Below, one piece after another: positions 1 to 64,000 of a DNA stretch of 64,000 nt. The DNA comes from Nitrospira sp. (lineage in GTDB: Bacteria; Nitrospirota; Nitrospiria; Nitrospirales; Nitrospiraceae): NCBI GenBank assembly GCA_029194665.1, contig JARFXO010000001.1:558001-622000 (forward strand). Reading direction: 5' to 3'. The translations under genes and the position numbers were made by a program. The first letter of the stretch is position 1. Each line of letters begins with the position of its first letter. The notes beneath the pieces are model-generated. The model did no database searches, was not told the origin of the DNA, and was given only the letters and a program-made list of their open reading frames with translations.

Positions 1-585
1 ATCCACCGGCCAGGGAGGTCTAGTGTGGGGAAGGACGGTGAACAAAGTAATCGTGGGGGGATCACGAAAGGGCTTCTGTTGAAGGAAGGCGAGCGCGTGG
101 TCTGCATCATAGGTTCCTTGTAAGGGAAGCAATACGTCATGAAGCGTTTTCAAGGGACCGGGAAGAATCAGTTTTACACCAGGCCCGAAGGTCAGCACTC
201 GATGGGAGACGCTTCCGATGAGCCGTTCCTTGATCGGTCCAAGCCCTCGGGTACCCAAGAGAATCAGCCCGACCTTGAGTTGTTCTGCCAAGGCCACGAT
301 CTGATCTGCTGGAGATCCAACGACCAGATGTTTTGTGACCGGTCCGACATCCAATGGAAGCAACGACACAATGCGATCCAACAAGCGAGTCCCATCGTCG
401 TGCATGGTTCGCTCGACCGTCTCGTACAGTTCCTGCGCCACTTCAGGCATCATCATGGGGTAAGCCGGGCTATGGACATCCAGCACATGCACAATGTGAA
501 GTTCCTCGGCGCGAGACAGGTACTTAAGGGACCGGACCGCCTCATACGAATGATCAGAACCGTCGACAGTAAGCAAAATTTTCAT
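1..585 (-). CDS. Universal stress protein, two UspA domains (partial, cut by left edge)
   Basis: The reading frame is open from an ATG at 585 to the first base of the window, 195 codons without a stop, so the C-terminus is missing. The N-terminus MKILLTVDGSDHS is the typical first strand and Asp of a UspA fold. Near residue 125 the ATP-binding signature LGTRGLGPIKERLIGS appears (family pattern G-x2-G-x9-G-S/T). A second UspA-like domain starts after it. The protein is probably cytosolic and a nucleotide-binding stress factor, as known for the family. It is transcribed away from the next stress gene at 1018, leaving a 432-base divergent spacer. A weak AAGGTG site lies upstream of the ATG. Confidence 0.85.
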   Translation of the reverse strand, partial: MKILLTVDGSDHSYEAVRSLKYLSRAEELHIVHVLDVHSPAYPMMMPEVAQELYETVERTMHDDGTRLLDRIVSLLPLDVGPVTKHLVVGSPADQIVALAEQLKVGLILLGTRGLGPIKERLIGSVSHRVLTFGPGVKLILPGPLKTLHDVLLPLQGTYDADHALAFLQQKPFRDPPTITLFTVLPHTRPPWPVD

Positions 586-830
586 GGCGTCACCTTCAAA
601 GCTGTGGATCTACTGCTTCGTTTCACGTGAGTCATTCAGACAATGAAGCTATCAACCATCAACCGTGGCAGGCCCAGGTCATACGACCCCACCTTTCCCT
701 AGAGAGGATGCCGAGCAAGTCCAATGCCGCCCAGGGGGGCGCGAGATGTGAAAGGAATTGGAAGCAGTTGTGCGATGCACCGGTTTAGGCCTCACAGTTC
801 ACGCCGTACCTCTCACCTGGTATGGCGCCT

Positions 831-864
831 TCTGCTACAGAGAGTGAGCGACTGCTGTAGCAGA
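831..864. repeat. Perfect 10-bp inverted repeat in divergent spacer
   Basis: TCTGCTACAG at 831-840 is mirrored exactly by CTGTAGCAGA at 855-864, with a 14-base loop. A smaller C4/G4 hairpin follows at about 868-882. The spacer 586-1017 between the two stress-protein genes has no convincing coding frame. The repeat could be a dimeric regulator site or an RNA hairpin; there is no T-run to make it a terminator. Confidence 0.5.
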
Positions 865-976
865 GAACCCCTGCATTCGGGGGCGACTCCATGGCCAGTG
901 GCCGAAGTAGGATAAGAACGACTGCAAATCTGTGATTCCTCCACAGGAGTCTCTATTGCGGGACGGTCATCGTGCC

Positions 977-992
977 TGGCATTGCCCTTGCT
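977..992 (+). promoter_or_regulatory. Sigma-54-type promoter candidate
   Basis: TGGCATTGCCCTTGCT matches the sigma-54 pattern TGGCAC-N5-TTGCW, with the GG and GC elements 12 bases apart as required. It lies 26 bases upstream of the ATG at 1018. Transcription would start near 1003, giving a very short leader that still contains the AGGAGG at 1005-1010. No other experimental-type support is available from sequence alone. Confidence 0.45.
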
Positions 993-1017
993 CGAATTCT
1001 GGTCAGGAGGATTGCTC

Positions 1018-1521
1018 ATGGGACGGGATAGGGATCTCTTCAAGGCCATCCTGGTTCCAGTGGATTTCTCTCCCTGTTCGGATGAGGCATTCAGGGTTGC
1101 CTGTCAGGTCGCCCGGCTGAGCGGGGCGACGCTGCTCGTCCTGCACGTGATCGACACCAGCGCCCTTGCCGCGTTCAATCGGTTGGGTTTGCTGGCCGTT
1201 CCCTCCGATTCCGTGCTACAGCGCCGCCGCTTACGCCATCATGCCCGCTTAAAAGTGAGGCAATTGTTGGAGTCGAAAGTAGCCGCGGATGTGAAGATCA
1301 CACGCCTGATCGTGGAGGGGGCGCCCTTCGTCGAGATCGCCAAAATTGCACGCACCAAGAATATCGACCTGGTTGTGATGGGGAGCTACGGCGGACGGTC
1401 CGGCAGTGTGGACAAGATTTTCTTCGGAAGTACGGCGGAAAAAGTCGTTCGCACGGCGGGCTGCCCCGTGCTGACCGTGCCGTTTACCACCCCCGCATCA
1501 CAACACAAATCGACAGGCTAA
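1018..1521 (+). CDS. Universal stress protein (single UspA domain)
   Basis: This 167-residue protein has one UspA domain. It begins MGRDRDLFKAILVPVDFS and carries the nucleotide-binding signature MGSYGGRSGSVDKIFFGS, ending in the usual hydrophobic strand GCPVLTVP. The start at 1018 is chosen over an upstream in-frame ATG at 982 because AGGAGG lies 7 bases before it. A possible sigma-54 promoter at 977-992 would exclude the longer form. The gene is followed 66 bases later by a second stress-protein gene on the same strand. It is probably an ATP-binding cytosolic stress protein; its target is unknown. Confidence 0.88.
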   Translation: MGRDRDLFKAILVPVDFSPCSDEAFRVACQVARLSGATLLVLHVIDTSALAAFNRLGLLAVPSDSVLQRRRLRHHARLKVRQLLESKVAADVKITRLIVEGAPFVEIAKIARTKNIDLVVMGSYGGRSGSVDKIFFGSTAEKVVRTAGCPVLTVPFTTPASQHKSTG

Positions 1522-1587
1522 CAAACAGTATGCACAGACTGCGATGAGTGGAGAGGTACTTCTGTTGATGGCGGAGGCGGTGTAAAC

Positions 1588-2553
1588 GTGACAAGAGGGG
1601 GACTGAGAATTCTCCTTGCGACCGACGGATCGCCTGAATCGGCGGCAGCGGAAACCTATGTCTGTGGGCTGGCTCAGGCATGGGGAGCCTCCTTGACTGT
1701 GATGAGCGTGCTGGAATTTCCTCCTGGGATGGACCCCGACTACGCGGTGAATCGACTGTACCTGGATGAATTGATGAAAGAAGCCACGACGAAATTAACG
1801 GATCTCAAGGTGCGGGTGGTTGCGCTTGGCATTCCCGTACAATCGTATGTTGCAACTGGAATCCCGAGTGAGGAAGTGTCAGCCGCCGCGCGAAGCGAAG
1901 AGGCCGAATTGATTGTCGTCGGAACCAGAGGGAAGACCGGTCTCGAACACGTCTTGCTGGGAAGTACGGCTGAGCGAGTCATTCGAATGGCGCCCTGCCC
2001 AGTCCTCACCGTGCCGATGGTCAAACAACGGGCGGATGGAAGTTGGAGCAGCGAAAAACCGAACTGCCCACCGGAGCGAGTGCTGGTGCCGGTCGATTTT
2101 TCAGCTTGTGCACTCGATGCCCTGGAGTATGGGGCATTGGTTGCCCAACGATCACAGGCTTCCATCACACTTCTTCATGTACTGGAGCCGGTGTCGTACG
2201 GGTTAGATTTCACGCTCCCTCGGGTGACGAAGCGGGAACAGGTTCGAACAGAACTGACCAAGCGGCTGTCCAATCTCAGATCGGCGATCACCTCGGTCGG
2301 CATCCCGTCCGACTTCGTCAGTTCCGGTGGGCTGCCGGCCGATTCTATCCTCGATACGGCTCGATCCCGGTCTGTTGATTTGATTATAATGGGGACCCAT
2401 GGCCGCCGCGGCTTGTCGCACACACTATTCGGCAATGTCGCGGAATCAGTCCTGCGCAGATCATCATGCCCTGTTCTGACGGTCCGCAGTCCGAAGTTCC
2501 GCCCAGGCCATCGTCGTGTGTTTTCAAGCCAACTCATTCCAGCAAGCCATTAA
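1588..2553 (+). CDS. Universal stress protein, tandem UspA domains
   Basis: The 321-residue product is a fusion of two UspA domains. The first ends with VGTRGKTGLEHVLLGSTAE and the second with MGTHGRRGLSHTLFGNVAE. Both keep the G-x2-G-x9-G nucleotide loop, although the second has Asn where the first has Ser. The start is a GTG preceded by GGAGGCGG at 1573-1580. Tandem UspA proteins usually form intramolecular dimers; this is family knowledge. The gene sits in a same-strand run with the single-domain protein at 1018 and the PFK block downstream, so co-induction is plausible. Confidence 0.88.
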   Translation: MTRGGLRILLATDGSPESAAAETYVCGLAQAWGASLTVMSVLEFPPGMDPDYAVNRLYLDELMKEATTKLTDLKVRVVALGIPVQSYVATGIPSEEVSAAARSEEAELIVVGTRGKTGLEHVLLGSTAERVIRMAPCPVLTVPMVKQRADGSWSSEKPNCPPERVLVPVDFSACALDALEYGALVAQRSQASITLLHVLEPVSYGLDFTLPRVTKREQVRTELTKRLSNLRSAITSVGIPSDFVSSGGLPADSILDTARSRSVDLIIMGTHGRRGLSHTLFGNVAESVLRRSSCPVLTVRSPKFRPGHRRVFSSQLIPASH

Positions 2554-2567
2554 CCGAGGAACAAACC

Positions 2568-2792
2568 ATGCGAAGGACCACGAAGAAACCCGGCAACGTG
2601 AAGGCCAAAGCCTCTTCTGAACCTGGCACAGACCAGCGGACCATCGAATCGTCGGATGGAATGTGGGAACGGGTATCGCGGAAAGCGTACGAGCTCTGGG
2701 AACAGCGCGGTCGTCGCGAGGGCAGCGCGATTCGAGATTGGCTCGAGGCGGAAGAAATCGTCCTGGGAGAAATTCATGAAGCACGCGGGTGA
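2568..2792 (+). CDS. DUF2934-family small protein
   Basis: The 74-residue protein has a basic, disordered N-terminus and a C-terminal segment ERVSRKAYELWEQRGRREG followed by AIRDWLEAEE. This is the DUF2934 pattern (AYELWExRGRxxGxxxxDWxxAE). Function is unknown in the family. I prefer the ATG at 2568, with CCGAGGA upstream, over the longer in-frame start at 2466, which would overlap the stress-protein gene before it. The 3' end overlaps the next gene by 17 bases, so translation is probably coupled. Confidence 0.75.
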   Translation: MRRTTKKPGNVKAKASSEPGTDQRTIESSDGMWERVSRKAYELWEQRGRREGSAIRDWLEAEEIVLGEIHEARG

Positions 2793-4152
2793 ACAAGCGG
2801 CGGGATTCTGGACTCCGCGGCCTCTGTCCCTGGATGGAGTGCTCTCGCGCCTGGACAATCTTTCCCGTCAACCGGAATTCGGACTGCAACGTGAACTAGC
2901 ACAGGCACGAGCGCTCAAGCCCTATTTGGACGGCAACGCAGGACGGCTTGTTGCGCCGCTTGAGCAGGAAATAGAACTGGCAAATCTCTACCTGTTTTGC
3001 GACTACTACCCGGACGATGGACAGCTGACGCTCATCGAACAGCTGCGGGACGTTATCACCGAGCACATTCCCGAAGAGGAGCGGCAGTGGCTCGATCCCT
3101 TGAAGCATTCCTATCTCGATGTCCTGAAATCGACCTCGCCGCCAAAACCTGGCCAAGATCTGTTGCTGCAATCACTTGCCGATGGGAGGAGGCTGATCCT
3201 ACCCGGCGGCGATTTCGTCAAGGAACTTGCGGCGGACCGTCCGTTGCTTATCAGAGTCATCCATGATCCAAACGCCCAGGAGTCAGACAGGGCCGTATGG
3301 GCCGGTTGTGGAATCACCGTTTCACAAACCGATGCGGAGGCCTTGCTCGAGATCACGTCGGAATGGCGTCGAGAGATGGAGGTGACCACCGGATCCTTTG
3401 CGCTGGGAGAATGGAAGGAGTTTGCTAAGCGATTCGGCTACATGATTCTCTGGGCATTCGCGCAACGACGTATGGCTGCCTTGGCGGATGCCGTCGTCCA
3501 TATCGGATATCGCAATTCCGACGGCCAGCCCTATCTGTACGCGGTCGCTCTGTACGACCACCATGAACATCGATTCTTCACCGACGCCCTAGCTGAGATG
3601 AACGAATTTCATGTAGAAAGGCCGGCTTCGGAGGCCACGCAGAGCGTTGCGGGAGATCGGCTGTCTCCCCGACAATGGGTACAACAGGAAGACGGTAGGC
3701 TCGTTGCCCGACTCACGCTCACCGCCTTTCAACTGATCGCGGAATGTGACAGTCCGCAGCGGCTGAATCACATCAAGCATCGGCTCGCGGCCTCGTTGGG
3801 ATTTTCATTGCATTTCCGAGGCGAGACGTTGGTGCCGCCGGTTCGGCAACTATCGGTGGATGAACTCATGTCCGATGAACCTCCGACGTTGGTCGTAACA
3901 CGCGAAGAAGACCATCTGCTGCTCAACCAGTTCCTGGAGAAAGCGTACTTGGAGTGGTCGGATCAGCCGCATCTCGCGCTCAACGGCCAGACACCTCGGC
4001 ATGCGGCGGCAACGGCGACGTTGCGGCGCAGGGTCGGTGATCTGATCGATGACATGGAGCGGCATGATCCTGGCTGTCAGCGCGTTGGGAAACCGGCCTT
4101 CAGCTATAATCGTCTTCGCGCCCAGGTCGGTTTGGAAGAACTGCCGGAGTAA
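2776..4152 (+). CDS. Conserved protein of unknown function, 458 residues
   Basis: I do not recognise a named family over the full length. No signal peptide or membrane segment is seen, so it is probably cytosolic. The last 100 residues contain LNGQTPRHAAATATLRRRV, which resembles the W-x-P-x-LxGxTPrxAxxxxxxRxxV element found at the C-terminus of several SEC-C and antitoxin-like proteins. That is a similarity only. The start at 2776 is inside the DUF2934 frame and follows a GGGAGA stretch; an in-frame ATG at 2656 is possible but would overlap the preceding gene far more. It lies between stress genes and phosphofructokinase, suggesting a role in the same response. Confidence 0.7.
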   Translation: MKHAGEQAAGFWTPRPLSLDGVLSRLDNLSRQPEFGLQRELAQARALKPYLDGNAGRLVAPLEQEIELANLYLFCDYYPDDGQLTLIEQLRDVITEHIPEEERQWLDPLKHSYLDVLKSTSPPKPGQDLLLQSLADGRRLILPGGDFVKELAADRPLLIRVIHDPNAQESDRAVWAGCGITVSQTDAEALLEITSEWRREMEVTTGSFALGEWKEFAKRFGYMILWAFAQRRMAALADAVVHIGYRNSDGQPYLYAVALYDHHEHRFFTDALAEMNEFHVERPASEATQSVAGDRLSPRQWVQQEDGRLVARLTLTAFQLIAECDSPQRLNHIKHRLAASLGFSLHFRGETLVPPVRQLSVDELMSDEPPTLVVTREEDHLLLNQFLEKAYLEWSDQPHLALNGQTPRHAAATATLRRRVGDLIDDMERHDPGCQRVGKPAFSYNRLRAQVGLEELPE

Positions 4153-4255
4153 TTCGATCTGCACCTCTTGCCTCCCGACAAGATCCAGTATACAACCATG
4201 CGGCAAATGATGAAGAAGGTGGGAGGCCAATGGAAAATAGTCTAGGGAGAAGCCG

Positions 4256-5503
4256 ATGATGGAGCAACGAACGATGGTCGGCATTCTCGTCGGTGGCGGG
4301 CCGGCTCCCGGGATCAATAGCGTGATCAGCGCGGCCACGATCCGCAGTATTCTCGGCGGCTCGGACGTGCTGGGGATCATCGATGGGTTCAAATGGCTCA
4401 TGGAGGGAAGCAATGGTCAAGTCCGACCACTTTCGGTCGAGGAGGTGAGTCGGATCCATTTTCAGGGTGGCTCGTATCTGGGCACGTCACGTGCCAACCC
4501 AACCAGAGGCGAAGAGTCTCTCAACAACGTGTTGTTTGCACTGTCCAGTCTCGGTGTCACTCGCTTAATCACGATCGGGGGGGATGACACCGCATTTTCG
4601 GCGATGAAGCTGGAGGAACGAGCCGGCGGCCGCCTTCAAGTGGTTCACGTTCCCAAGACCATCGACAATGATCTCGACCTTCCTCATGGTATCCCGACTT
4701 TCGGGTTTCAAACGGCCCGTCACGTCGGAGTCGAAATCGTGAAAAATCTGATGGTGGACGCCCGCACCACAACACGTTGGTATGTGGTCGTGACGATGGG
4801 ACGCAAGGCCGGCCATCTCGCTTTGGGTATCGGAAAGGCGGCCGGTGCGACTCTGACGATCATTCCAGAGGAGTTTCACGAGCGGCCGGTCAAATTGCAA
4901 CGGGTCGTCGATCGTTTAATCGGGGCCATAATTAAACAGCTGGAACAGGGTCGAACCGACGGTGTTGCGGTACTGGCCGAAGGGCTGATCGAGATTCTCG
5001 ATGCTCGTGACCTTGGTGGACTGGAGCGGGTCGAAAGAGACGAGCACGGTAACCTACGATTGAGCGACGTGGATGTCGGCGACGTGTTGCGGCGTGAACT
5101 GACGAAGCAACTTCACCAATTGGGACTTGCTATCCCTATCGTGGCAAAGAACGTGGGCTATGAGCTCCGTTGCGCCGATCCGATTCCCTACGACATCGAG
5201 TACACGCGAGACCTCGGCTATTGCGCCGCTCAGTATCTGCTCGACGGCGGGACGTCGACCATGGTCTCGATTCAAAACGGACGGTTCACCCCGATTCCGT
5301 TTAGGCAGATGGCGGATGCGGCAACCGGACGGACCAAGGTGAGGATGGTGGACATCGAGTCCGAGTCCTTCAAAATTGCCAGACAATACATGATTCGGCT
5401 GACTGAGGACGACATGAAGAATCCGGATGCGTTGGGCCGCTATGCCGCCTTGGCAAGCCTGTCCGTAGAAGCGTTTCGAGAACGGTTCAGCATAGTTCTC
5501 TGA
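4256..5503 (+). CDS. pfp: 6-phosphofructokinase, pyrophosphate-dependent type
   Basis: This 415-residue enzyme converts fructose 6-phosphate and fructose 1,6-bisphosphate. The N-terminus VGILVGGGPAPGINSVI is the nucleotide/PPi loop. Residues 108-111 read GGDD and 133-139 read PKTIDND. In PFK families an Asp at the second position of GGDD, together with Lys in PKTIDND, marks PPi-dependent enzymes; ATP enzymes have GGDG and PGTIDND. The substrate loop MGRKAGHLAL is also present. A PPi enzyme would be reversible and fit both glycolysis and gluconeogenesis in an autotroph. The start has AGGGAGA at 4244-4250. It is embedded in a run of stress-protein genes. Confidence 0.9.
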   Translation: MMEQRTMVGILVGGGPAPGINSVISAATIRSILGGSDVLGIIDGFKWLMEGSNGQVRPLSVEEVSRIHFQGGSYLGTSRANPTRGEESLNNVLFALSSLGVTRLITIGGDDTAFSAMKLEERAGGRLQVVHVPKTIDNDLDLPHGIPTFGFQTARHVGVEIVKNLMVDARTTTRWYVVVTMGRKAGHLALGIGKAAGATLTIIPEEFHERPVKLQRVVDRLIGAIIKQLEQGRTDGVAVLAEGLIEILDARDLGGLERVERDEHGNLRLSDVDVGDVLRRELTKQLHQLGLAIPIVAKNVGYELRCADPIPYDIEYTRDLGYCAAQYLLDGGTSTMVSIQNGRFTPIPFRQMADAATGRTKVRMVDIESESFKIARQYMIRLTEDDMKNPDALGRYAALASLSVEAFRERFSIVL

Positions 5504-5543
5504 ACGACATGGAGGCATCTCGCCCGATCGAAGGGTATCCGAC

Positions 5544-6401
5544 ATGAAGATTCTTGCGGCAACCGATGGATCGAAATACGGCCGGTGGGCGATTGAATGG
5601 TTGGCGGAGATGCCGTTCAGTGTGAAGCCGGTTGTTCGCGTGCTGCACGTCGTCGACGTGGCGAGCGTTCGGGCTCCCTTCATGATCCAACCGGTGATCA
5701 TCGGCACCGAACGGTACATTCAGTCCGAAGTGAAGCGTATGGAAACAGCGGCCAAGTCCACAAAAAAAGAATCAGAGGGCTTGTTGTCGAGGCTCGGTTT
5801 GAGCGGAACCGTAACGACCGACCAAGGCGGTGTGGCAACCACGATCATGAAGCATGCGCAACGCGGCGTAGGACTCCTGTCGATAGGATCCCGAGGCTTG
5901 GATGCCTTGGATCGCTTCATGTTGGGCAGCATCTCAAACCATGCCATCCACCATGCCCCTTGCTCCGTCCTGGTCGTGAAGGAGAGCCCTCGGCCGCTCA
6001 GGCATGTGGTGTTGGGGATCGATGGGTCGGCAGCATCGGATAAAGCGGTTAAGTTCCTGATGCGCCATGTCAATCCGATCCTAGATGGTCCGGACCAGGA
6101 ACCACTCATGGTGACAGTAACGCATACGGTGCCCTCCTTCAAGTATCCGGAGGTCAAAGAGATCGGGAGAAAACTGGTACAGCGTTATGGTGATAAGCTC
6201 GCGAAATCGGGCTTCCAGGTACGTGAGGCCTTGAGGTTGGGGAAGCCGTCCGACGAGATTCTGACCGTGGCCAAACAGGATAAGGTGGACCTGATCGTGA
6301 CTGGAGCGAAGGGGTTGGGCGCGATCCGCCGCGTCCTGCTCGGCAGCGTCTCCACCCGTGTGGTGCAACATGCCCACTGCGGGGTGCTCGTGGTCCGCTG
6401 A
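5544..6401 (+). CDS. Universal stress protein, tandem UspA domains
   Basis: The 285-residue protein has two UspA domains. The first has the signature IGSRGLDALDRFMLGSISN and the second TGAKGLGAIRRVLLGSVST. It starts MKILAATDGSKYG, the usual first strand. It follows the phosphofructokinase gene by 40 bases on the same strand and may be co-transcribed. It resembles the truncated protein at the left edge in start and architecture, suggesting paralogy. Partner and trigger are unknown. Confidence 0.88.
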   Translation: MKILAATDGSKYGRWAIEWLAEMPFSVKPVVRVLHVVDVASVRAPFMIQPVIIGTERYIQSEVKRMETAAKSTKKESEGLLSRLGLSGTVTTDQGGVATTIMKHAQRGVGLLSIGSRGLDALDRFMLGSISNHAIHHAPCSVLVVKESPRPLRHVVLGIDGSAASDKAVKFLMRHVNPILDGPDQEPLMVTVTHTVPSFKYPEVKEIGRKLVQRYGDKLAKSGFQVREALRLGKPSDEILTVAKQDKVDLIVTGAKGLGAIRRVLLGSVSTRVVQHAHCGVLVVR

Positions 6402-6505
6402 TCATCTAAAGTAGGGGATGACTCATCACCAGCGGAACGGGCTTGACGGAAAGGAGGAAAGCGCAATAGACTGACGCACTTTTGGATCATCAAGGGAGAT
6501 GCTTT

Positions 6506-7183
6506 ATGACAGCATTAATGAAGATCGACCAAGACTCACTCCCTGACCGTTTAGTGACGGGGCTTTCAAAAATCGGTTTGGCGATGAAGAGTCGCGCATG
6601 GAGACGGAAGGGGCGTCCTGGTATCGGTCCCTTGCAAATCCAAGTCCTCACGTTTCTCCGGTCTAGACCAAATCATTCGGCTACCGTCTCGACGATTGCC
6701 AGGGAACTTTCCGTTAAGCTCCCTACCGCTTCCGAAGTTATCCGGACGCTTGAGCATAAGCGGTTGGTTCGTCGCCGCCGTCGGGAAATCGACAATCGTG
6801 TCGTGACCGTGCATCTGACCTCACTTGGAGCCAAGGCAGGTCACGTGGAAAACCGGTGGCCTGAGATTCTCGCGTCTGCGACCGAAAACTTGTCGGTACA
6901 AGAACAAGTCGCCCTGCTCACTGCCCTCGTGAAACTGATCCGTGCGCTTCAATTGCAAGGGGAAATCCCTGTCGCACGCATGTGCGTCTCCTGCGAACAT
7001 TTCCGTCCCCATGCCTATCCCGAATCAGACCAACCGCATCACTGTGGATTCTACAATGTTGCTTTTGGAGATCAGGCATTCCGTCTCGATTGCCCGGAGT
7101 ATGTAGAGGTTTCCACGGGAGAGCCGCACAATAATGTCGATATCGACATTTACAAAGCTGTGAGTGTAACTCAATCCGCCTAG
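6506..7183 (+). CDS. MarR-type transcriptional regulator with Cys-rich C-terminal extension
   Basis: The 225-residue protein has a winged-helix core in residues about 15-145. The recognition helix region is LSVKLPTASEVIRTLEHKRL, followed by a basic wing RRRRREIDNRV. After the core comes a tail with MCVSCEHFRP, then HHCGFYN, then LDCPEY, which gives four cysteines with C-x2-C spacing at the start. Such a tail could bind zinc or an Fe-S cluster and make the regulator redox- or metal-responsive; that is inference. The ATG at 6506 with AAGGGAGA upstream is preferred to a TTG at 6482. It lies downstream of the stress genes and may control them. Confidence 0.8.
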   Translation: MTALMKIDQDSLPDRLVTGLSKIGLAMKSRAWRRKGRPGIGPLQIQVLTFLRSRPNHSATVSTIARELSVKLPTASEVIRTLEHKRLVRRRRREIDNRVVTVHLTSLGAKAGHVENRWPEILASATENLSVQEQVALLTALVKLIRALQLQGEIPVARMCVSCEHFRPHAYPESDQPHHCGFYNVAFGDQAFRLDCPEYVEVSTGEPHNNVDIDIYKAVSVTQSA

Positions 7184-7239
7184 GGATGATCGCTGGCGAC
7201 CGGCGAACCACAGGGCGCCTACCCTGCCGGCTGTTCAGT

Positions 7240-7779
7240 TTAGTTGAGGTAGAGTGGTCGATCCGTCTCGACCTGCCCCATCAAGTCTTCCAATGCAGCC
7301 TGTAACGCAGTTTCGATGGGAACGCGGTCGGAATCAGTGACCCAGCGTACCGATGATCCCACTGCGGTCTGTTCGGCCCGATACGATTTGATAAGCCGGA
7401 CGCCTTCGCTCATCTCTGCGTGCAACCCGATTCGATAATGGTAGAGGCCGCTGTGAGAGGTGAGCGTCAGTTTCGTTGCCACACGAAAGGTCAGGTCGGC
7501 TGGGTCAGACGAGACCGAAGCGAAGGCGCCTCGTTGTTGCAGGTACCGCAAGATTGCCTGTTTCAAGTCGAGATGCGACCATTCCAGCAAGACAATGCCT
7601 GGCCGATGGTCCGGCCCTTCCATTGAAATCGGGCTGACAACGGCCTGAAGCGTTCGAGGGATAGTGACGGTCGACGCCCTCGTGGGGAGAGGCGTCACCT
7701 GAATTCGATGGACACATCCCGTCCATGTCACACAGAGGCCCAGCAGCATTCTAAATGCAATCGAGTGGATCATGGGCAA
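7240..7779 (-). CDS. Putative lipoprotein of unknown function
   Basis: The product has 179 residues if it starts at 7779 or 177 if at the second Met. The N-terminus has a hydrophobic segment ending TWTGC, a plausible lipobox with Cys at about residue 22. The mature part contains a stretch YLQQRGAFASVSSDPADLTFRV, typical of small lipoproteins that assemble at the envelope, but I do not recognise the family. It converges with the MarR-like gene and is followed on the same strand by nothing closer than the stress block. It is preceded by another lipoprotein gene at 7832-8323, 52 bases away. Confidence 0.65.
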   Translation of the reverse strand: MPMIHSIAFRMLLGLCVTWTGCVHRIQVTPLPTRASTVTIPRTLQAVVSPISMEGPDHRPGIVLLEWSHLDLKQAILRYLQQRGAFASVSSDPADLTFRVATKLTLTSHSGLYHYRIGLHAEMSEGVRLIKSYRAEQTAVGSSVRWVTDSDRVPIETALQAALEDLMGQVETDRPLYLN

Positions 7780-7831
7780 TCACAGGGCGAGCGGCTCGAA
7801 CCCTCCTCAGAATGGTTTCGACTCTGCGCGA

Positions 7832-8323
7832 TTAGCGTGTCGAGCCGGGAGAGGGATCCGACACGATCTCCAAGTCTCTCAACGCTCGAGCGGCTTGTTC
7901 TCGGTAGGCGCGTTCCGTCGGCTCTGTGTAGGTATCGATCACGCGTTGGTAGGATGCACGGGCCCTCTCCGGCTGCTGCTTGATCGCAAGATATTGTCCC
8001 AGCGCAATCCAATTCTGAGCTGCTGTGCCTCGAGCAGTTTGCATCAGGGCGAATTCGCGTCCGACCTGCGACGTCCCCTGTGACTGACCCTGCTTCCTGA
8101 CGGTGTCCGCCATCTGGTCGGCCATGGCTTCGATCTGTTCGTTTTCGTGGACTGCGGCTCCCACTCTATTGGCCTTGAGGTGCGTATAAAAGTTCTCCAC
8201 ATGGTCTTTCATGATATCCGCTCGCCGCTGATACGGGTCTTGTGCACAACCAGACAGAAGCAGGACGCATAACGAGATAATACTTACTGTTCGGTAGAAA
8301 AAGTGGCCAATGGAAACCTTCAC
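7832..8323 (-). CDS. Putative lipoprotein of unknown function
   Basis: The 163-residue protein has a type II signal peptide ending LLLSGCAQDP, giving a lipidated Cys near residue 26. The rest is soluble, helical and Gln/Ala-rich, with a segment AAQNWIALGQYLAIKQQPERARASYQ that looks like one TPR-type helix pair. The start is a GTG with a strong AGGAGG six bases upstream. An ATG two bases earlier runs straight into a stop. It is the first gene of a two-lipoprotein unit and is divergent from rubrerythrin. Function is unknown; an envelope scaffold role is only a guess. Confidence 0.7.
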   Translation of the reverse strand: MKVSIGHFFYRTVSIISLCVLLLSGCAQDPYQRRADIMKDHVENFYTHLKANRVGAAVHENEQIEAMADQMADTVRKQGQSQGTSQVGREFALMQTARGTAAQNWIALGQYLAIKQQPERARASYQRVIDTYTEPTERAYREQAARALRDLEIVSDPSPGSTR

Positions 8324-8559
8324 ATGGAGCCTCCTGGATAAGAGTCCTCATACGTCCATGCAGTGGGAGTCTAACATACAGCCAGCCGTGCCAACACTAG
8401 TTCGATCGGCGGGCATCCTCGATGACTCTCTCTCGAAAAGCGCCGACCTGAGGTCACGAAGCCCCTTGAACCTCTGACGACGGCTGAGCTATCTTAAGTG
8501 GCGCTTTTTATGGGTGAAGCCCTACGCAAGGTGGGTAGGCGAATAAGGAGGAGGTTGAC

Positions 8560-8985
8560 ATGGGAAAGAGCCTAAAAGGAACCAAAAGTCACGACAATCT
8601 GAAACATGCGTTTGCAGGCGAATCGCAGGCCAATCGTCGGTATCTGTATTTCGCTCGGCGGGCAGATATTGAAGGCTATCCGGACGTCGGCGGGCTTTTC
8701 CGGGACACTTCGGAAGCCGAAACGGGCCACGCTTTCGGCCACCTGGATTTTTTGAAAGAGGTGGGAGATCCGGCAACCGGTGTGCCTATGGGGAACACCG
8801 ACACCAACCTTAAATCCGCCATTGAGGGTGAAACCTACGAATATACTCAAATGTATCCCGGGATGGCGAAGACCGCCCGAGACGAAGGATTTCCTGAGTT
8901 GGCAGAATGGTTTGAAACGTTGGCGAAAGCCGAGCGGTCCCATGCCAATCGGTTTCAGAAGGGATTGGATAGTCTCAAGGGCTAA
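8560..8985 (+). CDS. Rubrerythrin-type di-iron protein lacking the rubredoxin domain
   Basis: At 141 residues this is a ferritin-like four-helix protein. The di-iron ligands are visible: [37 protein letters not shown] and [11 protein letters not shown]. Classical rubrerythrins carry a C-terminal rubredoxin with two CxxC pairs, and that is absent here. Peroxide reduction would therefore need another electron donor. The Fe-S oxidoreductase 93 bases downstream is the obvious candidate. The ribosome site AAGGAGGAGG lies at about 8544-8553. The 236-base upstream spacer is shared with a divergent lipoprotein gene. Confidence 0.9.
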
Positions 8986-9078
8986 CAGCCTGCTATCAGC
9001 TCACGCGCAGCGGTCAGTTTTCGACGTGGCGGGAATCCGTCGACGAAGGCTGGCCGCTGGTCGTTTTCGGAGAGGCGA

Positions 9079-10359
9079 ATGAAGGGTCTCAGCCTTATCG
9101 TACCGATCGATTCCAAGCAGTTGGAGAAGGAAACACTCCGGATCTTCGAAGTCTGTGACGGCTGCCGGCGCTGTTTCAATCTCTGTCCGTCGTTCAACAC
9201 GTTGCTGGGCCGGATCGATGCGTACGAGGGTGATCTGGCCGGACTGACTCCGACCGATCATCATCAAATCGTCGATGAATGCTACTATTGTAAGCTCTGT
9301 TTCAACCATTGTCCCTATACTCCGCCCCATCACTACGAAATCGACTTCCCGCATTTGATGGTCGCCTGGAAGAAGCATCTTGCAACGGAGCGCGGTGTTC
9401 GATCGCGGGATCGCCTACTGATCATGACCGATATGATCGGAAGACTCGGCAGTGCAACCGCCTCCGTCACCAACAGGCTGTTGGAGAGCCGACTTGTGCG
9501 TAGCCTTCTGGAACGAGTCATGGGGCTTCACCGGGACCGCCGGCTCCTGCATTTTTCCGGAGAGACGTTTCCCCGCTGGTTCGGTCGTCGAACCAAAACG
9601 TTAACAACCGATCCACCCGTCCGCAAGGTCGCGCTGTTTGCCAGTTGCCTCGTGAATTTTCAAGCGACCGACGTCGGCAAGGCGACGGTGCAGGTCCTGG
9701 AGAAGAACGGGGTCCAGGTGGTGGTGCCGGAACAGCGCTGTTGCGGCATGCCGAGTTTCGATATTGGGGATACCCAGGCCATTCAGCAAGCTGTTCGAAG
9801 CAACGTCGCGTCATTGTACCCCTGGGTCATCAAGGGGTACGATGTTGTCGTCCCGACCGCGAGCTGCAGCTTGATGCTAAAGCGCGAATATCCAGAGCTT
9901 GATCGCGGTGAGCAAACCAGACAGGTGGCCGAGCGGACCTTCGATGTCTGCGAATATCTGATGGCGATGAAAAAGGCCGGCCAGTTAACGAGCGACTTCA
10001 CCAAGAAGCCGGGGCGCGTCGCCTACCAGATCCCTTGTCATCTCAGGGACCAGAATATCGGGTTTAAATCAAAGGAACTCATGGAATGCGCCGGGGCGCA
10101 GGTTGAGGTGATCGAACAATGTTCGGGACATGACGGCGCCTGGTCCGCCAAAACGGAGTTCTTTTCTTTGTCGATGAAAATCGCCGGCAAGGCCGTGCGG
10201 GCGATAGAGCAAACGCCGGCTGACCTCGTCGCTTCGGACTGCCCGTTGGCCGGCTTACAGTTGGAACAAGCCGGCGCGACGGCCCATGCAGGAGGAAAAG
10301 CCGTCCTGCATCCGATTCAGATCGTCCGTGATGCGTATGGGCTGTCGTCACAAGAGTGA
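9079..10359 (+). CDS. GlpC/HdrD-like Fe-S oxidoreductase (two 4Fe-4S motifs plus CCG domains)
   Basis: The 426-residue protein begins with two cluster motifs, CDGCRRCFNLCP and CYYCKLCFNHCP, each suited to a 4Fe-4S cluster. The C-terminal half has cysteine-rich CCG-type domains. The first reads RCCGMPSFD; the second is altered to CSGHDGAW, so one CCG site has lost a cysteine. This architecture is shared by glycerol-3-phosphate dehydrogenase subunit C and heterodisulfide-reductase-like proteins. It sits between rubrerythrin and a DUF3501 gene, an arrangement that suggests electron transfer to the di-iron protein. No membrane segment is evident. Confidence 0.85.
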   Translation: MKGLSLIVPIDSKQLEKETLRIFEVCDGCRRCFNLCPSFNTLLGRIDAYEGDLAGLTPTDHHQIVDECYYCKLCFNHCPYTPPHHYEIDFPHLMVAWKKHLATERGVRSRDRLLIMTDMIGRLGSATASVTNRLLESRLVRSLLERVMGLHRDRRLLHFSGETFPRWFGRRTKTLTTDPPVRKVALFASCLVNFQATDVGKATVQVLEKNGVQVVVPEQRCCGMPSFDIGDTQAIQQAVRSNVASLYPWVIKGYDVVVPTASCSLMLKREYPELDRGEQTRQVAERTFDVCEYLMAMKKAGQLTSDFTKKPGRVAYQIPCHLRDQNIGFKSKELMECAGAQVEVIEQCSGHDGAWSAKTEFFSLSMKIAGKAVRAIEQTPADLVASDCPLAGLQLEQAGATAHAGGKAVLHPIQIVRDAYGLSSQE

Positions 10360-10384
10360 TGGACAGGGCAAAAGGGAGCAATCG

Positions 10385-10969
10385 GTGAAGGCGATCACTT
10401 CCGACGATATCATCCCGTACGAAGAGTATGAACGACAGCGAGATGCCTTTCGCGCAAAGATCATCGCACTGAAGCAACGGCGACGGATTTCTCTTGGCCC
10501 CTTGATCACCGTCGTGTTCGAAAATCGGGACACCCTCCGGTTTCAAATTCAGGAAATGATCAGAGCCGAGCGGATCATCGATCCTGCCAAGGTTCAGGAT
10601 GAGCTGGATGTATACAACGCGCTCTTGCCGGAGGAGCACGAGCTGAGCGCAACCCTGTTGATTGAAATCACCGATGAGGCGAAGATAAAAGAAAGGCTCG
10701 ATCACTTCATGGGGCTGGATCACGGAAAGAAGATAGCGATCGTCGCCGGCGGCGAAGAAGCCTTCGGCGAGTTCGAAGGTGGCCGCAGCCACGAGACGAA
10801 AATCAGCGCGGTCCATTTCGTCAGATTTCGACCGAGCGCCAAGATGAAAGCCGCCTTTGCGGATCTCACCCGACCCGTTTCAATTCGAGTGAATCATGGT
10901 GAGTACCACGAGGAGGTCCCTGTTCCAGGCAACATGAGGGAAGAATGGGTCGCTGATCTAAGCGTTTAA
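10385..10969 (+). CDS. DUF3501-family protein
   Basis: The 194-residue protein has the DUF3501 features: an N-terminal IIPYEEYERQRDAFRAKII segment, an acidic region EMIRAERIID and a later VHFVRFRPSAKMKAAF stretch. Function is not established for the family. The start is a GTG at 10385 with GGGAGC upstream; an in-frame ATG at 10286 lies inside the preceding gene and is rejected. The gene is 25 bases after the Fe-S oxidoreductase, so the three genes rubrerythrin, oxidoreductase and DUF3501 look like one transcript concerned with oxidative stress. Confidence 0.82.
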   Translation: MKAITSDDIIPYEEYERQRDAFRAKIIALKQRRRISLGPLITVVFENRDTLRFQIQEMIRAERIIDPAKVQDELDVYNALLPEEHELSATLLIEITDEAKIKERLDHFMGLDHGKKIAIVAGGEEAFGEFEGGRSHETKISAVHFVRFRPSAKMKAAFADLTRPVSIRVNHGEYHEEVPVPGNMREEWVADLSV

Positions 10970-11000
10970 CTCAGCACTCAGGACTCAGCCCCGGAGAACT

Positions 11001-11753
11001 ATGCCCACTGTTCTGTTGACCAAACGCATCGAATTCGCCGCAGCGCATCGTTATGTCAGGACCGAATGGGATGAGGCGAAGAATCGAGCGGCGTTCGGGC
11101 GCTGCTATAATCCTCCCGCTCACGGACACAACTATTTGCTGGAGGTGACGGTCTCCGGCGAGATTGATCCAAGGACCGGCATGGTCGTCAACCTGTTCGA
11201 CCTCAAACGTGTTCTCCTGGCGGTGATCGAAGAATTTGATCACAAGAACCTGAATCTCGACATGCCCTACTTCAAAGAGCGAATTCCTACTTCCGAAAAT
11301 TTCGCACACGTGCTGTGGACGAAGCTGGTTGCCCAACGGGATATCGGTACACTCCACACCCTTCGGCTCTGTGAGGACGAAGATCTCTATGCCGAGGCGA
11401 CTGCAGCCGACGGTCCGGATGTCGCCGCCGTTACCAGGCGGTATACCTTTAACGCAGCCCAAGAAGCCCATCAGGGGCGAGACTGGGACTGCTACGTGAC
11501 GGTTTACGGGACAATCGATCCCGCGACGGGCATGGTGACGGACATTGGAGCGCTGGATCGACTGGTGCAGGACCGCGTCATCAAGACTTTTGATCGACAG
11601 GACCTCTGCCAGGCGCTTGGATCCGAAACGGTGAGGGGCGAAGCGCTAGTCAAGGCGATCTGGGACCGTATTGCCGGTCGCCTCTCCAGAGGAACCCTTC
11701 ACAACATCCGCCTCGTCCAAACCCGCGACCTCTCGTTCGACTACGCCGGTTGA
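11001..11753 (+). CDS. 6-pyruvoyl-tetrahydropterin synthase-like protein, two domains
   Basis: The 250-residue protein contains two PTPS-like halves. The first (about 1-130) keeps the zinc ligands and catalytic Cys in FAAAHRY and GRCYNPPAHGHNY, so it could act as 6-carboxytetrahydropterin or 6-pyruvoyltetrahydropterin synthase. The second half (about 140-250) repeats the fold pattern, with TGMVTDIGALDRLVQDRV echoing TGMVVNLFDLKRVLLAVI. However, it has FNAAQEAHQGRDWDCY where the zinc site should be and no HGHN. It is probably non-catalytic. Length is about twice that of a usual single-domain enzyme. The start has CCGGAGA upstream. It stands 31 bases after DUF3501. Confidence 0.85.
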   Translation: MPTVLLTKRIEFAAAHRYVRTEWDEAKNRAAFGRCYNPPAHGHNYLLEVTVSGEIDPRTGMVVNLFDLKRVLLAVIEEFDHKNLNLDMPYFKERIPTSENFAHVLWTKLVAQRDIGTLHTLRLCEDEDLYAEATAADGPDVAAVTRRYTFNAAQEAHQGRDWDCYVTVYGTIDPATGMVTDIGALDRLVQDRVIKTFDRQDLCQALGSETVRGEALVKAIWDRIAGRLSRGTLHNIRLVQTRDLSFDYAG

Positions 11754-12217
11754 ACGGATCCTTTACCCTTTCGAAAGGCGGGCCACCCTATATCACCGGA
11801 TCTGCAGCCTTTGGAGACAACGGGTTGGTGATTACACGCTACGCGATTGTGCGGAAGGCAGTCGCAAAGAAAGGACACATACTGCTGACCGTTAAAGGGG
11901 CAGGCGTCGGCAAAACCGCAATTTGTGATTTGACAGAAGTCGCGATCAGTCGGCAGTTTCTGCTCTTAGCAACATACCGGCTTGCAGAGACGTTGAAGGA
12001 AAGCGCACGCAGTTTGAGACCGGGAATTTCCCGAGAAGATGTTGACCAGTTTGTTCTCACTCTCCCACCCCTCGCCGAGCAACAGCGCATCGTCGCCAAG
12101 GTCGATGAACTGATGACCCTCTGCGATCAGCTCGACGCGCAGCTCGCCACCACCCAGACCGACAGCCGCCGCCGCCTCGAAGCCGTGCTGCATGAGGCGC
12201 TGGCCCCGGCGGTCTGA
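11750..12217 (+). pseudogene. C-terminal remnant of a type I restriction specificity subunit (HsdS)
   Basis: The open frame begins directly at the end of the PTPS-like gene and encodes about 155 residues. The sequence has the hallmarks of the second target-recognition domain and conserved coiled region of HsdS: GGPPYITGSAAFGD, GVGKTAICDL, ISREDVDQFVLTLPPLAEQQ and RIVAKVDELMTLCDQLDAQL. Full HsdS proteins have two recognition domains and about 400 residues, so the first half is missing. No HsdM or HsdR is nearby. A TTG at 11750 overlaps the previous stop, but without a ribosome site this is probably a non-functional relic. Confidence 0.75.
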
Positions 12218-12339
12218 TTCAGGAAATTCAGGTAGTCTAAACCACATCTCTGGTTACTCGTGCGTAAGGCGTTGCAGGCTGGACATTAGGTGGGTGCGGG
12301 ACTACCATGTGCCAAACACACCCTTGATGCGGGATCGCC

Positions 12340-12546
12340 ATGAATGAGTTGATCTTTGTCGTCGAAGAAGCTCCGGAGGGCGGGTATATTGCGCGCGCGC
12401 TCGGGCAGTCGATCTTCACAGAAGCGGACACGCCGGCTGAATTGCCGGGGAAAGTCCGTGAAGCCGTTCGTTGTCACTTTGAAGAAGGCATGGCCCCAAA
12501 GATCGTCCGCCTTCACTATGTCCGCGAGGAAATTATCGCCGTATGA
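12340..12546 (+). CDS. hicB: HicB-like antitoxin, short form
   Basis: The 68-residue protein has the HicB partial RNase H-like pattern, EAPEGGYIARALGQSIFTEAD then ELPGKVREAVRCHF. It lacks a C-terminal DNA-binding helix or ribbon, so autoregulation may need another factor. It ends four bases into the hicA gene (ATGA overlap), which is typical of the antitoxin-first HicBA pairs. It lies between an HsdS relic and a toxin relic, a region of accessory debris. In HicBA systems the antitoxin blocks the mRNA-cleaving HicA. Confidence 0.8.
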   Translation: MNELIFVVEEAPEGGYIARALGQSIFTEADTPAELPGKVREAVRCHFEEGMAPKIVRLHYVREEIIAV

Positions 12547-12785
12547 GGCTTCCCCGCGATCTGTCCGGGAGCGATCTCGCTCAGGCCCTTCGCAAACTCG
12601 GCTACTTGATTACCCGCCAAACAGGCAGTCACCTTCGACTCACCACTTACGAGCATGGCGAGCATCATCTCACGATCCCCCAGCATACCCCGCTTCGCAT
12701 CGGCACCCTCTCGGCCATTCTCGCCGATGTGGCCGCGCATTTTGAGATAAACCGCGAGGTGCTTCTTGAACGGCTGTTTGGATAA
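12543..12785 (+). CDS. hicA: HicA-family mRNA interferase toxin
   Basis: The 80-residue protein has the double-stranded-RNA-binding-like HicA fold. The conserved catalytic His is in TRQTGSHLRLTT, followed by HHLTIPQHTPLRIGTLSAIL. Both are diagnostic of the family. Length is normal and there is no truncation. The start codon overlaps the antitoxin stop as ATGA, so the two are translationally coupled. It probably cleaves mRNA when released from HicB, as known for the family. Confidence 0.85.
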   Translation: MRLPRDLSGSDLAQALRKLGYLITRQTGSHLRLTTYEHGEHHLTIPQHTPLRIGTLSAILADVAAHFEINREVLLERLFG

Positions 12786-12844
12786 CAGTAGAGCCTTGCG
12801 CTTGCTGGTCGAAGGCAAAGAGCCCGAACAGCGCTGAGCAGAAG

Positions 12845-12950
12845 TTAGGCAGCAGATTGCGCGGTCACATCCATGACTACCACCGGAACGCGCTGGTCCT
12901 CAACCTTGTAAATCACGCGCAAGCCCTGGAGTTCGTTCCTCTCGACATGC
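12845..12950 (-). pseudogene. C-terminal relic of a RelE/ParE-like toxin, cut by the IS element
   Basis: On the minus strand a frame enters from the edge of the insertion sequence and runs 34 residues to TAA. It reads ELQGLRVIYKVEDQRVPVVV and then MDVTAQSAA. The pattern GLRVIYKVEDQ-RVPVVVMDV matches the last two beta strands of RelE-type toxins. The upstream part of the gene is not found on the far side of the IS element, so it was also lost. The family assignment is tentative because the fragment is short. Confidence 0.5.
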
Positions 12951-12952
12951 TA

Positions 12953-13852
12953 TAGCTAAGCCCATAGTTATGAATAGGCCTTCACGATCTGATCGAGGGT
13001 AGCGGTTTCATGGTATTCCCTGCGTTTCTTGAGGGCAGCGAAGTCCTGTTCGATCGGGTTAAAGTCGGGAGAGTACGGCGGCAGGAACAGCAGCGTGGCG
13101 CCGGTGGCCTCGATGAGCGCCGCCGTCTCCGACGATGTGTGAAAGGCCGCGTTGTCCATGATCACGAGGTGCTGGGCATTGAGACGCGGGCACAGCCTCG
13201 TCTTGAGCCAGGTGTTGAAGACCACCGTATCGCACGTCCCCTCAAACAGCAGTGGTTCTTCGAATCGCCCATCCATACGGGCCGCAATCAGCGAGGTCCG
13301 TGGCCGGCGCTGCCCGGAGACCAGGCCGTCCACGCGGTGACCCTTCGGTGCGTACCCATACCGCCGCGCCGTCGACGACGCAAACCCGCATTCATCGATA
13401 TGGACGGGTCGTTTGCCACGGCGAAAGAACCGCTCGCGCAGGCGCAGGAATTGTTTCCGTTGCTGCGGATCGCGCTCCTGGTACCCGATCCTTTTTTTTA
13501 TGGGTCAACGCCAGTTTGTGGAGTGCGTTCCAGATGCAATGCCGGGACACCTGGAAATGCCGTGCTCGCTCCGCTTGTGTCCGATCGGGATGGACTTCCA
13601 CATGACGACGCAAGGCGTCCCAATCCAGTTTGTGGGGTCGTTGTGGGCCGGGACGCTTGTATGCTAGGCCGCCGGGCTTGAGCCAGCGGTAGACGCTGGC
13701 CTCGCCCACCTTGAATCGCCGAGCCGCCTCGGCCTTGCTGCCACCACTCCGGACAAAATCCACGACCCGTTGGCGCAAATCTGATGAGCATCTCATGCCC
13801 CATGATCGCAAAGTCCACCGTCAATGTCCATCAGTAATTGAGGGCTTGGCTA
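12953..13852 (-). mobile_element. IS630-family insertion sequence
   Basis: The element is about 900 bp. The left end reads TATAGCTAAGCCCATAGTTA from 12951. The right end, read inward on the other strand from 13854, is TATAGCCAAGCCCTCAATTA. The two ends are imperfect inverted repeats of about 20 bp. Each end is bounded by TA (12951-12952 and 13853-13854), consistent with the TA target duplication of IS630/Tc1-type elements. It carries one transposase gene split over two frames. It inserted into or beside a toxin gene, of which only the 3' end remains. Confidence 0.85.
12968..13811 (-). CDS. IS630-family transposase (two frames joined by a shift at an A8 run)
   Basis: The first frame (13811 to about 13500) encodes a helix-turn-helix N-terminus, with SKAEAARRFKVGEASVYRWL. 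The second frame carries the catalytic DDE part: HIDECGF, then VIMDNAAFH, then LPPYSPDFNPIEQDF. The frames differ by one base. They meet at eight consecutive A on the coding strand (T8 at 13492-13499), where a +1 or -2 slip joins KK to RIGYQERDP. Programmed slippage at A-runs is known in IS families; a plain inactivating mutation or read error is equally possible. The initiation codon may be the Met at 13811 or the one five codons later. Confidence 0.85.
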
Positions 13853-13882
13853 TAAACAGGAATCTCTTCTACGGAGGGGCTG

Positions 13883-14059
13883 ATGAGTGCGGCGGGGTCG
13901 ATGCTAATCGGCATTGTGGGAGCGCTCTTGTTCCTGATCAGCGTGTTCGCGTTCAGCCAACGAAATTGGAAAGGCGGTTTCTTGTGGCTGTTGATCGGCG
14001 CGGGATTGATCGCGCTGTTGACCTACATGGACAAGCCATCGGCGAATCTATTGCGGTGA
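13883..14059 (+). CDS. Small membrane protein, 58 residues, unknown function
   Basis: An ATG at 13883 is preceded by ACGGAGGGG (13871-13879) and opens a 58-residue frame ending TGA at 14059. The protein has two hydrophobic segments: GSMLIGIVGALLFLISVFAF (about 5-24) and GGFLWLLIGAGLIALLTYMD (about 31-50). A short polar loop SQRNWK lies between them. This suggests an inner-membrane hairpin. It starts 30 bases after the right end of the insertion sequence, so its native promoter may have been replaced or cut. Family not recognised. Confidence 0.65.
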   Translation: MSAAGSMLIGIVGALLFLISVFAFSQRNWKGGFLWLLIGAGLIALLTYMDKPSANLLR

Positions 14060-14120
14060 TCGGATCAAACGGTCATCTGTCTTGATCCTAAACACGGCTC
14101 TCGAAATCCGGCGGAATGCT

Positions 14121-14846
14121 TTACCACGGAATCGGTTTACGATCTCGAAGAAACTGGCCGGTCATCGACTGAGGAGCCTGGGTAGCCAGCCAGACGATCG
14201 TATCCGCCCCCTGTTCTACTGAACGGGGCGCTTTGTTCCCGCCCATCTCAGTCCGTACCCACCCTGGATCGACGGAATTTACTGCTATGCCGGCGTTCTT
14301 GAGCGCCGCCGCGAATTTGCCGGTCACGCCATTGAGCGCCGTTTTGGAAATGCCATAGGCTGGAACCGCTGAACCCATGTCGCTCAACCGCCCGACTCCA
14401 CTCGAGACGTTGATGATTCGAGCGGCAGCACTCTTGTGGAGCAGAGGGACGAACGCCTGGGTGACGAGCAAGGGGCCGATGGTGTTGGTCTCAAACATTC
14501 GCCGGAGTTGATCGGCAGGGAGATTGAGGGCCGAATCATCATGATCGTCCAAGATCCCGGCATTGTTTACGAGGACGTCAAGATGATCGACGGTCTCGGA
14601 GACGATCTTCGTAGCCATGTCGATACTCGCTTGATCAGTGACATCGAGGACGACGGGGGTGACCGATGGGGTGGAAAGGGAGACAGCAGCTCGTTCGATG
14701 GAATCGAGGGATCGTCCGCTGAGGAACACCCGCCACTGTTTCGCCGCCAATTGCCGGACTACCTCAAGGCCGATACCCTTGTTAGCGCCGGTTACCAAGG
14801 CAATACCAGACCTCCGGCTCCTCCACTTATCCAATAATCCTGTCAT
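14121..14846 (-). CDS. Short-chain dehydrogenase/reductase (SDR)
   Basis: The 241-residue protein is a classical NAD(P)-dependent SDR. It has the Rossmann motif TGANKGIG, the NNAG motif at VLVNNAGILDD, the Ser at INVSSGVGRL and the catalytic pair in AYGISKTALNG (Y-x3-K). The late segment VDPGWVRTEMGG is typical of carbonyl-reductase-like SDRs. Substrate unknown. It converges with the small membrane protein and precedes no obvious partner. Start ATG at 14846; length is standard. Confidence 0.88.
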   Translation of the reverse strand: MTGLLDKWRSRRSGIALVTGANKGIGLEVVRQLAAKQWRVFLSGRSLDSIERAAVSLSTPSVTPVVLDVTDQASIDMATKIVSETVDHLDVLVNNAGILDDHDDSALNLPADQLRRMFETNTIGPLLVTQAFVPLLHKSAAARIINVSSGVGRLSDMGSAVPAYGISKTALNGVTGKFAAALKNAGIAVNSVDPGWVRTEMGGNKAPRSVEQGADTIVWLATQAPQSMTGQFLRDRKPIPW

Positions 14847-14923
14847 ACCCTGGTTGCCGGCACGTTAGGCGACCGCGACGGAACCTTCAAGAGTTATTGT
14901 GAATGCTGAGGAAGCTGAGACGA

Positions 14924-15379
14924 TCAATGTTTCGGCTTGTGGTGGTGCTCGCCTGTTTGTGCGGTCCCGCCCTTGCTGTTGAGCGGAGTGAAGCGGGCTG
15001 CGTAAGCTTCCTGTTCCGGTAACCTGAGGAAGACAATGATCCCGGTATCCGGATTAATCGTAAATTCCCCGGTACCCTTGAGGGTGTTTTCGCCGGATGG
15101 CTCCAATTCCACCTGGATGTTGGCCTTCTCATACCCCTGCTGGATAGTGGCTTTGGCTTTCGCCCCATCAGTGGGGATGGCCTTGTCTGAATGATCCGTT
15201 ACATACAGGATCAGTTCTCTGTCCTTGGCGACCAGCTCTAGATGATAGGGCCCTGCAGTAAGGGCCTGCCCGGCGTGGAGGGCCTTCACTGGGTCGGATG
15301 GTTTCGCCGAGTGGGCTCCAACCGGCACCGTACCGAACAGCGTTGCGCACAGAGCTAAGTTCCCCAGCAAATATTTCAT
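14924..15379 (-). CDS. Periplasmic protein, paralogue of the neighbour at 15395-15877
   Basis: The 151-residue protein has a cleavable signal peptide, MKYLLGNLALCATLFGTVPVGAHS. The mature domain contains HAGQALTAGPYHLELVAKD, then LYVTDHSDKAIPTDGAKA, and ends in a short His/Lys tail GEHHHKPKH. The H-x-G-(x)n-GPYHLELV pattern resembles small domains in metal-efflux adaptor proteins. The ATG at 15379 with GGGAGA upstream is used; an ATG at 15394 would give MGEPIM and is less likely. It follows its paralogue by 15 bases, so the two form an operon. Metal binding through the His tail is plausible but unproven. Confidence 0.75.
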   Translation of the reverse strand: MKYLLGNLALCATLFGTVPVGAHSAKPSDPVKALHAGQALTAGPYHLELVAKDRELILYVTDHSDKAIPTDGAKAKATIQQGYEKANIQVELEPSGENTLKGTGEFTINPDTGIIVFLRLPEQEAYAARFTPLNSKGGTAQTGEHHHKPKH

Positions 15380-15394
15380 GATCGGTTCTCCCAA

Positions 15395-15877
15395 TCAATA
15401 CTTCGGTGGGTGGTGATGGTGGTGGTGAGGACCGGCATCATCCGCGTGGGGTGGGGCTTTTTCTCCCTGTTCACCCTTCGGTTTCAACGGCATGAAGCGG
15501 GCGGCATAGCCGTCTTGCTTCGGTAGCTTCAAGAAAACGACGACCACCGTACTCGGGGTCAGCGAAAAAGTGCCGGAGCCCCTGAGGATATTGCTCCCTA
15601 CCGGAAACAAGTTCACCTGCGTCCTTGTTGCCCCATTCTCGATATTTGCCTTGGCTAATCCACCGTCCACGCTGATGGCATTGTCCGCGTGATCGGTGAC
15701 GTATACGATCAAGTCTCCAGCCTTGGCGACGAGTTCTATATGAAACGGGCCGGTCATGCGCAGTTGCCCGCCGTGCGGAGCTTCAACGGCATCGAAAAAT
15801 TCGTCGGTGTGGGCCTGAGCCGTGAATGAAAAGGCCAGGGTCATACCGAATACGAGGGCTACGATCGTGTTGTTCAT
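15395..15877 (-). CDS. Periplasmic protein with His-rich tail
   Basis: The 160-residue protein has a signal peptide MNNTIVALVFGMTLAFSFTA cleaved near AQA-HT. The mature domain reads HGGQLRMTGPFHIELVAKAG, then VYVTDHADNAISVDGGLAKA, closely parallel to the downstream paralogue. It ends with seven His in HADDAGPHHHHHHPPKY. The tail suggests binding of Ni, Cu, Co or Zn. The pair arose by tandem duplication. Function is not established; a periplasmic metal buffer or adaptor for an efflux pump is the leading guess. Confidence 0.75.
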   Translation of the reverse strand: MNNTIVALVFGMTLAFSFTAQAHTDEFFDAVEAPHGGQLRMTGPFHIELVAKAGDLIVYVTDHADNAISVDGGLAKANIENGATRTQVNLFPVGSNILRGSGTFSLTPSTVVVVFLKLPKQDGYAARFMPLKPKGEQGEKAPPHADDAGPHHHHHHPPKY

Positions 15878-15978
15878 CCTCAGGTTGCCTCCTACACTCG
15901 CCGACCATGTACCGCTTCCGGTGATCCGGGCGCGGCAGATAGGTATCTTTCAATTCAACTACTCACGGTGCATGGACG

Positions 15979-16308
15979 TTACGTGAGCAGGTGGTCCAAA
16001 ATGAGTGCTGCGAGTTCGGCCGGCTCGACGACTCCTTCGCGCGTGAGCAGTAATTTACCATGGGCGAAGAAATGAGTCGTGGGGTATGTTTCAAACGTGT
16101 GAGTCTTCTTGATCTCACGACAGCGGCCCGGCACATGCATCTTGGCCTTGCCGATTTTGATCTCGGGGAATTTCGCAGCGGTCGCTTCAAGTATAGGATC
16201 GTAAGCCTTGCAGGGCTCACAGGTGGCAAGGCCGTAAGTGACAATTGCACCGGCGCTGTCGGTGAATTCTTTGTAGTTGGCGTCGCTGACGTCTAGAACG
16301 GTGCTCAT
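15979..16308 (-). CDS. Thioredoxin-like protein
   Basis: The 109-residue protein has a thioredoxin fold with the active site C30-E-P-C33 in YGLATCEPCKAYDP. The cis-Pro is in FETYPTTHFFAHGK. It lacks a signal peptide and is probably cytosolic. CEPC is unlike the CGPC of the main thioredoxin, so the redox potential may differ. It lies downstream of a peroxiredoxin on the same strand, 122 bases away, and could be its reductant. A hairpin at 16386-16420 separates the two. Confidence 0.82.
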   Translation of the reverse strand: MSTVLDVSDANYKEFTDSAGAIVTYGLATCEPCKAYDPILEATAAKFPEIKIGKAKMHVPGRCREIKKTHTFETYPTTHFFAHGKLLLTREGVVEPAELAALILDHLLT

Positions 16309-16385
16309 AAGCAGTGCTAGGGTTTGAGTGCTCGCCTCGCAGCGCCTCGCGGACTCGTCGACGCAGGCTGAGCGGGCGAAGCGGG

Positions 16386-16420
16386 CTGAGGACTGAGCTT
16401 CAGAGCCACCCAGTCCTCAG
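16386..16420. repeat. 10-bp stem hairpin between peroxiredoxin and thioredoxin genes
   Basis: CTGAGGACTG (16386-16395) pairs perfectly with CAGTCCTCAG (16411-16420) around a 15-base loop. No T-run follows on either strand. It could weaken read-through from peroxiredoxin or be a remnant of a dispersed repeat. The motif ACTCAGGACTCAG recurs at about 10977, just before the PTPS-like gene. Confidence 0.5.
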
Positions 16421-16430
16421 TCCTGAATCG

Positions 16431-16901
16431 TTAGTTTAGCTTCGAAAGCGCAGCAAGAATGTCCTTGTCTTCTCGCGCCGTCTTGATTTCCTGGACCTTC
16501 GCGTAGGCGACCTTGCCGTTCTTATCGACGATCACGGTCGCACGTTTGGAACAATTTAGCGGTTCAAAATAGAGGCCATACGCCTTGGCCGTCGTCCGAT
16601 GGACGTCGGACAACAGGCGGTGCTTGAGGTCCATGGAGTCCGCCCAGGCCTTGTGGGAAAAGAAGCTGTCGCAGCTGACGCCGAACAGCTCGGCATTGGC
16701 TGACTGGAACTTGGGAAAGTCATCGCTCAAGCACTTGTTTTCGCCCTGGCACACAGGGCTCCAATCCAGCGGGTAAAAGCAGAGCACGACGTTTTTCTGG
16801 CCCTTGTAGTCGCTCAACTTTACGTCCTTCTGGTCTTGATCCTTGAGATTGAAGTCCGGGGCTGTATCGCCCACTTTGATTTCCGGTGCTACATCGCTCA
16901 T
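16431..16901 (-). CDS. Peroxiredoxin (AhpC/TSA family)
   Basis: The 156-residue protein is a thiol peroxidase. The peroxidatic Cys is C51 in [14 protein letters not shown], with the usual P-x3-T/S-x2-C spacing. A second Cys at position 57 may be resolving. [14 protein letters not shown] and [14 protein letters not shown] are also typical. It is cytosolic and reduces H2O2 or organic peroxides using thioredoxin, as known for the family. The start has a strong AGAAGGAGG upstream. A thioredoxin-like gene follows. Confidence 0.9.
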
Positions 16902-17013
16902 CGCAAACCTCCTTCTAGTAGATCTGTATGGGTGATTGCTGTACTGAGGTCTCGAATTGGAAGGGACCCCACCATGAACAATAAACTTTGTAACCTGTGG
17001 TTTAAACGGATGT

Positions 17014-17043
17014 CAACGGTCCGATAGGCCTATCGGACCGTTG
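17014..17043. repeat. Perfect 30-bp palindrome
   Basis: The arm CAACGGTCCGATAGG (17014-17028) is followed with no loop by its exact reverse complement (17029-17043). It lies between the peroxiredoxin promoter and the 3' end of the gene at 17253. There is no adjacent T-run, so a terminator is unlikely. It may be a target scar of a mobile repeat or a binding site. Confidence 0.75.
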
Positions 17044-17200
17044 AAAAAGTCCGCCAGCGACGTTCTCGCATCGCTCAGAGGCTCAACGTACCACCGGGCA
17101 AGAGCTGCCACAGCAGTTCGGGGCGGGGTGGGTGAAAAAGATACGCCTCGCCGCTTCGCTCGCTGCGGCCTTGCTGAACGAACCTTTTGAACAACCCGCG
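17041..17200. repeat. MITE-like intergenic repeat
   Basis: The stretch starts GTTGAAAAAGTCCGCCAGC and ends GCTGAACGAACCTTTTGAAC. Read on the opposite strand the end gives GTTCAAAAGGTTCGTTCAGC, so the termini are imperfect inverted repeats of about 19 bp. The interior has no coding frame of note. The length (about 160 bp) and structure fit a non-autonomous repeat. The remaining bases 17201-17252 show nothing. Confidence 0.5.
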
Positions 17201-17252
17201 AGCGACTAGACGTCAAACGGGAACTCGATAACATGTTGAGTGACCGACGGAC

Positions 17253-18005
17253 TTACGAGGCTTGAAGCTCTCGAAATCCCAACATTCGACCGGCTGGTGC
17301 GGCGGTCCGATAATTCCTGATGCGAATCGTGCGACGAAGCTGAGGAAGGTCGAGCGCTGATCCGACTTTTGGAGAATGTCCCACACGCAGCAATTCGCCG
17401 GCCGACTCAATCAGCACTTCCTTCGCTGCGCTGTCGGAAAGTCCTTTCGCCATAAACACTTCGACCTCGTCTAAGCCGAACTTGCTGAGTCCGAGTGAGT
17501 AGGACCACACCAGGTCCGGCCGAGAGGTGTCGTCATGGACGATGGACACATGGTCATCCAGAAGAAAGCTCATGAGCGTACGAGGCTGCCAGTCCGAGGG
17601 ATTGACGTACGCTTGAGTAATGACGTCATAGGCCGTGCCCTGTGACAACAGAGTCAGGCAACGAGCCAGGCGCGCAGCGAGTAGGACGGTATCGGGCATG
17701 TCGCGAGGCGAGGCGATGGACGGTGCGACGGCGCCCATGAGATCATGTTCCCAAGACAACTGCTTCATCACGTCGGCAGCATGGCTCATCGGGAGCGGCA
17801 TCACCACGTGAGCCGACCAAGGGCCTTGCGTCGCCTGCCAGGATTCTGCCGAGCCTTCCTCATGTCGAATGGCTAATGGAGCGCCATACTCCTGCTCATA
17901 GAGGAGCCTCAGCTCCTCGGTGGTCGGGGCAGTGCCACGATAGCCGATGAAATAGAGCGGAGGCCGTTTTGCCGATGGTTTTGGTGACTTTTTCCTGATT
18001 CTCAT
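17253..18005 (-). CDS. Conserved hypothetical protein (DUF4261-like)
   Basis: The 250-residue protein is basic at the N-terminus (MRIRKKSPKPSAKRPP) and otherwise soluble. A C-terminal segment SLGLSKFGLDEVEVFMAKGL resembles the T-x-GLxxFGxxDLEV element of DUF4261 proteins, which is the only family resemblance I see. No catalytic motif is obvious. It lies 19 bases downstream of bipA on the same strand and may be co-transcribed with it. Function unknown. Confidence 0.65.
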   Translation of the reverse strand: MRIRKKSPKPSAKRPPLYFIGYRGTAPTTEELRLLYEQEYGAPLAIRHEEGSAESWQATQGPWSAHVVMPLPMSHAADVMKQLSWEHDLMGAVAPSIASPRDMPDTVLLAARLARCLTLLSQGTAYDVITQAYVNPSDWQPRTLMSFLLDDHVSIVHDDTSRPDLVWSYSLGLSKFGLDEVEVFMAKGLSDSAAKEVLIESAGELLRVGHSPKVGSALDLPQLRRTIRIRNYRTAAPAGRMLGFRELQAS

Positions 18006-18024
18006 AACCGAGAGTTGTTCGGAA

Positions 18025-19881
18025 TTATTTACCGGCTTTCCGCGCCTTGCGGCGGTCTTCTGGATTCAGCAGCCGCTTCCGCAGACGAAGGTTCTGGGGG
18101 GTGATCTCGACCAACTCGTCGGCTCCGATGTACTCCAAAGCGAATTCCAGCGTCATTTCGCGCGGAGGGGTGAGCACCAAGGCTTCGTCGGAACCAGAGG
18201 CCCGCATGTTGGTGAGGTGCTTCTCCTTGCACACGTTCACATCCAGGTCCTCGTCTCGGCTGTTCTGGCCCACGACCATCCCTCGGTAGACGTCGACGCC
18301 GGGGCCGATGAACATGGCACCACGTTCCTGTGTCATGAAGATGGCATAACCCGTACTGACACCGTCTTCAAAGGCGACCAGCGAGCCATGTGGTGCCACG
18401 ATCAGGTCCCGCTCCTCCGCGGCTTCGTAAGCCGAGAACACATGGTGCATAATGACGGTCCCGCGGGTCTTCGCCAGGAGCGCGTTCTTCAGCCCCATGA
18501 TGCCTCTGGTCGGAATGTGGTACTCCAAATGCATCTCACTGGTGCCGACATCAGAGTGGATGAGCCGCATGTGTCGCATCTCGCCGCGACGTTTGCCGAT
18601 CTCTTCGATGACCGTGCCTTGATAGTTTTCCGGCACCTGGATGGTCAACTCTTCGTACGGCTCCATGACGGCGCCGCCTTCACGATGGAGAATGACTTCT
18701 GGTTGCGAGACTTGAAGCTCGTACCCTTCCCGTCGCATCTGTTCGATCAACACGGCGAGATGGAGTTCGCCTCGCCCCGCCACAAGGAAGCGGTCGGCGC
18801 TGTCCGTCTCATTGACGCGGAGCGACACATTGGTTTCCAGCTCCTTGAACAAGCGCTCACGCAAATGGCGTGACGTCAGAAACTTGCCTTCACGTCCGGC
18901 GAAGGGACTGTTATTCACCGAGAAGGTCATCTGAACCGTCGGCTCGTCGATCGAGACGCGCGGGAGGGCGACCGGACGCTCGGCGTCGGCGATGGTATCG
19001 CCGATGCTCACCTCATCAAGCCCCGCCACTGCGACGATCTCTCCGGCGGCTGCCTGTTCGGTGTCGGCTCGTTCAAGGCCCGAATAGACCGCGAGGTCGG
19101 ACACTTTTCCGGGAATCTGCGCGCCGTTCTTGCCGAGGACCATGACATTCTGCCGCCGGGCGATTGAACCGGACTGGATCTTGCCGATCCCCATCTTGCC
19201 TTTGTAGGGATCTTGCACAAGGGCCAGCACAAGAATTTGGAGCGGGGCCTCGACGGTAATGGCTGGAGCTGGGATCTTCTCCAGCACGGTGTCGAGTAAT
19301 GGTCTGATGTCGGTACCCGGCTTGTTGACATCGAGCGTGGCGATCCCCTTGATCGCCGACGTGTAGACGATCGGAAAGTCGAGTTGTTCGTCGGTGGCTC
19401 CCAGATGGACGAACAGGTCGAAGGTGCGGTTGACGACGTCGTCGATGACGGCGTCCGGCCGGTCGATCTTGTTGATGACGACGATGGCTTTGTGCCCAAG
19501 CGCCAAGGCTTTCCGCAACACGAAGGTCGTTTGCGGCATGGGGCCCTCTTTCGCATCGACCAAAATCAATACGCCGTCCACCATCCGGAGCGTGCGTTCC
19601 ACTTCACCCCCGAAATCGGCATGGCCCGGAGTATCGACAATGTTGATTTTCACCCCGTTGTAGATGACGCTGGCGTTTTTAGCCCGGATCGTAATCCCAC
19701 GCTCCCGTTCCTGGTCCATCGAGTCCATGATGCGTTCGCCCATATCGTCGATCTTGCGATGGACGTGAGTTTGACGGAGCACCGCATCGACCAAGGTTGT
19801 TTTGCCGTGATCGACGTGGGCGATAATGGCGATATTCCGAATATCACTGCGACGGTCATGGGGGGCGCGTACTGTGGTCAT
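18025..19881 (-). CDS. bipA: Ribosome-associated GTPase BipA/TypA
   Basis: The 618-residue protein is a translational GTPase of the EF-G superfamily. G1 is [10 protein letters not shown], the switch I region contains [11 protein letters not shown]3 is [14 protein letters not shown] and G4 is NKIDRPDA. The C-terminal half has the TypA-specific region with [14 protein letters not shown] and [10 protein letters not shown]. In the family it binds 70S ribosomes and assists 50S assembly, especially in cold or stress. Length is normal. A terminator-like hairpin lies 24-53 bases upstream of its start and could attenuate it. Confidence 0.95.
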
Positions 19882-19904
19882 AATGACGATATGTTCCTGA
19901 TGAC

Positions 19905-19934
19905 AAAAAAAAGACGCCCTGAGAGCGAGGCGTC
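19905..19934 (-). terminator. Intrinsic terminator or attenuator upstream of bipA
   Basis: On the minus strand GACGCC...GGCGTC (stem 19913-19918 with 19929-19934, 10-base loop) is followed immediately by eight T (19905-19912). The stem is only six GC-rich pairs but the placement is classical. It precedes the bipA start by about 24 bases, so a transcript from upstream would be stopped before bipA unless anti-terminated. The rest of the gap 19935-20192 shows no convincing gene. Confidence 0.6.
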
Positions 19935-20192
19935 GTTACCACTATAGCTGAACTCTATTCTCTCAAACAAGTGAATATAAACGAATGCGGAGAATAACCT
20001 CAAGAGACAAAAATCGAACAGGCGGTGAAGATGATCCAACATGTGCCGAATGTCACGACCGCTCGCAGCGATACACCGGTCATCCTCCCTGTGCGTCACG
20101 ACGTAGAGACCGACGACCATGTTGGCCGGCGAAAGGGCCGCACCAAAGCCAGCCGTGCCATGCCGCTGTCGTGACTGCCAGGATGAACGGGA

Positions 20193-21251
20193 TCAGGACG
20201 TTGAACTTGGCACCGAGGAACTGCGTGAGGTGGTGTGATCGAATACGGATTCCCACTGACGCACCTTGTCCTCCGCCTCTTCGCGCTCGGTGAGGACAGC
20301 TGCCATCACCAGCATGATGATGCTGAGGACGCCCATGAAGACTTGCAGGAGCAGCAGGGACGACTCGACGGTCGGCTGGGCGAACGGACCGGTGCCCTGA
20401 GCTGTGCCGACGACAGCGAGGGCGCTCACCGGAACGAGGGCCGTCGCCGCTCCGTGCAGGCCAAAGCGGAAGGTGGCCCACAACAGAAGTGGAATGATCA
20501 GATAGGTCAGCGGAGTGAGGAGGCCGGGAATGGGCGAGAGGATGCCGAAGATGACGCACGCCAGCGTCGACAACAACAGAAGCAGCAGTGTGGCCTCTGC
20601 CAGTCGGAGTGGGTGCCAATCGACTGAAGGCCGGCGACTCCAGGTCAGAATAAACGATCCCACCGTGAGAACGCCCATCATATCGCCTAGCCACCATGTC
20701 CACCAGATGAAGGTGATGGTTTTGGCCGGTGCGAACCCCGCCACATATAGGCTGGCGACCCCGAAGGTGGCGGCGATGAGACACACGAACATCGCCACGC
20801 CTGCGAACGTGAAAGCATGGACCGCTTGCTGGAAGGGACGAACTGAGCCGGTCCAGCGCCGCACGAGAAAGTTCCCCGCCAAAGCCTGGAGAGTGGAGCC
20901 GCCGGCGATGCCTGCTGACACGAACAGGTGGGCCGACAGGGGGAACAGGTTGGTCGTGGTAAAGCCGTCAAAAAAATTCGCCAGAAACGCCCCCAGCCAG
21001 ACGCCTGGCCAGACCTGCTGTCCGTACAACAGCAAAGCGGCAAGGGCGATGCCAGCCGGAGGCCATAGCGCCGGCGCCTTGTTCTCCGGCGGCAAGGTCA
21101 GCATCGGCTCCAGCCTGGCCGTGGCGACGTACAAGGCGGCAAGGGCCAGCACCAGGGCCAGCCACCGCAGCCAGCTCGAAGTAGAGCGTCTCTCCGTCAA
21201 AGTTCCTTTCTTCGCCGACGCTAAGGCCGGAAGCCCAGCCTCTAACCGCAA
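20193..21251 (-). CDS. MASE1-domain membrane protein without an output domain
   Basis: The 352-residue frame is almost entirely hydrophobic, with about eight membrane segments. It carries the MASE1 hallmarks ALWPPAGIALAALLLYG and VWPGVWLGAFLANFF. MASE1 domains normally precede PAS, histidine kinase or GGDEF domains. Here the frame passes a short linker, REEAEDKVRQWESVFDHT, where a PAS domain would begin. It then ends after an unrelated-looking SRSSSVPSSTS. This suggests a truncation or frameshift. No ATG is near the start; a TTG at 21251 or one 45 bases downstream after AAAGGA could serve. Confidence 0.7.
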   Translation of the reverse strand: MRLEAGLPALASAKKGTLTERRSTSSWLRWLALVLALAALYVATARLEPMLTLPPENKAPALWPPAGIALAALLLYGQQVWPGVWLGAFLANFFDGFTTTNLFPLSAHLFVSAGIAGGSTLQALAGNFLVRRWTGSVRPFQQAVHAFTFAGVAMFVCLIAATFGVASLYVAGFAPAKTITFIWWTWWLGDMMGVLTVGSFILTWSRRPSVDWHPLRLAEATLLLLLLSTLACVIFGILSPIPGLLTPLTYLIIPLLLWATFRFGLHGAATALVPVSALAVVGTAQGTGPFAQPTVESSLLLLQVFMGVLSIIMLVMAAVLTEREEAEDKVRQWESVFDHTTSRSSSVPSSTS

Positions 21252-21489
21252 AGCGCGGATCAGGCAGGCATGGCTCGTGGCTGGGCGGGATTCTCTTTCT
21301 TTATCTCATGAAGAGGCAGAAGCAAAAGGAAATTGCTAAACTGACCGACCCGTTGTGGTTATGTCTCTTTGGGTTTGAGGTTCCACGGCGATCACTTAGG
21401 CGACGTTGGCGGCGGAAGCTTGAGTTTTGTAAGGACGCATTGTAAGGTTTTCCAGCCTCGCAGATCAGACTTCCCAGGAGTGAGTCTTC

Positions 21490-23901
21490 ATGCCACGCGA
21501 TGACCCGTTCTTTGAAATTCAGACAAGGCCGCCTCGTCGCCTGCGTCGGTGGCAGATCGCCTTGATTGGTCTGGTGGCCGCCACCATCGTAGGAGTCACG
21601 ATGGTCGCAGGAATCATCTGGCACTTTTCCCAAGATCTTCCATCGCTCGACCTACTCCAAAACTATCAACCGAGTTTGGTCACCACCGTCTATTCGGATG
21701 ATCGTCAACCCATCGGCCAGTTCTATATCGAGCGCCGCATCCTGACTCCGCTCCCTGAAATTCCAAAAACACTGACACAGGCCGTCATTGCGACGGAGGA
21801 CGCGCGGTTTTTCGAGCATCCGGGATTGGACTTTATCGGGATGCTCCGGGCGGCTTGGACGAACATTCGCCATGGAGGGAAGAAGGTCGAAGGCGCCAGC
21901 ACGATCACGCAACAGTTGGCTCGTTCGCTCTTTCTCTCGTCCGAGCGGTCCTACGAACGGAAGATTCGTGAGCTTGTTCTCGCGTACAAAATGGAGGTGG
22001 TCTCCGGTAAGGAACAGATCCTTGAAACCTACTTAAACCAGATCTATTTCGGGCAGGGAGCCTATGGCGTCGGCTCCGCGGCTCATTCCTATTTCGGAAA
22101 AGACGTCAGATCTCTGACTCTTGCCGAATCCGCATTCTTAGGCGGTCTGCCGAAGTCGCCGAGCCGGTTTTCTCCTTTTACCGCCTATGATTTGGCGAAG
22201 AAGCGCCAAGAGCATGTTCTCGCCAGAATGGAGGAAGTTGGGTTTATCAAAGCGGCGGAACGGGAGACGGCTGCTCGTGAAAAGCTGAATTTCCATCGAC
22301 CGGGAAGCGAACACCTTGCGCCGTATTTCGTTGAATACGTCCGTCAACTGCTCGTGGCGAAGTACGGGGAATCGATGGTGTACAAAGGCGGTCTCCAAAT
22401 TTACACGACCTTGAATTTGGAGATGCAAAAAGCGGCGGAGGCAGCGCTCTTGAACGGGGCTCGCGAGCTCGACAAACGGGAAGGGTGGCGAGGGCCTCGA
22501 CGATCCGTCGATTTGGCGACTTTCCAGCCATCGGGCCTGACCCAGACGGATCAGCTGCTCAAACCCGGTTATCTGGGTGAAGGGGTCGTCTTGAAGGTTG
22601 CGAAGGATCACTATGTGGTTCAAGTCGGCGCATTTACCGCGAAACTGACGTTTGACGACATGGCGTGGGCCAAGCGGATTCTCAAGGGGCCGGATCCCGC
22701 AGTGGATTTCGTCGTGAACCCGAATCTCAAGCAACTCCTGAAGCCCGGGGATGTCATCGAAATCGGCGTGAAACGACTCACCAAGGATGGAGTGCAACTC
22801 ACACTGGAGCAGACGCCGATCGTCGAAGGAGGACTGATTGCGATCGATCCCAAAGGGGGTGCGATTCGGGCGATGGTGGGCGGCTATGATTTCTCCCGCA
22901 GTGAATACAACCGGGCGGTGCAGGCTCATCGCCAGCCGGGGTCCGCGTTCAAACCTCTCATTTATGCGACTGCGATGAGTCAAGGATTGAGCCCCGCCAC
23001 ACAGATCCTCGATGCCCCGGTCGTCTACGAGCAGGAAGAAGAGGACAAGATTTGGAAGCCGGAGAACTACGGTCGGAGGTTTCACGGCATGGTGAGCCTC
23101 AGAGATGCGTTGGCTCAGTCACACAATCTTGCGACGGTTCGGCTGTTGGACAAGGTCGGCGTGAAAAACGTGATCGAGCTCTCGCGCACCGTCGGGGTCA
23201 CGAGTCCGCTTCCCGCCGATCTATCCCTGGGACTCGGCACATCGTCGGTGGGCTTGATGGAGTTGACGTCGGTGTACGGTGTGTTTTTGAACCAGGGGAA
23301 TCGAGCGGAACCCTTTGCGGTCCAATCGGTCAAGGATAACCAGGGGAAGACGATTGAAGTGACCGAGCCTGAGCCTCATGAAGTCATCTCCAAAGAAACC
23401 GCTTATTTGATCACCAACATGATGGAGGATGTCGTGCAGAGGGGAACCGGGCAGTCGGCAAAGATTCTGGGACGTCCGATCGCCGGGAAAACCGGCACGA
23501 CGAACGACTACATCAATGCTTGGTTTATCGGTGGCACACCGAATCTGGTCGCCGGTGTCTATGTCGGTTTCGACGATCGCCGCTCACTGGGAGAGAGCGA
23601 AACCGGAGCCCGTTCAGCCTTACCGATCTGGAACGCTTTCATGAAAGAGGCGCTTAAGCAGCTTCCCGTTGTCCCGTTCGAGATTCCTGACGGGGTGACT
23701 TTTGTGAAAGTCGATGCCGCGACCGGACTCCTGGAGTCAGAGCAAGAAGGAGAAGAGCAGAAGGGAACGGTTGAACTCTTTGCGAAGGGGAGTGAGCCGA
23801 CTCAGGCGGCGCAGCGTCGGTTGGATCCAACGGATTTCTATAAGCTTGATCAGATCCCAGAAGGTCAACCGATCGGAGACGACAACTTGCAACCGCCGTG
23901 A
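21490..23901 (+). CDS. mrcA: Class A penicillin-binding protein 1A
   Basis: The 803-residue bifunctional enzyme polymerises and cross-links peptidoglycan at the inner membrane's outer face. A cytoplasmic N-terminus is followed by one membrane anchor at residues about 20-42. The glycosyltransferase domain has ATEDARFFEHPGLDF and GASTITQQLARSLFLS. The transpeptidase domain has the Ser motif in RQPGSAFKPLIYA (SxxK), SHN in LAQSHNLATV and KTGTTNDY. An OB-like insert lies between them. Length is normal. The ATG follows CCCAGGAGTG. The 238-base spacer before it is shared with the divergent MASE1 gene. Confidence 0.94.
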   Translation: MPRDDPFFEIQTRPPRRLRRWQIALIGLVAATIVGVTMVAGIIWHFSQDLPSLDLLQNYQPSLVTTVYSDDRQPIGQFYIERRILTPLPEIPKTLTQAVIATEDARFFEHPGLDFIGMLRAAWTNIRHGGKKVEGASTITQQLARSLFLSSERSYERKIRELVLAYKMEVVSGKEQILETYLNQIYFGQGAYGVGSAAHSYFGKDVRSLTLAESAFLGGLPKSPSRFSPFTAYDLAKKRQEHVLARMEEVGFIKAAERETAAREKLNFHRPGSEHLAPYFVEYVRQLLVAKYGESMVYKGGLQIYTTLNLEMQKAAEAALLNGARELDKREGWRGPRRSVDLATFQPSGLTQTDQLLKPGYLGEGVVLKVAKDHYVVQVGAFTAKLTFDDMAWAKRILKGPDPAVDFVVNPNLKQLLKPGDVIEIGVKRLTKDGVQLTLEQTPIVEGGLIAIDPKGGAIRAMVGGYDFSRSEYNRAVQAHRQPGSAFKPLIYATAMSQGLSPATQILDAPVVYEQEEEDKIWKPENYGRRFHGMVSLRDALAQSHNLATVRLLDKVGVKNVIELSRTVGVTSPLPADLSLGLGTSSVGLMELTSVYGVFLNQGNRAEPFAVQSVKDNQGKTIEVTEPEPHEVISKETAYLITNMMEDVVQRGTGQSAKILGRPIAGKTGTTNDYINAWFIGGTPNLVAGVYVGFDDRRSLGESETGARSALPIWNAFMKEALKQLPVVPFEIPDGVTFVKVDAATGLLESEQEGEEQKGTVELFAKGSEPTQAAQRRLDPTDFYKLDQIPEGQPIGDDNLQPP

Positions 23902-24117
23902 CTATGACTTCGAATCTTGATATTCCTCGTGCCAAGCCATCTGAATCGTCTCCAGAATCTTCTCGTTCGACTTCTTGGGATCGTCCCGAAATTCCGACAG
24001 CGCAACGACCCAGGCATGCATGTCGGTAAAGCGTACCGTGAGGGGATCCGCCTCAGGGTGTTCTTCTACCAGCCGGATGGCGATCTCTTCGGCATCTTGC
24101 CACTTCAGGTCCATCAT
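23902..24117 (-). CDS. iscX: Fe-S assembly protein IscX
   Basis: The 71-residue acidic protein has the IscX pattern LKWQDAEEIAIRLVEEHP, then DPLTVRFTDMHAWVVAL, then FRDDPKKSNEKILETIQMAW. IscX binds IscS and acts as an iron-dependent regulator of cluster assembly in known systems. It is the last gene of the ISC operon, 13 bases after hscA. Its stop codon abuts that of the convergent PBP gene. Confidence 0.92.
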   Translation of the reverse strand: MMDLKWQDAEEIAIRLVEEHPEADPLTVRFTDMHAWVVALSEFRDDPKKSNEKILETIQMAWHEEYQDSKS

Positions 24118-24130
24118 CGTCCCCCCACGG

Positions 24131-25951
24131 TCACGACACCTCAGACACTTTTTTCCCCTGCAGACCTTTCTTAAGAGAATCGTCGAGCATCACGGTGTTC
24201 AAATGCTTTGCGGCCTGTTCGAGTTCAACCATGCGCGCACGGATGGCACGGGGATCCGTCCCGTCCTTTGCGGTGGACAACTGCGACAATGCGGCGCGGA
24301 TCGCATCGGTTTCCTCACGCGCCACCAGATGTCCTGCTTCCGCCAATGATTTATCGGTGGTCTTGAATAAGGATTCGGCATCTAATCGAGCTTCGATCAG
24401 CTTGCGAGCGCCGATGTCCTCTGCCGCAAACTTAAACGAGTCCTCGATCATCCTCTCCACTTCCATGTCGGACAATCCATAGGAGGGTTTGACCTCGATC
24501 GACTGGCTTTGGCCCGTCCGCATGTCCGCCGCCGTGACATTCAAGATTCCGTTGGCATCGATCAAAAACGTCACCTCGATGCGCGGTACGCCGGCTGGGA
24601 GGGGCGGTACTTTAAGACGGAATCGTGCCAAGCTCCGGTTGTCTTTGACGAGTTCGCGCTCACCTTGCAGGATATGAATGTCCACTCCGGTCTGACCGTC
24701 CACATAGGTCGTGAACATTTCCTTGGCGCTCGCCGGAATGGTCGTGTTCCGGCGGATCAGGCTGCTCATGACGCCGCCCATCGTTTCGATGCCGAGAGAC
24801 AGGGGCGTCACATCCAGCAACAACATGTCTGTTGTCCCGCCGCTGAGAATATCGGCTTGCACAGCCGCGCCCAGTGCGACGACTTCGTCCGGATTCAAGT
24901 GGCAATGTGGAGGTTTTCCGAACAGGGCTTCCACGCGCTGCCGAACCAACGGCATGCGAGTAGACCCGCCCACCAAGACCACTTCATCGATGTCTTTCGG
25001 GGTGAGCCCGGCGTCTTTTATTGCCATACGACAGGGAGCTAACGTACGCTCAATCACACTCGCCGCCAGGGGTTCGAGCTGATCACGCGTCAGCTCTCTG
25101 GTGAAGCATCCTTTGTCCTCCGGGAGCTCAATCGCTATATCGGTCCTCAACTCATCTGTCAGGCGTATCTTGGCCCGCTCAGCTTCCAGCCGGACGGCCT
25201 GCATGTGATCGGGGTAGCCGCTTATGTCGATTCCTTCTCGCTCTCGAATTTCCGCAATAAAGAGATCAACTAATACGCGATCGACATCGTCTCCCCCCAG
25301 GTGAGTATCTCCGTTGGTTGCGAGCACCTCAAAGATACCGTCCTTCAATTTCAGGATCGATATATCGAGCGTGCCGCCTCCGAAATCATACACGGCGATC
25401 GTGCCTTGCGTGTTTTTCTGAAGTCCGTAGGCCAAAGAGGCGGCGGTCGGCTCATTGATGATCCTCAAGACTTCCAACCCGGCAATGAGACCGGCGTCTT
25501 TGGTGGCCTGTCGCTGGCTGTCGTTAAAGTAGGCTGGAACAGTAATGACGGCCTTCGTGATGCTTTCGCCGAGGTACGCCTCCGCCCGCAGCTTCAATTC
25601 TTTGAGGATCATGGCGGAGATCTGGGGCGGCGAATAGCTTTTCTGGCCGAGCCTGATCCGGATGACACCGCCTGTTTCAGTGAGACTGTATGGAAAGTAT
25701 GACAGCTCGTCTTGGACATCGGCCAACCCTTTGCCCATGAACCGCTTCACGGAATAGACTGTGCGCTCTGGATTTCTGGTTAAGTGCTCCTTCGCCGGGT
25801 CTCCCACGATCAAACCATTGTCCGTTAAGGCCACGACCGAAGGCACCATCGTCCGACCATGACGGTCCGGGATGATGCAGGGCTGTCCGTCATGCATGTA
25901 CGCAACCAGCGAATTGGTTGTGCCGAGGTCGATGCCGACTATTCTTGCCAT
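24131..25951 (-). CDS. hscA: Hsp70-type chaperone HscA for Fe-S cluster transfer
   Basis: The 606-residue protein is an Hsp70. The ATPase domain has GIDLGTTNSLVAYMHDG, VPAYFNDSQRQATKDAG, YDFGGGTLDISIL and VVLVGGSTRMPLVRQRV. The substrate domain includes NTTIPASAKEMFTTYVDGQ. It is placed as HscA rather than DnaK because it sits between hscB and iscX. Its length is shorter than DnaK and matches HscA. It releases clusters from IscU by binding LPPVK, which is present in the IscU here. Confidence 0.93.
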   Translation of the reverse strand: MARIVGIDLGTTNSLVAYMHDGQPCIIPDRHGRTMVPSVVALTDNGLIVGDPAKEHLTRNPERTVYSVKRFMGKGLADVQDELSYFPYSLTETGGVIRIRLGQKSYSPPQISAMILKELKLRAEAYLGESITKAVITVPAYFNDSQRQATKDAGLIAGLEVLRIINEPTAASLAYGLQKNTQGTIAVYDFGGGTLDISILKLKDGIFEVLATNGDTHLGGDDVDRVLVDLFIAEIREREGIDISGYPDHMQAVRLEAERAKIRLTDELRTDIAIELPEDKGCFTRELTRDQLEPLAASVIERTLAPCRMAIKDAGLTPKDIDEVVLVGGSTRMPLVRQRVEALFGKPPHCHLNPDEVVALGAAVQADILSGGTTDMLLLDVTPLSLGIETMGGVMSSLIRRNTTIPASAKEMFTTYVDGQTGVDIHILQGERELVKDNRSLARFRLKVPPLPAGVPRIEVTFLIDANGILNVTAADMRTGQSQSIEVKPSYGLSDMEVERMIEDSFKFAAEDIGARKLIEARLDAESLFKTTDKSLAEAGHLVAREETDAIRAALSQLSTAKDGTDPRAIRARMVELEQAAKHLNTVMLDDSLKKGLQGKKVSEVS

Positions 25952-25976
25952 ATCACGGGTGTTGAAAAAGAGCTTC

Positions 25977-26699
25977 TCAGTCGATTGTTGACGCTAGGTC
26001 GGTGACGATATTGTTGATATATGTCCGATGCGACAGGAGATCGCGCATCTGCTTCAGGATTCTGTCCCGTTCCGTCCTCGCCGAGTTCGTCACTTCTCCG
26101 GCGTCTTGTAGCTTGTCCCAATCGACAAACAACCGGCGAAGTTGAGATTCCATCTCTTCTTTGCGTCTCTCCAATGCCTCCTGTTCAGTCTGGAGCGCGG
26201 CACGGAGCCGGTGGCCCTGATCCGAACCACGATCCGTTGCTCGGTACTCCTCCAAGGTATCTTGTAGTTCCAAAATTTCTTCAAAGAGATCGGCGGGTGG
26301 GGAGGTTCTAATGTCTTTGACTGAGCCGGTTTCTAGAGCCAATAGGTATTCCGCTCGTTGAATGGGGTCACGGAGCGTGCGATAGGCAGTATTGAGGACA
26401 GCGGCATTGCCGAGGCTGATTGCTTGTTCGTCCGTGCTCTTGGCCTGATAAAAATCCGGATGGAATGTCCGACTCAGTTCGTAGAATTTGGCCTCCAATT
26501 TCTTCGGGTCGAGCGTGAGGCGCCGTGGAAACCCCAGACAGGTAAAATAGTCTGTCTCTTTTGAAACCGGTTGGACTTTCACGCAACGTTCACAGAAGTA
26601 TTCACCGGTCACCTCTGACTGGCAATGCCAGCACATACTCCGAGCCATCTGCAGCTGGCGACGACGATCTGAATGAGTTAATGGGTGATTGTTATCCAT
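25977..26699 (-). CDS. hscB: J-type co-chaperone HscB with N-terminal zinc-finger-like motif
   Basis: The 240-residue protein has an N-terminal motif CWHCQSEVTGEYFCERC (two CxxC pairs), then a J domain containing the HPD in SRTFHPDFYQAKS, then a helical C-terminal domain. Most bacterial HscB lack the N-terminal cysteines; they resemble the finger of eukaryotic HSC20. Start is placed at 26699 or possibly 26648, because the longer ATG at 26729 lies inside a terminator hairpin. It precedes hscA by 25 bases. Confidence 0.85.
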   Translation of the reverse strand: MDNNHPLTHSDRRRQLQMARSMCWHCQSEVTGEYFCERCVKVQPVSKETDYFTCLGFPRRLTLDPKKLEAKFYELSRTFHPDFYQAKSTDEQAISLGNAAVLNTAYRTLRDPIQRAEYLLALETGSVKDIRTSPPADLFEEILELQDTLEEYRATDRGSDQGHRLRAALQTEQEALERRKEEMESQLRRLFVDWDKLQDAGEVTNSARTERDRILKQMRDLLSHRTYINNIVTDLASTID

Positions 26700-26704
26700 G
26701 AGCA

Positions 26705-26733
26705 AAAACGGGCATGGCGTGCGTACCATGCCC
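26705..26733 (-). terminator. Terminator-like hairpin between iscA and hscB
   Basis: On the minus strand GGGCATGG pairs perfectly with CCATGCCC (26726-26733 with 26710-26717) around an 8-base loop, followed by GTTTTTGC. It would end or weaken transcription from iscR-iscS-iscU-iscA before the hscB gene. Confidence 0.7.
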
Positions 26734-26759
26734 GGTCGGTTTTTCCTGCCCGTATCGAA

Positions 26760-27116
26760 TCAGGCCGAGAACGATTCTCCGCAGCCGCAGGTCTTGTTGG
26801 CGTTCGGGTTGAGGAACTTGAAGTTCCCGCCCATGAGGTCTTTTTGATAATCCAATTGAGTGCCCTGGAGATAGATGGCGCTCTTGGCATCCACGATCAC
26901 CTTGACACCATCGAGCTCATAGACTTGATCGTACTGTCCGATCTTGTCATCGAAGTTGACCGTATAGCTGAGGCCCGAGCAGCCGCCTCCCTTCACCCCG
27001 AGGCGGAGTCCGCCCTCCTCGATCCCTTGGACATTAATCAGCCGCTTGACCTCTTTCATGGCTGCGTCGGTGAGTGAGATGATCGGAGCCTGAGCCCCGA
27101 CATTCGTTGTATCCAT
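26760..27116 (-). CDS. iscA: A-type Fe-S carrier (IscA/HesB family)
   Basis: The 118-residue protein has the three conserved cysteines, one in KGGGCSGLSY and two in NKTCGCGESF. It carries or inserts clusters after assembly on IscU. It follows iscU by 22 bases. Length is normal for the family. A terminator hairpin follows. Confidence 0.93.
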   Translation of the reverse strand: MDTTNVGAQAPIISLTDAAMKEVKRLINVQGIEEGGLRLGVKGGGCSGLSYTVNFDDKIGQYDQVYELDGVKVIVDAKSAIYLQGTQLDYQKDLMGGNFKFLNPNANKTCGCGESFSA

Positions 27117-27138
27117 TGTGGCGCTCCCTTCGTGACGG

Positions 27139-27537
27139 TTACTTGGTGTCAGCCGGCTGCTCGTCGGCCTTCTTCTGATAGTCGGCCAATGCAGCTTTAA
27201 TGGCGTCTTCAGCGAGGACCGAACAATGAATTTTCACCGGTGGAAGATTCAATTCCTGCACAATGTCCGTGTTCTTGATCTTCTGGGCTTCATCGATCGT
27301 TTTCCCCTTGAGCCATTCGGTGGCCAGACTGGAGCTGGCGATCGCCGAGCCGCAACCGAAAGTTTTGAACTTGGCATCGACGATCGTATCGTTTTGTACC
27401 TTAATCTGCAGCTTCATCACGTCGCCGCACTCCGGAGCCCCCACCATCCCGGTACCGACCCCTTCTTCGTTCTTCTTAAAACTTCCCATGTTACGAGGGT
27501 TGTTGAAATGATCGACGACCTTATCGCTGTATGCCAT
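27139..27537 (-). CDS. iscU: Fe-S cluster scaffold IscU
   Basis: The 132-residue scaffold keeps the three cluster cysteines, in PECGDVMKL, TFGCGSAIASS and KIHCSVLAED. The HscA-recognition sequence LPPVK occurs directly before the third Cys. IscU receives sulfur from IscS and iron, then passes clusters on through HscBA. It lies between iscS and iscA. Confidence 0.95.
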   Translation of the reverse strand: MAYSDKVVDHFNNPRNMGSFKKNEEGVGTGMVGAPECGDVMKLQIKVQNDTIVDAKFKTFGCGSAIASSSLATEWLKGKTIDEAQKIKNTDIVQELNLPPVKIHCSVLAEDAIKAALADYQKKADEQPADTK

Positions 27538-27568
27538 GGTGTCCTCCGAAATATACGTTGTATCTCAG

Positions 27569-28786
27569 TTAGTGTGCCGCCCACTGAACGGATTTCAGGT
27601 CCACGCCCTCTTTCGCCATTTCATAAAGCGGGGACATTTCGCGCAACTTGGTAACCACCTCAATAACCTTCTTAATCGTATAATCAATCTCTTCATCGCT
27701 GTTGAATCGGCCCAGGCCGAAGCGGATTGAGGAGTGAGCAAGCTCCGTCCCGACGCCGAGTGCGCGCAGCACATATGAGGGTTCCAGGGTGGCCGACGTG
27801 CAGGCCGATCCGGACGAAAGCGCGATGTCCTTCATGCCCATGAGCAGCGATTCCCCCTCGACATAGGCGAACGAAATATTGAGATTGCCCGGCAAACGGT
27901 TTGTCGGATGGCCGTTGAGGTAGCTTTCCTCAAGCGCCGCCATAATGTCGGCCTGAAGGCGGTCACGCATTTTCGTCAGCCGCGCTGCTTCTGTCGCCAT
28001 CTCCTGCTCGCAGATGTCACAGGCTTTCCCGAATCCCACAATCAGCGGAACTGCTAAGGTGCCGGATCGCATGCCGCGCTCATGGCCTCCTCCGTCCATC
28101 TGGGCCGCGATGCGTACGCGGGGGTTCCGCTTCCTGACGTAGAGCGCACCGACTCCCTTAGGACCGTAAAGCTTGTGAGCTGAGAACGACATCAGATCAA
28201 TGCCCATGGCTTGGACATCGACCGGTATTTTCCCGACACCCTGGGTGGCATCACAATGGAAGAGCACCCCTCTTGCTTTTGCAATCTTGCCGATCTCCTG
28301 GATGGGATTGATCGTGCCGATTTCATTGTTGGCCAGCATGATCGAGATCAGGATGGTCTTGTCGGTGATGGCATTTTGCACGTCCTGTGGATTCACCATG
28401 CCGTGCTTGTCGACCGGCAAATAGGTCACAGTCGCCAGCCCTTTGGCTTCAAGGGACTTGGCCGTGTCGAGCACGGCGCGATGTTCCGTGGACGACGTGA
28501 TGATGTGAGTGCCCTTCTCCTTGTACATCTCCAACACGCCCTTCAACGCCAGGTTGTCCGATTCGGTGGCGCCGCTGGTGAAGACGATTTCTTTTGAGTC
28601 GGCCTTGATAAGCTTCGCAATCTGTTTGCGGGCTTGTTCCACGGCTTCTTCCGCGGCCCAACCGAAGGCATGATTACGACTGGCGGCGTTACCGAACTTT
28701 TCCACGAAATAGGGCAGCATGGCCTCCAGAACTCGCGGGTCCATGGGAGTGGTGGAATGGTTATCGAGAAAAATGGGAAGCTTCAT
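27569..28786 (-). CDS. iscS: Cysteine desulfurase IscS
   Basis: The 405-residue PLP enzyme frees sulfur from cysteine as a persulfide for IscU. The PLP Lys is in [12 protein letters not shown] and the catalytic loop Cys in [14 protein letters not shown], the form seen in group I desulfurases. The N-terminus [13 protein letters not shown] is standard. Its ATG overlaps the iscR stop as ATGA, so the two are coupled. Confidence 0.96.
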
Positions 28787-29256
28787 CGTTCTACTCCTTG
28801 TACCGAGGGGGACTGAATAGTAATAAGGGGGGTGCCGCCCATCATGTCACCCAGCGTCATGTTGTTCAATAATTGGTAGATGCTGTCTTGGATTTTCAGT
28901 AGGGGCGTGCGGATGTTGCAGTGTTCGCGTTGCATGCAGAATTCCCCCTCTTTTTCGTGCGAGCAGTCGGTGATGCCGAGAGGGCCTTCGATACTTTCGA
29001 TTATTTGGGCAATCGTGATCTGGCTGGCGCTTCGGGCCAGGAGATACCCACCTTTGGGACCATTGTGGCTTTCGATGAGGCCGTTCTTTGAGAGAACCTG
29101 AAGGACTTTCGCCAGTAATTCCAAGGGAATGTTGTATTCCTCAGCGATCTCCTTCGTATTCACTACGCGGCCAGGAGTCACATCCCCGAACTGAACCGAA
29201 GCAATGTGCTGCAGCGCCATGAGCGCGTAATCAGCCTTTTTTGAAATCTTTAACAT
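28783..29256 (-). CDS. iscR: Rrf2-family Fe-S regulator IscR
   Basis: The 157-residue regulator has the winged-helix N-terminus [19 protein letters not shown]. Three cysteines, [16 protein letters not shown], can hold a 2Fe-2S cluster, with spacing C-x8-C-x5-C rather than the C-x5-C-x5-C of E. coli. In the holo form it normally represses its own operon. The start at 29256 is favoured because the longer ATG at 29304 would lie upstream of the TATAAT promoter box. It is the first gene of the ISC operon. Confidence 0.93.
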
Positions 29257-29264
29257 TGCTATTG

Positions 29265-29289
29265 CCGATCTATTAGATCGGAGATTATA
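29265..29289 (-). promoter_or_regulatory. iscR promoter -10 box with overlapping palindromic operator
   Basis: On the minus strand TATAAT (29284-29289) is followed three bases on by CCGATCTAATAGATCGG, a palindrome with 8-bp arms at 29265-29281. The operator would cover the transcription start, a classic repression geometry for autoregulation by IscR. No clear -35 box is seen. The same 134-base spacer serves the divergent ferredoxin gene. Confidence 0.6.
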
Positions 29290-29390
29290 ATGATCCCCGA
29301 TCATGATGGTCGGATAGAGAGTAGCACGCAGGTTTCTCTGATGTCAATACACAGTCAGAGGTCAGCGCTGTCTCAGAAAGGAATGGGCAC

Positions 29391-29807
29391 ATGGGAGGGA
29401 CCAACCCGTATATCGAAAAGGCCGATTATGAGCTTCCAAAAACCACCTATGCCGTGACGTTTATCCAACCAAATGGGAGTTCGACCACAGTCGCAGTCGA
29501 TCCAGAAAAGATTCCCTACGCTGAAACAGGGCTTCCGGGAAGCATTTTGGATATCGCGATGGGTCACGGAGTGGATTTGGAGCATGTCTGTGGTGGAGTT
29601 TGCGCCTGTTCGACTTGTCACGTCATTGTGAAGCAGGGGTTGGAAACCTGCAATGAAGGTACGGATGATGAGTATGATCAGCTGGACGAAGCTCCCATGA
29701 CGACATTACAGTCTCGGCTCGGGTGTCAATGTGTACCGAACGGAACCAAGGATATCGTTGTCGAAATTCCAGCCGTGAATAAGAATCTTGTGCGGGAGGG
29801 ACACTAA
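29391..29807 (+). CDS. fdx: 2Fe-2S ferredoxin, ISC type
   Basis: The 138-residue protein has the adrenodoxin-type cluster motif: HVCGGVCACSTCHV supplies three to four Cys and LGCQCVP the last. It supplies electrons to Fe-S assembly. An unusual N-terminal extension of about 15 residues precedes the fold. In E. coli fdx is in the operon after hscA; here it is divergent from iscR and could share its operator. Start with AAAGGA upstream. Confidence 0.9.
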   Translation: MGGTNPYIEKADYELPKTTYAVTFIQPNGSSTTVAVDPEKIPYAETGLPGSILDIAMGHGVDLEHVCGGVCACSTCHVIVKQGLETCNEGTDDEYDQLDEAPMTTLQSRLGCQCVPNGTKDIVVEIPAVNKNLVREGH

Positions 29808-29825
29808 TTCGTCCGTTCGTTGTAG

Positions 29826-29873
29826 CGTTAATCGTTATTGGTTAAACGCAAGAGAAGAATCCCGCGATTAACG
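29826..29873. repeat. 9-bp inverted repeat between convergent genes
   Basis: CGTTAATCG (29826-29834) and CGATTAACG (29865-29873) are exact reverse complements separated by 30 bases. They lie between the 3' ends of fdx and the reductase gene. It may act as a weak bidirectional terminator, but there is no T-run. Confidence 0.35.
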
Positions 29874-29891
29874 GTTCGCGAATAACTCAGT

Positions 29892-30617
29892 TCAGTCGTA
29901 CGTCTCTATCGTCATCTCCTTTCGGTTGTAACCTCCCTCCGTGAAATATGCACGGAGGGGATGGACGAAGGCTTTGGTGCCACAAATCATGGGAACGACT
30001 CTTGACTCTCCTTTCACCAGCGGCGTGAGCATGGCCACTGTTTTTTCCACTGCCTCCGACTCTCCGTTCTGGGCGACCAGCGGAACATAGTGGAAAGAGG
30101 GATGCTGCATGGCCATGGTGAGCCATTCCTGATGGAACAAGATCTCGTCTTCGTGTGGTGCCAGGGCAATCAATAAGACCGGAGTTTGGAGTTTGACGGA
30201 AAATATTTGTTTCAGCAGACAGCGTATCGGAACAAGACCCGTGTAGCGAGCGATCAGTAACAGTTTTCGATCGAGGAGTTGAGGTAGGATGAATTTTCCG
30301 TAAGGGCCTGATATGGGTACTTCATCTCCTGCCCTCAACCCATAGAGATAATTGGAACCCAGTCCACCTGCTACGCGATCAAATACCAGTGTTAAATAGC
30401 CAGATGGCGACGAAGGATCGGCCATGGAGTAGGCGCGGTTGAGCGGTGGCTTTGGTCCGACCGGCAATTTGAGGGACACCCATTGTCCCGGTTGAAAGGA
30501 AATCTTGCTGGTCTTGGGCTTAACCACGATCTGGCGGACGTGGGGTGTGAGATCCGTGATCGCAGTACCGTGGCAGGCTGCGAAAGTTCGGCCATCCTCA
30601 CCTTCCGGCTTCGTCAT
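29892..30617 (-). CDS. FAD/NAD(P)-binding oxidoreductase (ferredoxin reductase-like)
   Basis: The 241-residue protein is a flavin reductase of the ferredoxin-NADP reductase fold. The FAD site is LNRAYSMADPSS (family RxYS) and the region VAGGLGSNYLYGL is the GxxS/T loop. LLLIARYTGLVPIRCLLK is the NAD(P)-binding start, where the usual G-x-G-x2-P is altered to ARYTGLVP. It converges with fdx, which suggests it may reduce that ferredoxin. The true donor is unknown. Confidence 0.78.
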   Translation of the reverse strand: MTKPEGEDGRTFAACHGTAITDLTPHVRQIVVKPKTSKISFQPGQWVSLKLPVGPKPPLNRAYSMADPSSPSGYLTLVFDRVAGGLGSNYLYGLRAGDEVPISGPYGKFILPQLLDRKLLLIARYTGLVPIRCLLKQIFSVKLQTPVLLIALAPHEDEILFHQEWLTMAMQHPSFHYVPLVAQNGESEAVEKTVAMLTPLVKGESRVVPMICGTKAFVHPLRAYFTEGGYNRKEMTIETYD

Positions 30618-30721
30618 AGCAGAAGCCGTCAGAAGATGGAAGCAGCAAGGCGATGTACAAGGATTTTCACTGCATGGTATAGATGTGTGGTCTGTTGTGT
30701 GGGGAAAAGGGACCGCCCATC

Positions 30722-32137
30722 ATGAGTGAGGTTCGCGTCAGGTTCGCCCCCAGTCCGACAGGATTTCTCCACATCGGAGGAGTGCGCACGGCGCTGTTCA
30801 ATTGGCTCTTTGCTCGGCAGCAACGCGGTGTGTTTATCCTGCGTATCGAGGATACCGATCAAAGTCGCTCGACGGATGAATCGATTCAGGCCATTATCGA
30901 TGGAATGAAGTGGGTCGGACTCGATTGGGATGAAGGACCGTTCCGCCAGACAGAACGGATGGATCTCTATCGCAGTCATGCGATGAAGTTGTTTGAGGCT
31001 GGGCATGCCTACTGGTGTGTGTGTAAGGCCGAAGAGTTGGAGGCTCGACGAAAAGAAGCGGAAGCTAAAGGGCTGTCGCCCCGCTATGACGGCCGCTGCC
31101 GTAATCTTAGAATCGTCGATCCGCTCAAGGATGCCGCCCTTCGATTCAAGGCTCCACAAGAGGGTCAGATAGTCATCGATGACTTGATCAAGGGAAAAGT
31201 CGTCTTCGACAACACCGTACTGGATGACCTGATCATTCTCAGATCAAACGGATATCCGACCTACAATTTCTCAGTCGTGGTCGATGACGCCTTGATGGGC
31301 ATCACTCACGTTGTGCGGGGGGATGATCATTTGACCAACACCCCAAGGCAGATCCCCATCTTTGTGGCGCTGGGCTTCCCCGTCCCGCGCTTCGGACACC
31401 TGCCGATGATTTTAGGTGCCGACAAGACGCGCCTCTCCAAGCGCCATGGCGCCACCTCGATCATGGCCTATAAAGACATGGGTTTTCTGCCAGACGCCAT
31501 GGTCAATTATCTGGTTCGACTTGGCTGGTCTCACGGAGATCAGGAACTCTTTACCCGGCAGGAGTTGATCGAAAAGTTCTCGTGGGATCATGTACAGAAG
31601 TCCGCCGCAGTCTTCAATCCGGATAAACTGCACTGGATGAATGCTGAATACATTAAAACCAGTCCCCCGCATCAGGTTGCGGAAGCTCTTGTGCCCTTAT
31701 TGGAACAAGTGGGGTTAGAGAAGGAGATCGAGGCTGTCTCGGATGAATGGCTTGCACAACTGGTCGTCTTGGTGAAGGAGCGAGCCAAGACCTTGGTCGA
31801 AATGGTGGAGTGGGTGAAGCCGTATTTCGGGCAGGAGGTCCAACTTGAAGTGGAGGCAGCCAAGAAATTTCTCACCCCCACGGTCGCTCCGTTGCTGCAG
31901 AAGCTTCTCACGCGCTTCGAGGCGGTTCCCAGTTTTTCTAAACAGACTTGGGAGGAGAGCTTCAAGAAGCTTGTCGAGGGAGAGGGTGTCAAGATGGGTG
32001 CGTTAGCCCAGCCTGTTCGTGTGGCGCTGACCGGGCGAACCGCAAGCCCGGGACTCTTTGAGGTGATGGAAGTGCTGGGCCGTGACCGCACCCTGTTTCG
32101 CCTCCGAAAAGGGCTCGAACGAGCCTCCGCTGGATGA
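30722..32137 (+). CDS. gltX: Glutamyl-tRNA synthetase
   Basis: The 471-residue class I synthetase has the HIGH-type motif in FAPSPTGFLHIGGVRTAL and the KMSKS-type motif in DKTRLSKRHG. The C-terminal anticodon-binding domain is helical. It charges tRNA-Glu; a discriminating enzyme is expected because glnS is also in the window. The start at 30722 begins MSEVRVRFAPSP; an ATG-like start at 30683 adds 13 unrelated residues. Two tRNA-Gln genes follow directly. Confidence 0.95.
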   Translation: MSEVRVRFAPSPTGFLHIGGVRTALFNWLFARQQRGVFILRIEDTDQSRSTDESIQAIIDGMKWVGLDWDEGPFRQTERMDLYRSHAMKLFEAGHAYWCVCKAEELEARRKEAEAKGLSPRYDGRCRNLRIVDPLKDAALRFKAPQEGQIVIDDLIKGKVVFDNTVLDDLIILRSNGYPTYNFSVVVDDALMGITHVVRGDDHLTNTPRQIPIFVALGFPVPRFGHLPMILGADKTRLSKRHGATSIMAYKDMGFLPDAMVNYLVRLGWSHGDQELFTRQELIEKFSWDHVQKSAAVFNPDKLHWMNAEYIKTSPPHQVAEALVPLLEQVGLEKEIEAVSDEWLAQLVVLVKERAKTLVEMVEWVKPYFGQEVQLEVEAAKKFLTPTVAPLLQKLLTRFEAVPSFSKQTWEESFKKLVEGEGVKMGALAQPVRVALTGRTASPGLFEVMEVLGRDRTLFRLRKGLERASAG

Positions 32138-32206
32138 AGGGCTTTCCGGCCAAACCCGCGTCGATCTTGACGGAATTGCGATTGATATATTACTGTGAAC
32201 CTCGGT

Positions 32207-32280
32207 TGGGGGATCGTCTAGCGGTAGGACGTCAGTCTCTGGATCTGACTACCTAGGTTCGATTCCTAGTCCCCCAGCCA
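32207..32280 (+). tRNA. tRNA-Gln (anticodon CTG)
   Basis: The 74-base gene folds as a cloverleaf: acceptor TGGGGGA with TCCCCCA, T-loop GGTTCGATTCC and encoded CCA at 32278-32280. The anticodon loop CTCTGGA gives CTG, reading CAG. A TTGACG at 32167 may be part of its promoter. It is nearly identical to the tRNA 46 bases on, except in the anticodon arm. Confidence 0.95.
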
Positions 32281-32326
32281 AAATTTCTCTCTCATGACAC
32301 TTCCACGATTTGCTTCGATACCGCGC

Positions 32327-32400
32327 TGGGGGATCGTCTAGCGGTAGGACGCCGGCCTTTGGAGCCGGCTACCTAGGTTCGATTCCTAGTCCCCCAGCCA
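32327..32400 (+). tRNA. tRNA-Gln (anticodon TTG)
   Basis: The 74-base gene has the same acceptor, D and T arms as the preceding tRNA. The anticodon stem is CCGGC/GCCGG and the loop CTTTGGA, giving TTG for CAA codons. CCA is encoded. The two genes form a small cluster and are probably co-transcribed. Confidence 0.95.
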
Positions 32401-32452
32401 TTTTCATTTCGAGCCTGCCGGTGGTAACTGCCGCGTTCTCTACAGATGGTTG

Positions 32453-32503
32453 CTAGCGCGACGCCATATCGATCACGAATCGAAATTTCACATCGCCGCG
32501 CAT
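32453..32503 (-). pseudogene. Duplicated 3' tail of an alcohol dehydrogenase gene
   Basis: On the minus strand this fragment reads MRGDVKFRFVIDMASR then stop. The real dehydrogenase 45 bases upstream (minus strand) ends RGDVKFRFVIDLGTLT. The DNA TCGATCACGAATCGAAA occurs in both places, 102 bases apart. It is a remnant of a second copy or of a recombination event next to the tRNA genes. Confidence 0.65.
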
Positions 32504-32547
32504 GGCGATTCACGCCACCAGTTGACAGCGCCGGCGCTGCATGGGGG

Positions 32548-33591
32548 TTAGGTCAACGTACCGAGGTCGATCACGAATCGAAACTTCACATCGCCTCGGA
32601 GTACCCGTTCGTAGGCTTCGTTGACCTGCTGGATGGGGATCAGTTCGATGTCCGACTCAATCTGATGCTGCGCGCAGAAGTCGAGCATTTTCTGGGTTTC
32701 TTTGATCCCGCCGATGAGAGAGCCGGCGAGACGCCGTCGCTTGAAAATGAGAGAGAACGCCTGAACGAGAGTCGGCGCTTCTGGTGCGCCCACGAGAATC
32801 ATGGTGCCGTCTGTCTTGAGGAGGTTCAAATAGGCATTGTAATCGTGTGGTGCGGAAACCGTGTCGAGGATATAGTGGAAGTACCCTTGGAGCTTGGTGA
32901 AGGTCTGAGGGTTTGATGTTACCGCAAAGTTCGCAGCTCCCAACCGCTTCGCGTCTTCCCGTTTGTTATCCGATGTGCTTAACACCGTAACCTCGGTTCC
33001 CATCGACTTGGCGATCTTCACCGCCATGTGGCCGAGGCCCCCTAGCCCGACGACGGCGAGTTTATGATAACGACCGACGCCCCATTGACGCAGCGGAGAG
33101 TAGGTCGTAATTCCTGCACAGAGCAGGGGGGCCGCTCCTGCCGGCGAGAGCGTCGAGGGAATTCGAAGCACATATTTCTCGTCCACCACGATCTGGGTCG
33201 AGTAGCCGCCTTGAGTGAGTCGGCCTGCCCTATCCTCTCCACTATAGGTCCAGAGAGTGCCTCCCTCGCAATACTGTTCCAAGCCCTCGCGGCATGCCGT
33301 ACAGGTCCGGCATGAATCCACAAAACAGCCGACACCGGCTCGATCACCCACCTTGAAAGCGATCACGGACGTGCCGACCTGCGCGACCGTTCCGACGATC
33401 TCGTGTCCCGGTACCATCGGGAACAAGGAGATGCCCCACTCGTTACGGGCCTGATGGATATCCGAGTGGCAGATGCCGCAATGCGAGATCGTGATCAAGA
33501 CGTCCTGCGGACCGACTTCGCGTCGCTCGAAGGAAAACGGCTGCAATCTCTCTTTGGCGGCCATCGCCGCATAGCCTTTCGTCGCGAGCAT
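32548..33591 (-). CDS. Zinc-dependent NAD(P) alcohol dehydrogenase (CAD/YahK type)
   Basis: The 347-residue medium-chain dehydrogenase has the catalytic zinc site in SHCGICHSDIHQ with the GHE of VPGHEIVG. The structural zinc site is in CRTCTACREGLEQYC, and the coenzyme motif is GLGGLGHMAVKIAKSMG. The sequence resembles NADPH-dependent aldehyde reductases. It reduces aldehydes or oxidises alcohols; the substrate is not known. Start ATG at 33591 with GAGGAGGA upstream. It lies between tRNA genes and yacG. Confidence 0.92.
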   Translation of the reverse strand: MLATKGYAAMAAKERLQPFSFERREVGPQDVLITISHCGICHSDIHQARNEWGISLFPMVPGHEIVGTVAQVGTSVIAFKVGDRAGVGCFVDSCRTCTACREGLEQYCEGGTLWTYSGEDRAGRLTQGGYSTQIVVDEKYVLRIPSTLSPAGAAPLLCAGITTYSPLRQWGVGRYHKLAVVGLGGLGHMAVKIAKSMGTEVTVLSTSDNKREDAKRLGAANFAVTSNPQTFTKLQGYFHYILDTVSAPHDYNAYLNLLKTDGTMILVGAPEAPTLVQAFSLIFKRRRLAGSLIGGIKETQKMLDFCAQHQIESDIELIPIQQVNEAYERVLRGDVKFRFVIDLGTLT

Positions 33592-33790
33592 AGAATATCC
33601 TCCTCCGCGAGGTGAGCAAGAAATATCCCCTTAGCAGGTTCACTCCACCTTGCCAATAGTGATAGTGAAGGAAGCAGACTCTGTTATCAACATGATCGAT
33701 TATTGCATGAAGCCGGTGAGTTTGGGCTCTGTGAGGTGGAACATGACTTTGTCGCTCCAGGCAGTAGTGGCTCGGTCCTCGAACCGTTCT

Positions 33791-33997
33791 TCACCCCTTG
33801 GTTTGGTCGTGGCCCTGATGCCGGGCTTGAGTGACGGACTCAGGGATGACCCTATCAGTTGTGAGCGGCGGACCGGGAATACGGTATTGTTCCGCGGCCC
33901 ATGTTCCCAAATCCATAAGCTGACAACGTTCAGAACAGAATGGACGCCAGGGGTTTGCTTCCCAAGTTGTGGATTGGCGGCAGGGGGGACAGACCAT
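33791..33997 (-). CDS. yacG: Zinc-binding protein YacG (DNA gyrase inhibitor family)
   Basis: The 68-residue protein carries the YacG zinc motif: CPPCRQ, then [17 protein letters not shown], then [10 protein letters not shown]. The two CxxC/CxxxC pairs bind one zinc. Family members bind GyrB and inhibit gyrase in E. coli. It lies 57 bases downstream of glnS on the same strand. A longer overlapping frame (33700-34086) on this strand lacks the motif and is rejected. The 199-base spacer to the dehydrogenase gene is otherwise empty. Confidence 0.85.
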
Positions 33998-34054
33998 AGA
34001 GCTAGTGTAGCGTCGGAACCGAATGAAGTACAGTCGCGAGAACGCTCGTTTACA

Positions 34055-35758
34055 TCAACGCGGGGGTGTTTGCCGAGCTTTCTCAACCCTGGCCCAGGTA
34101 TCTTTGAGAGAGACGGTTCGGTTGAAAATCAGAGCGCCGGATGATGAGTCGGGATCGACACAAAAGTAGCCCTGCCGCTCGAATTGAAAGCGGCAACCGG
34201 GGGCGACCGAGCGAAGACTTGGCTCGACTAGGCAGTCGGTGAGGAGTTCCATCGACTGAGGGTTCAACGACCCTGTCCAATCCTGTTCAGCCGGAAGTTT
34301 GGCCTGATCGAGGAAAAGGGGATGATAGAGACGGACGGCTGCCGTGGCTGCATGTGAGGCCGACACCCAATGAATGGTGGCTTTCACTTTGCGCTGTTCT
34401 TGTGCCGATCCGCTTTTGGTCTCAGGATCGTAGGTGCAATGCAGTTCGGTGACCGCACCGGTCTGAGGGTCCTTCGTCGCGCTTACACACTTGATGATGT
34501 ATCCATAGCGCAGCCGGACCTCCCGGCCGGGCGCGAGGCGGTAGAACTGCTTCGGTGGGTCTTCCCTGAAATCATCCTGCTCGATGTACAGTGTTTTCGA
34601 GAAGGGGACTTTTCTCGTTCCCGCTGAGACATCCTCTGGATTATTCACGGCATCGAGCTCTTCAACAACGCCGTCCGGATAGTTGTCGAGCACCACTTTC
34701 AACGGTCGGAGCACTGCCATCACGCGTGGTGACCGTTTGTTCAAGTCCTCTCGAATGAAGTGTTCGAGCAGCTGCATCTCGACGATTGCATCGCGCTTCG
34801 CGACACCGATGTGCTCGCAAAAGGCGCGAATCGCTTCGGGAGTCACCCCTCGTCGCCGGAGGCCTTTCAAGGTGGGAAGGCGTGGATCATCCCAGCCGCC
34901 CACCAACTTCTTGTCGACCAATTCGAGAAGCTTGCGCTTGCTCATCACAGTGGAGGTGAGATTCAGTCTGGCAAATTCGATTTGCTGTGGGCGATGGGGA
35001 CTGTCGGCTTCGGCAACGACCCAGTCGTAGAGGGGGCGGTGATCCTCAAACTCCAGCGTACAGATGGAGTGCGTGATTCCTTCGATGGCGTCAGACAACG
35101 GGTGAGCAAAGTCATACGAGGGATAGATGCACCATGCGCTCCCTGTCCGATAGTGGGTGGCATGCCGGATTCGATAGAGGATCGGATCTCGTAGATTGAT
35201 GTTTGGGGAACTCATATCGATTTTCGCGCGCAGGACATGGGTTCCGTCGGCAAATTCTCCTGCTCGCATGCGGGCCAAGAGATCTACATTCTCATCGGCG
35301 GATCGGGTCCGATAAGGACTGTCACGGCCTGGTTCGGTGAGAGTACCACGATGTTCACGAATTTGATCTGCTGTAAGGCTGTCGATGTAGGCTTTGCCCT
35401 TTTTGATCAAGGTAATCGCGAACGCATAGAGCTGCTCGAAATAATCCGAGGCGTAGAACAGCCTGTCGTGCCAATCAAACCCCAACCAGTGGACGTCTTC
35501 CTGAATGGCTCGGACATACTCGGGGTCTTCGGTGGTAGGATTCGTATCGTCGAATCTTAGGTGACAGATCCCTCCGGAAGTCTCAATCGCGATCCCAAAA
35601 TTCAGCACGATGGCCTTGGCGTGACCGATATGGAGATATCCATTGGGCTCAGGCGGAAATCGCGTGACGACCCGTCCGCCATGTTTGCCTGCCGCACGGT
35701 CGGCTGCCACGAGATCTCGTATGAAATTGGAAGCAGTCGAGGACTCCGGTGTGCTCAT
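34055..35758 (-). CDS. glnS: Glutaminyl-tRNA synthetase
   Basis: The 567-residue class I synthetase has HIGH in [20 protein letters not shown] and KMSKS in [14 protein letters not shown]. The C-terminal beta-barrel domains have [20 protein letters not shown]. It directly charges tRNA-Gln, so the GatCAB route should not be needed for Gln. GlnS is otherwise mostly eukaryotic and gammaproteobacterial, so acquisition by transfer in an ancestor is likely. Two tRNA-Gln genes lie 1.7 kb away. Confidence 0.94.
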
Positions 35759-35854
35759 GAAGTCTTGCGTGAATCCTTTGCACGGTCATGTGTGGACGGG
35801 AGGTCCAGACTCAAGTTCTACCATAGACGGTCTGACGGGAGGAATGGGAAAAGG

Positions 35855-36286
35855 CTACGTAGAGGGATCAGTGCCGGACGTGTTCGACATCGGCGTCGGC
35901 ATGACGTTGAAATCTTTTTGGGCGATGAGATGGCCCTCCATGCGCAGCCGGAATTCATACCGACCAGGTGCTGGAAAGATCAACAGGGGAATGTTGATCC
36001 CGAAGTCTGAAATCTGGAGGCGATCGCCGATCCCGATGTTGGGAAGCGTGGCCCGACAGACCAGTTGTTCGGTGTTCAGGTAGATCAAGTCGATGTCAAA
36101 ATGGTACAGGCCTTCGGCATCGGTGAGGCAGAAGTAGAGGCCCATCTGGTGATGCTGGAACGGGAAGGTGGCGGCCTGTAGGTGGGTAAAGATTCCGATC
36201 AGGCTTTTCTTTTTCGTGAGGCTGTCCTCGATCACGTGATCGCAGACGAGAAATGCTTGAACGGTAGGTTTTGGGATCTCGGTCAT
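35855..36286 (-). CDS. DUF6941-like protein
   Basis: The 143-residue protein starts MTEIPKPTVQAFLVCDHVIEDSL and shows an all-beta pattern, ending in polar residues. The KKKSLIGIFTHLQAATFPF segment is typical of the DUF6941 family, whose function is unknown. An in-frame ATG at 36313 gives nine extra residues without a ribosome site. It precedes glnS by 96 bases. No signal peptide is visible. Confidence 0.65.
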   Translation of the reverse strand: MTEIPKPTVQAFLVCDHVIEDSLTKKKSLIGIFTHLQAATFPFQHHQMGLYFCLTDAEGLYHFDIDLIYLNTEQLVCRATLPNIGIGDRLQISDFGINIPLLIFPAPGRYEFRLRMEGHLIAQKDFNVMPTPMSNTSGTDPST

Positions 36287-36394
36287 AGTCGCTATTCTAG
36301 AGAAAGGATGCATAAGGGCAACCCCTTCTTGTTTTTTTGAAGACGGTAGTTATCGAAAAAGCGGGGATGGAGACTCTGTGAAAAACGAGCCGGG

Positions 36395-36928
36395 TCAATC
36401 GAGAATGACCGGCCCGCCGCGAGCTTCCACGATGTTTCTGAACAGCGTCGTGCCTGAGCCGATCCGGCAGTAGTGGGGGGTGATCTCCACCGGCATTCCC
36501 TTGTGCGAGTACAGCTTTGCCCAGGTGAGGTCGACTCGATACTCCGATGTCATTCGCACTTCGAGCACGACATGACCAGACTGCATATCTGTCACCAGAA
36601 CAGTAGGAGCATCAACTGACGAAAGACTTTGACCGAGCGGAACATCGGCGGCAAATCGTCCGCTGTCGTTCAATGTGAGAATGTTTCTACGCAGGTGTGC
36701 GATACGGATGCAGCGCTCGTTGTAGAGATCGAGGGTAGTGAGAAGCAGTCCTCGCTCAGGTTGTACCTCAATGACGAGTTGCTCTTTCCCATGAATCCTG
36801 ACGATGCCGTTGGTGTTTCGAAAAATGTTGGATCCGATCCCAAGCGCGAGTCCTGGTTTAAATGGCACTCCCGCCGTTGCCGTACGACCATTGGATTCGG
36901 TCCGACGGAATGCCACCGGATCATCCAT
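36395..36928 (-). CDS. Conserved hypothetical protein, 177 residues
   Basis: I do not recognise a named family. The sequence is soluble and beta-rich. It includes RIHGKEQLVIEVQPERGLLL and LDLYNERCIRIAHLRRNIL, which suggest a repeated beta-strand domain. There is no signal peptide. The ATG at 36928 is used. It stands alone between DUF6941 and a lipoprotein gene. The 207-base spacer behind it holds nothing of note. Confidence 0.55.
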   Translation of the reverse strand: MDDPVAFRRTESNGRTATAGVPFKPGLALGIGSNIFRNTNGIVRIHGKEQLVIEVQPERGLLLTTLDLYNERCIRIAHLRRNILTLNDSGRFAADVPLGQSLSSVDAPTVLVTDMQSGHVVLEVRMTSEYRVDLTWAKLYSHKGMPVEITPHYCRIGSGTTLFRNIVEARGGPVILD

Positions 36929-37135
36929 GGGACAACCTCGAACCGTGATGTTCCGCAGGTCGTGTGGAGTTGATGCAGAGCATATGGAGCTTCATCAAAC
37001 ATCAGTCAAGCTAGGCCTTCTGCTCTTTTCTGTCAAGAACGTTCAGTGCGGCCGGAGCCATATATTATGGCCCCATACGAACGGCCCAATCGGATGTGCC
37101 CAAAGAGCCCTTCCACGCGTTGGAGCAGGGTGCGC

Positions 37136-37591
37136 TTAGGGGGTCATCCTACTTTCATTTCCATCGCGATCGGTTGCCGTGACGCAAATCTTTACGGACT
37201 GGGCATCCTTGGATGCCACCGCAACCGTGATGGTCTCGGAAATTTCCCCACCTCCAGATGATCGCGTTGCCGGTACCTCTTTGGCAAGTGTACGCCCATT
37301 ACCCAGATCGTAGTAGATGCTCGTTTTCGCGAGGCTTACAAGGGGATTGCCCTTTAAGGTAAACGATGGTTCCGTGTATGAGACATGAACGGTTGGCTGC
37401 GCCGCACTGACCTTGGCCTGGACTGAGTCCGGACAATGCAGCGTTGACGCTCCGCTTCCCATAAAACTCGCACAACCTACCAAGAGAACAGTCGCGCCAC
37501 TCAGAAGAAGAACCAGTCCCGAGCGGCTGAGTATGTCCGGAGCCCTGTCTTTAATCATGGATAAAGCGACCAGTATGTGAGGAGACCTCAT
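37136..37591 (-). CDS. Putative lipoprotein
   Basis: The 151-residue protein, or 140 residues from the second Met at 37558, has a hydrophobic segment ending LLVGCASF, a good lipobox. The mature part is Ser/Thr-rich and beta-like, with VHVSYTEPSFTLKGNPLVSL, followed by a putative FN3- or Ig-like pattern ending VTATDRDGNESRMTP. It is probably on the outer membrane or in the periplasm. Function unknown. It ends 652 bases before the tRNA-Glu gene on the opposite strand. Confidence 0.6.
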   Translation of the reverse strand: MRSPHILVALSMIKDRAPDILSRSGLVLLLSGATVLLVGCASFMGSGASTLHCPDSVQAKVSAAQPTVHVSYTEPSFTLKGNPLVSLAKTSIYYDLGNGRTLAKEVPATRSSGGGEISETITVAVASKDAQSVKICVTATDRDGNESRMTP

Positions 37592-37787
37592 CGTGGGAGG
37601 TCTCGCTCATAGGGCCTATCAGGCTTCTTCAGGTAGTTCGACCGGCACAATAACCTGTCTTATAGGCCGAATACATGTGTTATCGCAAGCATAGAATCGT
37701 TCCCAAAGTCCTACGTGGGTCGCCGGCGCTTCGTTGCAAACGGAAAACCGCTTATGCTACGGTCCACCTTTCGGACAGTTCTGGAAC

Positions 37788-37865
37788 GGTCCCATCGTCT
37801 AGCCTGGCCTAGGACGGAGCCCTCTCAAGGCTTAAACACGGGTTCGAATCCCGTTGGGACCACCA
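37788..37865 (+). tRNA. tRNA-Glu (anticodon CTC)
   Basis: The acceptor GGTCCCA pairs with TGGGACC. The T arm is CACGGGTTCGAATCCCG, the anticodon loop CTCTCAA gives CTC (codon GAG), and the 3' CCA is encoded at 37863-37865. The gene is 78 bases long. Its 3' end is repeated twice downstream (38641-38670 and about 40620-40650), which marks it as an integration target. Confidence 0.92.
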
Positions 37866-38012
37866 AACCTCGCTTGCGCGTACCGGCGGCTATTTCGAGA
37901 AGTATCGCAATCAACGCCGCCGGATAGAAACCTAAGGGGGTCTAGAGTAACCGTGACCCAGTAGCTTTCTGAAGGTTCTAAATTCATCTAACCGTGGTAA
38001 CGGGGATTGAAT

Positions 38013-38573
38013 ATGAACCTCGTGACCTTTCGCTTCCGCCAGTCCCCGGCCGTGGACTTTTATTGGAACCTCGAGTTGGCCAAGCGGGGATCCCTACGCG
38101 AATTCAAGGTACATCCCAACATCATCATTTATGAGTCGGCTTTCGACCTCCTCAACCCGATTCAAGTAAGACACGCCTTGTCCCTAGCAAAGGCCTTGGT
38201 GCTCGACAAGCGAGCCGAGGTCTTCTCGGGAAATACGTCGTTGACCATGGTGACCGTCCGTGATGTGCTGCAGTGCTATCAGCAATCGATGCAGGTCGAC
38301 GACCATCATGCGCATTGTTGGTTCAAGATCCGGCTCACATTCGACTTGACCGTGACACGATTCGAGGTGGAGTCCGACGACGTGACGAAGTCGTTCGTGT
38401 TCCCGTGTCGACGTGCGGCCACACATGCCTACGGCATTCACTATGAGCACCCAGGGACGATCTACGACCAACTGGACTCGGCCTTGTGGCGTGCCGGCAC
38501 ACGGTGGTGTCCGCGGCTCACGGATCTCTCAGAAATAAAACTCGTCAACGTGGAGTTACAGACTAAAAGGTGA
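38013..38573 (+). CDS. Hypothetical protein next to tRNA-Glu
   Basis: The 186-residue protein is not recognised. It starts MNLVTFRFRQSPAVDFYWNL, and has no signal peptide or membrane segment. A stretch DDHHAHCWFKIRLTFDLTVT suggests beta structure with clustered His residues. It lies between the tRNA-Glu gene and the first copy of its 3' end, so it is probably island cargo. An earlier TTG at 38007 is possible, but the ATG at 38013 after GGGGATT is preferred. Confidence 0.6.
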   Translation: MNLVTFRFRQSPAVDFYWNLELAKRGSLREFKVHPNIIIYESAFDLLNPIQVRHALSLAKALVLDKRAEVFSGNTSLTMVTVRDVLQCYQQSMQVDDHHAHCWFKIRLTFDLTVTRFEVESDDVTKSFVFPCRRAATHAYGIHYEHPGTIYDQLDSALWRAGTRWCPRLTDLSEIKLVNVELQTKR

Positions 38574-38616
38574 AGAACCGACCCGACTTGGGAAAAAATT
38601 GGCGAAGCCAGCGATC

Positions 38617-38670
38617 ATAAATGGCGAATTCGTCGTCGAATTCAAACACGGGTTCGAATCCCGTTGGGAC
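38617..38670. repeat. tRNA-Glu 3' end copy (att-like site)
   Basis: The 3' part of tRNA-Glu is repeated here: CACGGGTTCGAATCCCGTTG and the following GGAC are exact. The preceding bases ATAAATGGCGAA are shared with a third copy at 40595 but not with the intact tRNA. This is the pattern left by tyrosine-recombinase integration at a tRNA gene. Confidence 0.7.
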
Positions 38671-38725
38671 TAAGCCAAGCTCGCTCGACCCAGAGCCATT
38701 GCCGATGGTCGCGGGACGGTGACCG

Positions 38726-38956
38726 TTACGTCAGTTGGTACACCCGTCCTACGGCCGGCGGGGTGATCGCTTTGCGTACAAAGTCTTCCCGCACTTGTTC
38801 CAATCGACGCATGCTGTCTGCGGAGTAGTACGCCTCCCCGCATTGCGGGCAGGCCTCGGCGTCCACAGTCACCAAAAGGTGATCATTCCCGATCTTGATT
38901 TCCGCTTCCACTTTCTTCGCTCTGACCTCGCCGCGCGTACAAATGACACATGTCAT
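38726..38956 (-). CDS. YgiT-type zinc-finger protein (antitoxin-like)
   Basis: The 76-residue protein has CVICTRGEVR and CPQCGEAYYSAD, two CxxC zinc pairs, followed by a helix MRRLEQVREDFVRKA. This is the N-terminal zinc domain of MqsA/YgiT antitoxins, without their usual DNA-binding HTH. The ATG overlaps the stop of a 33-codon open remnant upstream (ATGA). That remnant may be the tail of a lost toxin gene. Location inside the tRNA-Glu island supports a toxin-antitoxin origin. Confidence 0.72.
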   Translation of the reverse strand: MTCVICTRGEVRAKKVEAEIKIGNDHLLVTVDAEACPQCGEAYYSADSMRRLEQVREDFVRKAITPPAVGRVYQLT

Positions 38957-39037
38957 CGCACTTTCCTCCGTCGCCGATTATCCGCCTCTCGCATAAAAAG
39001 ATCGATAGCCTGTTTAGCCGATCGGGTCCGTACCTTC

Positions 39038-39447
39038 CTATTTCCACGATTCCACGACTAGATTCGGAATTCGCTGAAAGTGGGCGAGGTTATTCGTGAC
39101 GACTCTGAGTTGTGCGTCGAGTGCTGTTGCGGCAATGAGCAGATCCGCATCAGGCAGTAATGCGCCTCGCCGATAGAGTTCTGCGTACAGTGTGGCCGCA
39201 CGGTCAATGATACGGTCTGTCAGGGGGAGAATGACACAGCCCTGACACAACGCGTCAAAGGCGGCCTCTTGCGTTCGAGCTTGCTTAACTCTGAGACCGC
39301 GCAGGATTTCGTACCGGGGGTGATGATGGAGAACGTGAGCCGGCCATGTTCGGCCAAATAGAGACGTATCCGGTGTGTGACCTGTGGGTGTTGCTTTAGC
39401 AGCTCGGAGAGGATATCGGTATCGAGCAGGGCGGCAGCCTGAGACAT
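39038..39447 (-). pseudogene. VapC-like PIN-domain toxin, frameshifted
   Basis: The 5' part (frame from 39447) reads LLDTDILSELLKQHPQV with the first PIN Asp, up to LTFSIIT. The 3' part in another frame reads RYEILRGLRVKQARTQ, then LLPDADLLIAATALDAQLRV with the later acidic residues, and ends at 39038. The join falls at a run of five G on the plus strand (39316-39320). Two extra or one missing base there would restore SIITRYEILRGL, the family pattern. As read, the toxin is broken. The start overlaps the antitoxin stop. Confidence 0.8.
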
Positions 39448-39683
39448 CAGGCTGCGGGCTCACGGAAGAACTGACGTCGATCCAGGGCAACGGTTTCCAC
39501 CTCTGCGATTTGGTCGACCGTCAGACCCCGATAGACCTGCGCCGCTCGTCGCAGAATTTCGTCCGTACTCACCGCCACTTCAGTGTCCACTGTCACCTGT
39601 ACCTCAGCCTCATCAGCAAGGGCGAGTGGTTCCAGCGGTTGCAGCACGCCATCGTGGTACCGCGCTTTGATGGTCTGGCGCAT
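39447..39683 (-). CDS. DUF104-family antitoxin
   Basis: The 78-residue protein begins MRQTIKARYHDGVLQPLEPL and continues VQVTVDTEVAV, the AF2212/DUF104 pattern often paired with PIN toxins. A helical tail follows. It ends TGATG over the start of the VapC-like frame. An earlier in-frame ATG at 39716 is less likely. With its partner disabled by a frameshift, the module may be decaying. Confidence 0.75.
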   Translation of the reverse strand: MRQTIKARYHDGVLQPLEPLALADEAEVQVTVDTEVAVSTDEILRRAAQVYRGLTVDQIAEVETVALDRRQFFREPAA

Positions 39684-39871
39684 GGTCGTCACCCCTGCGA
39701 GAAAATCACCAGGCAATCCTATCCTAATTCGTGGGAAAAGGAAACGGAGAGAGGCAGCAGGCCAAATCTGCTACAGGAGCATAGGGGCCTTCTTGTAGTC
39801 GTGCAATCATGTGCGCTACGATGTCATGGTAGAAGCGGGCGGTTCAACGATACGTGGATAAGGAGGATGTC

Positions 39872-40330
39872 ATGAGGAAGAAATACGTATTGACAGCCTT
39901 GGCGATCTTCGCGGCAACCGGAGCAGTCAACCATTCCCAGAGCCTTGCCGGGGCCTGGTCGGTGGACGGCATCCAGTCTCTGGCTGACCCCAAACCTTGG
40001 ATCGACCACCGTTTAATGGATCGAGGCCAGCTGGAGTGGGACCAGTTGATCCACACCGTGGACGACACAGGTATCCCCCGCAATGATCAATCGTCGTACA
40101 ATAATCCAATGCGGCAATCGGAGCAGGGGGTTCGACAGGACACACGATCCGACTACAAGACCGACCAGAAGGCAGACTCCGGGGTCGGTTCATCGAGCAA
40201 CTACTCCCCGAAAGAATCGTCAGGATCCCCGACTGCGCCCTACGGTGGAGCCATTTATGGAGCGGGTCCGGCGACGCCGAGTGCTGATCCATTGGTCAAG
40301 GAATTGAGCCGTGACCCATCAATAAGGTAG
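39872..40330 (+). CDS. Exported hypothetical protein
   Basis: The 152-residue protein has a signal peptide, MRKKYVLTALAIFAATGAVN, with likely cleavage near SLA-GA. The mature part is Ser/Gln/Asn/Pro-rich and low in complexity, so probably disordered and extracytoplasmic. A strong AGGAGG at 39861-39866 supports the ATG at 39872. Family not recognised. It lies between the second and third copies of the tRNA-Glu 3' end. Confidence 0.65.
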   Translation: MRKKYVLTALAIFAATGAVNHSQSLAGAWSVDGIQSLADPKPWIDHRLMDRGQLEWDQLIHTVDDTGIPRNDQSSYNNPMRQSEQGVRQDTRSDYKTDQKADSGVGSSSNYSPKESSGSPTAPYGGAIYGAGPATPSADPLVKELSRDPSIR

Positions 40331-40594
40331 AGGGACACGGTTAAGGGGAGGACTCCTTTGTCTCTGTAGGGCGCCCGCCCGATGTCGAACACTGTGACAG
40401 CCTGCTTGCACGGCACAGAGCTGCACAGGCCCAAACTGCCTGGCGCCACTTACGAACTGGCAGAGGCTGTCCGGTCAAGCGAAGCCAACTGTTCTCTTCT
40501 CACTTGTTAATATTCGGCCCAGGCCCCCTGATTGCGATTCAGGTTGTAGTCGCACCCGTTTCTGACACCAAGTAAATCATCGAGGCTTGCAAAA

Positions 40595-40677
40595 ATAAAT
40601 GGCGAAGTCTCAGTCGAATTGAAACACGGGTTCGAATCTCGTTGTGGACCAAACCAAGCTTGTTCGTACCGGCGGCT
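40595..40677. repeat. Third tRNA-Glu 3' end copy with flank (att-like)
   Basis: This stretch shares ATAAATGGCGAA with the copy at 38617. It has the degenerate tRNA part ACACGGGTTCGAATCTCGTT. It then follows the natural tRNA flank, CCAAACC and GTACCGGCGGCT, as found at 37862-37891. The surrounding gap 40331-40921 holds no convincing gene. It is probably the outer border of the inserted DNA. Confidence 0.65.
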
Positions 40678-40921
40678 TGTAATTGTGGCGGAAGGATAAA
40701 CACCTCCGGCAGTTTCTTTCCACTATTCCAATCGTTCACGGCGATCGCTGCACTCGCTGCCGATCCACTGCTTGCGGATGCGTTACGATCGCCGCGCGAG
40801 AGTCCTCGCATTCAACTCTTGTGAGCCAGTGACTTTGTCCGAACGTGGGAACCTTTCATTGACGCCTCTGTTCTTGGTTGTGTATAACCAAATGCAGACT
40901 TAGAATTTTTCAGAGGATCGT

Positions 40922-42028
40922 ATGTATCCACGCGAATTTCGTGACGGTGCAAAAGACGGATTGGAAGCGCTCGAACCGCTCGATCCCGACAAGATCACCT
41001 CGTTCAGCGATTTGCTTGAGGCCATGGGCAAAACAGCGTTCGGGGGACGGCATGTCGGCAAGGCGTTCGATGTGCTCGGGGCGATGATCGAAGACCCTGA
41101 CTGTCAGGTTGTGATGACGTTGTCCGGTGCGATGACGATCGCCAAGATGGGTAAGATTATTACGAGGATGATCGATGAAGGCATGGTGCAATGCATCGTT
41201 TCCACCGGGGCGTTGATGGCCCATGGTCTCAGTGAGTCGGTCGGCAAGACGCATTATCGACACGATCCTTCGATGAGCGACGAAGAACTCTTCAAGAAAG
41301 GGTACAATCGCGTCTACGACACGCTCGAGATGGAAGCGAATTTGAATTATGTGGAGCACGTTGTCGCGCACACCCTGAAGCGTCTCGATCATGATCGACC
41401 GCTTTCGTCGGAAGTCCTCACGAGAGAGCTGGGAAAAACGTTGGCGGAAGAAATAGACGGCGACGGAATCCTCAAGAGCGCCTACTTGAAGAAGGTACCG
41501 GTCTATATCCCGGCTTTCACTGATTCGGAAGTGGGACTGGACATGGGAACGTGGGCGATGGCCCGTGAGGTTGATCGAGCCCGATCGCAGGCAGGGCAGG
41601 GGAGAGATCTGGACATTTTACGAACCATCCATCAATCCTGTCCGTCATTCAATCCGTACCTCGATCTCAACAGCTATGCCGACCATGTCCTCTCCGCTAA
41701 ACGACTCGGAATTTTCACGATCGGAGGCGGGGTCCCACGGAACTGGGCGCAACAGGTCGGTCCGTATATTGAAATCGGTAATCTTCGGTTGGGCCTGAAC
41801 GTGAAGCCGCCTCGGTTTTACTATGGAGTCAGAATTTGCCCCGAACCGGACTACTGGGGGGGGCTCAGCGGCTGTACCTATCAAGAAGGATTGTCCTGGG
41901 GGAAATTCGTGACACCGAAGGATGGTGGGCGATTCGCCGAAGTATTGAGCGATGCGACGGTCGTCTGGCCTTTGTTGATGATGGGGCTTCTCGAAAAGAA
42001 GCGAGCAGGTGTGGGTCGCCGTTCATGA
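40922..42028 (+). CDS. Deoxyhypusine synthase-like protein (polyamine enzyme)
   Basis: The 368-residue protein belongs to the DHS/homospermidine synthase family. It has the N-terminal SGAMTIAKMGKIITRMID region, VSTGALMAHGL, FTIGGGVPRNWAQQ and the lysine-bearing YQEGLSWGKF near the C-terminus. The Lys is the catalytic residue in DHS. Bacteria have no hypusine-modified eIF5A, so homospermidine or another polyamine product is more likely; this is inference. Agmatinase and arginine decarboxylase genes lie 2.6-3.4 kb downstream. Confidence 0.85.
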   Translation: MYPREFRDGAKDGLEALEPLDPDKITSFSDLLEAMGKTAFGGRHVGKAFDVLGAMIEDPDCQVVMTLSGAMTIAKMGKIITRMIDEGMVQCIVSTGALMAHGLSESVGKTHYRHDPSMSDEELFKKGYNRVYDTLEMEANLNYVEHVVAHTLKRLDHDRPLSSEVLTRELGKTLAEEIDGDGILKSAYLKKVPVYIPAFTDSEVGLDMGTWAMAREVDRARSQAGQGRDLDILRTIHQSCPSFNPYLDLNSYADHVLSAKRLGIFTIGGGVPRNWAQQVGPYIEIGNLRLGLNVKPPRFYYGVRICPEPDYWGGLSGCTYQEGLSWGKFVTPKDGGRFAEVLSDATVVWPLLMMGLLEKKRAGVGRRS

Positions 42029-42666
42029 ACTGGACGACTGGACAACGGTGGGTTCAGGTGATGGTTTGCAGCGGCCTCCTATGGTCGTCGTCGGTATTCG
42101 GCGGGAATGCATCCGAAGCCGATGTCCGAATGCGAGGACAGGCCAATGCACCTCTGACCTTGATCGAATACTCCGATTTCACGTGCGGGTATTGCTTGAA
42201 ATTTTTCAAACGGACCTGGCCACGGATCCAGGCTCAGTACGTCGATACCGGGAAAGTGCGATTTGTTTACCGGGATTTTCCGCGTGGCGACCAAGGGGCT
42301 GGGCTGGATGCGGCGGTGGCGGCGCGATGTGCCGGTGCCCAAGGTCAGTATTGGGCAATGCATGATCGGTTGTTTTCCGAAGGGGGGCAACTCGACAAGC
42401 AGGTGTATCTACGACATGCCGCGGCATTGAACTTAGATCGACTCGCATTTGAACGTTGTATGAGCGACGGGCGGTATACGAAGCTGATTTTCGAGGATCG
42501 CCAGGAAGCCAACCAGTGGGGGTTTCACGGAACCCCTGGGTTCATCCTTGTACGGACGGCTGCCGAGCCGACGGAAAAAGAGCCGGCGGTTGCGATCCCT
42601 GGAGCATTTCCATTCGAGATGTTCGCAGAAGAAATCGATCGACTTCTGGCAAGCGACAAAAGATAG
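42025..42666 (+). CDS. DsbA-like thiol oxidoreductase
   Basis: The 213-residue protein has an N-terminal hydrophobic segment (about 10-27, VQVMVCSGLLWSSSVFGG), a signal or anchor. The thioredoxin active site is C54-G-Y-C57 in SDFTCGYCLKFF. The helical insert and GFHGTPGFILV (cis-Pro) follow the DsbA/DSBA-like thioredoxin_4 pattern. It probably oxidises or isomerises envelope proteins. The ATG overlaps the stop of the previous gene (ATGA). Confidence 0.85.
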   Translation: MNWTTGQRWVQVMVCSGLLWSSSVFGGNASEADVRMRGQANAPLTLIEYSDFTCGYCLKFFKRTWPRIQAQYVDTGKVRFVYRDFPRGDQGAGLDAAVAARCAGAQGQYWAMHDRLFSEGGQLDKQVYLRHAAALNLDRLAFERCMSDGRYTKLIFEDRQEANQWGFHGTPGFILVRTAAEPTEKEPAVAIPGAFPFEMFAEEIDRLLASDKR

Positions 42667-42764
42667 CAGAACTGCGCCGGAGCGGAGTGCGTCTTCGAGC
42701 TTCATGTTGACATCGGTACGCAGGTACGATAGTTTTTTTGTCTAATCTAAGGTAAGGTGTCCAT

Positions 42765-43037
42765 ATGGCTTCGATGCAATCCTTCTGGCCCGTCTCCCAT
42801 CGCGATGACGACTTCTGGGTCTGTATGTCGTGCCTCACGGAAGTCTTCTACAGAAAAGTCCCCATGCCGGACTGTCCGTCTTGTCACGGCGTGTCGACCT
42901 ACGAGGGCTTTACCTTGGAGGCGATCCGCGATTGGGGCACGGAAGAATTGATCGCCAAAGCCGTTGCCGCACAAGAAGCAGCCACGGTTGCTCAACCTGC
43001 CGTCGAAGCCGCCGCGTCGGTCGAAGCGGCGGACTAA
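42765..43037 (+). CDS. Small zinc-ribbon protein
   Basis: The 90-residue protein has CMSCLTEVFYRKVPMPDCPSC, two CxxC knuckles suited to zinc. A Glu/Ala-rich helix follows (LIAKAVAAQEAATVAQPAVE). It is otherwise unrecognised. It precedes the aldehyde dehydrogenase by about 35 bases and may be coupled. It is 98 bases after the DsbA-like gene. Confidence 0.6.
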   Translation: MASMQSFWPVSHRDDDFWVCMSCLTEVFYRKVPMPDCPSCHGVSTYEGFTLEAIRDWGTEELIAKAVAAQEAATVAQPAVEAAASVEAAD

Positions 43038-43072
43038 TACCAATCTCATCAGAGACTCCAGCGAGCCTTCCA

Positions 43073-44527
43073 GTGCAGGCATCACGTCCGTTCCTCGTTC
43101 ATGGCCAATGGAAATCAGGCGAACTCTCGGCCTCGGTCGTAGATCCGTTCACCGGGAAGCTCGTGGCTCAGGTTGCGCAAGCGACCGAGTCCGATGTCGA
43201 ACAGGCCATCGCGTCCGCCTTCGGTGCGTCTGCAACCATGGGGCAGCTTCCCGGACATGCTCGATACAATATGCTCCAACAGATCGCGGCGTTGCTCTAT
43301 CGACGTCGCGAGGAGGTTGCACAGAGCATCACAGCCGAGGCCGGTAAGCCGATCACCGATGCGAAGCGGGAAGTCAGCCGGGCCATCCAAACCTTCACGG
43401 TGGCCGCCGAAGAGGCACGGCGGATGCCGGGCGACGTGATACCACTTGATTGGACCCCCGGCTCTGATACGCACCTTGGCCTGCTTCGACGTTTTCCGAT
43501 CGGTCCGATTCTTGGCATCACGCCGTTCAACTTTCCGCTCAATCTCGTGGCGCACAAAGTAGCGCCGGCGCTCGCGTCCGGCAACCCGATTCTCATCAAA
43601 CCGGCCCCACAAACGCCCTTGACCGCCCTGCTCCTTGGAGAGATCGCCCTAGAGGCGGGAGTTCCTCCGGGCGGGCTCAATGTGGTGCCGTGCGATAACT
43701 TGCTTGCCGAGCGGATGGTGGTCGATCCACGTTTCAAATTGCTCAGTTTCACCGGAAGCGCGTCGGTGGGATGGATGTTGAAGGCCAAGTGTGGAAAGAA
43801 AAAAGTCACGCTCGAACTTGGGGGGAACGCCGGCGTGGTCATCGAACCCGATGCCGATCTTGAGCTTGTCGCCCAGCGTTGCGCCGTAGGTGGGTTTGGG
43901 TATGCCGGTCAGACCTGCATTTCGGTGCAGCGGGTGTTCGTTCACCATTCGGTCGCCGATGTGTTTACGACCAAGTTGCTGATGCATGTCGCTCGGCTGA
44001 AAATGGGAGATCCTGCCGATGAGACGACGAGCATCGGTCCCCTCATCGATCAGGCAGCCGCTCAGCGGGTGGAGAACTGGATCGGCGAAGCCGTCGCGGA
44101 CGGAGCGCGTGTGCTGTTGGGCGGGAAGCGGACGGGATCGCTTGTTGAGGCCACGGTGTTGTCGAATGTGAAGCCCGACATGAAGGTTTCCTGCAAGGAG
44201 GTGTTCGGGCCGGTTGTGACGGTCACGCCTTATCGGCAGCTCAGCGATGCCGTGGCGCTGCTCAATCAATCGGACTACGGATTGCAGGCGGGCATCTTCA
44301 CGCAGGACGTCAACAAGATCTTTTACGCCTTTCGCCACATGGAGGTCGGAGCCGTGTTGGCAAATGAGATTCCAACGTTCCGGGCCGACCATATGCCGTA
44401 CGGCGGCGTGAAAGATTCCGGGCTAGGACGGGAAGGCGTTCGTGCCGCGATGGAGGATATGACGGAGCCACGGATGCTCATCATGAATCTGAAAGACCCA
44501 TCTCACTTACCTGAAAAAAGTGTCTAG
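43073..44527 (+). CDS. NAD(P)-dependent aldehyde dehydrogenase
   Basis: The 484-residue enzyme has the catalytic Cys in [12 protein letters not shown], the base Glu in [12 protein letters not shown], and the coenzyme motifs [10 protein letters not shown] and FTGSASVGW. Substrate is undetermined; succinate-semialdehyde, glyceraldehyde-3-phosphate or aminoaldehydes are candidates. Its position between polyamine genes favours an aminoaldehyde from putrescine, by inference. The GTG at 43073 is the best available start but its ribosome site is weak, so the N-terminus is uncertain. Confidence 0.88.
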
Positions 44528-44682
44528 AAGATATTGCGAAGCCGGTCCAATCTTGCTACAACAGGCGCCCGATACGGTCATTGATTTTGCCCGATGTTTT
44601 GTCCAGCTGGCCGCCTTGGAACACGTCGCCAGATAACCTCCGAACAACCAAGCAGGTCGACTACCTGACGAAAGGGGAGACG

Positions 44683-45252
44683 ATGGTACCTACGCATATG
44701 TTTTTAACGAGAGGTGTGGGAGTCCACAAGGAAAAGCTGGCCTCCTTCGAAGAGGCGTTGCGCAGCGCCGGTGTGGCCTACTGCAATCTCGTCAGCGTAT
44801 CGTCCATCCTTCCTCCACATTGCAAGATCATCCCTCGGAAGCGCGGAGAGAAGCTGCTGAAACCGGGTGAAATCACGTTTTGCGTCATGGCGCGTTCGGA
44901 AACGAATGAACGGAACCGGCTCATCTCGGCGTCGGTCGGGCTTGCGAAGCCTACAGACCGGGGCACATACGGCTATCTCTCGGAACACCATGCCCATGGA
45001 GAAACAGATGAGGAGACCGGAGAGTATACGGAAGATCTCGCAGCGCAGATGCTTGCGACGACCCTGGGTGTCGAATTCGATCCGAACGTGGCCTGGAAAG
45101 AGCGCGAGCAGGTGTTTAAAATGGGTGGAAAAATCGTGAGAACCTTGAACATCACCCAATCGGCCGTCGGAAAAAAGGGTAAGTGGATCACGGTCATCGC
45201 ACTGGCGGTCTTCATCCCGCCGGAAAATGTGCCCACCCGTTCTCGCAAATAG
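44683..45252 (+). CDS. Pyruvoyl-dependent arginine decarboxylase
   Basis: The 189-residue proenzyme has the self-cleavage site in [13 protein letters not shown], where the serine pair at about 40-41 yields the pyruvoyl group. The beta-rich fold and [15 protein letters not shown] segment fit the PvlArgDC family. It makes agmatine from arginine, and agmatinase follows 66 bases downstream. The ATG at 44683 follows AAAGGGGAGA; an upstream TTG at 44581 is not supported. Confidence 0.9.
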
Positions 45253-45318
45253 GGACTTGCCGGTCTTGGCTGTCTTCATTCCGCCTCAGCCGTTGGCCCA
45301 GCCGAGGGAAGTACGCCC

Positions 45319-46248
45319 ATGACGCTTCCCGTCGGTTGGGAAGGACCGAATCACAATTTTTTGGGGATCGACGAACCCTGGTGCGACCCGGACCAGGCGG
45401 GTGTCTATGTGCTGCCGGTTCCCTACGAACACACTTCCAGCTATATCCGTGGGTCGGACCGTGGCCCCTCAGCCATCCTTGAAGCTTCCGCCCAGGTTGA
45501 ATTCTACGACGAGCAGCTCAGGTGTGAACCGTTTCGAGAATGGGGCGGAATCGCGACGGCTTCGCCGTTGGATCTCAAGGGAAATGTTGATCGCGCGGCA
45601 GTCGACGCGATCGAAACCTTCGTCTCACCGCACGTAGGAGCCGGACGGTTTGTGATTACGCTGACGGGCGAACACACTGGTGCCTTGGGAGCGATTCGAG
45701 CCCATGCGAAACGATACCGGCGGATGACCGTTGTGCAGATCGATGCTCACGGAGATCTCCGAGATGCCTATCAAGGGAATCCGTTCAGCCATGCCAGCGT
45801 CATGGCGCGGGTGGTGGAGGACGGCTTACCCTTGGTACAGGTGGGTATTCGGTCGATCAGCCAGGAAGAGGTGGCTCGCATCGAAGCCACGGCCAGCATC
45901 AAGACGTTTTTTGCCGCCGCCATTCTCGATCCAGCCGGCCCGTACGAAGGCAAAGCCTCGAACTGGATCCCTGATGTGGTTGCAGCCTGTCGAACGCCCG
46001 TGTACCTGACATTCGACTGCGATGGGCTGGATGCGTCGATCGTTCCCGCCTTGGGCACTCCCGAGCCAGGTGGGCTCGGCTGGTATGATACCCTCAATCT
46101 CATCACTGCCCTGGCCAACGGACCCGGTATCGTCGGCATGGATGTCAGCGAGATCACTCCCATCGAAGGATTCGTGGCGCCGCAGTTTTCCATCGCGCGG
46201 TTGATCTATCGTATACTGGGTCGCATCAAGGCCGGCCGTCGCGTCTAG
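45319..46248 (+). CDS. speB: Agmatinase / ureohydrolase
   Basis: The 309-residue ureohydrolase keeps the dimanganese ligands: GEHTGALG, QIDAHGDLRDAYQ and FDCDGLDAS, and SHASVMARV. TPEPGGLGW is typical of agmatinase. It hydrolyses agmatine to putrescine and urea. Together with the decarboxylase it gives the arginine to putrescine route. A pseudouridine synthase follows after 39 bases. Confidence 0.93.
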   Translation: MTLPVGWEGPNHNFLGIDEPWCDPDQAGVYVLPVPYEHTSSYIRGSDRGPSAILEASAQVEFYDEQLRCEPFREWGGIATASPLDLKGNVDRAAVDAIETFVSPHVGAGRFVITLTGEHTGALGAIRAHAKRYRRMTVVQIDAHGDLRDAYQGNPFSHASVMARVVEDGLPLVQVGIRSISQEEVARIEATASIKTFFAAAILDPAGPYEGKASNWIPDVVAACRTPVYLTFDCDGLDASIVPALGTPEPGGLGWYDTLNLITALANGPGIVGMDVSEITPIEGFVAPQFSIARLIYRILGRIKAGRRV

Positions 46249-46287
46249 TAACGGTCGGTAATAGAGGTCCATCGCTCCCGTCCTCAC

Positions 46288-47001
46288 GTGGCGCAACCCA
46301 TTCGCATCAATAAGTTCTTTACAGAGCATGGGATCTGTTCCCGGCGCGAGGCAGACCGCCTCATTGAGTCGGGTACCATCACGATCAACGGCCGGCCGGC
46401 AAAACTCGGCGACCAGGTATCGTCCGATGACGTCATTGTCTGCGATGGTCGCGTGATGCCTTGGGGCAGAGCGAATCTCTATATCAAGTATCATAAGCCG
46501 GTCGGCGTCACGACCACGAGCGAATCGCATATTCCTCGGAATATCATTGCTGAGATCGGACATCCGCAGCGGATTTTCCCCATCGGACGGCTGGACAAGG
46601 ATTCGTCCGGTCTGATCTTGCTGACGAATGATGGCGACATCGTGAATGAGATTCTCCGCGCCGAATTCGGCCACGAACGAGAGTACCTGGTGCAGGTCGA
46701 TCATCCGTTCGACCAATCCTTTTTGCATCAGCTGTCGCGGGGCGTGGTGATCCTTGGAAGCCCAACGAAGCCCTGTCGGGCGATGCGAGTCGAGCCCGAT
46801 CAGTTTCGCATTACCCTGACGGAGGGACGGAACCGGCAGATCAGACGTATGTGTCAGGCGCTTGGCTATCGAGTGACCAAGCTGCATCGGACGAGGATCA
46901 TGCACATTACCGCCGAAGGGCTGTGCGTCGGCGAATGGAAAGAACTCACGAGTCAGGAGCGAGAACGACTGCTGCGGGCCGTGGGACGGGCTCGCTCGTG
47001 A
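46288..47001 (+). CDS. 23S rRNA pseudouridine synthase, RluB/RluF type
   Basis: The 237-residue protein has an N-terminal S4-like RNA-binding domain, RINKFFTEHGICSRREADRL. The catalytic Asp is in FPIGRLDKDSSGLILLTNDG and a late motif TEGRNRQIRRMCQALG. The RluB/RluE/RluF/RsuA subfamily modifies rRNA; position in rRNA cannot be told. The start is a GTG at 46288. It is the last gene of the same-strand run. Confidence 0.9.
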   Translation: MAQPIRINKFFTEHGICSRREADRLIESGTITINGRPAKLGDQVSSDDVIVCDGRVMPWGRANLYIKYHKPVGVTTTSESHIPRNIIAEIGHPQRIFPIGRLDKDSSGLILLTNDGDIVNEILRAEFGHEREYLVQVDHPFDQSFLHQLSRGVVILGSPTKPCRAMRVEPDQFRITLTEGRNRQIRRMCQALGYRVTKLHRTRIMHITAEGLCVGEWKELTSQERERLLRAVGRARS

Positions 47002-47030
47002 TGGATCTCATCGTGAAATCGGGACTTGCG

Positions 47031-47930
47031 TCAGCCAAGCAATTCTTGCCGGGCCGTCCGGACGAGAGCAAGGACGGCCGGGTGCTTCAGCCGTCGTTCC
47101 ACAGTGATTGCGTAGAAATGTTGTTTGACAACTTCCAGCTCTCCGACCACCTGCACCCGATATTGGCGGCAGATCTCCTTCTCGATCACCGATCCGCCAG
47201 GGAAGATCCCATATCCATCCTGGCCGAATGCCTTTAAGGTCGCACTGTCGTCGAACTCTCCGACGATGTTCGGATGCAGCCTCTGGTCGATCAGCCATTC
47301 ATCGAGCAGTCGACGGAGCGCGGCATTGGAAGTCGGGAGGAGCATGGGTGCTCCGCTTAACGACTGTGGAAACCCCCGACGATATTGTGCCGCCAGCTTG
47401 GCCGTCGCAAACAGCATCACACCCGATTCACCGAGGGGATGACTGTAGGTGAGCTCCTTGATGCTTGATGGGGCCGGAGTGTCGGCAATCACCAGATCCA
47501 ATCGATGGGCTGTCAGATCGGTCAAGAGTTGGTGAAGTTTGTCTTCCTGACAGATCAAGCGAGTCGGTCGAGACAGTTTCAGCGCCGACTTGAGCAGTCG
47601 GGTCGCCAGCGGTTTTGGGACAGCGTCCGCGATGCCGACAACCAGACGGGCAGGATGTCCATTCGCCTGCCCCTTGACCGATTTCATCAGCTCTTGACCG
47701 GTCGCGAAGATGTCCTCCGCGTATTTGAACACGAGCTGCCCCATCTCCGTCAGGGCCAGGCGGCGACCTGTTCGGATGAACAGCTTCTCGCCCAATGTAT
47801 TTTCCAAGAGGTGGATCTGTCCGCTGATCGTGGGCTGGGCCAAGCGAAGTTCCTCGCAGGCTTTCGTCATGGTGCCGTGCTTGGCGACGGACCAGAAATA
47901 CAAGAGATGATGATAGTTCAGCCAATCCAT
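47031..47930 (-). CDS. nhaR: LysR-family regulator, NhaR type
   Basis: The 299-residue protein has an N-terminal winged HTH, LNYHHLLYFWSVAKHGTMTK, CEELRLAQPTISGQIHLL, followed by a type-2 periplasmic-binding-like effector domain. The opening words match NhaR. NhaR regulates the NhaA antiporter and other envelope genes in known bacteria. Here it is divergent from three TolC-like genes, so it probably controls the export cluster. Start at 47930; a candidate LysR site lies at 47979-47993. Confidence 0.88.
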   Translation of the reverse strand: MDWLNYHHLLYFWSVAKHGTMTKACEELRLAQPTISGQIHLLENTLGEKLFIRTGRRLALTEMGQLVFKYAEDIFATGQELMKSVKGQANGHPARLVVGIADAVPKPLATRLLKSALKLSRPTRLICQEDKLHQLLTDLTAHRLDLVIADTPAPSSIKELTYSHPLGESGVMLFATAKLAAQYRRGFPQSLSGAPMLLPTSNAALRRLLDEWLIDQRLHPNIVGEFDDSATLKAFGQDGYGIFPGGSVIEKEICRQYRVQVVGELEVVKQHFYAITVERRLKHPAVLALVRTARQELLG

Positions 47931-47978
47931 ATGGTCCTAGGCCTCAGATTAGGGGACACACCAGTCGAGGAATCATAC

Positions 47979-47993
47979 ATCGGATTAGCCGAT
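47979..47993. promoter_or_regulatory. Candidate LysR-type operator between nhaR and tolC-like genes
   Basis: ATCGGATTAGCCGAT has 5-bp inverted arms with a 5-base centre, in the 165-base divergent spacer. It fits the loose T-N11-A rule for LysR sites. No promoter boxes could be assigned with confidence. Confidence 0.35.
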
Positions 47994-48080
47994 AACTCCA
48001 ATCCGTTTTATCTATTTTGAAAAATAAGCAGGAGATTGCTACTGTGGGCGCCGTCCGCCGCTCGATGTGACCCGCTGTGA

Positions 48081-48093
48081 AAGGAGCATCCTT
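48081..48093 (+). promoter_or_regulatory. Conserved ribosome-binding leader, copy 1
   Basis: AAGGAGCATCCTT lies directly before the first TolC-like start. The same 13 bases occur before each of the three tandem genes. The AGGA...TCCT arms could form a small hairpin that hides the ribosome site. Confidence 0.7.
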
Positions 48094-48095
48094 TT

Positions 48096-49649
48096 ATGAT
48101 CGCTCTGGTGTTGGCCATTGTGACTCTCCTGCCAATGACCGCACTGGCGGAACCGGTGATCGACTCGCGTGCGATGCAGGCTCTGTCGACCCGCACCGCT
48201 CCCCTGACCATCGATGAAGTGCTGGCTCGCATCGAGTTGACGCATCCGTTGCTTCGGGCGATGGGAGCCGAGCGAGCAAAGGCCCGGGCGAAGATCCTGA
48301 AGGCGCTCGGGGCCTGGGAACCGACGTTCAAGAACAGAATGCAGATGCAACGTTATCAAACGTGGAATCTCACGACGGCTCCCGACATACAGGACGGAGA
48401 AACGGCGGGATTTATCGACACCATTCTCGAGGTCGGGCATCCCTGGGGCTTCACGGTCAGTAGCGGACTCCGCAGCGGCGTCGGGAATCGCCGCAATGAC
48501 AACGTCATTTCTTTTCCCCCTGAGATGCTGGCCTTCTACCATAATCAGCACTTCTACTTCGCCGGGTCGTTCCATCTGCTGCGAGGCCTCATGGTCAATG
48601 AAGAGAACGCCCAGTTTCAACAGGCCGAGCTCGCGGGGCCGCAAGCGGAGATCAAGGTGGGGCAGAAGCGACAAGATCTCTACCTGGCCGGGGCCGTGCA
48701 GTACTGGGATTGGCAGGTCGCCGTCAAGCAGGCAGAGGTCGTGAAGCGCGCCTTGGCCGTTGCCGAAGAGCGCGTGGTCCAGGTCGAAGGGTTGGCCAAG
48801 GGCGGAAAGCTCGCGCCGCTCGATGTGATCGAGGTGGACCAAGAGGTTCAGCGTCGACGAGAGGCAGCCATCGCTGCCCAGCGGAAGGTGGAGTATGAGC
48901 AGTATAAACTGTCCCTCTTTCTCTGGGAGAACGGCGAGCCGGTGACGCCGCGACCGGAATGGGCGCCGGAATTCCAGGGCGAAACGCCGCTCCCAACCAA
49001 GGACCAGGTCGCGACCTATAAAGTCGAGGCGAAAGAAGATCGGCCGGAAGTGCGGGAGCTCTACATCGACGCCAAGCTGAACAATATCGACCTCAAGCTC
49101 GCCAAGAACAAACTGCTCCCGTCGTTGGATCTCGAAGGGGGACCGACCCCTGGCGCCGCGGACTGGATTGTGGGAATCGGGTATCGGGCTGGCCTCCATG
49201 CTGAGATGCCGCTGTTCCAGCGGGAAGGGCGTGGGAAGGTCATGGCCGCGGAGGTGCAACAGCAACAACTGGCGTTGAAACAGCGTTATGCAGAACAACA
49301 AGTCAGCTTGGACGTGGATAACTGGCTCTCGGCCCAAGTGCGGGCCAGAGACCGGGTGACGGCGGCGACGGAGGCCCTGCGGTTGGCCAAGACGCTGGAG
49401 GAGGGCGAACGGACTCGCTTCAATATGGGCTTGACCACCGTCCTCTTTGTGAACCTCCGTGAGCGCAACGTGGTGGAATTGGCGTACCAGCTGTACCGAG
49501 CCCAGGCAGACTATACGGTGTCCAAGGGAGGAATGCTGTGGGCGAGAGGGCTATTGTCGAAGCCCTGGCCGACCGAGTCCCTGGCGAAGTATGGAAATCC
49601 GCTGACGGCAGCTGGTATGAACGGCTTCAAACAGCCTGGCCGCGATTAA
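48096..49649 (+). CDS. TolC-like outer membrane factor, copy 1
   Basis: The 517-residue protein has a signal peptide (MIALVLAIVTLLPMTALAEP) and the long helical, Gln/Ala-rich architecture of TolC/OMF proteins, with two repeats. Segments such as DVIEVDQEVQRRREAAIAAQ and TRFNMGLTTVLFVNLRERNV are typical. It probably forms a trimeric channel across the outer membrane. Length is within the family norm. It is the first of three paralogues in tandem and lies divergent to nhaR. Confidence 0.88.
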   Translation: MIALVLAIVTLLPMTALAEPVIDSRAMQALSTRTAPLTIDEVLARIELTHPLLRAMGAERAKARAKILKALGAWEPTFKNRMQMQRYQTWNLTTAPDIQDGETAGFIDTILEVGHPWGFTVSSGLRSGVGNRRNDNVISFPPEMLAFYHNQHFYFAGSFHLLRGLMVNEENAQFQQAELAGPQAEIKVGQKRQDLYLAGAVQYWDWQVAVKQAEVVKRALAVAEERVVQVEGLAKGGKLAPLDVIEVDQEVQRRREAAIAAQRKVEYEQYKLSLFLWENGEPVTPRPEWAPEFQGETPLPTKDQVATYKVEAKEDRPEVRELYIDAKLNNIDLKLAKNKLLPSLDLEGGPTPGAADWIVGIGYRAGLHAEMPLFQREGRGKVMAAEVQQQQLALKQRYAEQQVSLDVDNWLSAQVRARDRVTAATEALRLAKTLEEGERTRFNMGLTTVLFVNLRERNVVELAYQLYRAQADYTVSKGGMLWARGLLSKPWPTESLAKYGNPLTAAGMNGFKQPGRD

Positions 49650-49660
49650 TCCGGCACAAC

Positions 49661-49673
49661 AAGGAGCATCCTT
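49661..49673 (+). promoter_or_regulatory. Conserved ribosome-binding leader, copy 2
   Basis: AAGGAGCATCCTT precedes the second TolC-like ATG by two bases, exactly as in copy 1. It lies 11 bases after the first gene's stop. Confidence 0.7.
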
Positions 49674-49675
49674 CG

Positions 49676-51220
49676 ATGGTCCCTCTATTACTCGTGATGC
49701 TGATCTTGCTTCCCGTGACGACAGGGGCGGAGCCGGTGCTCGATTCAAGTGCGTTGAAAGCGCAGTCCGCCCGCACCGCTCCCCTGACCATCAGTGAAGT
49801 GCTGGCTCGTATTGAGTTGACGCATCCGCTGCTTCGGGCGACCGGGGTTGAACGGATGCAGGCCAGGGCGAAGATCTTGAAGGCGCTCGGGGCCTGGGAA
49901 CCGACGTTCAAAAACACGACAGAGGCCGCTCGTTATCAGAGTTGGAATTTCCTGAGCACCCTGAATGAGAATACAGGAGGATTTAACGACAGCAAGCTCG
50001 AGGTCGGGCACCCCTGGGGCTTCCGGGTCGTCGGCGGAATCCGCAACGGCTTTGGGGATCTCAACACGATGGCCGTCCATGCGGTCATCCCTGATGCCCT
50101 GATGTTCTATCCTCAGCAGCAAGCGATCTTCGGTGGGTCGTTCCATCTGCTGCGAGGCCTCATGGTCAACGAGGAGAACGCCGAGTTTCAAAAGGCCGAA
50201 CTCGCCGGGCCGAAGGCGGAGATCGCGGTGGCGCAGGCAAGGCAAGACCTCTATCTCGCCGGCGCCGTCCAATATTGGGATTGGCAAGTGGCGGTGAAAC
50301 AGGCAGAAGTGCAGAAGCGGGTATTGGCCGTTGCGGAAGAACGCCTCATTCAGGTGCAAGGGCTGGCCAAAGGTGGGCAGGCGGCGCCGCTCGATGTGAT
50401 CGAGGTGAACAAAGAGGTTCAGGTTCGAAGAGAGGCAGCCATCGCCGCCCAGCGGAAGGTGGAGTATGAGCAGTATAAACTGTCCCTCTTTCTCTGGGAG
50501 AACGGCGAGCCGGTGACGCCGCGACCGGAATGGGCGCCGGAATTCCAGGGCGAAACGCCGCTCCCGACCAAGGACGAGGTCGCGGCCTATAAAGTCGAGG
50601 CGAAAGAAGATCGGCCGGAAGTGCGGGACCTCTACATCGACGCCAAGCTGAACAATATCGACCTCAAGCTCGCCAAGAACTACCTGCTCCCAAAGTTTGA
50701 TGTCGAGGGGGGACGAATGCTGGCGGCCGCGGACTGGGTTGTGGGAATCGGGTATGGGATCGAATCGCGGTTAGCGATGCCGCTGTTCCAGCGGGAAGGG
50801 CGTGGGAAGGTCCTGTACGCGGAAGCGGACCAGCAACAGTTGGTGTTGAAACAGGTGTATACCGAGCAACAAGTCAGCATCGACGTGGACAACTGGCTCT
50901 CGGCCCAAGTGCGGGCCAGAGACCGAGTGAAGGCGGCGACCGAAGCGCTGCGGTTGGCTAAGACGCTGGAGGAGGGCGAACGGACCCGCTTCAATATGGG
51001 CGCGACCACCGTGCTCTTCGTCAATGTGCGCGAGCGAAATGTCGTGAATACAGCCTACCAACTCTACCGGGCCCAGGCCGACTACGCCGTGGCGCGTGGA
51101 GGGATGCTCTGGGCGAGGGGACTATTGTCGAAGCCCTGGCCTGAAAGCGAGTTGGCCAAGTACGGGAACCCGCTGACGGCGGCGGGGATGCATGGGTACA
51201 AACAACCGGGACGTGAATAA
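49676..51220 (+). CDS. TolC-like outer membrane factor, copy 2
   Basis: The 514-residue protein has a signal peptide (MVPLLLVMLILLPVTTGAEP) and the same OMF layout as copy 1. From about 50430 to 50690 its DNA is almost identical to copy 1 (48860-49110), over the segment around VEYEQYKLSLFLWENGEP. The N-terminal third is clearly different. This suggests recent duplication or gene conversion. The ATG at 49676, with its leader, is preferred over upstream ATG codons in the first gene. Confidence 0.88.
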   Translation: MVPLLLVMLILLPVTTGAEPVLDSSALKAQSARTAPLTISEVLARIELTHPLLRATGVERMQARAKILKALGAWEPTFKNTTEAARYQSWNFLSTLNENTGGFNDSKLEVGHPWGFRVVGGIRNGFGDLNTMAVHAVIPDALMFYPQQQAIFGGSFHLLRGLMVNEENAEFQKAELAGPKAEIAVAQARQDLYLAGAVQYWDWQVAVKQAEVQKRVLAVAEERLIQVQGLAKGGQAAPLDVIEVNKEVQVRREAAIAAQRKVEYEQYKLSLFLWENGEPVTPRPEWAPEFQGETPLPTKDEVAAYKVEAKEDRPEVRDLYIDAKLNNIDLKLAKNYLLPKFDVEGGRMLAAADWVVGIGYGIESRLAMPLFQREGRGKVLYAEADQQQLVLKQVYTEQQVSIDVDNWLSAQVRARDRVKAATEALRLAKTLEEGERTRFNMGATTVLFVNVRERNVVNTAYQLYRAQADYAVARGGMLWARGLLSKPWPESELAKYGNPLTAAGMHGYKQPGRE

Positions 51221-51230
51221 TCCAGCAACA

Positions 51231-51243
51231 AAGGAGCATCCTT
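51231..51243 (+). promoter_or_regulatory. Conserved ribosome-binding leader, copy 3
   Basis: AAGGAGCATCCTT precedes the third gene, whose start is GTG at 51246. It is the third identical copy. Confidence 0.7.
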
Positions 51244-51245
51244 CC

Positions 51246-52838
51246 GTGATCCTTCTCTTGCTGTTCTCGTTGATGATTGTGCCGGCGACCGCAGTGGCGG
51301 AACCCCACGCGGTGAGCTCACCAAGCGCTGAGTCTGTGCGGACCGCCTCCCTGACCATTGAAGAGGTGTTTGCCCGGATTGAGTTGAACCATCCTCTGCT
51401 CCGCGCAACCGGACTGGAGCGGGCGCAGGCTCGGGCGAGACTCGTGAAAGCGTTGGGTGCATGGGAGCCGAAGGTTCGGAACGAGCTCGAGTACGACCGC
51501 TATCAAACGTATAATTTGACGAACGTGGCTGGTGCGCCGAATGTATTGAGTGCCGGCTATAACGATACCTTTCTCAAAGTCGCGCACCCTTGGGGCTGGG
51601 AGCTCTACGGCGGTCTCCGTAACGGCTTTGGGGATAGATCGACGATCGGTGGCTTCAACGGCATCCCACCACAACATGTGCCAGGCAGCCCCGGGGTGGC
51701 GATCCCTCAAGACATGCAAGGTTTCACGACGATGCAAGTGCTCATGATCGGCGGAGCGATTAATCTCATGCGGGGATTCATGGTCAACGAAGCGTACGCG
51801 GAGTTCCAGCAGGCGGAGCTCGCCGGGCCGCAAGCCGAGGTGAAGGTGGCCCAGAAACGGCAAGATCTCTATCTCGCCTCTGCCGTGCAATACTGGGATT
51901 GGCAGGTGGCTGTCAGACAGGCCGAGATGGTGAAGCGTGCGCTGGCCGTCGCGGAAGAACGCTATGGCATGGTGGAGGGGAAATCCAAAGCCGGGGCGGT
52001 CGCTCCGATCGACGTGGTCGAAGCCCGAGAGGAAGTTCAGCGGCGTCGAGAGGCTGCCATTGCCGCGCAACGGAAGGTCGAGTATGAACAATATAAGCTT
52101 GCGCTGTTTCTCTGGGAAAACGACGGACCGGTGACGCCGAGATCCGAATGGGCCCCGGAATTTCAGGGGGAAACGCCCTTGCCGAGTGAAGAGGATGTGG
52201 CGGCCTTCAAGGTGGCAGCAGCGGAGGATCGTCCGGAAGTGCGCGATCTTTACATTGAAGCCAAATTGAACAATATCGAACTGAAACTGGCGAAGAATAG
52301 TCTGCTCCCAAAGCTCACGATTGAGGGGGGGCCGGTGACGGGCGCTATCTATTGGATTGGAGGGTTCTCCTACCGGATGGGTGCTCTCCTCAGTATGCCG
52401 TTGTTCAATCGGGGTGCCAGAGGGAGGGTTCGTCACGCAGAAGCTGAACAGGAACGGTTGATCTGGAAACAAGCTTACACCGAGCGTCAGGTTCAGATCG
52501 AAGTCGATAACTGGCTTTCTGCAATCGTGCGAGCCCGGGATCGGGTGAAAGCCTCGACCGAATCACTCCGATTGGCCAAGACATTGGAAGAGGGTGAACG
52601 AGCCCGATTCAATATGGGAGCGACGAGTGTGCTGTTCGTCAACCTGCGCGAGCGCGCCGTCGTCCAAGCGGCCTATGAGCTCTACCGCGCTCAGGCGGAT
52701 TACGCCGTGGCTCGTGGAGGAATGCTGTGGGCCAGAGGGGCACTGTCAAGACCGTTGGCCGACGACGTGCTGGCTAAATACGGCAACCCCTTGTCTTCGT
52801 CCGGATCTGCTGGCCGCAAAATGCCGGGACGCGATTAG
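51246..52838 (+). CDS. TolC-like outer membrane factor, copy 3
   Basis: The 530-residue protein (GTG start) has a signal peptide MILLLLFSLMIVPATAVAEP and the OMF repeat architecture. It is more diverged than copies 1 and 2, with a longer segment near residues 100-160. Its C-terminus ARGALSRPLADDVLAKYGNP keeps the conserved family end. The three genes may make mixed or alternative channels. The ABC-type gene follows after 137 bases. Confidence 0.86.
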   Translation: MILLLLFSLMIVPATAVAEPHAVSSPSAESVRTASLTIEEVFARIELNHPLLRATGLERAQARARLVKALGAWEPKVRNELEYDRYQTYNLTNVAGAPNVLSAGYNDTFLKVAHPWGWELYGGLRNGFGDRSTIGGFNGIPPQHVPGSPGVAIPQDMQGFTTMQVLMIGGAINLMRGFMVNEAYAEFQQAELAGPQAEVKVAQKRQDLYLASAVQYWDWQVAVRQAEMVKRALAVAEERYGMVEGKSKAGAVAPIDVVEAREEVQRRREAAIAAQRKVEYEQYKLALFLWENDGPVTPRSEWAPEFQGETPLPSEEDVAAFKVAAAEDRPEVRDLYIEAKLNNIELKLAKNSLLPKLTIEGGPVTGAIYWIGGFSYRMGALLSMPLFNRGARGRVRHAEAEQERLIWKQAYTERQVQIEVDNWLSAIVRARDRVKASTESLRLAKTLEEGERARFNMGATSVLFVNLRERAVVQAAYELYRAQADYAVARGGMLWARGALSRPLADDVLAKYGNPLSSSGSAGRKMPGRD

Positions 52839-52975
52839 GTAGAGGCAGGGTGGTAATAGGGGATAGTTCATTCGATGGGCTTGGCAGCAGCTTTTCAAAC
52901 GTGATTAAGTGCATCCGTGGTTAAATTCGGCAAGGGGCGCATGATCCACATTCTGACCTATTACTGGGGGTGCTC

Positions 52976-54652
52976 ATGAAAGAACCTCAGGGCGAAAGTT
53001 ATCAAGGCCTGTTCGAGGCGCTGATGAAGCAGCTGTCCGTGGCGATACGGGCTGAGAAAAAAATCATGAGTCTGATTTTTTCTTATGCCCTAGCCGTTGG
53101 GTTCTTTTCTCTTATCATCCCGTTGACCGTGCAGGAGTTGGTCAGCACCTTTTCCTACGCCGTTCAGCCGGTCATGATCTGGACCCTGACCGGCATTATG
53201 CTCTCAGTGCTGTTGTTTGTCGGCCTGTTCAAGACCTTTCATTTCTACGCGGTGGACGTCTTGCAACGCCGGCTCTTTGCAAGGGTCGCGGTCGCGATGG
53301 TTGAGCAGCTTCCTCGGAATCGATTTAAAGGGGCGCGGCAGGAGCTGTCGAACTACTTTATCGAAACGGTCTTTATGCAACGGGCCTTGTCCACCATGCT
53401 CATCGACCTGATGAACGTCGTGGTGGGTGGCTCGGTCGGCATGGTCGTGCTGATCGTCTACCATCCCTATTTTCTCGTGTACAACCTTCTGCTCATGGCC
53501 GGGTTCGGGATCACGTTTTTCGTGCTCTCTCGTGGTGCACTGAAGACGACGCTCGCCATGTCTCATGCGAAGTACGATGTCTTCAATTGGATCCAAGATG
53601 TTTCGCGGAATGCCTTGCAGCTGAAGGCCACCGACAGCCGCCCATTTCTCATCCAGAAAACGAATGACCTTGTCACCCAGTATGTCGAAACTCGAAAAGC
53701 CCGATTTGTTGTTCTCGTGCGGCAATATATTGGTTCGGTGACGGGCCAAGCAGTTGCACAATCTGGTGCGCTCGCCCTCTCAGCCTGGCTCATGGCATCG
53801 GGGCAGTTGACGCTAGGACAATTGGTGGCTGTTCAGGCGGTCGTCGGCGCACTCATTCTCAATTTCGATTCCCTCATCAAGAACATGGGCTATGTGTACT
53901 ATTTCTTTACGTCGCTGAAACACCTCGATGAGGTCTTTAGCCAAGAGCAAGATTACGTCGCACCCGAATCCGCAGTGGCACTGCCCAAGCATTTGACGCA
54001 AGGGGTCCGCATCACCTGCAAAAGCGTGAGTTTGATTCACGGGGGAGTGTCCGTATTCGATGGATTCAACCTGGAAGTAGCACCAGGCGAAAAGCTCGGT
54101 ATCTATGCGCGAACCACGGGAGCCAAAACTGCTTTGGCCAGAGTGTTGGGCGGCCTTGAAAATCCGACCAATGGTGTCGTTCAGTACAATGGCGTTGATC
54201 TTCGGTACATCGAACCTAATGCCATCAATCAGACCCGCAGTGTCATGATCGACTCTCAGTTGTCGCTGATCAAGGGAACGATAGAAGAAAATATCGTCAT
54301 GGGACGATCCTATGTCACCTATGATGACCTCAACTGGGCCCTCCGGTTCACCGAACTTGAGGAAGATGTCGAGGGCTTGCCACGTGGCGTGAAGTCCGAG
54401 ATCTCCTCGCTGGGAGAATCCCTTTCTCCGACCCACATTGTGCAGATTCTCCTGGCCAGGGCGATTCTAGGGCATCCGCAAGTTCTCATATTTGACGGCT
54501 TGATTCACTCGCTTGAGCCATCGTTGCGCGAGCGTGTGCTGCGTCGGCTCTGCTCGAAAGATGAAGCATGGTCTGTGATCTTTGTGTCGACGGATCCCAA
54601 TCTTACGGATCATGCCGATCGTCGCATTATGCTGCATCATGCCCATGCGTAA
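52976..54652 (+). CDS. ABC exporter-like protein with degenerate ATPase motifs
   Basis: The 558-residue protein has an N-terminal membrane domain (about six helices, for example FSYALAVGFFSLIIPLTVQE) and a C-terminal ABC domain. The domain is unusual. Walker A is ARTTGAKT (Lys kept, glycines lost). The signature LSGGQ is replaced by LSPTH. Walker B is VLIFDG, lacking the catalytic Glu, and the switch His is replaced in FVSTDPNLTDH. The overall layout is type I secretion-like. ATP hydrolysis is therefore doubtful. It may work as a scaffold or with another motor. The ATG at 52976 is preferred to GTG at 52970. Confidence 0.85.
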   Translation: MKEPQGESYQGLFEALMKQLSVAIRAEKKIMSLIFSYALAVGFFSLIIPLTVQELVSTFSYAVQPVMIWTLTGIMLSVLLFVGLFKTFHFYAVDVLQRRLFARVAVAMVEQLPRNRFKGARQELSNYFIETVFMQRALSTMLIDLMNVVVGGSVGMVVLIVYHPYFLVYNLLLMAGFGITFFVLSRGALKTTLAMSHAKYDVFNWIQDVSRNALQLKATDSRPFLIQKTNDLVTQYVETRKARFVVLVRQYIGSVTGQAVAQSGALALSAWLMASGQLTLGQLVAVQAVVGALILNFDSLIKNMGYVYYFFTSLKHLDEVFSQEQDYVAPESAVALPKHLTQGVRITCKSVSLIHGGVSVFDGFNLEVAPGEKLGIYARTTGAKTALARVLGGLENPTNGVVQYNGVDLRYIEPNAINQTRSVMIDSQLSLIKGTIEENIVMGRSYVTYDDLNWALRFTELEEDVEGLPRGVKSEISSLGESLSPTHIVQILLARAILGHPQVLIFDGLIHSLEPSLRERVLRRLCSKDEAWSVIFVSTDPNLTDHADRRIMLHHAHA

Positions 54653-54696
54653 ACGGGTGGAATGGTACAACAACACCGGTAATGAATGGAGGCTTC

Positions 54697-56142
54697 ATGG
54701 CTAGCCTAGGTGGCGGTGTCGAAGGCAGCGGGGAACGTGCGTTGGTCAAGCGAGGGGTGGGTTTGGAAGCGATCACCATCGAACAAGGCCCCACATTGGC
54801 CAAGTTGCCATGCTGGGAAGCGGTACAGATTCCAGGAGGAATGTTCACGGCATCTCGTGCAATTCTGACAATCCTCCTGCTTTTTTTGATCGTCCTTGAG
54901 TTCGTCCCATGGACACAGACCATCTCTGCGACTGGGAGAGTTTCTGCTTATACTCCCTACGACCGACCGCAGAAGATCGAGTCCCGGATTACGGGCCGTG
55001 TCAAGGCGTGGCATATTTTTGAAGGCGTGAAGGTGAAGAAAGGCGAGCTCATCGGCGAACTCGAGGACTATGACCCGACCTTTATGGCCCCTGAGATCCT
55101 TCCTCTCTTCGAACAGCGTAAGGTAGCCCAGGAACAAACGCGCCAAGCGGCCTTGGCGAGGGCGGATCAGCTCAACAAGAGAATTGCAGAGATGAAGAAG
55201 CTGGTGCAGGCCGCCGTCCCCTCGGCCGAGGCCAGAGTGGTGGAAGCTGACAACAAAGTGCGAGAGGCGCAACAGAAGGTCGAACAGCTAAAGATCGACG
55301 TGGTCACAGCGCAACTCAATGTCGACCGGCATCGGCAACTCGTCAGGGACGGGCTGGTTTCACAACGAGAACTTGAGTTAACAATTCAGACGGAAATCAG
55401 CACAAAAGCAGGATTGCAAGCAGCACAGGCCGGTTTGTTGGCGGCTGAGCAGTCTCGGTCTGCCTTAAGCTTCGGACGTGATCAAGTCACGGCGGATGTG
55501 CATCAACGACTCATGGAGGCCATCGCACAGCGCGATAATGCGGTCGCGGAAGCTGCCAAAGCGACGGAGGCGTTGGCGGATATTCAGTACCGGCAACAGG
55601 GGGTCCAACAACGGATCGAGGCGGCCCGTCTCATCGCTCCGATGGACGGAACCGTGGTCAAAATGGCTAGGGTCGGTGTCAACGAGACTGTCAGACAGGG
55701 AGACAATTTGGTCACTATTTCTCCTCTCGCCAGCGATCCAGCCATCGAAATGGTAGCCGAAGGGTTGGATTCTCCGCTTTTGAAACCTGGACGGAAGGTT
55801 CGAATCTTGTTTTTTGGGGTGCCGGCCATCCCATTGCCTGCCTGGCCTTCATTGATGGCGGGCACTCGTGGGGGGGTCATCAAGGTGGTTGACCAGATCG
55901 ACGATGGAAAGGGAAATTATCGGTTCTGGGTCGTTCCTGACCCGGATGATCCTCAACCATGGCCTGAGCAGACTCAGGTGAGGCAGGGCACAAAAGTATT
56001 GGGTTGGGTGATAATGCATCGCGTCCCTCTGTGGTACGAACTGTGGCGGCGCTTTAACTTCTTCCCGCCGGACTATCTTGAGCGGTCTCCGAGTGTCTTT
56101 GAGATGTTTGCGCCCAAGCTGGCGGCTCCGGGCGGTAAATAG
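54697..56142 (+). CDS. HlyD-family membrane fusion (adaptor) protein
   Basis: The 481-residue protein has a cytoplasmic N-terminus and one membrane segment (about residues 50-72, ILTILLLFLIVLEFVPW). The lipoyl-like and hairpin parts follow, with EQLKIDVVTAQLNVDRHRQL in the coiled coil and RLIAPMDGTVVKMARVGVNE as the second half-motif. It would bridge the ABC protein to a TolC channel. The start is the ATG at 54697 after GGAGG, with short spacing; 54682 is also possible. It starts 44 bases after the ABC gene. Confidence 0.88.
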   Translation: MASLGGGVEGSGERALVKRGVGLEAITIEQGPTLAKLPCWEAVQIPGGMFTASRAILTILLLFLIVLEFVPWTQTISATGRVSAYTPYDRPQKIESRITGRVKAWHIFEGVKVKKGELIGELEDYDPTFMAPEILPLFEQRKVAQEQTRQAALARADQLNKRIAEMKKLVQAAVPSAEARVVEADNKVREAQQKVEQLKIDVVTAQLNVDRHRQLVRDGLVSQRELELTIQTEISTKAGLQAAQAGLLAAEQSRSALSFGRDQVTADVHQRLMEAIAQRDNAVAEAAKATEALADIQYRQQGVQQRIEAARLIAPMDGTVVKMARVGVNETVRQGDNLVTISPLASDPAIEMVAEGLDSPLLKPGRKVRILFFGVPAIPLPAWPSLMAGTRGGVIKVVDQIDDGKGNYRFWVVPDPDDPQPWPEQTQVRQGTKVLGWVIMHRVPLWYELWRRFNFFPPDYLERSPSVFEMFAPKLAAPGGK

Positions 56143-56185
56143 TCGATCGTGCGGTACAATCGATACGGCACATAGTTCTCCTCCT

Positions 56186-56219
56186 GAAGATGGCTCAGGC
56201 GATGTCCTGAGCCATCTTC
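56186..56219. terminator. Strong hairpin downstream of hlyD-like gene
   Basis: GAAGATGGCTCAGG pairs perfectly with CCTGAGCCATCTTC around a six-base loop (14-bp stem). A T-run is absent on the plus strand, so it may be a stabilising 3' structure or factor-independent pausing site. The remaining bases to the purE gene at 56499 show no reliable gene. Confidence 0.6.
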
Positions 56220-56498
56220 GCGTATAGAATAGCTGTAACCGCTTTATCCCCGTCAATTTTCCGCTGTGACTTCCAACTCGCAGCAATCGCAATCAGGCCT
56301 AAAGCGACGGTCTCATTGCAAGCCTGCGAATTGCTGCTGACGCGTTCCTCCTCCTGGTCAGGGCAGAGGGCGAGCCTTTGAGCGAGTAGAATCCACCGGG
56401 GGATTGCCACGATGTCAATCTCCTTGACCGGGTCAGACGGACTCGCTAAGGTGCCCCTGCGTAATCTATGGAGAGCGGAGATGATGGAGAGGTAGGCG

Positions 56499-57050
56499 AT
56501 GACCAGAATACGGCGCGGGACAAACCGGTCACGGGAGAGGGCAAGCAGAGAAGTTGCGAGCCGTAGGCCCCTTGTGGGGATCCTGGGGGGCAGTAAATCA
56601 GATTTCCCCGTCCTGGAAAAATCCGGGGCAATTTTGGACGAACTCGATATTCCTTATGAACTACTCGTCGTTTCTGCTCACCGGACGCCGGACCGCCTCT
56701 TCGAGTACGCCACAAGTGCTCATGACCGAAGCATCGAAGTTATCATCGCGGGAGCTGGAGGAGCGGCTCACCTTCCCGGCATGGTGGCTTCGAAGACCCA
56801 CCTCCCCGTGATCGGTGTGCCGATTCCCACCGAACACCTGCGTGGCCTCGATTCCTTATTGTCAATCGTCCAGATGCCAAGAGGCATTCCAGTTGCAACC
56901 GTGGCGATTGGGGGCGGCGAAAATGCAGGGCTGCTCGCTGGGCAAATTCTCTCAGGACGTCACCCGGAAATTGCTGAGCGCATCAAAAGGTATCGGATGG
57001 CACAAACGGAGACCGTTCTCAATTCTATCGAGGCCAAGGGCAGGAGATGA
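56499..57050 (+). CDS. purE: N5-carboxyaminoimidazole ribonucleotide mutase
   Basis: The 183-residue enzyme has the PurE pattern [19 protein letters not shown], then [15 protein letters not shown] and [16 protein letters not shown]. It works with PurK in purine synthesis. The first 25 residues are a basic extension not seen in most PurE. The Lys in GGSKSD is slightly unusual where GSxSD is common. purK begins 10 bases after. Confidence 0.93.
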
Positions 57051-57060
57051 GTCAGCGGCT

Positions 57061-58224
57061 GTGACCGAGCGAATTCTTGAGCCTGGCGCCACTCTGGGAG
57101 TATTGGGCGGTGGACAATTGGGGGCCATGTTCGCCGCGACTGCTCACCGCATGGGTTACCGAGTAGCTGTCTGGGATCCAGATGCCGACGCGCCCGCTCA
57201 TCGAATTGCTACTTACTCATTTCCGGCGCCATTCACGGATCATGGCGTCCGCGACCAATTCGCCAGCATCGCAGACGCAGTTACGCTCGAATGGGAAAAT
57301 GTGCCAGCGGAGCTCTGCGGATGGCTGGAACAGCGTTGTCCGATGCGACCTTCCGGTGCGGTTCTCGGGATCCTGCAGGACCGGATTGAACAGAAACAAT
57401 ACTTGTCGTCACGACACCTCCCTGTTCCCACTTTCGCCGTCGTCGAATCGGTACCTCAACTGAGCTCAGCCATCGATCGACTCGGGCTACCAGCTGTCTG
57501 CAAAACAGCGAAAAGTGGCTACGATGGAAAAGGTCAGTGGGTACTCCGAGACACTTCTGATACAAGAGAAGTGGAACAACTATTGGAGACCACCAAGCCG
57601 GGTCATCGGTGGATTCTTGAACAGTTCATCGACTATGTCACCGAACTCTCCGTTCTCGTAGTGCGAAGCGAGAGTGGATCCTGCTGTGTGTACCCAGTGG
57701 CCGAGAATCGGCATGAGCAGGGCATCTTACGGGAAACCTGCGTGCCTGCTTCCATTCCTCCCGACGTCGCTGAAAAAGCGACCGAACTTTCAAGACAAGC
57801 AGTAGCTGCGTTACAGGGCGTCGGTGTCTTCTGCGTAGAACTCTTTCATGCTAAAGATGGTTTGCTCCTGATTAACGAGATTGCACCCCGACCTCATAAC
57901 TCGGGTCACTATACACTGGACGTCTGCACGGTATCCCAATTCGAACAGCAGGTACGAGTGACTTGTGGACTCCCATTGGGAGAAACCAGGCTCTTAAGCC
58001 CCGCGGTCATGGTGAATCTCATCGGAGAAGACGTCCAATCCGTTACAACCAGCCAAGGGTCCTACGCACTCCATTCGACGGCAGGGGCAGTGCTTCATCT
58101 GTACGGCAAGCGGATGATTCGTCCTGGGCGAAAAATGGGACATGTAACATTTACCGCTCCCCAAGCCCCGGCAGCGGTAGAATCGGCTCACAGATTCATC
58201 AATCGCGTTCTAAAGCCTGCCTAA
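57061..58224 (+). CDS. purK: N5-carboxyaminoimidazole ribonucleotide synthase
   Basis: The 387-residue ATP-grasp enzyme has the N-terminal LGVLGGGQLGAMFAATAHRMG and the ATP-grasp core KTAKSGYDGKGQWVLRD. It ends with NEIAPRPHNSGHYTLDVC. It carboxylates AIR with bicarbonate and ATP. The GTG at 57061 is the most consistent start; the AGGAG is 13 bases upstream. It forms an operon with purE. Confidence 0.93.
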   Translation: MTERILEPGATLGVLGGGQLGAMFAATAHRMGYRVAVWDPDADAPAHRIATYSFPAPFTDHGVRDQFASIADAVTLEWENVPAELCGWLEQRCPMRPSGAVLGILQDRIEQKQYLSSRHLPVPTFAVVESVPQLSSAIDRLGLPAVCKTAKSGYDGKGQWVLRDTSDTREVEQLLETTKPGHRWILEQFIDYVTELSVLVVRSESGSCCVYPVAENRHEQGILRETCVPASIPPDVAEKATELSRQAVAALQGVGVFCVELFHAKDGLLLINEIAPRPHNSGHYTLDVCTVSQFEQQVRVTCGLPLGETRLLSPAVMVNLIGEDVQSVTTSQGSYALHSTAGAVLHLYGKRMIRPGRKMGHVTFTAPQAPAAVESAHRFINRVLKPA

Positions 58225-58305
58225 GGTCGCTCCATTCTCGCTGGATACGGGATCAAAAGGTTCATTGGCAGTAAGCGCTGTGGCTCGGTTCTCGAAGGTA
58301 CATCC

Positions 58306-59007
58306 TCATGAACTCCACGGCGAACGGCCCGGGGCGAAAAATCGCACTTCTTTCCGTTTGAAGAGACCGATCAGCGCCATGCCGGCGATGAATCCACCGA
58401 TGTGAGCGAAAAAGGCAACGCCACCTCCAGTGGCTCCTACGCTCATCCCTCCGCTGATCAGCTGTGTGATGAACCACATGCCGAGGACGATGCCCGCCGC
58501 AACTCGGATCATTCCGATCACCGGCAACAAGACCAACACGTGAGCGTGTGGAAATAGCAGTATGTAAGCGCCGAGTACAGCCGAGATGGCTCCGCTAGCT
58601 CCAACCATCGGGATTTGGGAGGAAGGATCGGTCAAGGCATGGCTTAGAGCGGCCAGGATGCCGGATAACACATAGAAGACGACGAACTTCGCGTGACCCA
58701 TCACATCTTCTATGTTGTTCCCGAATATCCAAAGGTAGAGCATATTTCCGAGTAGATGCATCCAGCTTCCGTGAAGAAACATGCTGGTCATCAGGGTGAG
58801 GGCGGCCGGAATCGCGACCGCTTCCTCAGGAAGCGAAGCCTGGCTGAAGACAATGGCAGGGATGGCACCGTATTGAAATGCGAAGAGCTCCGCAGCCTGC
58901 GGAGGGAGATTCACCTGATAGAGAAATACAACGATACAGATCCCGATGAGGATCATCGTGACGATGGGGGTCCCTTGAGTAGGATTATCGTCGTAGAGTG
59001 GAATCAC
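58306..59007 (-). CDS. Rhomboid-family intramembrane serine protease
   Basis: The 233-residue protein has six to seven membrane helices. The catalytic Ser is in VGASGAISAVLGAY, with the His in FFAHIGGFIAGM. HGSWMHLLGNMLYLWIFG is the oxyanion-side helix. Membrane-protein substrates are unknown. It is on the opposite strand to purK. The start is ATG at 59007, 12 bases after the DHH gene stop. Confidence 0.92.
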   Translation of the reverse strand: MIPLYDDNPTQGTPIVTMILIGICIVVFLYQVNLPPQAAELFAFQYGAIPAIVFSQASLPEEAVAIPAALTLMTSMFLHGSWMHLLGNMLYLWIFGNNIEDVMGHAKFVVFYVLSGILAALSHALTDPSSQIPMVGASGAISAVLGAYILLFPHAHVLVLLPVIGMIRVAAGIVLGMWFITQLISGGMSVGATGGGVAFFAHIGGFIAGMALIGLFKRKEVRFFAPGRSPWSS

Positions 59008-59019
59008 GATGATCCGAAA

Positions 59020-59913
59020 TCATGGAGTTCGACGGCGATTTATGACCGCACGAGGCAGCCTGGCATCGGTCGGAGGAGTGCCGTCGATTTCGAGTGGAAC
59101 GGAGAATCCAGCAGCATGAGTATGGCCTCCGCCTCCGAATGAGGCGGCGATCCTCCCCACATCCGTACCGTCGGATCGGGAACGCATACTGAAATAGCGA
59201 CGACCTTCGCGGTCATGCCAGATCAGGCAAAAGGGATGATGGGGCGACAGACGCTCGCCGATCTGACTGGTCAGGATTGAGCTTTGCACAGCAGGAACGA
59301 CGATACCCTGGAATTTCATCATCGAAGCCTGCGCTGCGAGCTTTCCAACAATCTCATACTCATACCGCAAGATAGCTCGACCGTCTTGCTCGAGCGCCGA
59401 CTGAGTAAAGTTATCCCATACCTCGAAGTCAAACGGGTAGGAGGCCAAAGCTGCGTTGATCTCGCGACTACCAGGCAAAGCCCAGGTCCATAAGTCCTTG
59501 TCCTGAATATACTGAAGTAGCCATGGAGCCGCCGTACCGTGAGCCCATTCCCAGCTCAGGACAGCACCGGACTTTGTTTGATCGAAGTACGCGTTGGGAA
59601 AGCCGTCCAAGGTTCGCTCCGCAGTGATATGGTGATCCAGAACGAGGAGTTCCTTGGTCTCGGAGGCCATGGCTTCCAGGATCGGCCGGGCATAGCTGTA
59701 GTCGACGATCACGACACGGCGATCCTTGAGATCTGGAGGGGGCGGATGGCCGTGCTTGACGGGCAAAAAGCTCGCACTCGGAAACTTTTTCCAGAGAGCC
59801 CAGGCCGCCCCAAACCCATCAGAACATTCAGCATGGTACAGAACGATGTCCGGAAAGCCTTGGAATGGTGGGGCGGAAGATACAGTACCCATAGAGTGGT
59901 CAGAGGATAACAT
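59020..59913 (-). CDS. DHH/DHHA1-family phosphoesterase
   Basis: The 297-residue protein has HAECSDGFGAAWALWKKF, the Asp motif VIVDYSY, ELLVLDHHITAERTL (DHH) and a C-terminal DHHA1 part RIAASFGGGGHTHAAGF. These bind two metals. Family members act as oligoribonucleases or on nucleotide phosphates such as pAp. Substrate is not certain. The start may be 59913 or the second Met at 59892. It precedes the rhomboid gene. Confidence 0.88.
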   Translation of the reverse strand: MLSSDHSMGTVSSAPPFQGFPDIVLYHAECSDGFGAAWALWKKFPSASFLPVKHGHPPPPDLKDRRVVIVDYSYARPILEAMASETKELLVLDHHITAERTLDGFPNAYFDQTKSGAVLSWEWAHGTAAPWLLQYIQDKDLWTWALPGSREINAALASYPFDFEVWDNFTQSALEQDGRAILRYEYEIVGKLAAQASMMKFQGIVVPAVQSSILTSQIGERLSPHHPFCLIWHDREGRRYFSMRSRSDGTDVGRIAASFGGGGHTHAAGFSVPLEIDGTPPTDARLPRAVINRRRTP

Positions 59914-59969
59914 GGTCAGGGCAAGACTAAAAGACGTCCGTCGTGTCCCTGCCCACTATTTATGATGGC

Positions 59970-61025
59970 TTACAGCTCGTTCAGGTGACTGATCAGGTGG
60001 CGAAGCCGCCCGGCACTGCGCCGATTAAAATCGAACACCAGTCTCGGCAAGTCACGCAAGGCTGGTTCATCGATCTCTTCCTCGAGCGCACCGCGCAGTT
60101 CGAACGTGCCGTTGGAGAGGAGATCGGCAAATCGTTGACGAATCTCCTCAAGCTGCTCAAGAGAGATGGGGTGCTTGAGACGCATCGTCAGCTGTCGTCC
60201 CACAAACCGTATGGAGTGGTACCGGCGGTAAAATCTGAGGATCTGACTCACAGCTGCTTCTGTGGAATTGACGATTGCAAAGAGATTCATATCTTCTTCA
60301 TTGATGAGTTTTCGATTCAGTAGTTGTCTCGTCACGAAGGCCGACCAATCATCCCAGTAGTCGCAGCCAGGGGCTTGAAGGCAGATGATCGGCTGAGGAT
60401 CACTCTTGCCGGTCTGGGCCAGCGTGAGGATTTCAAAAGCCTCGTCGTGCGTGCCGAACCCGCCAGGGAAGAGGGCGATGGCCTGTGCTTCTTTTTGAAA
60501 CATCAACTTGCGGGTGAAAAAGTACTTGAAGGTAATAAGTTTCGGGTCGTCGGCGATCGTGGAGTTAGGCCCCTGTTCGAACGGCAGCATGATATTGACG
60601 CCGAAGCTGTTTTCACGGCCGGCACCCTCTTGAGCAGCCCGCATGATCCCATCTGCTCCCCCGGTGATGACCATGAACCCTTCCCGGACGATAGCTTGGG
60701 AGAACTTGTAGGCGAGTTGATAATTGGGATCATCGGAAAGAGTTCGTGCCGAGCCGAAGATGCTGACTTTCTGGCGGCTACGATATCCGCGGAAGACACT
60801 GAATGCATGCCGAAGTTCTTTGACGGCGCGGTTGACGATTTTCACGTCCAGGAGGTCTAGGCGCGCGTCATGGAGTTTCAGCAGCCCCGTCAGAAGTTCC
60901 GACATGAGGGCGGAATGCAGGTCCCCCTCGCGGCTGTCGAGCAGGGCGCTGATTTGATGGAGAATCTCATCTCGTGACAAGGTGAGACGTTGACGAATCT
61001 GTGGAGGTCTGCCGGTTGAATTCAT
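59970..61025 (-). CDS. LOG-family protein (Rossmann-like, possible nucleotide phosphoribohydrolase)
   Basis: The 351-residue protein contains the LOG signature GADGIMRAAQEGAGRE and ALFPGGFGTHDEAFEIL, the PGGxGTxxE motif of the family. It is larger than plant-type LOG proteins (about 200 residues) because of N- and C-terminal helical extensions. Known members hydrolyse cytokinin nucleotides or AMP. The ATG at 61025 is used; the upstream 61067 is less likely. It is followed by the DHH gene on the same strand. Confidence 0.88.
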   Translation of the reverse strand: MNSTGRPPQIRQRLTLSRDEILHQISALLDSREGDLHSALMSELLTGLLKLHDARLDLLDVKIVNRAVKELRHAFSVFRGYRSRQKVSIFGSARTLSDDPNYQLAYKFSQAIVREGFMVITGGADGIMRAAQEGAGRENSFGVNIMLPFEQGPNSTIADDPKLITFKYFFTRKLMFQKEAQAIALFPGGFGTHDEAFEILTLAQTGKSDPQPIICLQAPGCDYWDDWSAFVTRQLLNRKLINEEDMNLFAIVNSTEAAVSQILRFYRRYHSIRFVGRQLTMRLKHPISLEQLEEIRQRFADLLSNGTFELRGALEEEIDEPALRDLPRLVFDFNRRSAGRLRHLISHLNEL

Positions 61026-61149
61026 AGTGGTCCTCTTAAGGGTAAGTGAGACGGAAAATTGTACCAATGGATCGTATATCGGTCAAAGATTGCCGCGATC
61101 CGGTCCGTCTAATCCAGCGGGAGGTCCCTGCTTGTGCAGGCGAGGGAAT

Positions 61150-61926
61150 CTATGAAGGATCGAAAGATCTAGGCAGGTTGCTCAGCACCCAGGCCTTGAT
61201 CCTGGACTGGTCCGCGGGAGAAAGATCGACGAATTGTATCTCTAGTCCTCGATGCGAGGTCATGAGGGAACTGGTTGTGTCAGACAGCGGCTCAACTCTC
61301 GCGTTATCCAAGACGGTCCCTCGAATGGTCAAGGGACTCATCATCTCAGAAAGGCAAAAGCTCAATATGATTTTGGTCCCCGACAGCAACAGCGCAGGAG
61401 ATTCCACTGAGGCGCCGGCATGGCTGAGTTGCGAGATGGAGACCTGATGCTCATCTCCCACGCCCTCTCCCTCAATGACACTGATGGTCGCCGAGATGTT
61501 CGTGACGCATCGCTTTGGGGAAAGGAGCAGGTCTCTGGCGGTGAGGACGCCGACCGGCTGATTTTGTTTCGTGACGATGAGGATCGGTGTTCCAGTGGAC
61601 ATCATGAGCGCTGAGGCTTCGTCCATCGCTCGATCGTACTCGATAAATCGGACCGGTCTTGTCATGATGGTCCGGACTTCGATGTCATCCGGTTCGAGGC
61701 CCTGCGCGACGACTTTTTTGACAATGTCGGTCGGCGTCATCAGTCCGAAACGAGACTCTGAATCTTTGACCAGCAGGCAGGACATTCGCTCGCGTTCCAT
61801 GAGCGAGGCTGCTTCGGTGACTGATACATCTCCTGGAATCTGGACTACGCCAGGTGTCATCATGTGTGAAACCAGTATGGTCGGGTGATCCGCGGCTTCA
61901 GGCTGTTGATCGTGCTTGTCCACCAT
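61150..61926 (-). CDS. CBS-domain protein with PilZ-like C-terminal domain
   Basis: The 258-residue protein has two CBS motifs in residues about 15-135, such as VSHMMTPGVVQIPGDVSVTEAA and VRTIMTRPVRFIEYDRAMDE. The last 110 residues have a PilZ-like core, HQVSISQLSHAGASVESPAL, but the Arg-x3-Arg start of a c-di-GMP site is not clear. It may link adenine-nucleotide sensing to another output. It lies 124 bases upstream of the LOG gene on the same strand. Confidence 0.8.
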   Translation of the reverse strand: MVDKHDQQPEAADHPTILVSHMMTPGVVQIPGDVSVTEAASLMERERMSCLLVKDSESRFGLMTPTDIVKKVVAQGLEPDDIEVRTIMTRPVRFIEYDRAMDEASALMMSTGTPILIVTKQNQPVGVLTARDLLLSPKRCVTNISATISVIEGEGVGDEHQVSISQLSHAGASVESPALLLSGTKIILSFCLSEMMSPLTIRGTVLDNARVEPLSDTTSSLMTSHRGLEIQFVDLSPADQSRIKAWVLSNLPRSFDPS

Positions 61927-62091
61927 GTCTCAGCGAGGTCCTCTTCTCGCACGAATTTTCCTCCCTCCTGGTCGCAATGTATGCCAAGTATAGCAGAAGG
62001 TCCCTAGGGGCCAGGAGAGGTTCAAAGCCTTGTCATGCAACGGTTTGACGACATACACTAGGAACGAATATTGATCGTCGGTAAGAGGGAA

Positions 62092-63582
62092 ATGATGGCG
62101 TCGAGCGGGCCGTACCATGGGGAGTTCCTTCGTCGGATCGAGACAATTCCCACGCATGGGCTAGGGCTCTCCGTCGATATTCATGATCCAGACATCGCAA
62201 GCTTGCGGCGAAGCCTACAAGAACGTCAAGTGTCGCCTGCCTTTCTGGAGGTGTTCCGTACGACACCCATGGCCTTGGTCTCCACCAGAAAAGAGGTCGG
62301 CAACGGTCTCCTGACATATCATGGCGAAGGCTTATGGCTCACTCAGCCCGAGATGGTCGATTCCATGGAGTTTAAACAGGAAATCGCTGCGACTGCAGAA
62401 CAACTGATGATCGTGCAAAGTGCCTGGCTGAATCATGAATGTGCGACAAAATATCTCGCCGGCTATTATTTCGGGACCTATCTTCCCCCGCTCTACACGC
62501 CGTTAAGCGCGAAGGTGGTCGCTGATAATACACGATTGATCCAACATCTGCTCGATCAACAGTGCCTGTTGCCCAATGGAAGCACACCGTTGGTACTGCT
62601 TGAAATGCCTCCACTTACGTACTTTGTCGCGGGGACGATGCCCATCCCACGATTTTTTCAGCTCATCAGCGAACAGGCTCCCTGTGGGTTGGTCTTGGAT
62701 GTGGGCCATCTCTGGACGGTATTTCGATATTCTGGATTGCATCGAGGCGTGTCGCTTACACGATTTGTCGAGGAATTTCTCAATGAGTTTCCCATGGATC
62801 GTGTGGTCGAGATTCACGTAGCGGGTCTGGCCGTTCATGCATCACACCGAATTCTCGATTCACGACTGAAGGGTGGTAGAGATGATGAGGCGCTTCCTCC
62901 TTGGATCGATGCCCATGCTGCCCCCATTCCGACCGTCTTGTTCGAGATGCTCGATCAGATACTATGTCATCCTCAGCTTGCCAGCCTGAAGGGTCTTGCC
63001 TTGGAAGTGGATACGAAACCGGTCGACTTGATCGTGGATGAATTCGCCCAATTCTCCCGGCGCTATGAGGCGCTGTTCTCCCGGCTTGACAAGGCCAAAC
63101 AGGCCATACCGGAGTTCGATGCGTGCTCATTGTCGGAAGAGTCGAGGTCGATCCCTGACATGCAAACGCTTGGAGTGGCCTACGATCGATATGCACAGGT
63201 ACTGGCTGGGAAAACCCAGCCGGTAGGGTCGGAATGGAGCCAAGACCAGGCCAGTGTTCAAGATTTGGACTTCTATCGCTCCGTCTATCTTCCATATGAG
63301 ATTCTTCACTGGGGAGGAAAGGTGGAGGACATGTTTGTAGAATCCTGTCGTCGGCTTAGGGCACGCGACCTGTCGCTCGATGGATTTGTGGTGCTTTGGT
63401 TCAGTGAGCCCAGGCCTTTCTCCGGAACCTACGATTTCTTCTTGCTGAAAGTCGAACGGTTCGTGGAGTTTGTCCAGCAAGTGGCGCCGGAGTTGCGAGG
63501 CATTGTCGAGAGAGAGGCGGAGGAGCTGCGGTGTGCCTACCGGTTTGCCAACGAACCAGACGTTCTCCTGTACGAGAGCTGA
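62092..63582 (+). CDS. DUF692/MNIO-family protein with C-terminal extension
   Basis: The 496-residue protein has a TIM-barrel core with LGLSVDIHDPD, LVLLEMPPLTYF, CGLVLDVGHLW, VEIHVAGLAVHASH and a D-x-H element PPWIDAHAAPIPTV. These acidic and His sites match multinuclear non-heme iron oxygenases (MNIO, formerly DUF692), used in peptide natural product modification. About 200 further residues follow without a recognised family. No RiPP precursor is seen. Start chosen at ATG 62092 with AAGAGGGA; a TTG at 62071 is possible. Confidence 0.78.
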   Translation: MMASSGPYHGEFLRRIETIPTHGLGLSVDIHDPDIASLRRSLQERQVSPAFLEVFRTTPMALVSTRKEVGNGLLTYHGEGLWLTQPEMVDSMEFKQEIAATAEQLMIVQSAWLNHECATKYLAGYYFGTYLPPLYTPLSAKVVADNTRLIQHLLDQQCLLPNGSTPLVLLEMPPLTYFVAGTMPIPRFFQLISEQAPCGLVLDVGHLWTVFRYSGLHRGVSLTRFVEEFLNEFPMDRVVEIHVAGLAVHASHRILDSRLKGGRDDEALPPWIDAHAAPIPTVLFEMLDQILCHPQLASLKGLALEVDTKPVDLIVDEFAQFSRRYEALFSRLDKAKQAIPEFDACSLSEESRSIPDMQTLGVAYDRYAQVLAGKTQPVGSEWSQDQASVQDLDFYRSVYLPYEILHWGGKVEDMFVESCRRLRARDLSLDGFVVLWFSEPRPFSGTYDFFLLKVERFVEFVQQVAPELRGIVEREAEELRCAYRFANEPDVLLYES

Positions 63583-63583
63583 G

Positions 63584-64000
63584 ATGAACTTTTGGCTGAG
63601 CCTGCCGCGCCCCCTCATAGGGTTGTCCCCAATGGATGGTGTGACCGATGCCTGCTTTCGATCCGTGATCGCCCAGCAGGGGAAGCCGGATGTCAGTTTT
63701 ACAGAATTTACGCACGTCCATGACGTCTGTTACGGACCGGAGCTTCACTTGGAGACGCTTCTGTACAGCGAGAGGGAGCGTCCGATTGTGGCGCAGCTCT
63801 ATGGGAAAGACCCGGATCTCTTTTATTTGGCGGCACTGGTGGTATGTGATTTGGGCTTCGACGGACTGGATATCAATATGGGTTGTCCGTCGAAGAGCGT
63901 GGCGTCGTCCGGATCAGGCGCCGGATTGATCCGCACTCCGGAACTGGCTCGCACGATCATGCAAGCCGCCAAACGTGGAATCGAGGATTGGGCCGAGGGA
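63584..64000 (+). CDS. dus: tRNA-dihydrouridine synthase (partial, cut by right edge)
   Basis: The frame is open for 139 codons from ATG 63584 to the window end. It reads RPLIGLSPMDGVTDACFR, then DGLDINMGCPSKSVASS and GSGAGLIRTPELARTIM. The NMGCPSKSVA segment is the conserved active site of Dus enzymes, which reduce uridines in tRNA using FMN. The C-terminus is outside the window. It starts directly behind the DUF692 stop, so the two are probably co-transcribed. Confidence 0.92.
   Translation, partial: MNFWLSLPRPLIGLSPMDGVTDACFRSVIAQQGKPDVSFTEFTHVHDVCYGPELHLETLLYSERERPIVAQLYGKDPDLFYLAALVVCDLGFDGLDINMGCPSKSVASSGSGAGLIRTPELARTIMQAAKRGIEDWAEG

Follow-up and report, generated by a model that had tools for sequence, protein, structure and literature searches.

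Alternative outer membrane factors (OMFs) serving one pump have a precedent in MexY, which uses OprA or OprM depending on the substrate (PMC8277102), and known exporters with a degenerate ABC site pair it with a canonical one (PMC7756269). We compared such systems with an operon in a window of 64,000 nucleotides (positions 558,001 to 622,000 of contig JARFXO010000001.1, Nitrospira sp.). Its OMFs resemble the TolC family (E. coli TolC, OprM, and CmeC) in Pfam OEP domains, in the two-repeat helix-strand-helix order, and in structural similarity (Z 27–28), but differ in sequence (13–17% identity only), in a modelled first repeat with four strands instead of two, and in forming three tandem copies within one operon. 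With type I secretion (HlyB-HlyD-TolC and PrtDEF) the operon shares an ABC fold near HlyB and PrtD, and an HlyD-type adaptor and OMF in the same operon; however, canonical Walker A, signature, Walker B Glu, and H-loop His are missing here, the adaptor reaches 53 vs. 208 bits for TIGR01843, there are three OMFs, and no adjacent secreted-cargo gene was seen among the ORFs inspected. The one-degenerate-site ABC exporters (TAP, TmrAB, and Pdr5) show the same joint loss of Walker B Glu and H-loop His (PMC7756269), but their second, canonical site hydrolyses ATP, whereas a homodimer here would have none. The individual parts belong to known fold families and what is new is a variation in their arrangement, the conserved, motif-degenerate ABC partner being a more surprising feature than the triple. 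In the collection of papers searched, nothing relevant turned up on comammox TolC or on gene conversion among tandem TolC genes. In window coordinates, the locus consists of:

47031..47930, minus strand: LysR regulator of the NhaR type, divergently oriented to the operon (NCBIfam NF008284, NhaR)
48081..48093, plus strand: leader AAGGAGCATCCTT of OMF copy 1, Shine-Dalgarno and spacer (exact match; kept before many orthologs)
48096..49649, plus strand: OMF copy 1, TolC family, 517 aa (PF02321, 85.7 bits), an orthologous lineage in the barrel-segment tree
48860..49109, plus strand: gene-conversion tract, 98% DNA identity to copy 2, with further evidence across genomes
49661..49673, plus strand: Shine-Dalgarno leader of OMF copy 2 (exact match)
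49676..51220, plus strand: OMF copy 2, 514 aa (PF02321, 80.6 bits), with a TolC-like model
51231..51243, plus strand: Shine-Dalgarno leader of OMF copy 3 (exact match)
51246..52838, plus strand: OMF copy 3, 530 aa, GTG start (PF02321, 114.3 bits), hardly converting
52976..54652, plus strand: half-transporter of the ABC exporter type, its nucleotide-binding motifs degenerate (PF00005, 37 bits)
54682..56142, plus strand: HlyD-type periplasmic adaptor (PF13437, 27.3 bits vs. cut-off 22.2)

The OMF genes lie head to tail, separated by 26 and 25 bases, and are followed after 137 bases by the ABC gene and then by the HlyD adaptor, whose orthologs align over 486 residues and whose start was inferred from relatives (a longer ORF opens at 54568, within the ABC gene). 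All three OMFs are intact ORFs exceeding the Pfam OEP (PF02321) cut-off of 22 bits, in agreement with the initial annotation, which had described three consecutive full-length OMF genes behind an identical leader. It had also given each a signal peptide; hydrophobic segments with an A-x-A-like end are present, but the n-regions contain no Lys or Arg, and the peptides are best called putative. The leader, AAGGAGCATCCTT, was found exactly three times in the window, each time 2 bases 5′ of an OMF start and with none expected by chance, and slightly altered versions precede most OMF orthologs. Its make-up, AAGGAG plus spacer, is that of an ordinary Shine-Dalgarno, so a special regulatory role was rejected; it is inherited along with the duplication unit. 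Promoter and terminator scans gave signals no commoner than chance.

The regulator scored 239.3 bits for NF008284, above the equivalog cut-off of 219, and holds the same divergent position in triple-OMF loci; in a different family of this order, it stands next to the HlyD-OMF-ABC locus as well (L182 and L187). Judged by its E. coli namesake only, the regulator may place the operon under the control of sodium, pH, or osmotic state. Neighbouring ORFs in the 40–60 kb region look biosynthetic or housekeeping by inspection, and a cargo gene could be elsewhere. At 40922–46248 there are genes that by inspection encode a deoxyhypusine/homospermidine-synthase-like protein, an aldehyde dehydrogenase, a pyruvoyl arginine decarboxylase, and an agmatinase; this polyamine-like set adjoins the exporter locus across Nitrospiraceae.

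Whether the triple is conserved across Nitrospira, a question raised with the initial annotation, was answered from 35 loci on contigs that cover everything between the divergent NhaR-type regulator and the ABC gene. Exactly three full-length OMFs in fixed order were present at 31 of them; the four exceptions had about four copies with fragments (L072), a rearranged or broken locus (L075), or two copies (L099 and L103), and some of the two- or four-copy loci (L099, L103, and L072) come from fragmentary MAGs. Several consecutive OMF matches occur in most of the 79 genus genomes, and in dozens of species the triple lies between an RluB-like gene and purE. Relatives outside the clade have a single OMF (L108, L110, L171, L173–L177, and L180–L189); they comprise N. 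moscoviensis, LacPavin, and loci from other genera and from a different family, and most single-OMF loci within the family occupy the same RluB-like/purE site on the opposite strand in the order HlyD-OMF-ABC. The N. moscoviensis locus (L110, Nitrospiraceae) has homologous ABC, HlyD, and OMF genes and non-canonical catalytic motifs too, but only one OMF and an operon inverted at the same site; Bacteroidetes ABC-HlyD-OMF loci (L114–L124) are likewise homologous in all three components, with one OMF and non-canonical motifs. A protein tree unites all copies of the triple in one clade that has a long stem and is separate from the single OMFs, so the duplications arose on that branch. The next OMF matches in the window genome after the triple reach only E = 4e-4, and there is no other close relative. 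In some genomes, a second, single-OMF-type pseudo-ABC/HlyD/LysR cluster exists besides the triple, at L091 (positions 1–4000), where it directly adjoins the triple, and at L171. In genome G001, a solitary copy-2-like OMF (L172, 6057–7679) lies just upstream of an operon that encodes a double-NBD ABC ATPase, an ABC-2 permease, an HlyD-like protein, and an OMF of its own; it looks like an OMF copy that has moved to a different efflux operon.

The structure of copy 2 was predicted with AlphaFold as a monomer from a 47-sequence alignment (mean pLDDT 81.4, pTM 0.70, barrel pLDDT 63–87). A profile search of the OMFs against PDB sequences gave no match, but the fold search does recover TolC (Foldseek E = 2e-16; VIA: Z = 28.1 and rmsd 4.5 Å over 381 residues to 7ng8, Z = 27.5 to 1ek9). 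Strands 77–90, 96–111, 117–127, 148–157, 340–347, and 360–367 of the model make up the predicted outer-membrane part, and helices 166–232/238–270 and 373–440/446–481 the periplasmic hairpins, whose turns, by analogy with TolC, would be the adaptor-facing tips. The four strands of repeat 1 fall within residues 77–157 and two belong to repeat 2, giving six strands per modelled protomer where TolC has four; the barrel would then be larger or carry an additional external hairpin.

Within genomes, copies 1 and 2 share an amino acid identity of about 0.3–0.67 in strands and most loops (0.22 in one 5-residue loop; turn 112–116 is almost invariant) and of 0.80–0.93 in helices and tips. External loop 2 spans 19–21 residues in copy 1, 20–34 in copy 2, and 26–36 in copy 3. 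The tips keep an invariant core in the alignment (G234, P238, D240, E243, and G442); copy 3 diverges at tip 1 (45–50% identity among the window copies), where G234, P238, D240, and E243 are still invariant. On the model, the differences between copies would thus fall mostly in the β-barrel and external loops, remote from the adaptor. The strong N-terminal difference between copies 1 and 2 that had been noted is accurate for residues 77–157, which together with 340–367 are the most divergent, but not for helix 1 (39–76), which is 87% identical. The proposal that N-terminal differences select adaptors is not supported, as these differences map to the predicted barrel and external loops and the adaptor-side tips keep their core.

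Copies 1 and 2 had been described as nearly identical over about 250 bases, and they are (98% DNA identity at 48860–49109). Segment trees were built for 25 representative genomes. For the N-terminal and first-barrel segment, three clean clades were resolved, one per position, with two label changes (the minimum); the mid-segment tree had 15, with copies 1 and 2 intermixed and copy 3 nearly separate. As single clades in the mid segment, copies 1 and 2 were rejected (p-AU = 1.7e-8 and 2e-51, respectively), and copy 3 was not (P = 0.57). Third-position identity between copies 1 and 2 was higher within genomes than between orthologs of different genomes at residues ~206–330, and at or below that of orthologs in the N-terminal part and at residues ~341–400. 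The excess over permuted genomes was clear in H2/H3 (0.700 vs. 0.579, 0/2000) and in the equatorial segment (0.758 vs. 0.662, 0/2000), and only +0.03 in the barrel. In the periplasmic segment it amounted to 0.10–0.12 for copies 1 and 2 vs. ~0.00–0.02 for the control pairs 1–3 and 2–3, and on these control pairs genome-wide codon bias was rejected as the cause of the signal. The gene conversion test suggested at the outset is thus positive by trees, p-AU values, and permutations: conversion has recurred between copies 1 and 2, largely confined to the periplasmic part, and copy 3 is hardly homogenised with them in that segment. The channel is TolC-like with a natural split of function, one end homogenised between paralogs by conversion and the other free to diverge. 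Ortholog dN/dS was highest in the first barrel segment (0.35–0.60) and 0.06–0.20 in most helix segments; this indicates weaker barrel constraint, and values <1 throughout do not demonstrate selection for diversity. Since conversion requires sequence similarity, the diverged barrels may also escape it passively.

We propose, at about even odds, that the triplicated OMFs are alternative outer exits of one conduit, with a shared docking end and a diversified surface end. An ancestral one-OMF HlyD-OMF-ABC exporter would have been reorganised in one Nitrospira clade, its OMF gene duplicated twice in tandem and the three copies then retained. All three would dock via a similar helical tip onto the one HlyD adaptor; their differences would lie at the surface of the cell and in the lining of the pore, and the cell could vary the exposed receptor or exit with the export line still functioning; the inner-membrane ABC fold would act as a pseudo-ATPase gate or scaffold, or together with an additional partner. 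Exposed OMF loops are plausible targets of diversification because OMFs are known to serve phages as receptors and to act in adhesion (PMC8277102) and because colicin E1 hijacks TolC (PMC9020818).

The gene conversion that holds the periplasmic part alike would also fit a dosage effect, with three copies providing more OMF per adaptor and barrel divergence being relaxed drift of a tolerant region; so would the dN/dS below 1 and the fast variation that is usual in OMF surface segments. We nevertheless regard dosage as unlikely: the three barrel lineages stay separate in every genome, their order is fixed, and loop lengths are copy-specific, for example in external loop 2. Pairing of the copies with different inner-membrane complexes, i.e., selection of adaptor or cargo, is improbable, given that the copies diverge mainly towards the outer membrane, that copies 1 and 2 are 80–90% identical at both tips, and that the genome has one adaptor of this type, although MexY with OprA or OprM is a precedent (PMC8277102) and the copy-2-like OMF of G001 adjoins another tripartite pump. 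Copy 3, which differs in tip 1, may discriminate between adaptors. An obligate mixed trimer, in which each gene contributes one protomer to a heterotrimeric channel, would account for exactly three genes at 31 of 35 loci and for periplasmic packing surfaces that are alike between copies. We consider it quite improbable, as loci with two (L099 and L103) and about four copies (L072) exist, some of them in fragmentary MAGs, a solitary copy-2 relative stands beside another exporter in G001, and our literature search gave heterotrimers for RND pumps such as MdtBC and none for OMFs. A recent assembly or lineage accident, which the initial annotation had held out as a caveat, is barely credible and was rejected, because although MAG assemblies can mis-join repeats and a few loci have two or four copies, the triple is carried by single-contig genomes such as G001 (L170) and G063, for which assembly error is not the explanation, the barrel-segment tree contains three old orthologous lineages, and the locus survey finds the same RluB-like/purE site in dozens of species.

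One exporter had been assumed at first, and the window genome indeed has a single matching HlyD adaptor and a single ABC gene of this type. The adaptor scored 53.4 bits for TIGR01843, far under the cut-off of 208.65, and passed PF13437. The ABC model resembles HlyB, TmrB, PCAT1, and PrtD with modest confidence (pLDDT 71.7), and no peptidase domain was detected in this protein. Its Walker A is ARTTGAKT (canonical GxxGxGK[ST]) and its signature LSPTH (LSGGQ), FDG replaces the Walker B DE, and VSTDP occupies the position of the H-loop His. This pattern departs from the canonical ATPase motifs and is conserved across Nitrospira and in single-OMF relatives: among the Nitrospirota ABCs of the family that were read, all have Gly for the Walker B Glu and a replaced H-loop His, and most retain the Walker A lysine, which is missing in L182 and L187 (another family). 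The distant Bacteroidetes homologs keep Walker A, have Asp for Glu, and lack the H-loop His.

Within Nitrospira, dN/dS of the ABC gene was 0.057 in the NBD vs. 0.120 in the membrane part, and the H-loop stretch had zero amino acid changes. The NBD is under stronger purifying selection than the membrane part; the motif loss is therefore not decay. We infer from the motifs that ATP hydrolysis has been lost, and the degenerate ABC is probably a pseudo-ATPase gate or scaffold, or works with another partner. A canonical ABC partner next door was rejected, the second adjacent ABC of a related genus also being degenerate (L177 and L180). Two adjacent degenerate ABC half-transporters follow a single OMF in related genera (L177, L180, and L188). 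In the collection of papers searched, nothing relevant turned up on a pseudo-ATPase ABC with HlyD. More tentatively, the order as a whole may possess an envelope-spanning tripartite conduit whose ABC no longer hydrolyses ATP in the canonical way and serves as a pseudo-enzyme gate or draws on another energy source; in one Nitrospira clade it would have acquired three outer exits, with a docking end homogenised by conversion and a surface end that has diversified. The locus exposes an ABC exporter family that has an adaptor and an outer channel, no canonical ATPase site, and a strongly conserved NBD, and makes the function of a tripartite exporter without the standard ABC motor directly testable.

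The lineage of the triple includes many ammonia-oxidising Nitrospira. A strict link between the triple and ammonia oxidation was rejected, since the AMO pattern tracks the clade and MAGs lose amo contigs. By tally, AMO matches were found in ~43 of the 57 genus genomes with the ABC ortholog vs. 6 of the 22 without it, which is suggestive of AMO being commoner in the former; the triple, too, is more frequent among members of the genus that have AMO. The window genome itself has an AMO gene (PF02461; G000:C1:888606-889313) and is probably a complete ammonia oxidiser.

Follow-up and report, generated by a model that had tools for sequence, protein, structure and literature searches.

The gene at 52976..54652 on the plus strand of the window, by which we mean the whole 64,000-nucleotide stretch of Nitrospira DNA analysed here, encodes a full-length type IV ABC exporter half-transporter in which every key residue of the ATP site is replaced. 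As far as alignments and trees can tell, this protein is one leaf of an old clade that is found in the window's phylum, in Bacteroidota and in Sphingomonadales. ATP turnover by the ABC mechanism is very unlikely in such a protein, to judge from the residues it has lost. The reading that we favour, and to which we give about an even chance, is that it forms the inner-membrane half of a dedicated pseudo-ABC/HlyD/TolC system. Its nucleotide-binding domain (NBD) would belong to a clade without a canonical ATP cycle and would have a structural or regulatory role, with transport not powered by hydrolysis at its own NBDs.

The reading frame is open throughout, giving 558 amino acids from the ATG at 52976 or 560 from a GTG at 52970. 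It comprises a six-helix transmembrane domain (TMD, residues 10-321 approximately) and a degenerate NBD (residues 340-558 approximately). All four motifs of the ATP site, on the plus strand like the gene itself, are altered. Where the canonical P-loop would be GxxxxGK[ST], there is ARTTGAKT (residues 378-385, from A378; 54107..54130), which retains K384 and T385. The signature LSGGQ has become LSPTH (residues 483-487, L483 to H487; 54422..54436). Walker B reads VLIFDGLIH (residues 503-511; 54482..54508), with D507 retained and the catalytic Glu changed to Gly508, while in the H-loop, VSTDP (residues 537-541; 54584..54598), the switch His is lost to Thr539. Canonical exporters from the same genome show GRSGSGKST, LSGGQ, ILIFDEATSAL and ITHRLS in the same alignment columns, and misalignment of the motifs is thereby ruled out; with distant NBDs some uncertainty attaches to single columns. 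The initial annotation, which was made from the letters of the sequence, had described the same four changes in an unbroken frame with an intact membrane domain, and the alignment, the motif table and the structural model bear it out.

Profile searches place the protein far from any named family. In Pfam the NBD gives a weak match (ABC_tran, 37 bits) and the TMD gives none. Of the NCBIfam models, NHLM ABC1, LssB and CydC come nearest, with scores that are a fraction of their cut-offs (NHLM_micro_ABC1 119.6 against 853.3, LssB 110.8 against 693.1; for PrtD and HlyB the values are 99.9 against 510.2 and 83 against 725.6). The AlphaFold2 model (pLDDT 84.8, pTM 0.76) has the complete ABC exporter fold of type IV, a six-helix domain-swapped TMD fused to a RecA-like NBD. 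Its nearest structure is HlyB (8dck_A, Z 29.3, rmsd 2.5 over 535 residues), and it matches HlyB, TmrAB, PCAT1, MsbA and PrtD with Z of 25-29 over more than 520 residues, the first three of these being the nearest.

In an ABC dimer, one NBD supplies Walker A, Walker B and the His of an ATP site and its partner supplies the signature; an ABC exporter is said to require one such consensus site at the least. Since both contributions are missing from our protein, it would form no complete site, either as a homodimer or with a canonical partner. This weighs heavily against the idea that it is the degenerate half of a heterodimer, of the TM287/288 or TmrAB type, whose canonical ABC half-transporter is encoded at another locus. 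Heterodimeric exporters often have degenerate sites, the source genome encodes several canonical ABC exporters, and TM287/288, TmrAB, BmrCD and CFTR/ABCC do combine the same fold with degenerate motifs. However, the heterodimers known keep one consensus site per dimer (PMC7756269), whereas here both halves of the site have gone, so that any partner would leave both sites incomplete. Furthermore, a canonical ABC gene is not found with the operon, and the type I secretion ABC protein of the genome (592 aa) appears, by length and sequence, to have adaptor-like and TolC-like neighbours of its own. We consider a heterodimer of this kind improbable.

Could the gene simply be dead? The motif losses themselves, and nothing else, would speak for a pseudogene or a sequencing artefact. 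Against this, at least 37 orthologues, taken from independent assemblies, have the frame open, and most of the replaced motif residues are 95-100% conserved among 37 orthologues. A dN/dS estimate, which the initial annotation had proposed, points the same way. For 37 orthologues of at least 75% identity, taking medians over pairs with dS of 0.1-1.2 (Nei-Gojobori), dN/dS within the genus is 0.072 for the whole gene, which indicates that it is maintained under purifying selection. These observations refute the pseudogene or artefact, to which we leave virtually no chance. For the TMD the median is 0.094 and for the NBD 0.042; together with the conservation of the replaced motifs, this means that within the genus no part of the protein is better protected than the dead NBD.

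Across the three taxonomic groups the picture is reversed, and nearly all of the family-invariant residues lie in the TMD. Those that are absent from canonical exporters are Y37, P49, Q53, H163, F166, S196, W205, Y236, Q250 and Q282. Several of the invariant residues sit in intracellular loops that dock onto the NBD, and for this reason coupling between TMD and NBD seems still to matter in the family.

The loss of the ATP site is a property of the family as a whole. We compared the motifs of 172 homologues, 83 from the window's phylum, 84 in the Bacteroidota set and 5 from Sphingomonadales. The switch His is kept in none of the 172 and the Walker-B "DE" in one. Homologues with canonical motifs at the aligned positions, named in the initial annotation as the observation that would undo its claim, were not found: no member of the 172 has a canonical motif set, and no canonical relatives inside the family were returned by a full-length query, a TMD-only query or the tree. 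Judged on the absence of the switch His from every homologue and on the 95-100% conservation of the replaced residues at most positions in the 37 orthologues, the loss is far beyond chance.

What remains of the site differs by lineage. Throughout the window's phylum all four motifs are replaced, with a canonical P-loop in 0/83 and a canonical signature in 0/83. Among Bacteroidota the P-loop is kept in 77/84, the signature position is ISYTVxKK-like and the Walker-B Asp is replaced by E, K or N. The sphingomonads have lost the P-loop wholly, and two of the five have an LSxGE-like signature. This pattern points to a single early loss of the residues for hydrolysis, which may have been followed by separate decay or reuse in each lineage.

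Reuse deserves a closer look, for the NBD might still employ ATP in a non-canonical manner, by nucleotide binding or slow hydrolysis through K384, T385, D507, H511 and D540, and so gate the exporter. The window protein keeps K384, T385 and D507. The P-loop lysine is K in 76 of the 83 homologues of the phylum and in 83 of the 84 from Bacteroidota, where the full P-loop is so often preserved, and G508, H511 and D540, which occupy or adjoin the positions of the lost catalytic residues, are found in 83/83 in the phylum, as if newly employed. The strong constraint on the NBD within the genus would fit as well. On the other hand, homologues of the f3 family have lost the lysine too (ETARHRV, ESQRLQV); such losses, with that of the P-loop in sphingomonads, imply that nucleotide use is no family-wide requirement. 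The switch His is also missing, as is the signature that the opposite subunit should provide. We therefore think this explanation unlikely.

How old is the family, and is it one family? An alignment and tree with canonical ABC exporters, a step of the kind suggested in the initial annotation, answer the second question. In the full-protein tree, 14 canonical exporters served for comparison, and the degenerate proteins group together to their exclusion with support of 100/100. A tree of the TMD recovers the same single clade (100/100) on a stem of 2.5 changes per column. Within it three subclades correspond to the three taxonomic groups; the NBD tree is less resolved. When the TMD was used as a tblastn query against 72,556 plasmid records, exactly 22 records were matched, all of them carrying members of the family. 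The whole set of 72,556 records holds thousands of canonical exporters, and a full-length query from Bacteroidota matches 2,103 of the records. These results show, at the level of sequence, a single origin of the membrane domain.

The adaptor follows the same path. The window HlyD protein matched 20 plasmid records, all among the 22 that carry a pseudo-ABC gene, and the adaptor of Persicobacter matched loci of the family plus a few ordinary type I secretion adaptors at the edge of the threshold (E = 1e-10). The adaptors are homologous across phyla (34% identity between the window and Persicobacter proteins, E 5e-74). By these searches the adjacent HlyD adaptor is shown to be a private, co-inherited partner of the family. 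The window protein thus has its TMD in the clade, a degenerate NBD and a private HlyD protein beside it.

The operon in the window agrees with this. The HlyD-type adaptor lies directly downstream (54697..56142, plus strand, 481 aa, Pfam HlyD_3; its ATG at 54697 is preceded by GGAGG). It is the sole member of its family in the source genome and falls below the type_I_hlyD cut-off (53.4 against 208.7). Upstream, at 48096-52838, there are three TolC-like outer-membrane factors, all plus strand and all matched by Pfam OEP. The first (48096..49649) and the second (49538..51220) are 64% and 65% identical to the third (51192..52838); the last two are given as the listed open reading frames, and the true start of the second is probably downstream of 49538. 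The initial annotation had seen an operon with HlyD and three TolC-like genes, and so it is: a membrane-fusion protein and a TolC-type channel are both encoded. Three tandem channel genes, approximately 65% identical, for one adaptor are a peculiarity here, as other genera have one copy. A divergent LysR-family regulator (47031..47930, minus strand; Pfam HTH_1 and LysR_substrate) may control the operon, to which it is adjacent in several genomes of the genus.

Type I secretion ABC proteins (HlyB, PrtD, and the LssB/LapB type) are the obvious comparison. They have the same fold (HlyB 8dck, Z 29.3; PrtD 5l22, Z 26.4), they share the HlyD/TolC-type operon, and they are among the best NCBIfam similarities together with NHLM ABC1 and CydC. 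In contrast to them, the window protein scores far below the family cut-offs, has no C39-like domain, branches in a separate clade and would have no functional ATP site. No gene for a protein substrate was recognised among the annotated flanking open reading frames or among gene clusters conserved beside the homologues. Regulators of TetR, LysR or MarR type beside the operon look more like those of efflux than of secretion systems. A TetR-type gene precedes the operon in 71 of 83 Bacteroidota loci, and a LysR or MarR gene is near it in several others. Of the "new secretion variant" suggested in the initial annotation, the maintained pseudo-ABC exporter stands, and secretion is no more than possible.

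The source genome also has a separate operon (L193:3247-13976) with a canonical ABC gene (592 aa) beside adaptor-like (446 aa) and TolC-like (463 aa) open reading frames. An open reading frame of 1822 aa near it could encode a secreted substrate. These assignments were made by length and sequence start.

If the protein does not hydrolyse ATP, something else may do so for it, or it may not transport at all. The first suggestion, another ATPase, finds no support. Neither a canonical ABC partner nor any other ATPase gene is conserved with the operon in the window's phylum or in Bacteroidota; as for a second SecA as motor, one SecA_DEAD protein is all that the source genome encodes, and the operon showed none. 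Loci with a secondary SecA_DEAD protein and HlyD have been described, with type I-like parts but no working ABC ATPase, and a different ATPase was proposed for them (Kamneva 2015; PMC4452313). Those loci contain no ABC protein, whereas the window operon has one and shows no SecA_DEAD gene.

The second suggestion is that the protein is a non-transporting scaffold, structural or regulatory. It might hold the HlyD-TolC conduit in place and gate it, or it might sense a ligand; transport would then fall to something else or not occur. Sensory use is made plausible by paralogues (L056, L061, L080 and L088) that have a PAS histidine kinase and a regulator of NtrC type as neighbours in place of HlyD/TolC. 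However, the set of ABC, HlyD and TolC genes is complete in the window type, the operons of the window's phylum and of Bacteroidota show no second conserved inner-membrane transporter, and the TMD retains many family-invariant residues. We judge a pure scaffold quite unlikely. Of the "non-hydrolysing scaffold" originally proposed, the first word probably holds, canonical turnover being very unlikely, and the protein may be either a scaffold or an active transporter.

How might a dedicated pseudo-ABC/HlyD/TolC exporter, the reading we prefer, work? The protein would be a homodimer whose NBDs serve as a structural or regulatory module that is still coupled to the membrane domain, as the family-wide invariance of the coupling-loop residues S196, W205 and Y236 suggests. 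Its substrate, passed out by way of HlyD and TolC, may be a small or hydrophobic compound. Transport would proceed without ATP hydrolysis at its own NBDs, and might draw on an ion gradient, like that of SbmA, or be facilitative, down the gradient of the substrate. Nucleotide would perhaps be a ligand only in Bacteroidota, where the P-loop survives.

SbmA offers a precedent in part, since its ABC-type TMD is proton-driven without ATP hydrolysis (PMC13316013). By analogy, the likeness between SbmA/BacA (SLiPT) and our family is the ABC-type TMD, and work without hydrolysis may be common to both. The differences are considerable. SbmA is an importer with no NBD, no coupling helices and a glutamate ladder; the pseudo-ABC proteins, in contrast, have an NBD and coupling loops under strong selection, with invariant residues in the loops, and are linked to HlyD and TolC. 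Nor is a glutamate-ladder solution evident here. Elsewhere in the family one membrane glutamate is conserved, E287 in TM6, which would be an obvious candidate for coupling to protons, yet the window protein has Gln in its place, as do 32 of 39 close relatives. It fails, therefore, as a family-wide proton-coupling residue, and a simple glutamate-based proton mechanism is unsupported for the window protein.

We may put the idea in more general terms, tentatively and at somewhat less than even chance. In a clade of tripartite exporters present in at least three bacterial groups, an ABC exporter would have turned into a differently energised transporter whose NBDs are kept as a selected, non-hydrolytic coupling module. 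This would be a fourth way to energise conduits of the HlyD/TolC type, besides ABC-ATPase, RND and MFS.

As to distribution, the protein is not unique to its genome or genus, which relatives in the window's phylum, Bacteroidota and Sphingomonadales rule out. Orthologues at 82-97% identity exist in most genomes of the genus, paralogues at 38-59% identity across the family and order, and 77 of 296 sampled genomes of the phylum have at least one member. Relatives at approximately 25% identity are carried on plasmids of Persicobacter, Aureibacter, Riemerella and many Sphingomonadales, and a genome scan seeded with distant members found at least 514 relatives. The best 80 of these 514 matches are from Bacteroidota, except for one MAG contig (L158) labelled Saccharospirillaceae (Gammaproteobacteria). 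Its member falls inside the Bacteroidota clade, by transfer or by a binning error. The LSPTH signature itself does occur in other members of the genus, where the initial annotation would have looked for it, but it is a genus-level form only; paralogues have APTH, TSSQ and similar strings. The gene order ABC-HlyD-TolC is found in Bacteroidota (approximately 80 loci) and in Sphingomonadales, and the same set of three occurs in the window's phylum.

To our reading of the open-licence PMC literature, including that on Nitrospira, Flavobacterium and Riemerella, no prior description of NBD loss in this family was found. A tripartite exporter with the ABC fold is known as a kind; an ATPase-dead clade that crosses phyla with its own adaptor appears not to have been described before. 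One member has probably been published. Blastomonas fulva T2 has an hlyB-hlyD-omp operon, HlyBD2-OMP2, with an hlyB of 1659 bp that is closest to a "toxin secretion ABC transporter" of Novosphingobium aromaticivorans (PMC9505733). It was presented as an ordinary ABC-type pump, with no mention of Walker motifs or of the NBD (PMC9505733), and it is from this description that we judge it probably to belong here. Many members are named "ABC transporter ATP-binding protein" in databases. With one of them published as an HlyB pump, annotation probably hides the family.

The family amounts to a large natural experiment: exporters with an adaptor and a channel of their own have lost both sites and are nevertheless maintained under strong selection. 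The stage reached varies with the lineage: the P-loop survives in Bacteroidota and an LSxGE-like signature in two of the five sphingomonads, and neither is left in the window's phylum. Whether, and how, the ABC exporter fold can operate without ATP hydrolysis thus becomes directly testable.

Some members depart from the common arrangement. Among 43 paralogues, 11 lie outside HlyD/TolC operons. The four mentioned above (L056, L061, L080 and L088) have two adjoining genes, which in L056 encode the PAS histidine kinase and the sigma-54 response regulator of NtrC type, and there is no HlyD or TolC gene within five genes. Others (L057, L066, L067, L068 and L081) are placed among genes for a family-2 glycosyltransferase, a PMT-type mannosyltransferase and a PAP2 phosphatase, again without HlyD/TolC; a Na+/H+ exchanger gene is sometimes also nearby. 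Four loci (L055, L058, L083 and L090) carry two diverged pseudo-ABC genes in tandem within an operon, and since both copies are degenerate, the pairing restores no site. Two Persicobacter members (L095 and L099) reach 724 aa and carry an additional domain of approximately 150 residues at the N-terminus. Finally, on a small plasmid of Sphingobium sp. KCTC 72723 (L102:1362-3914), a DUF2309 gene lies directly 5' of the pseudo-ABC operon.
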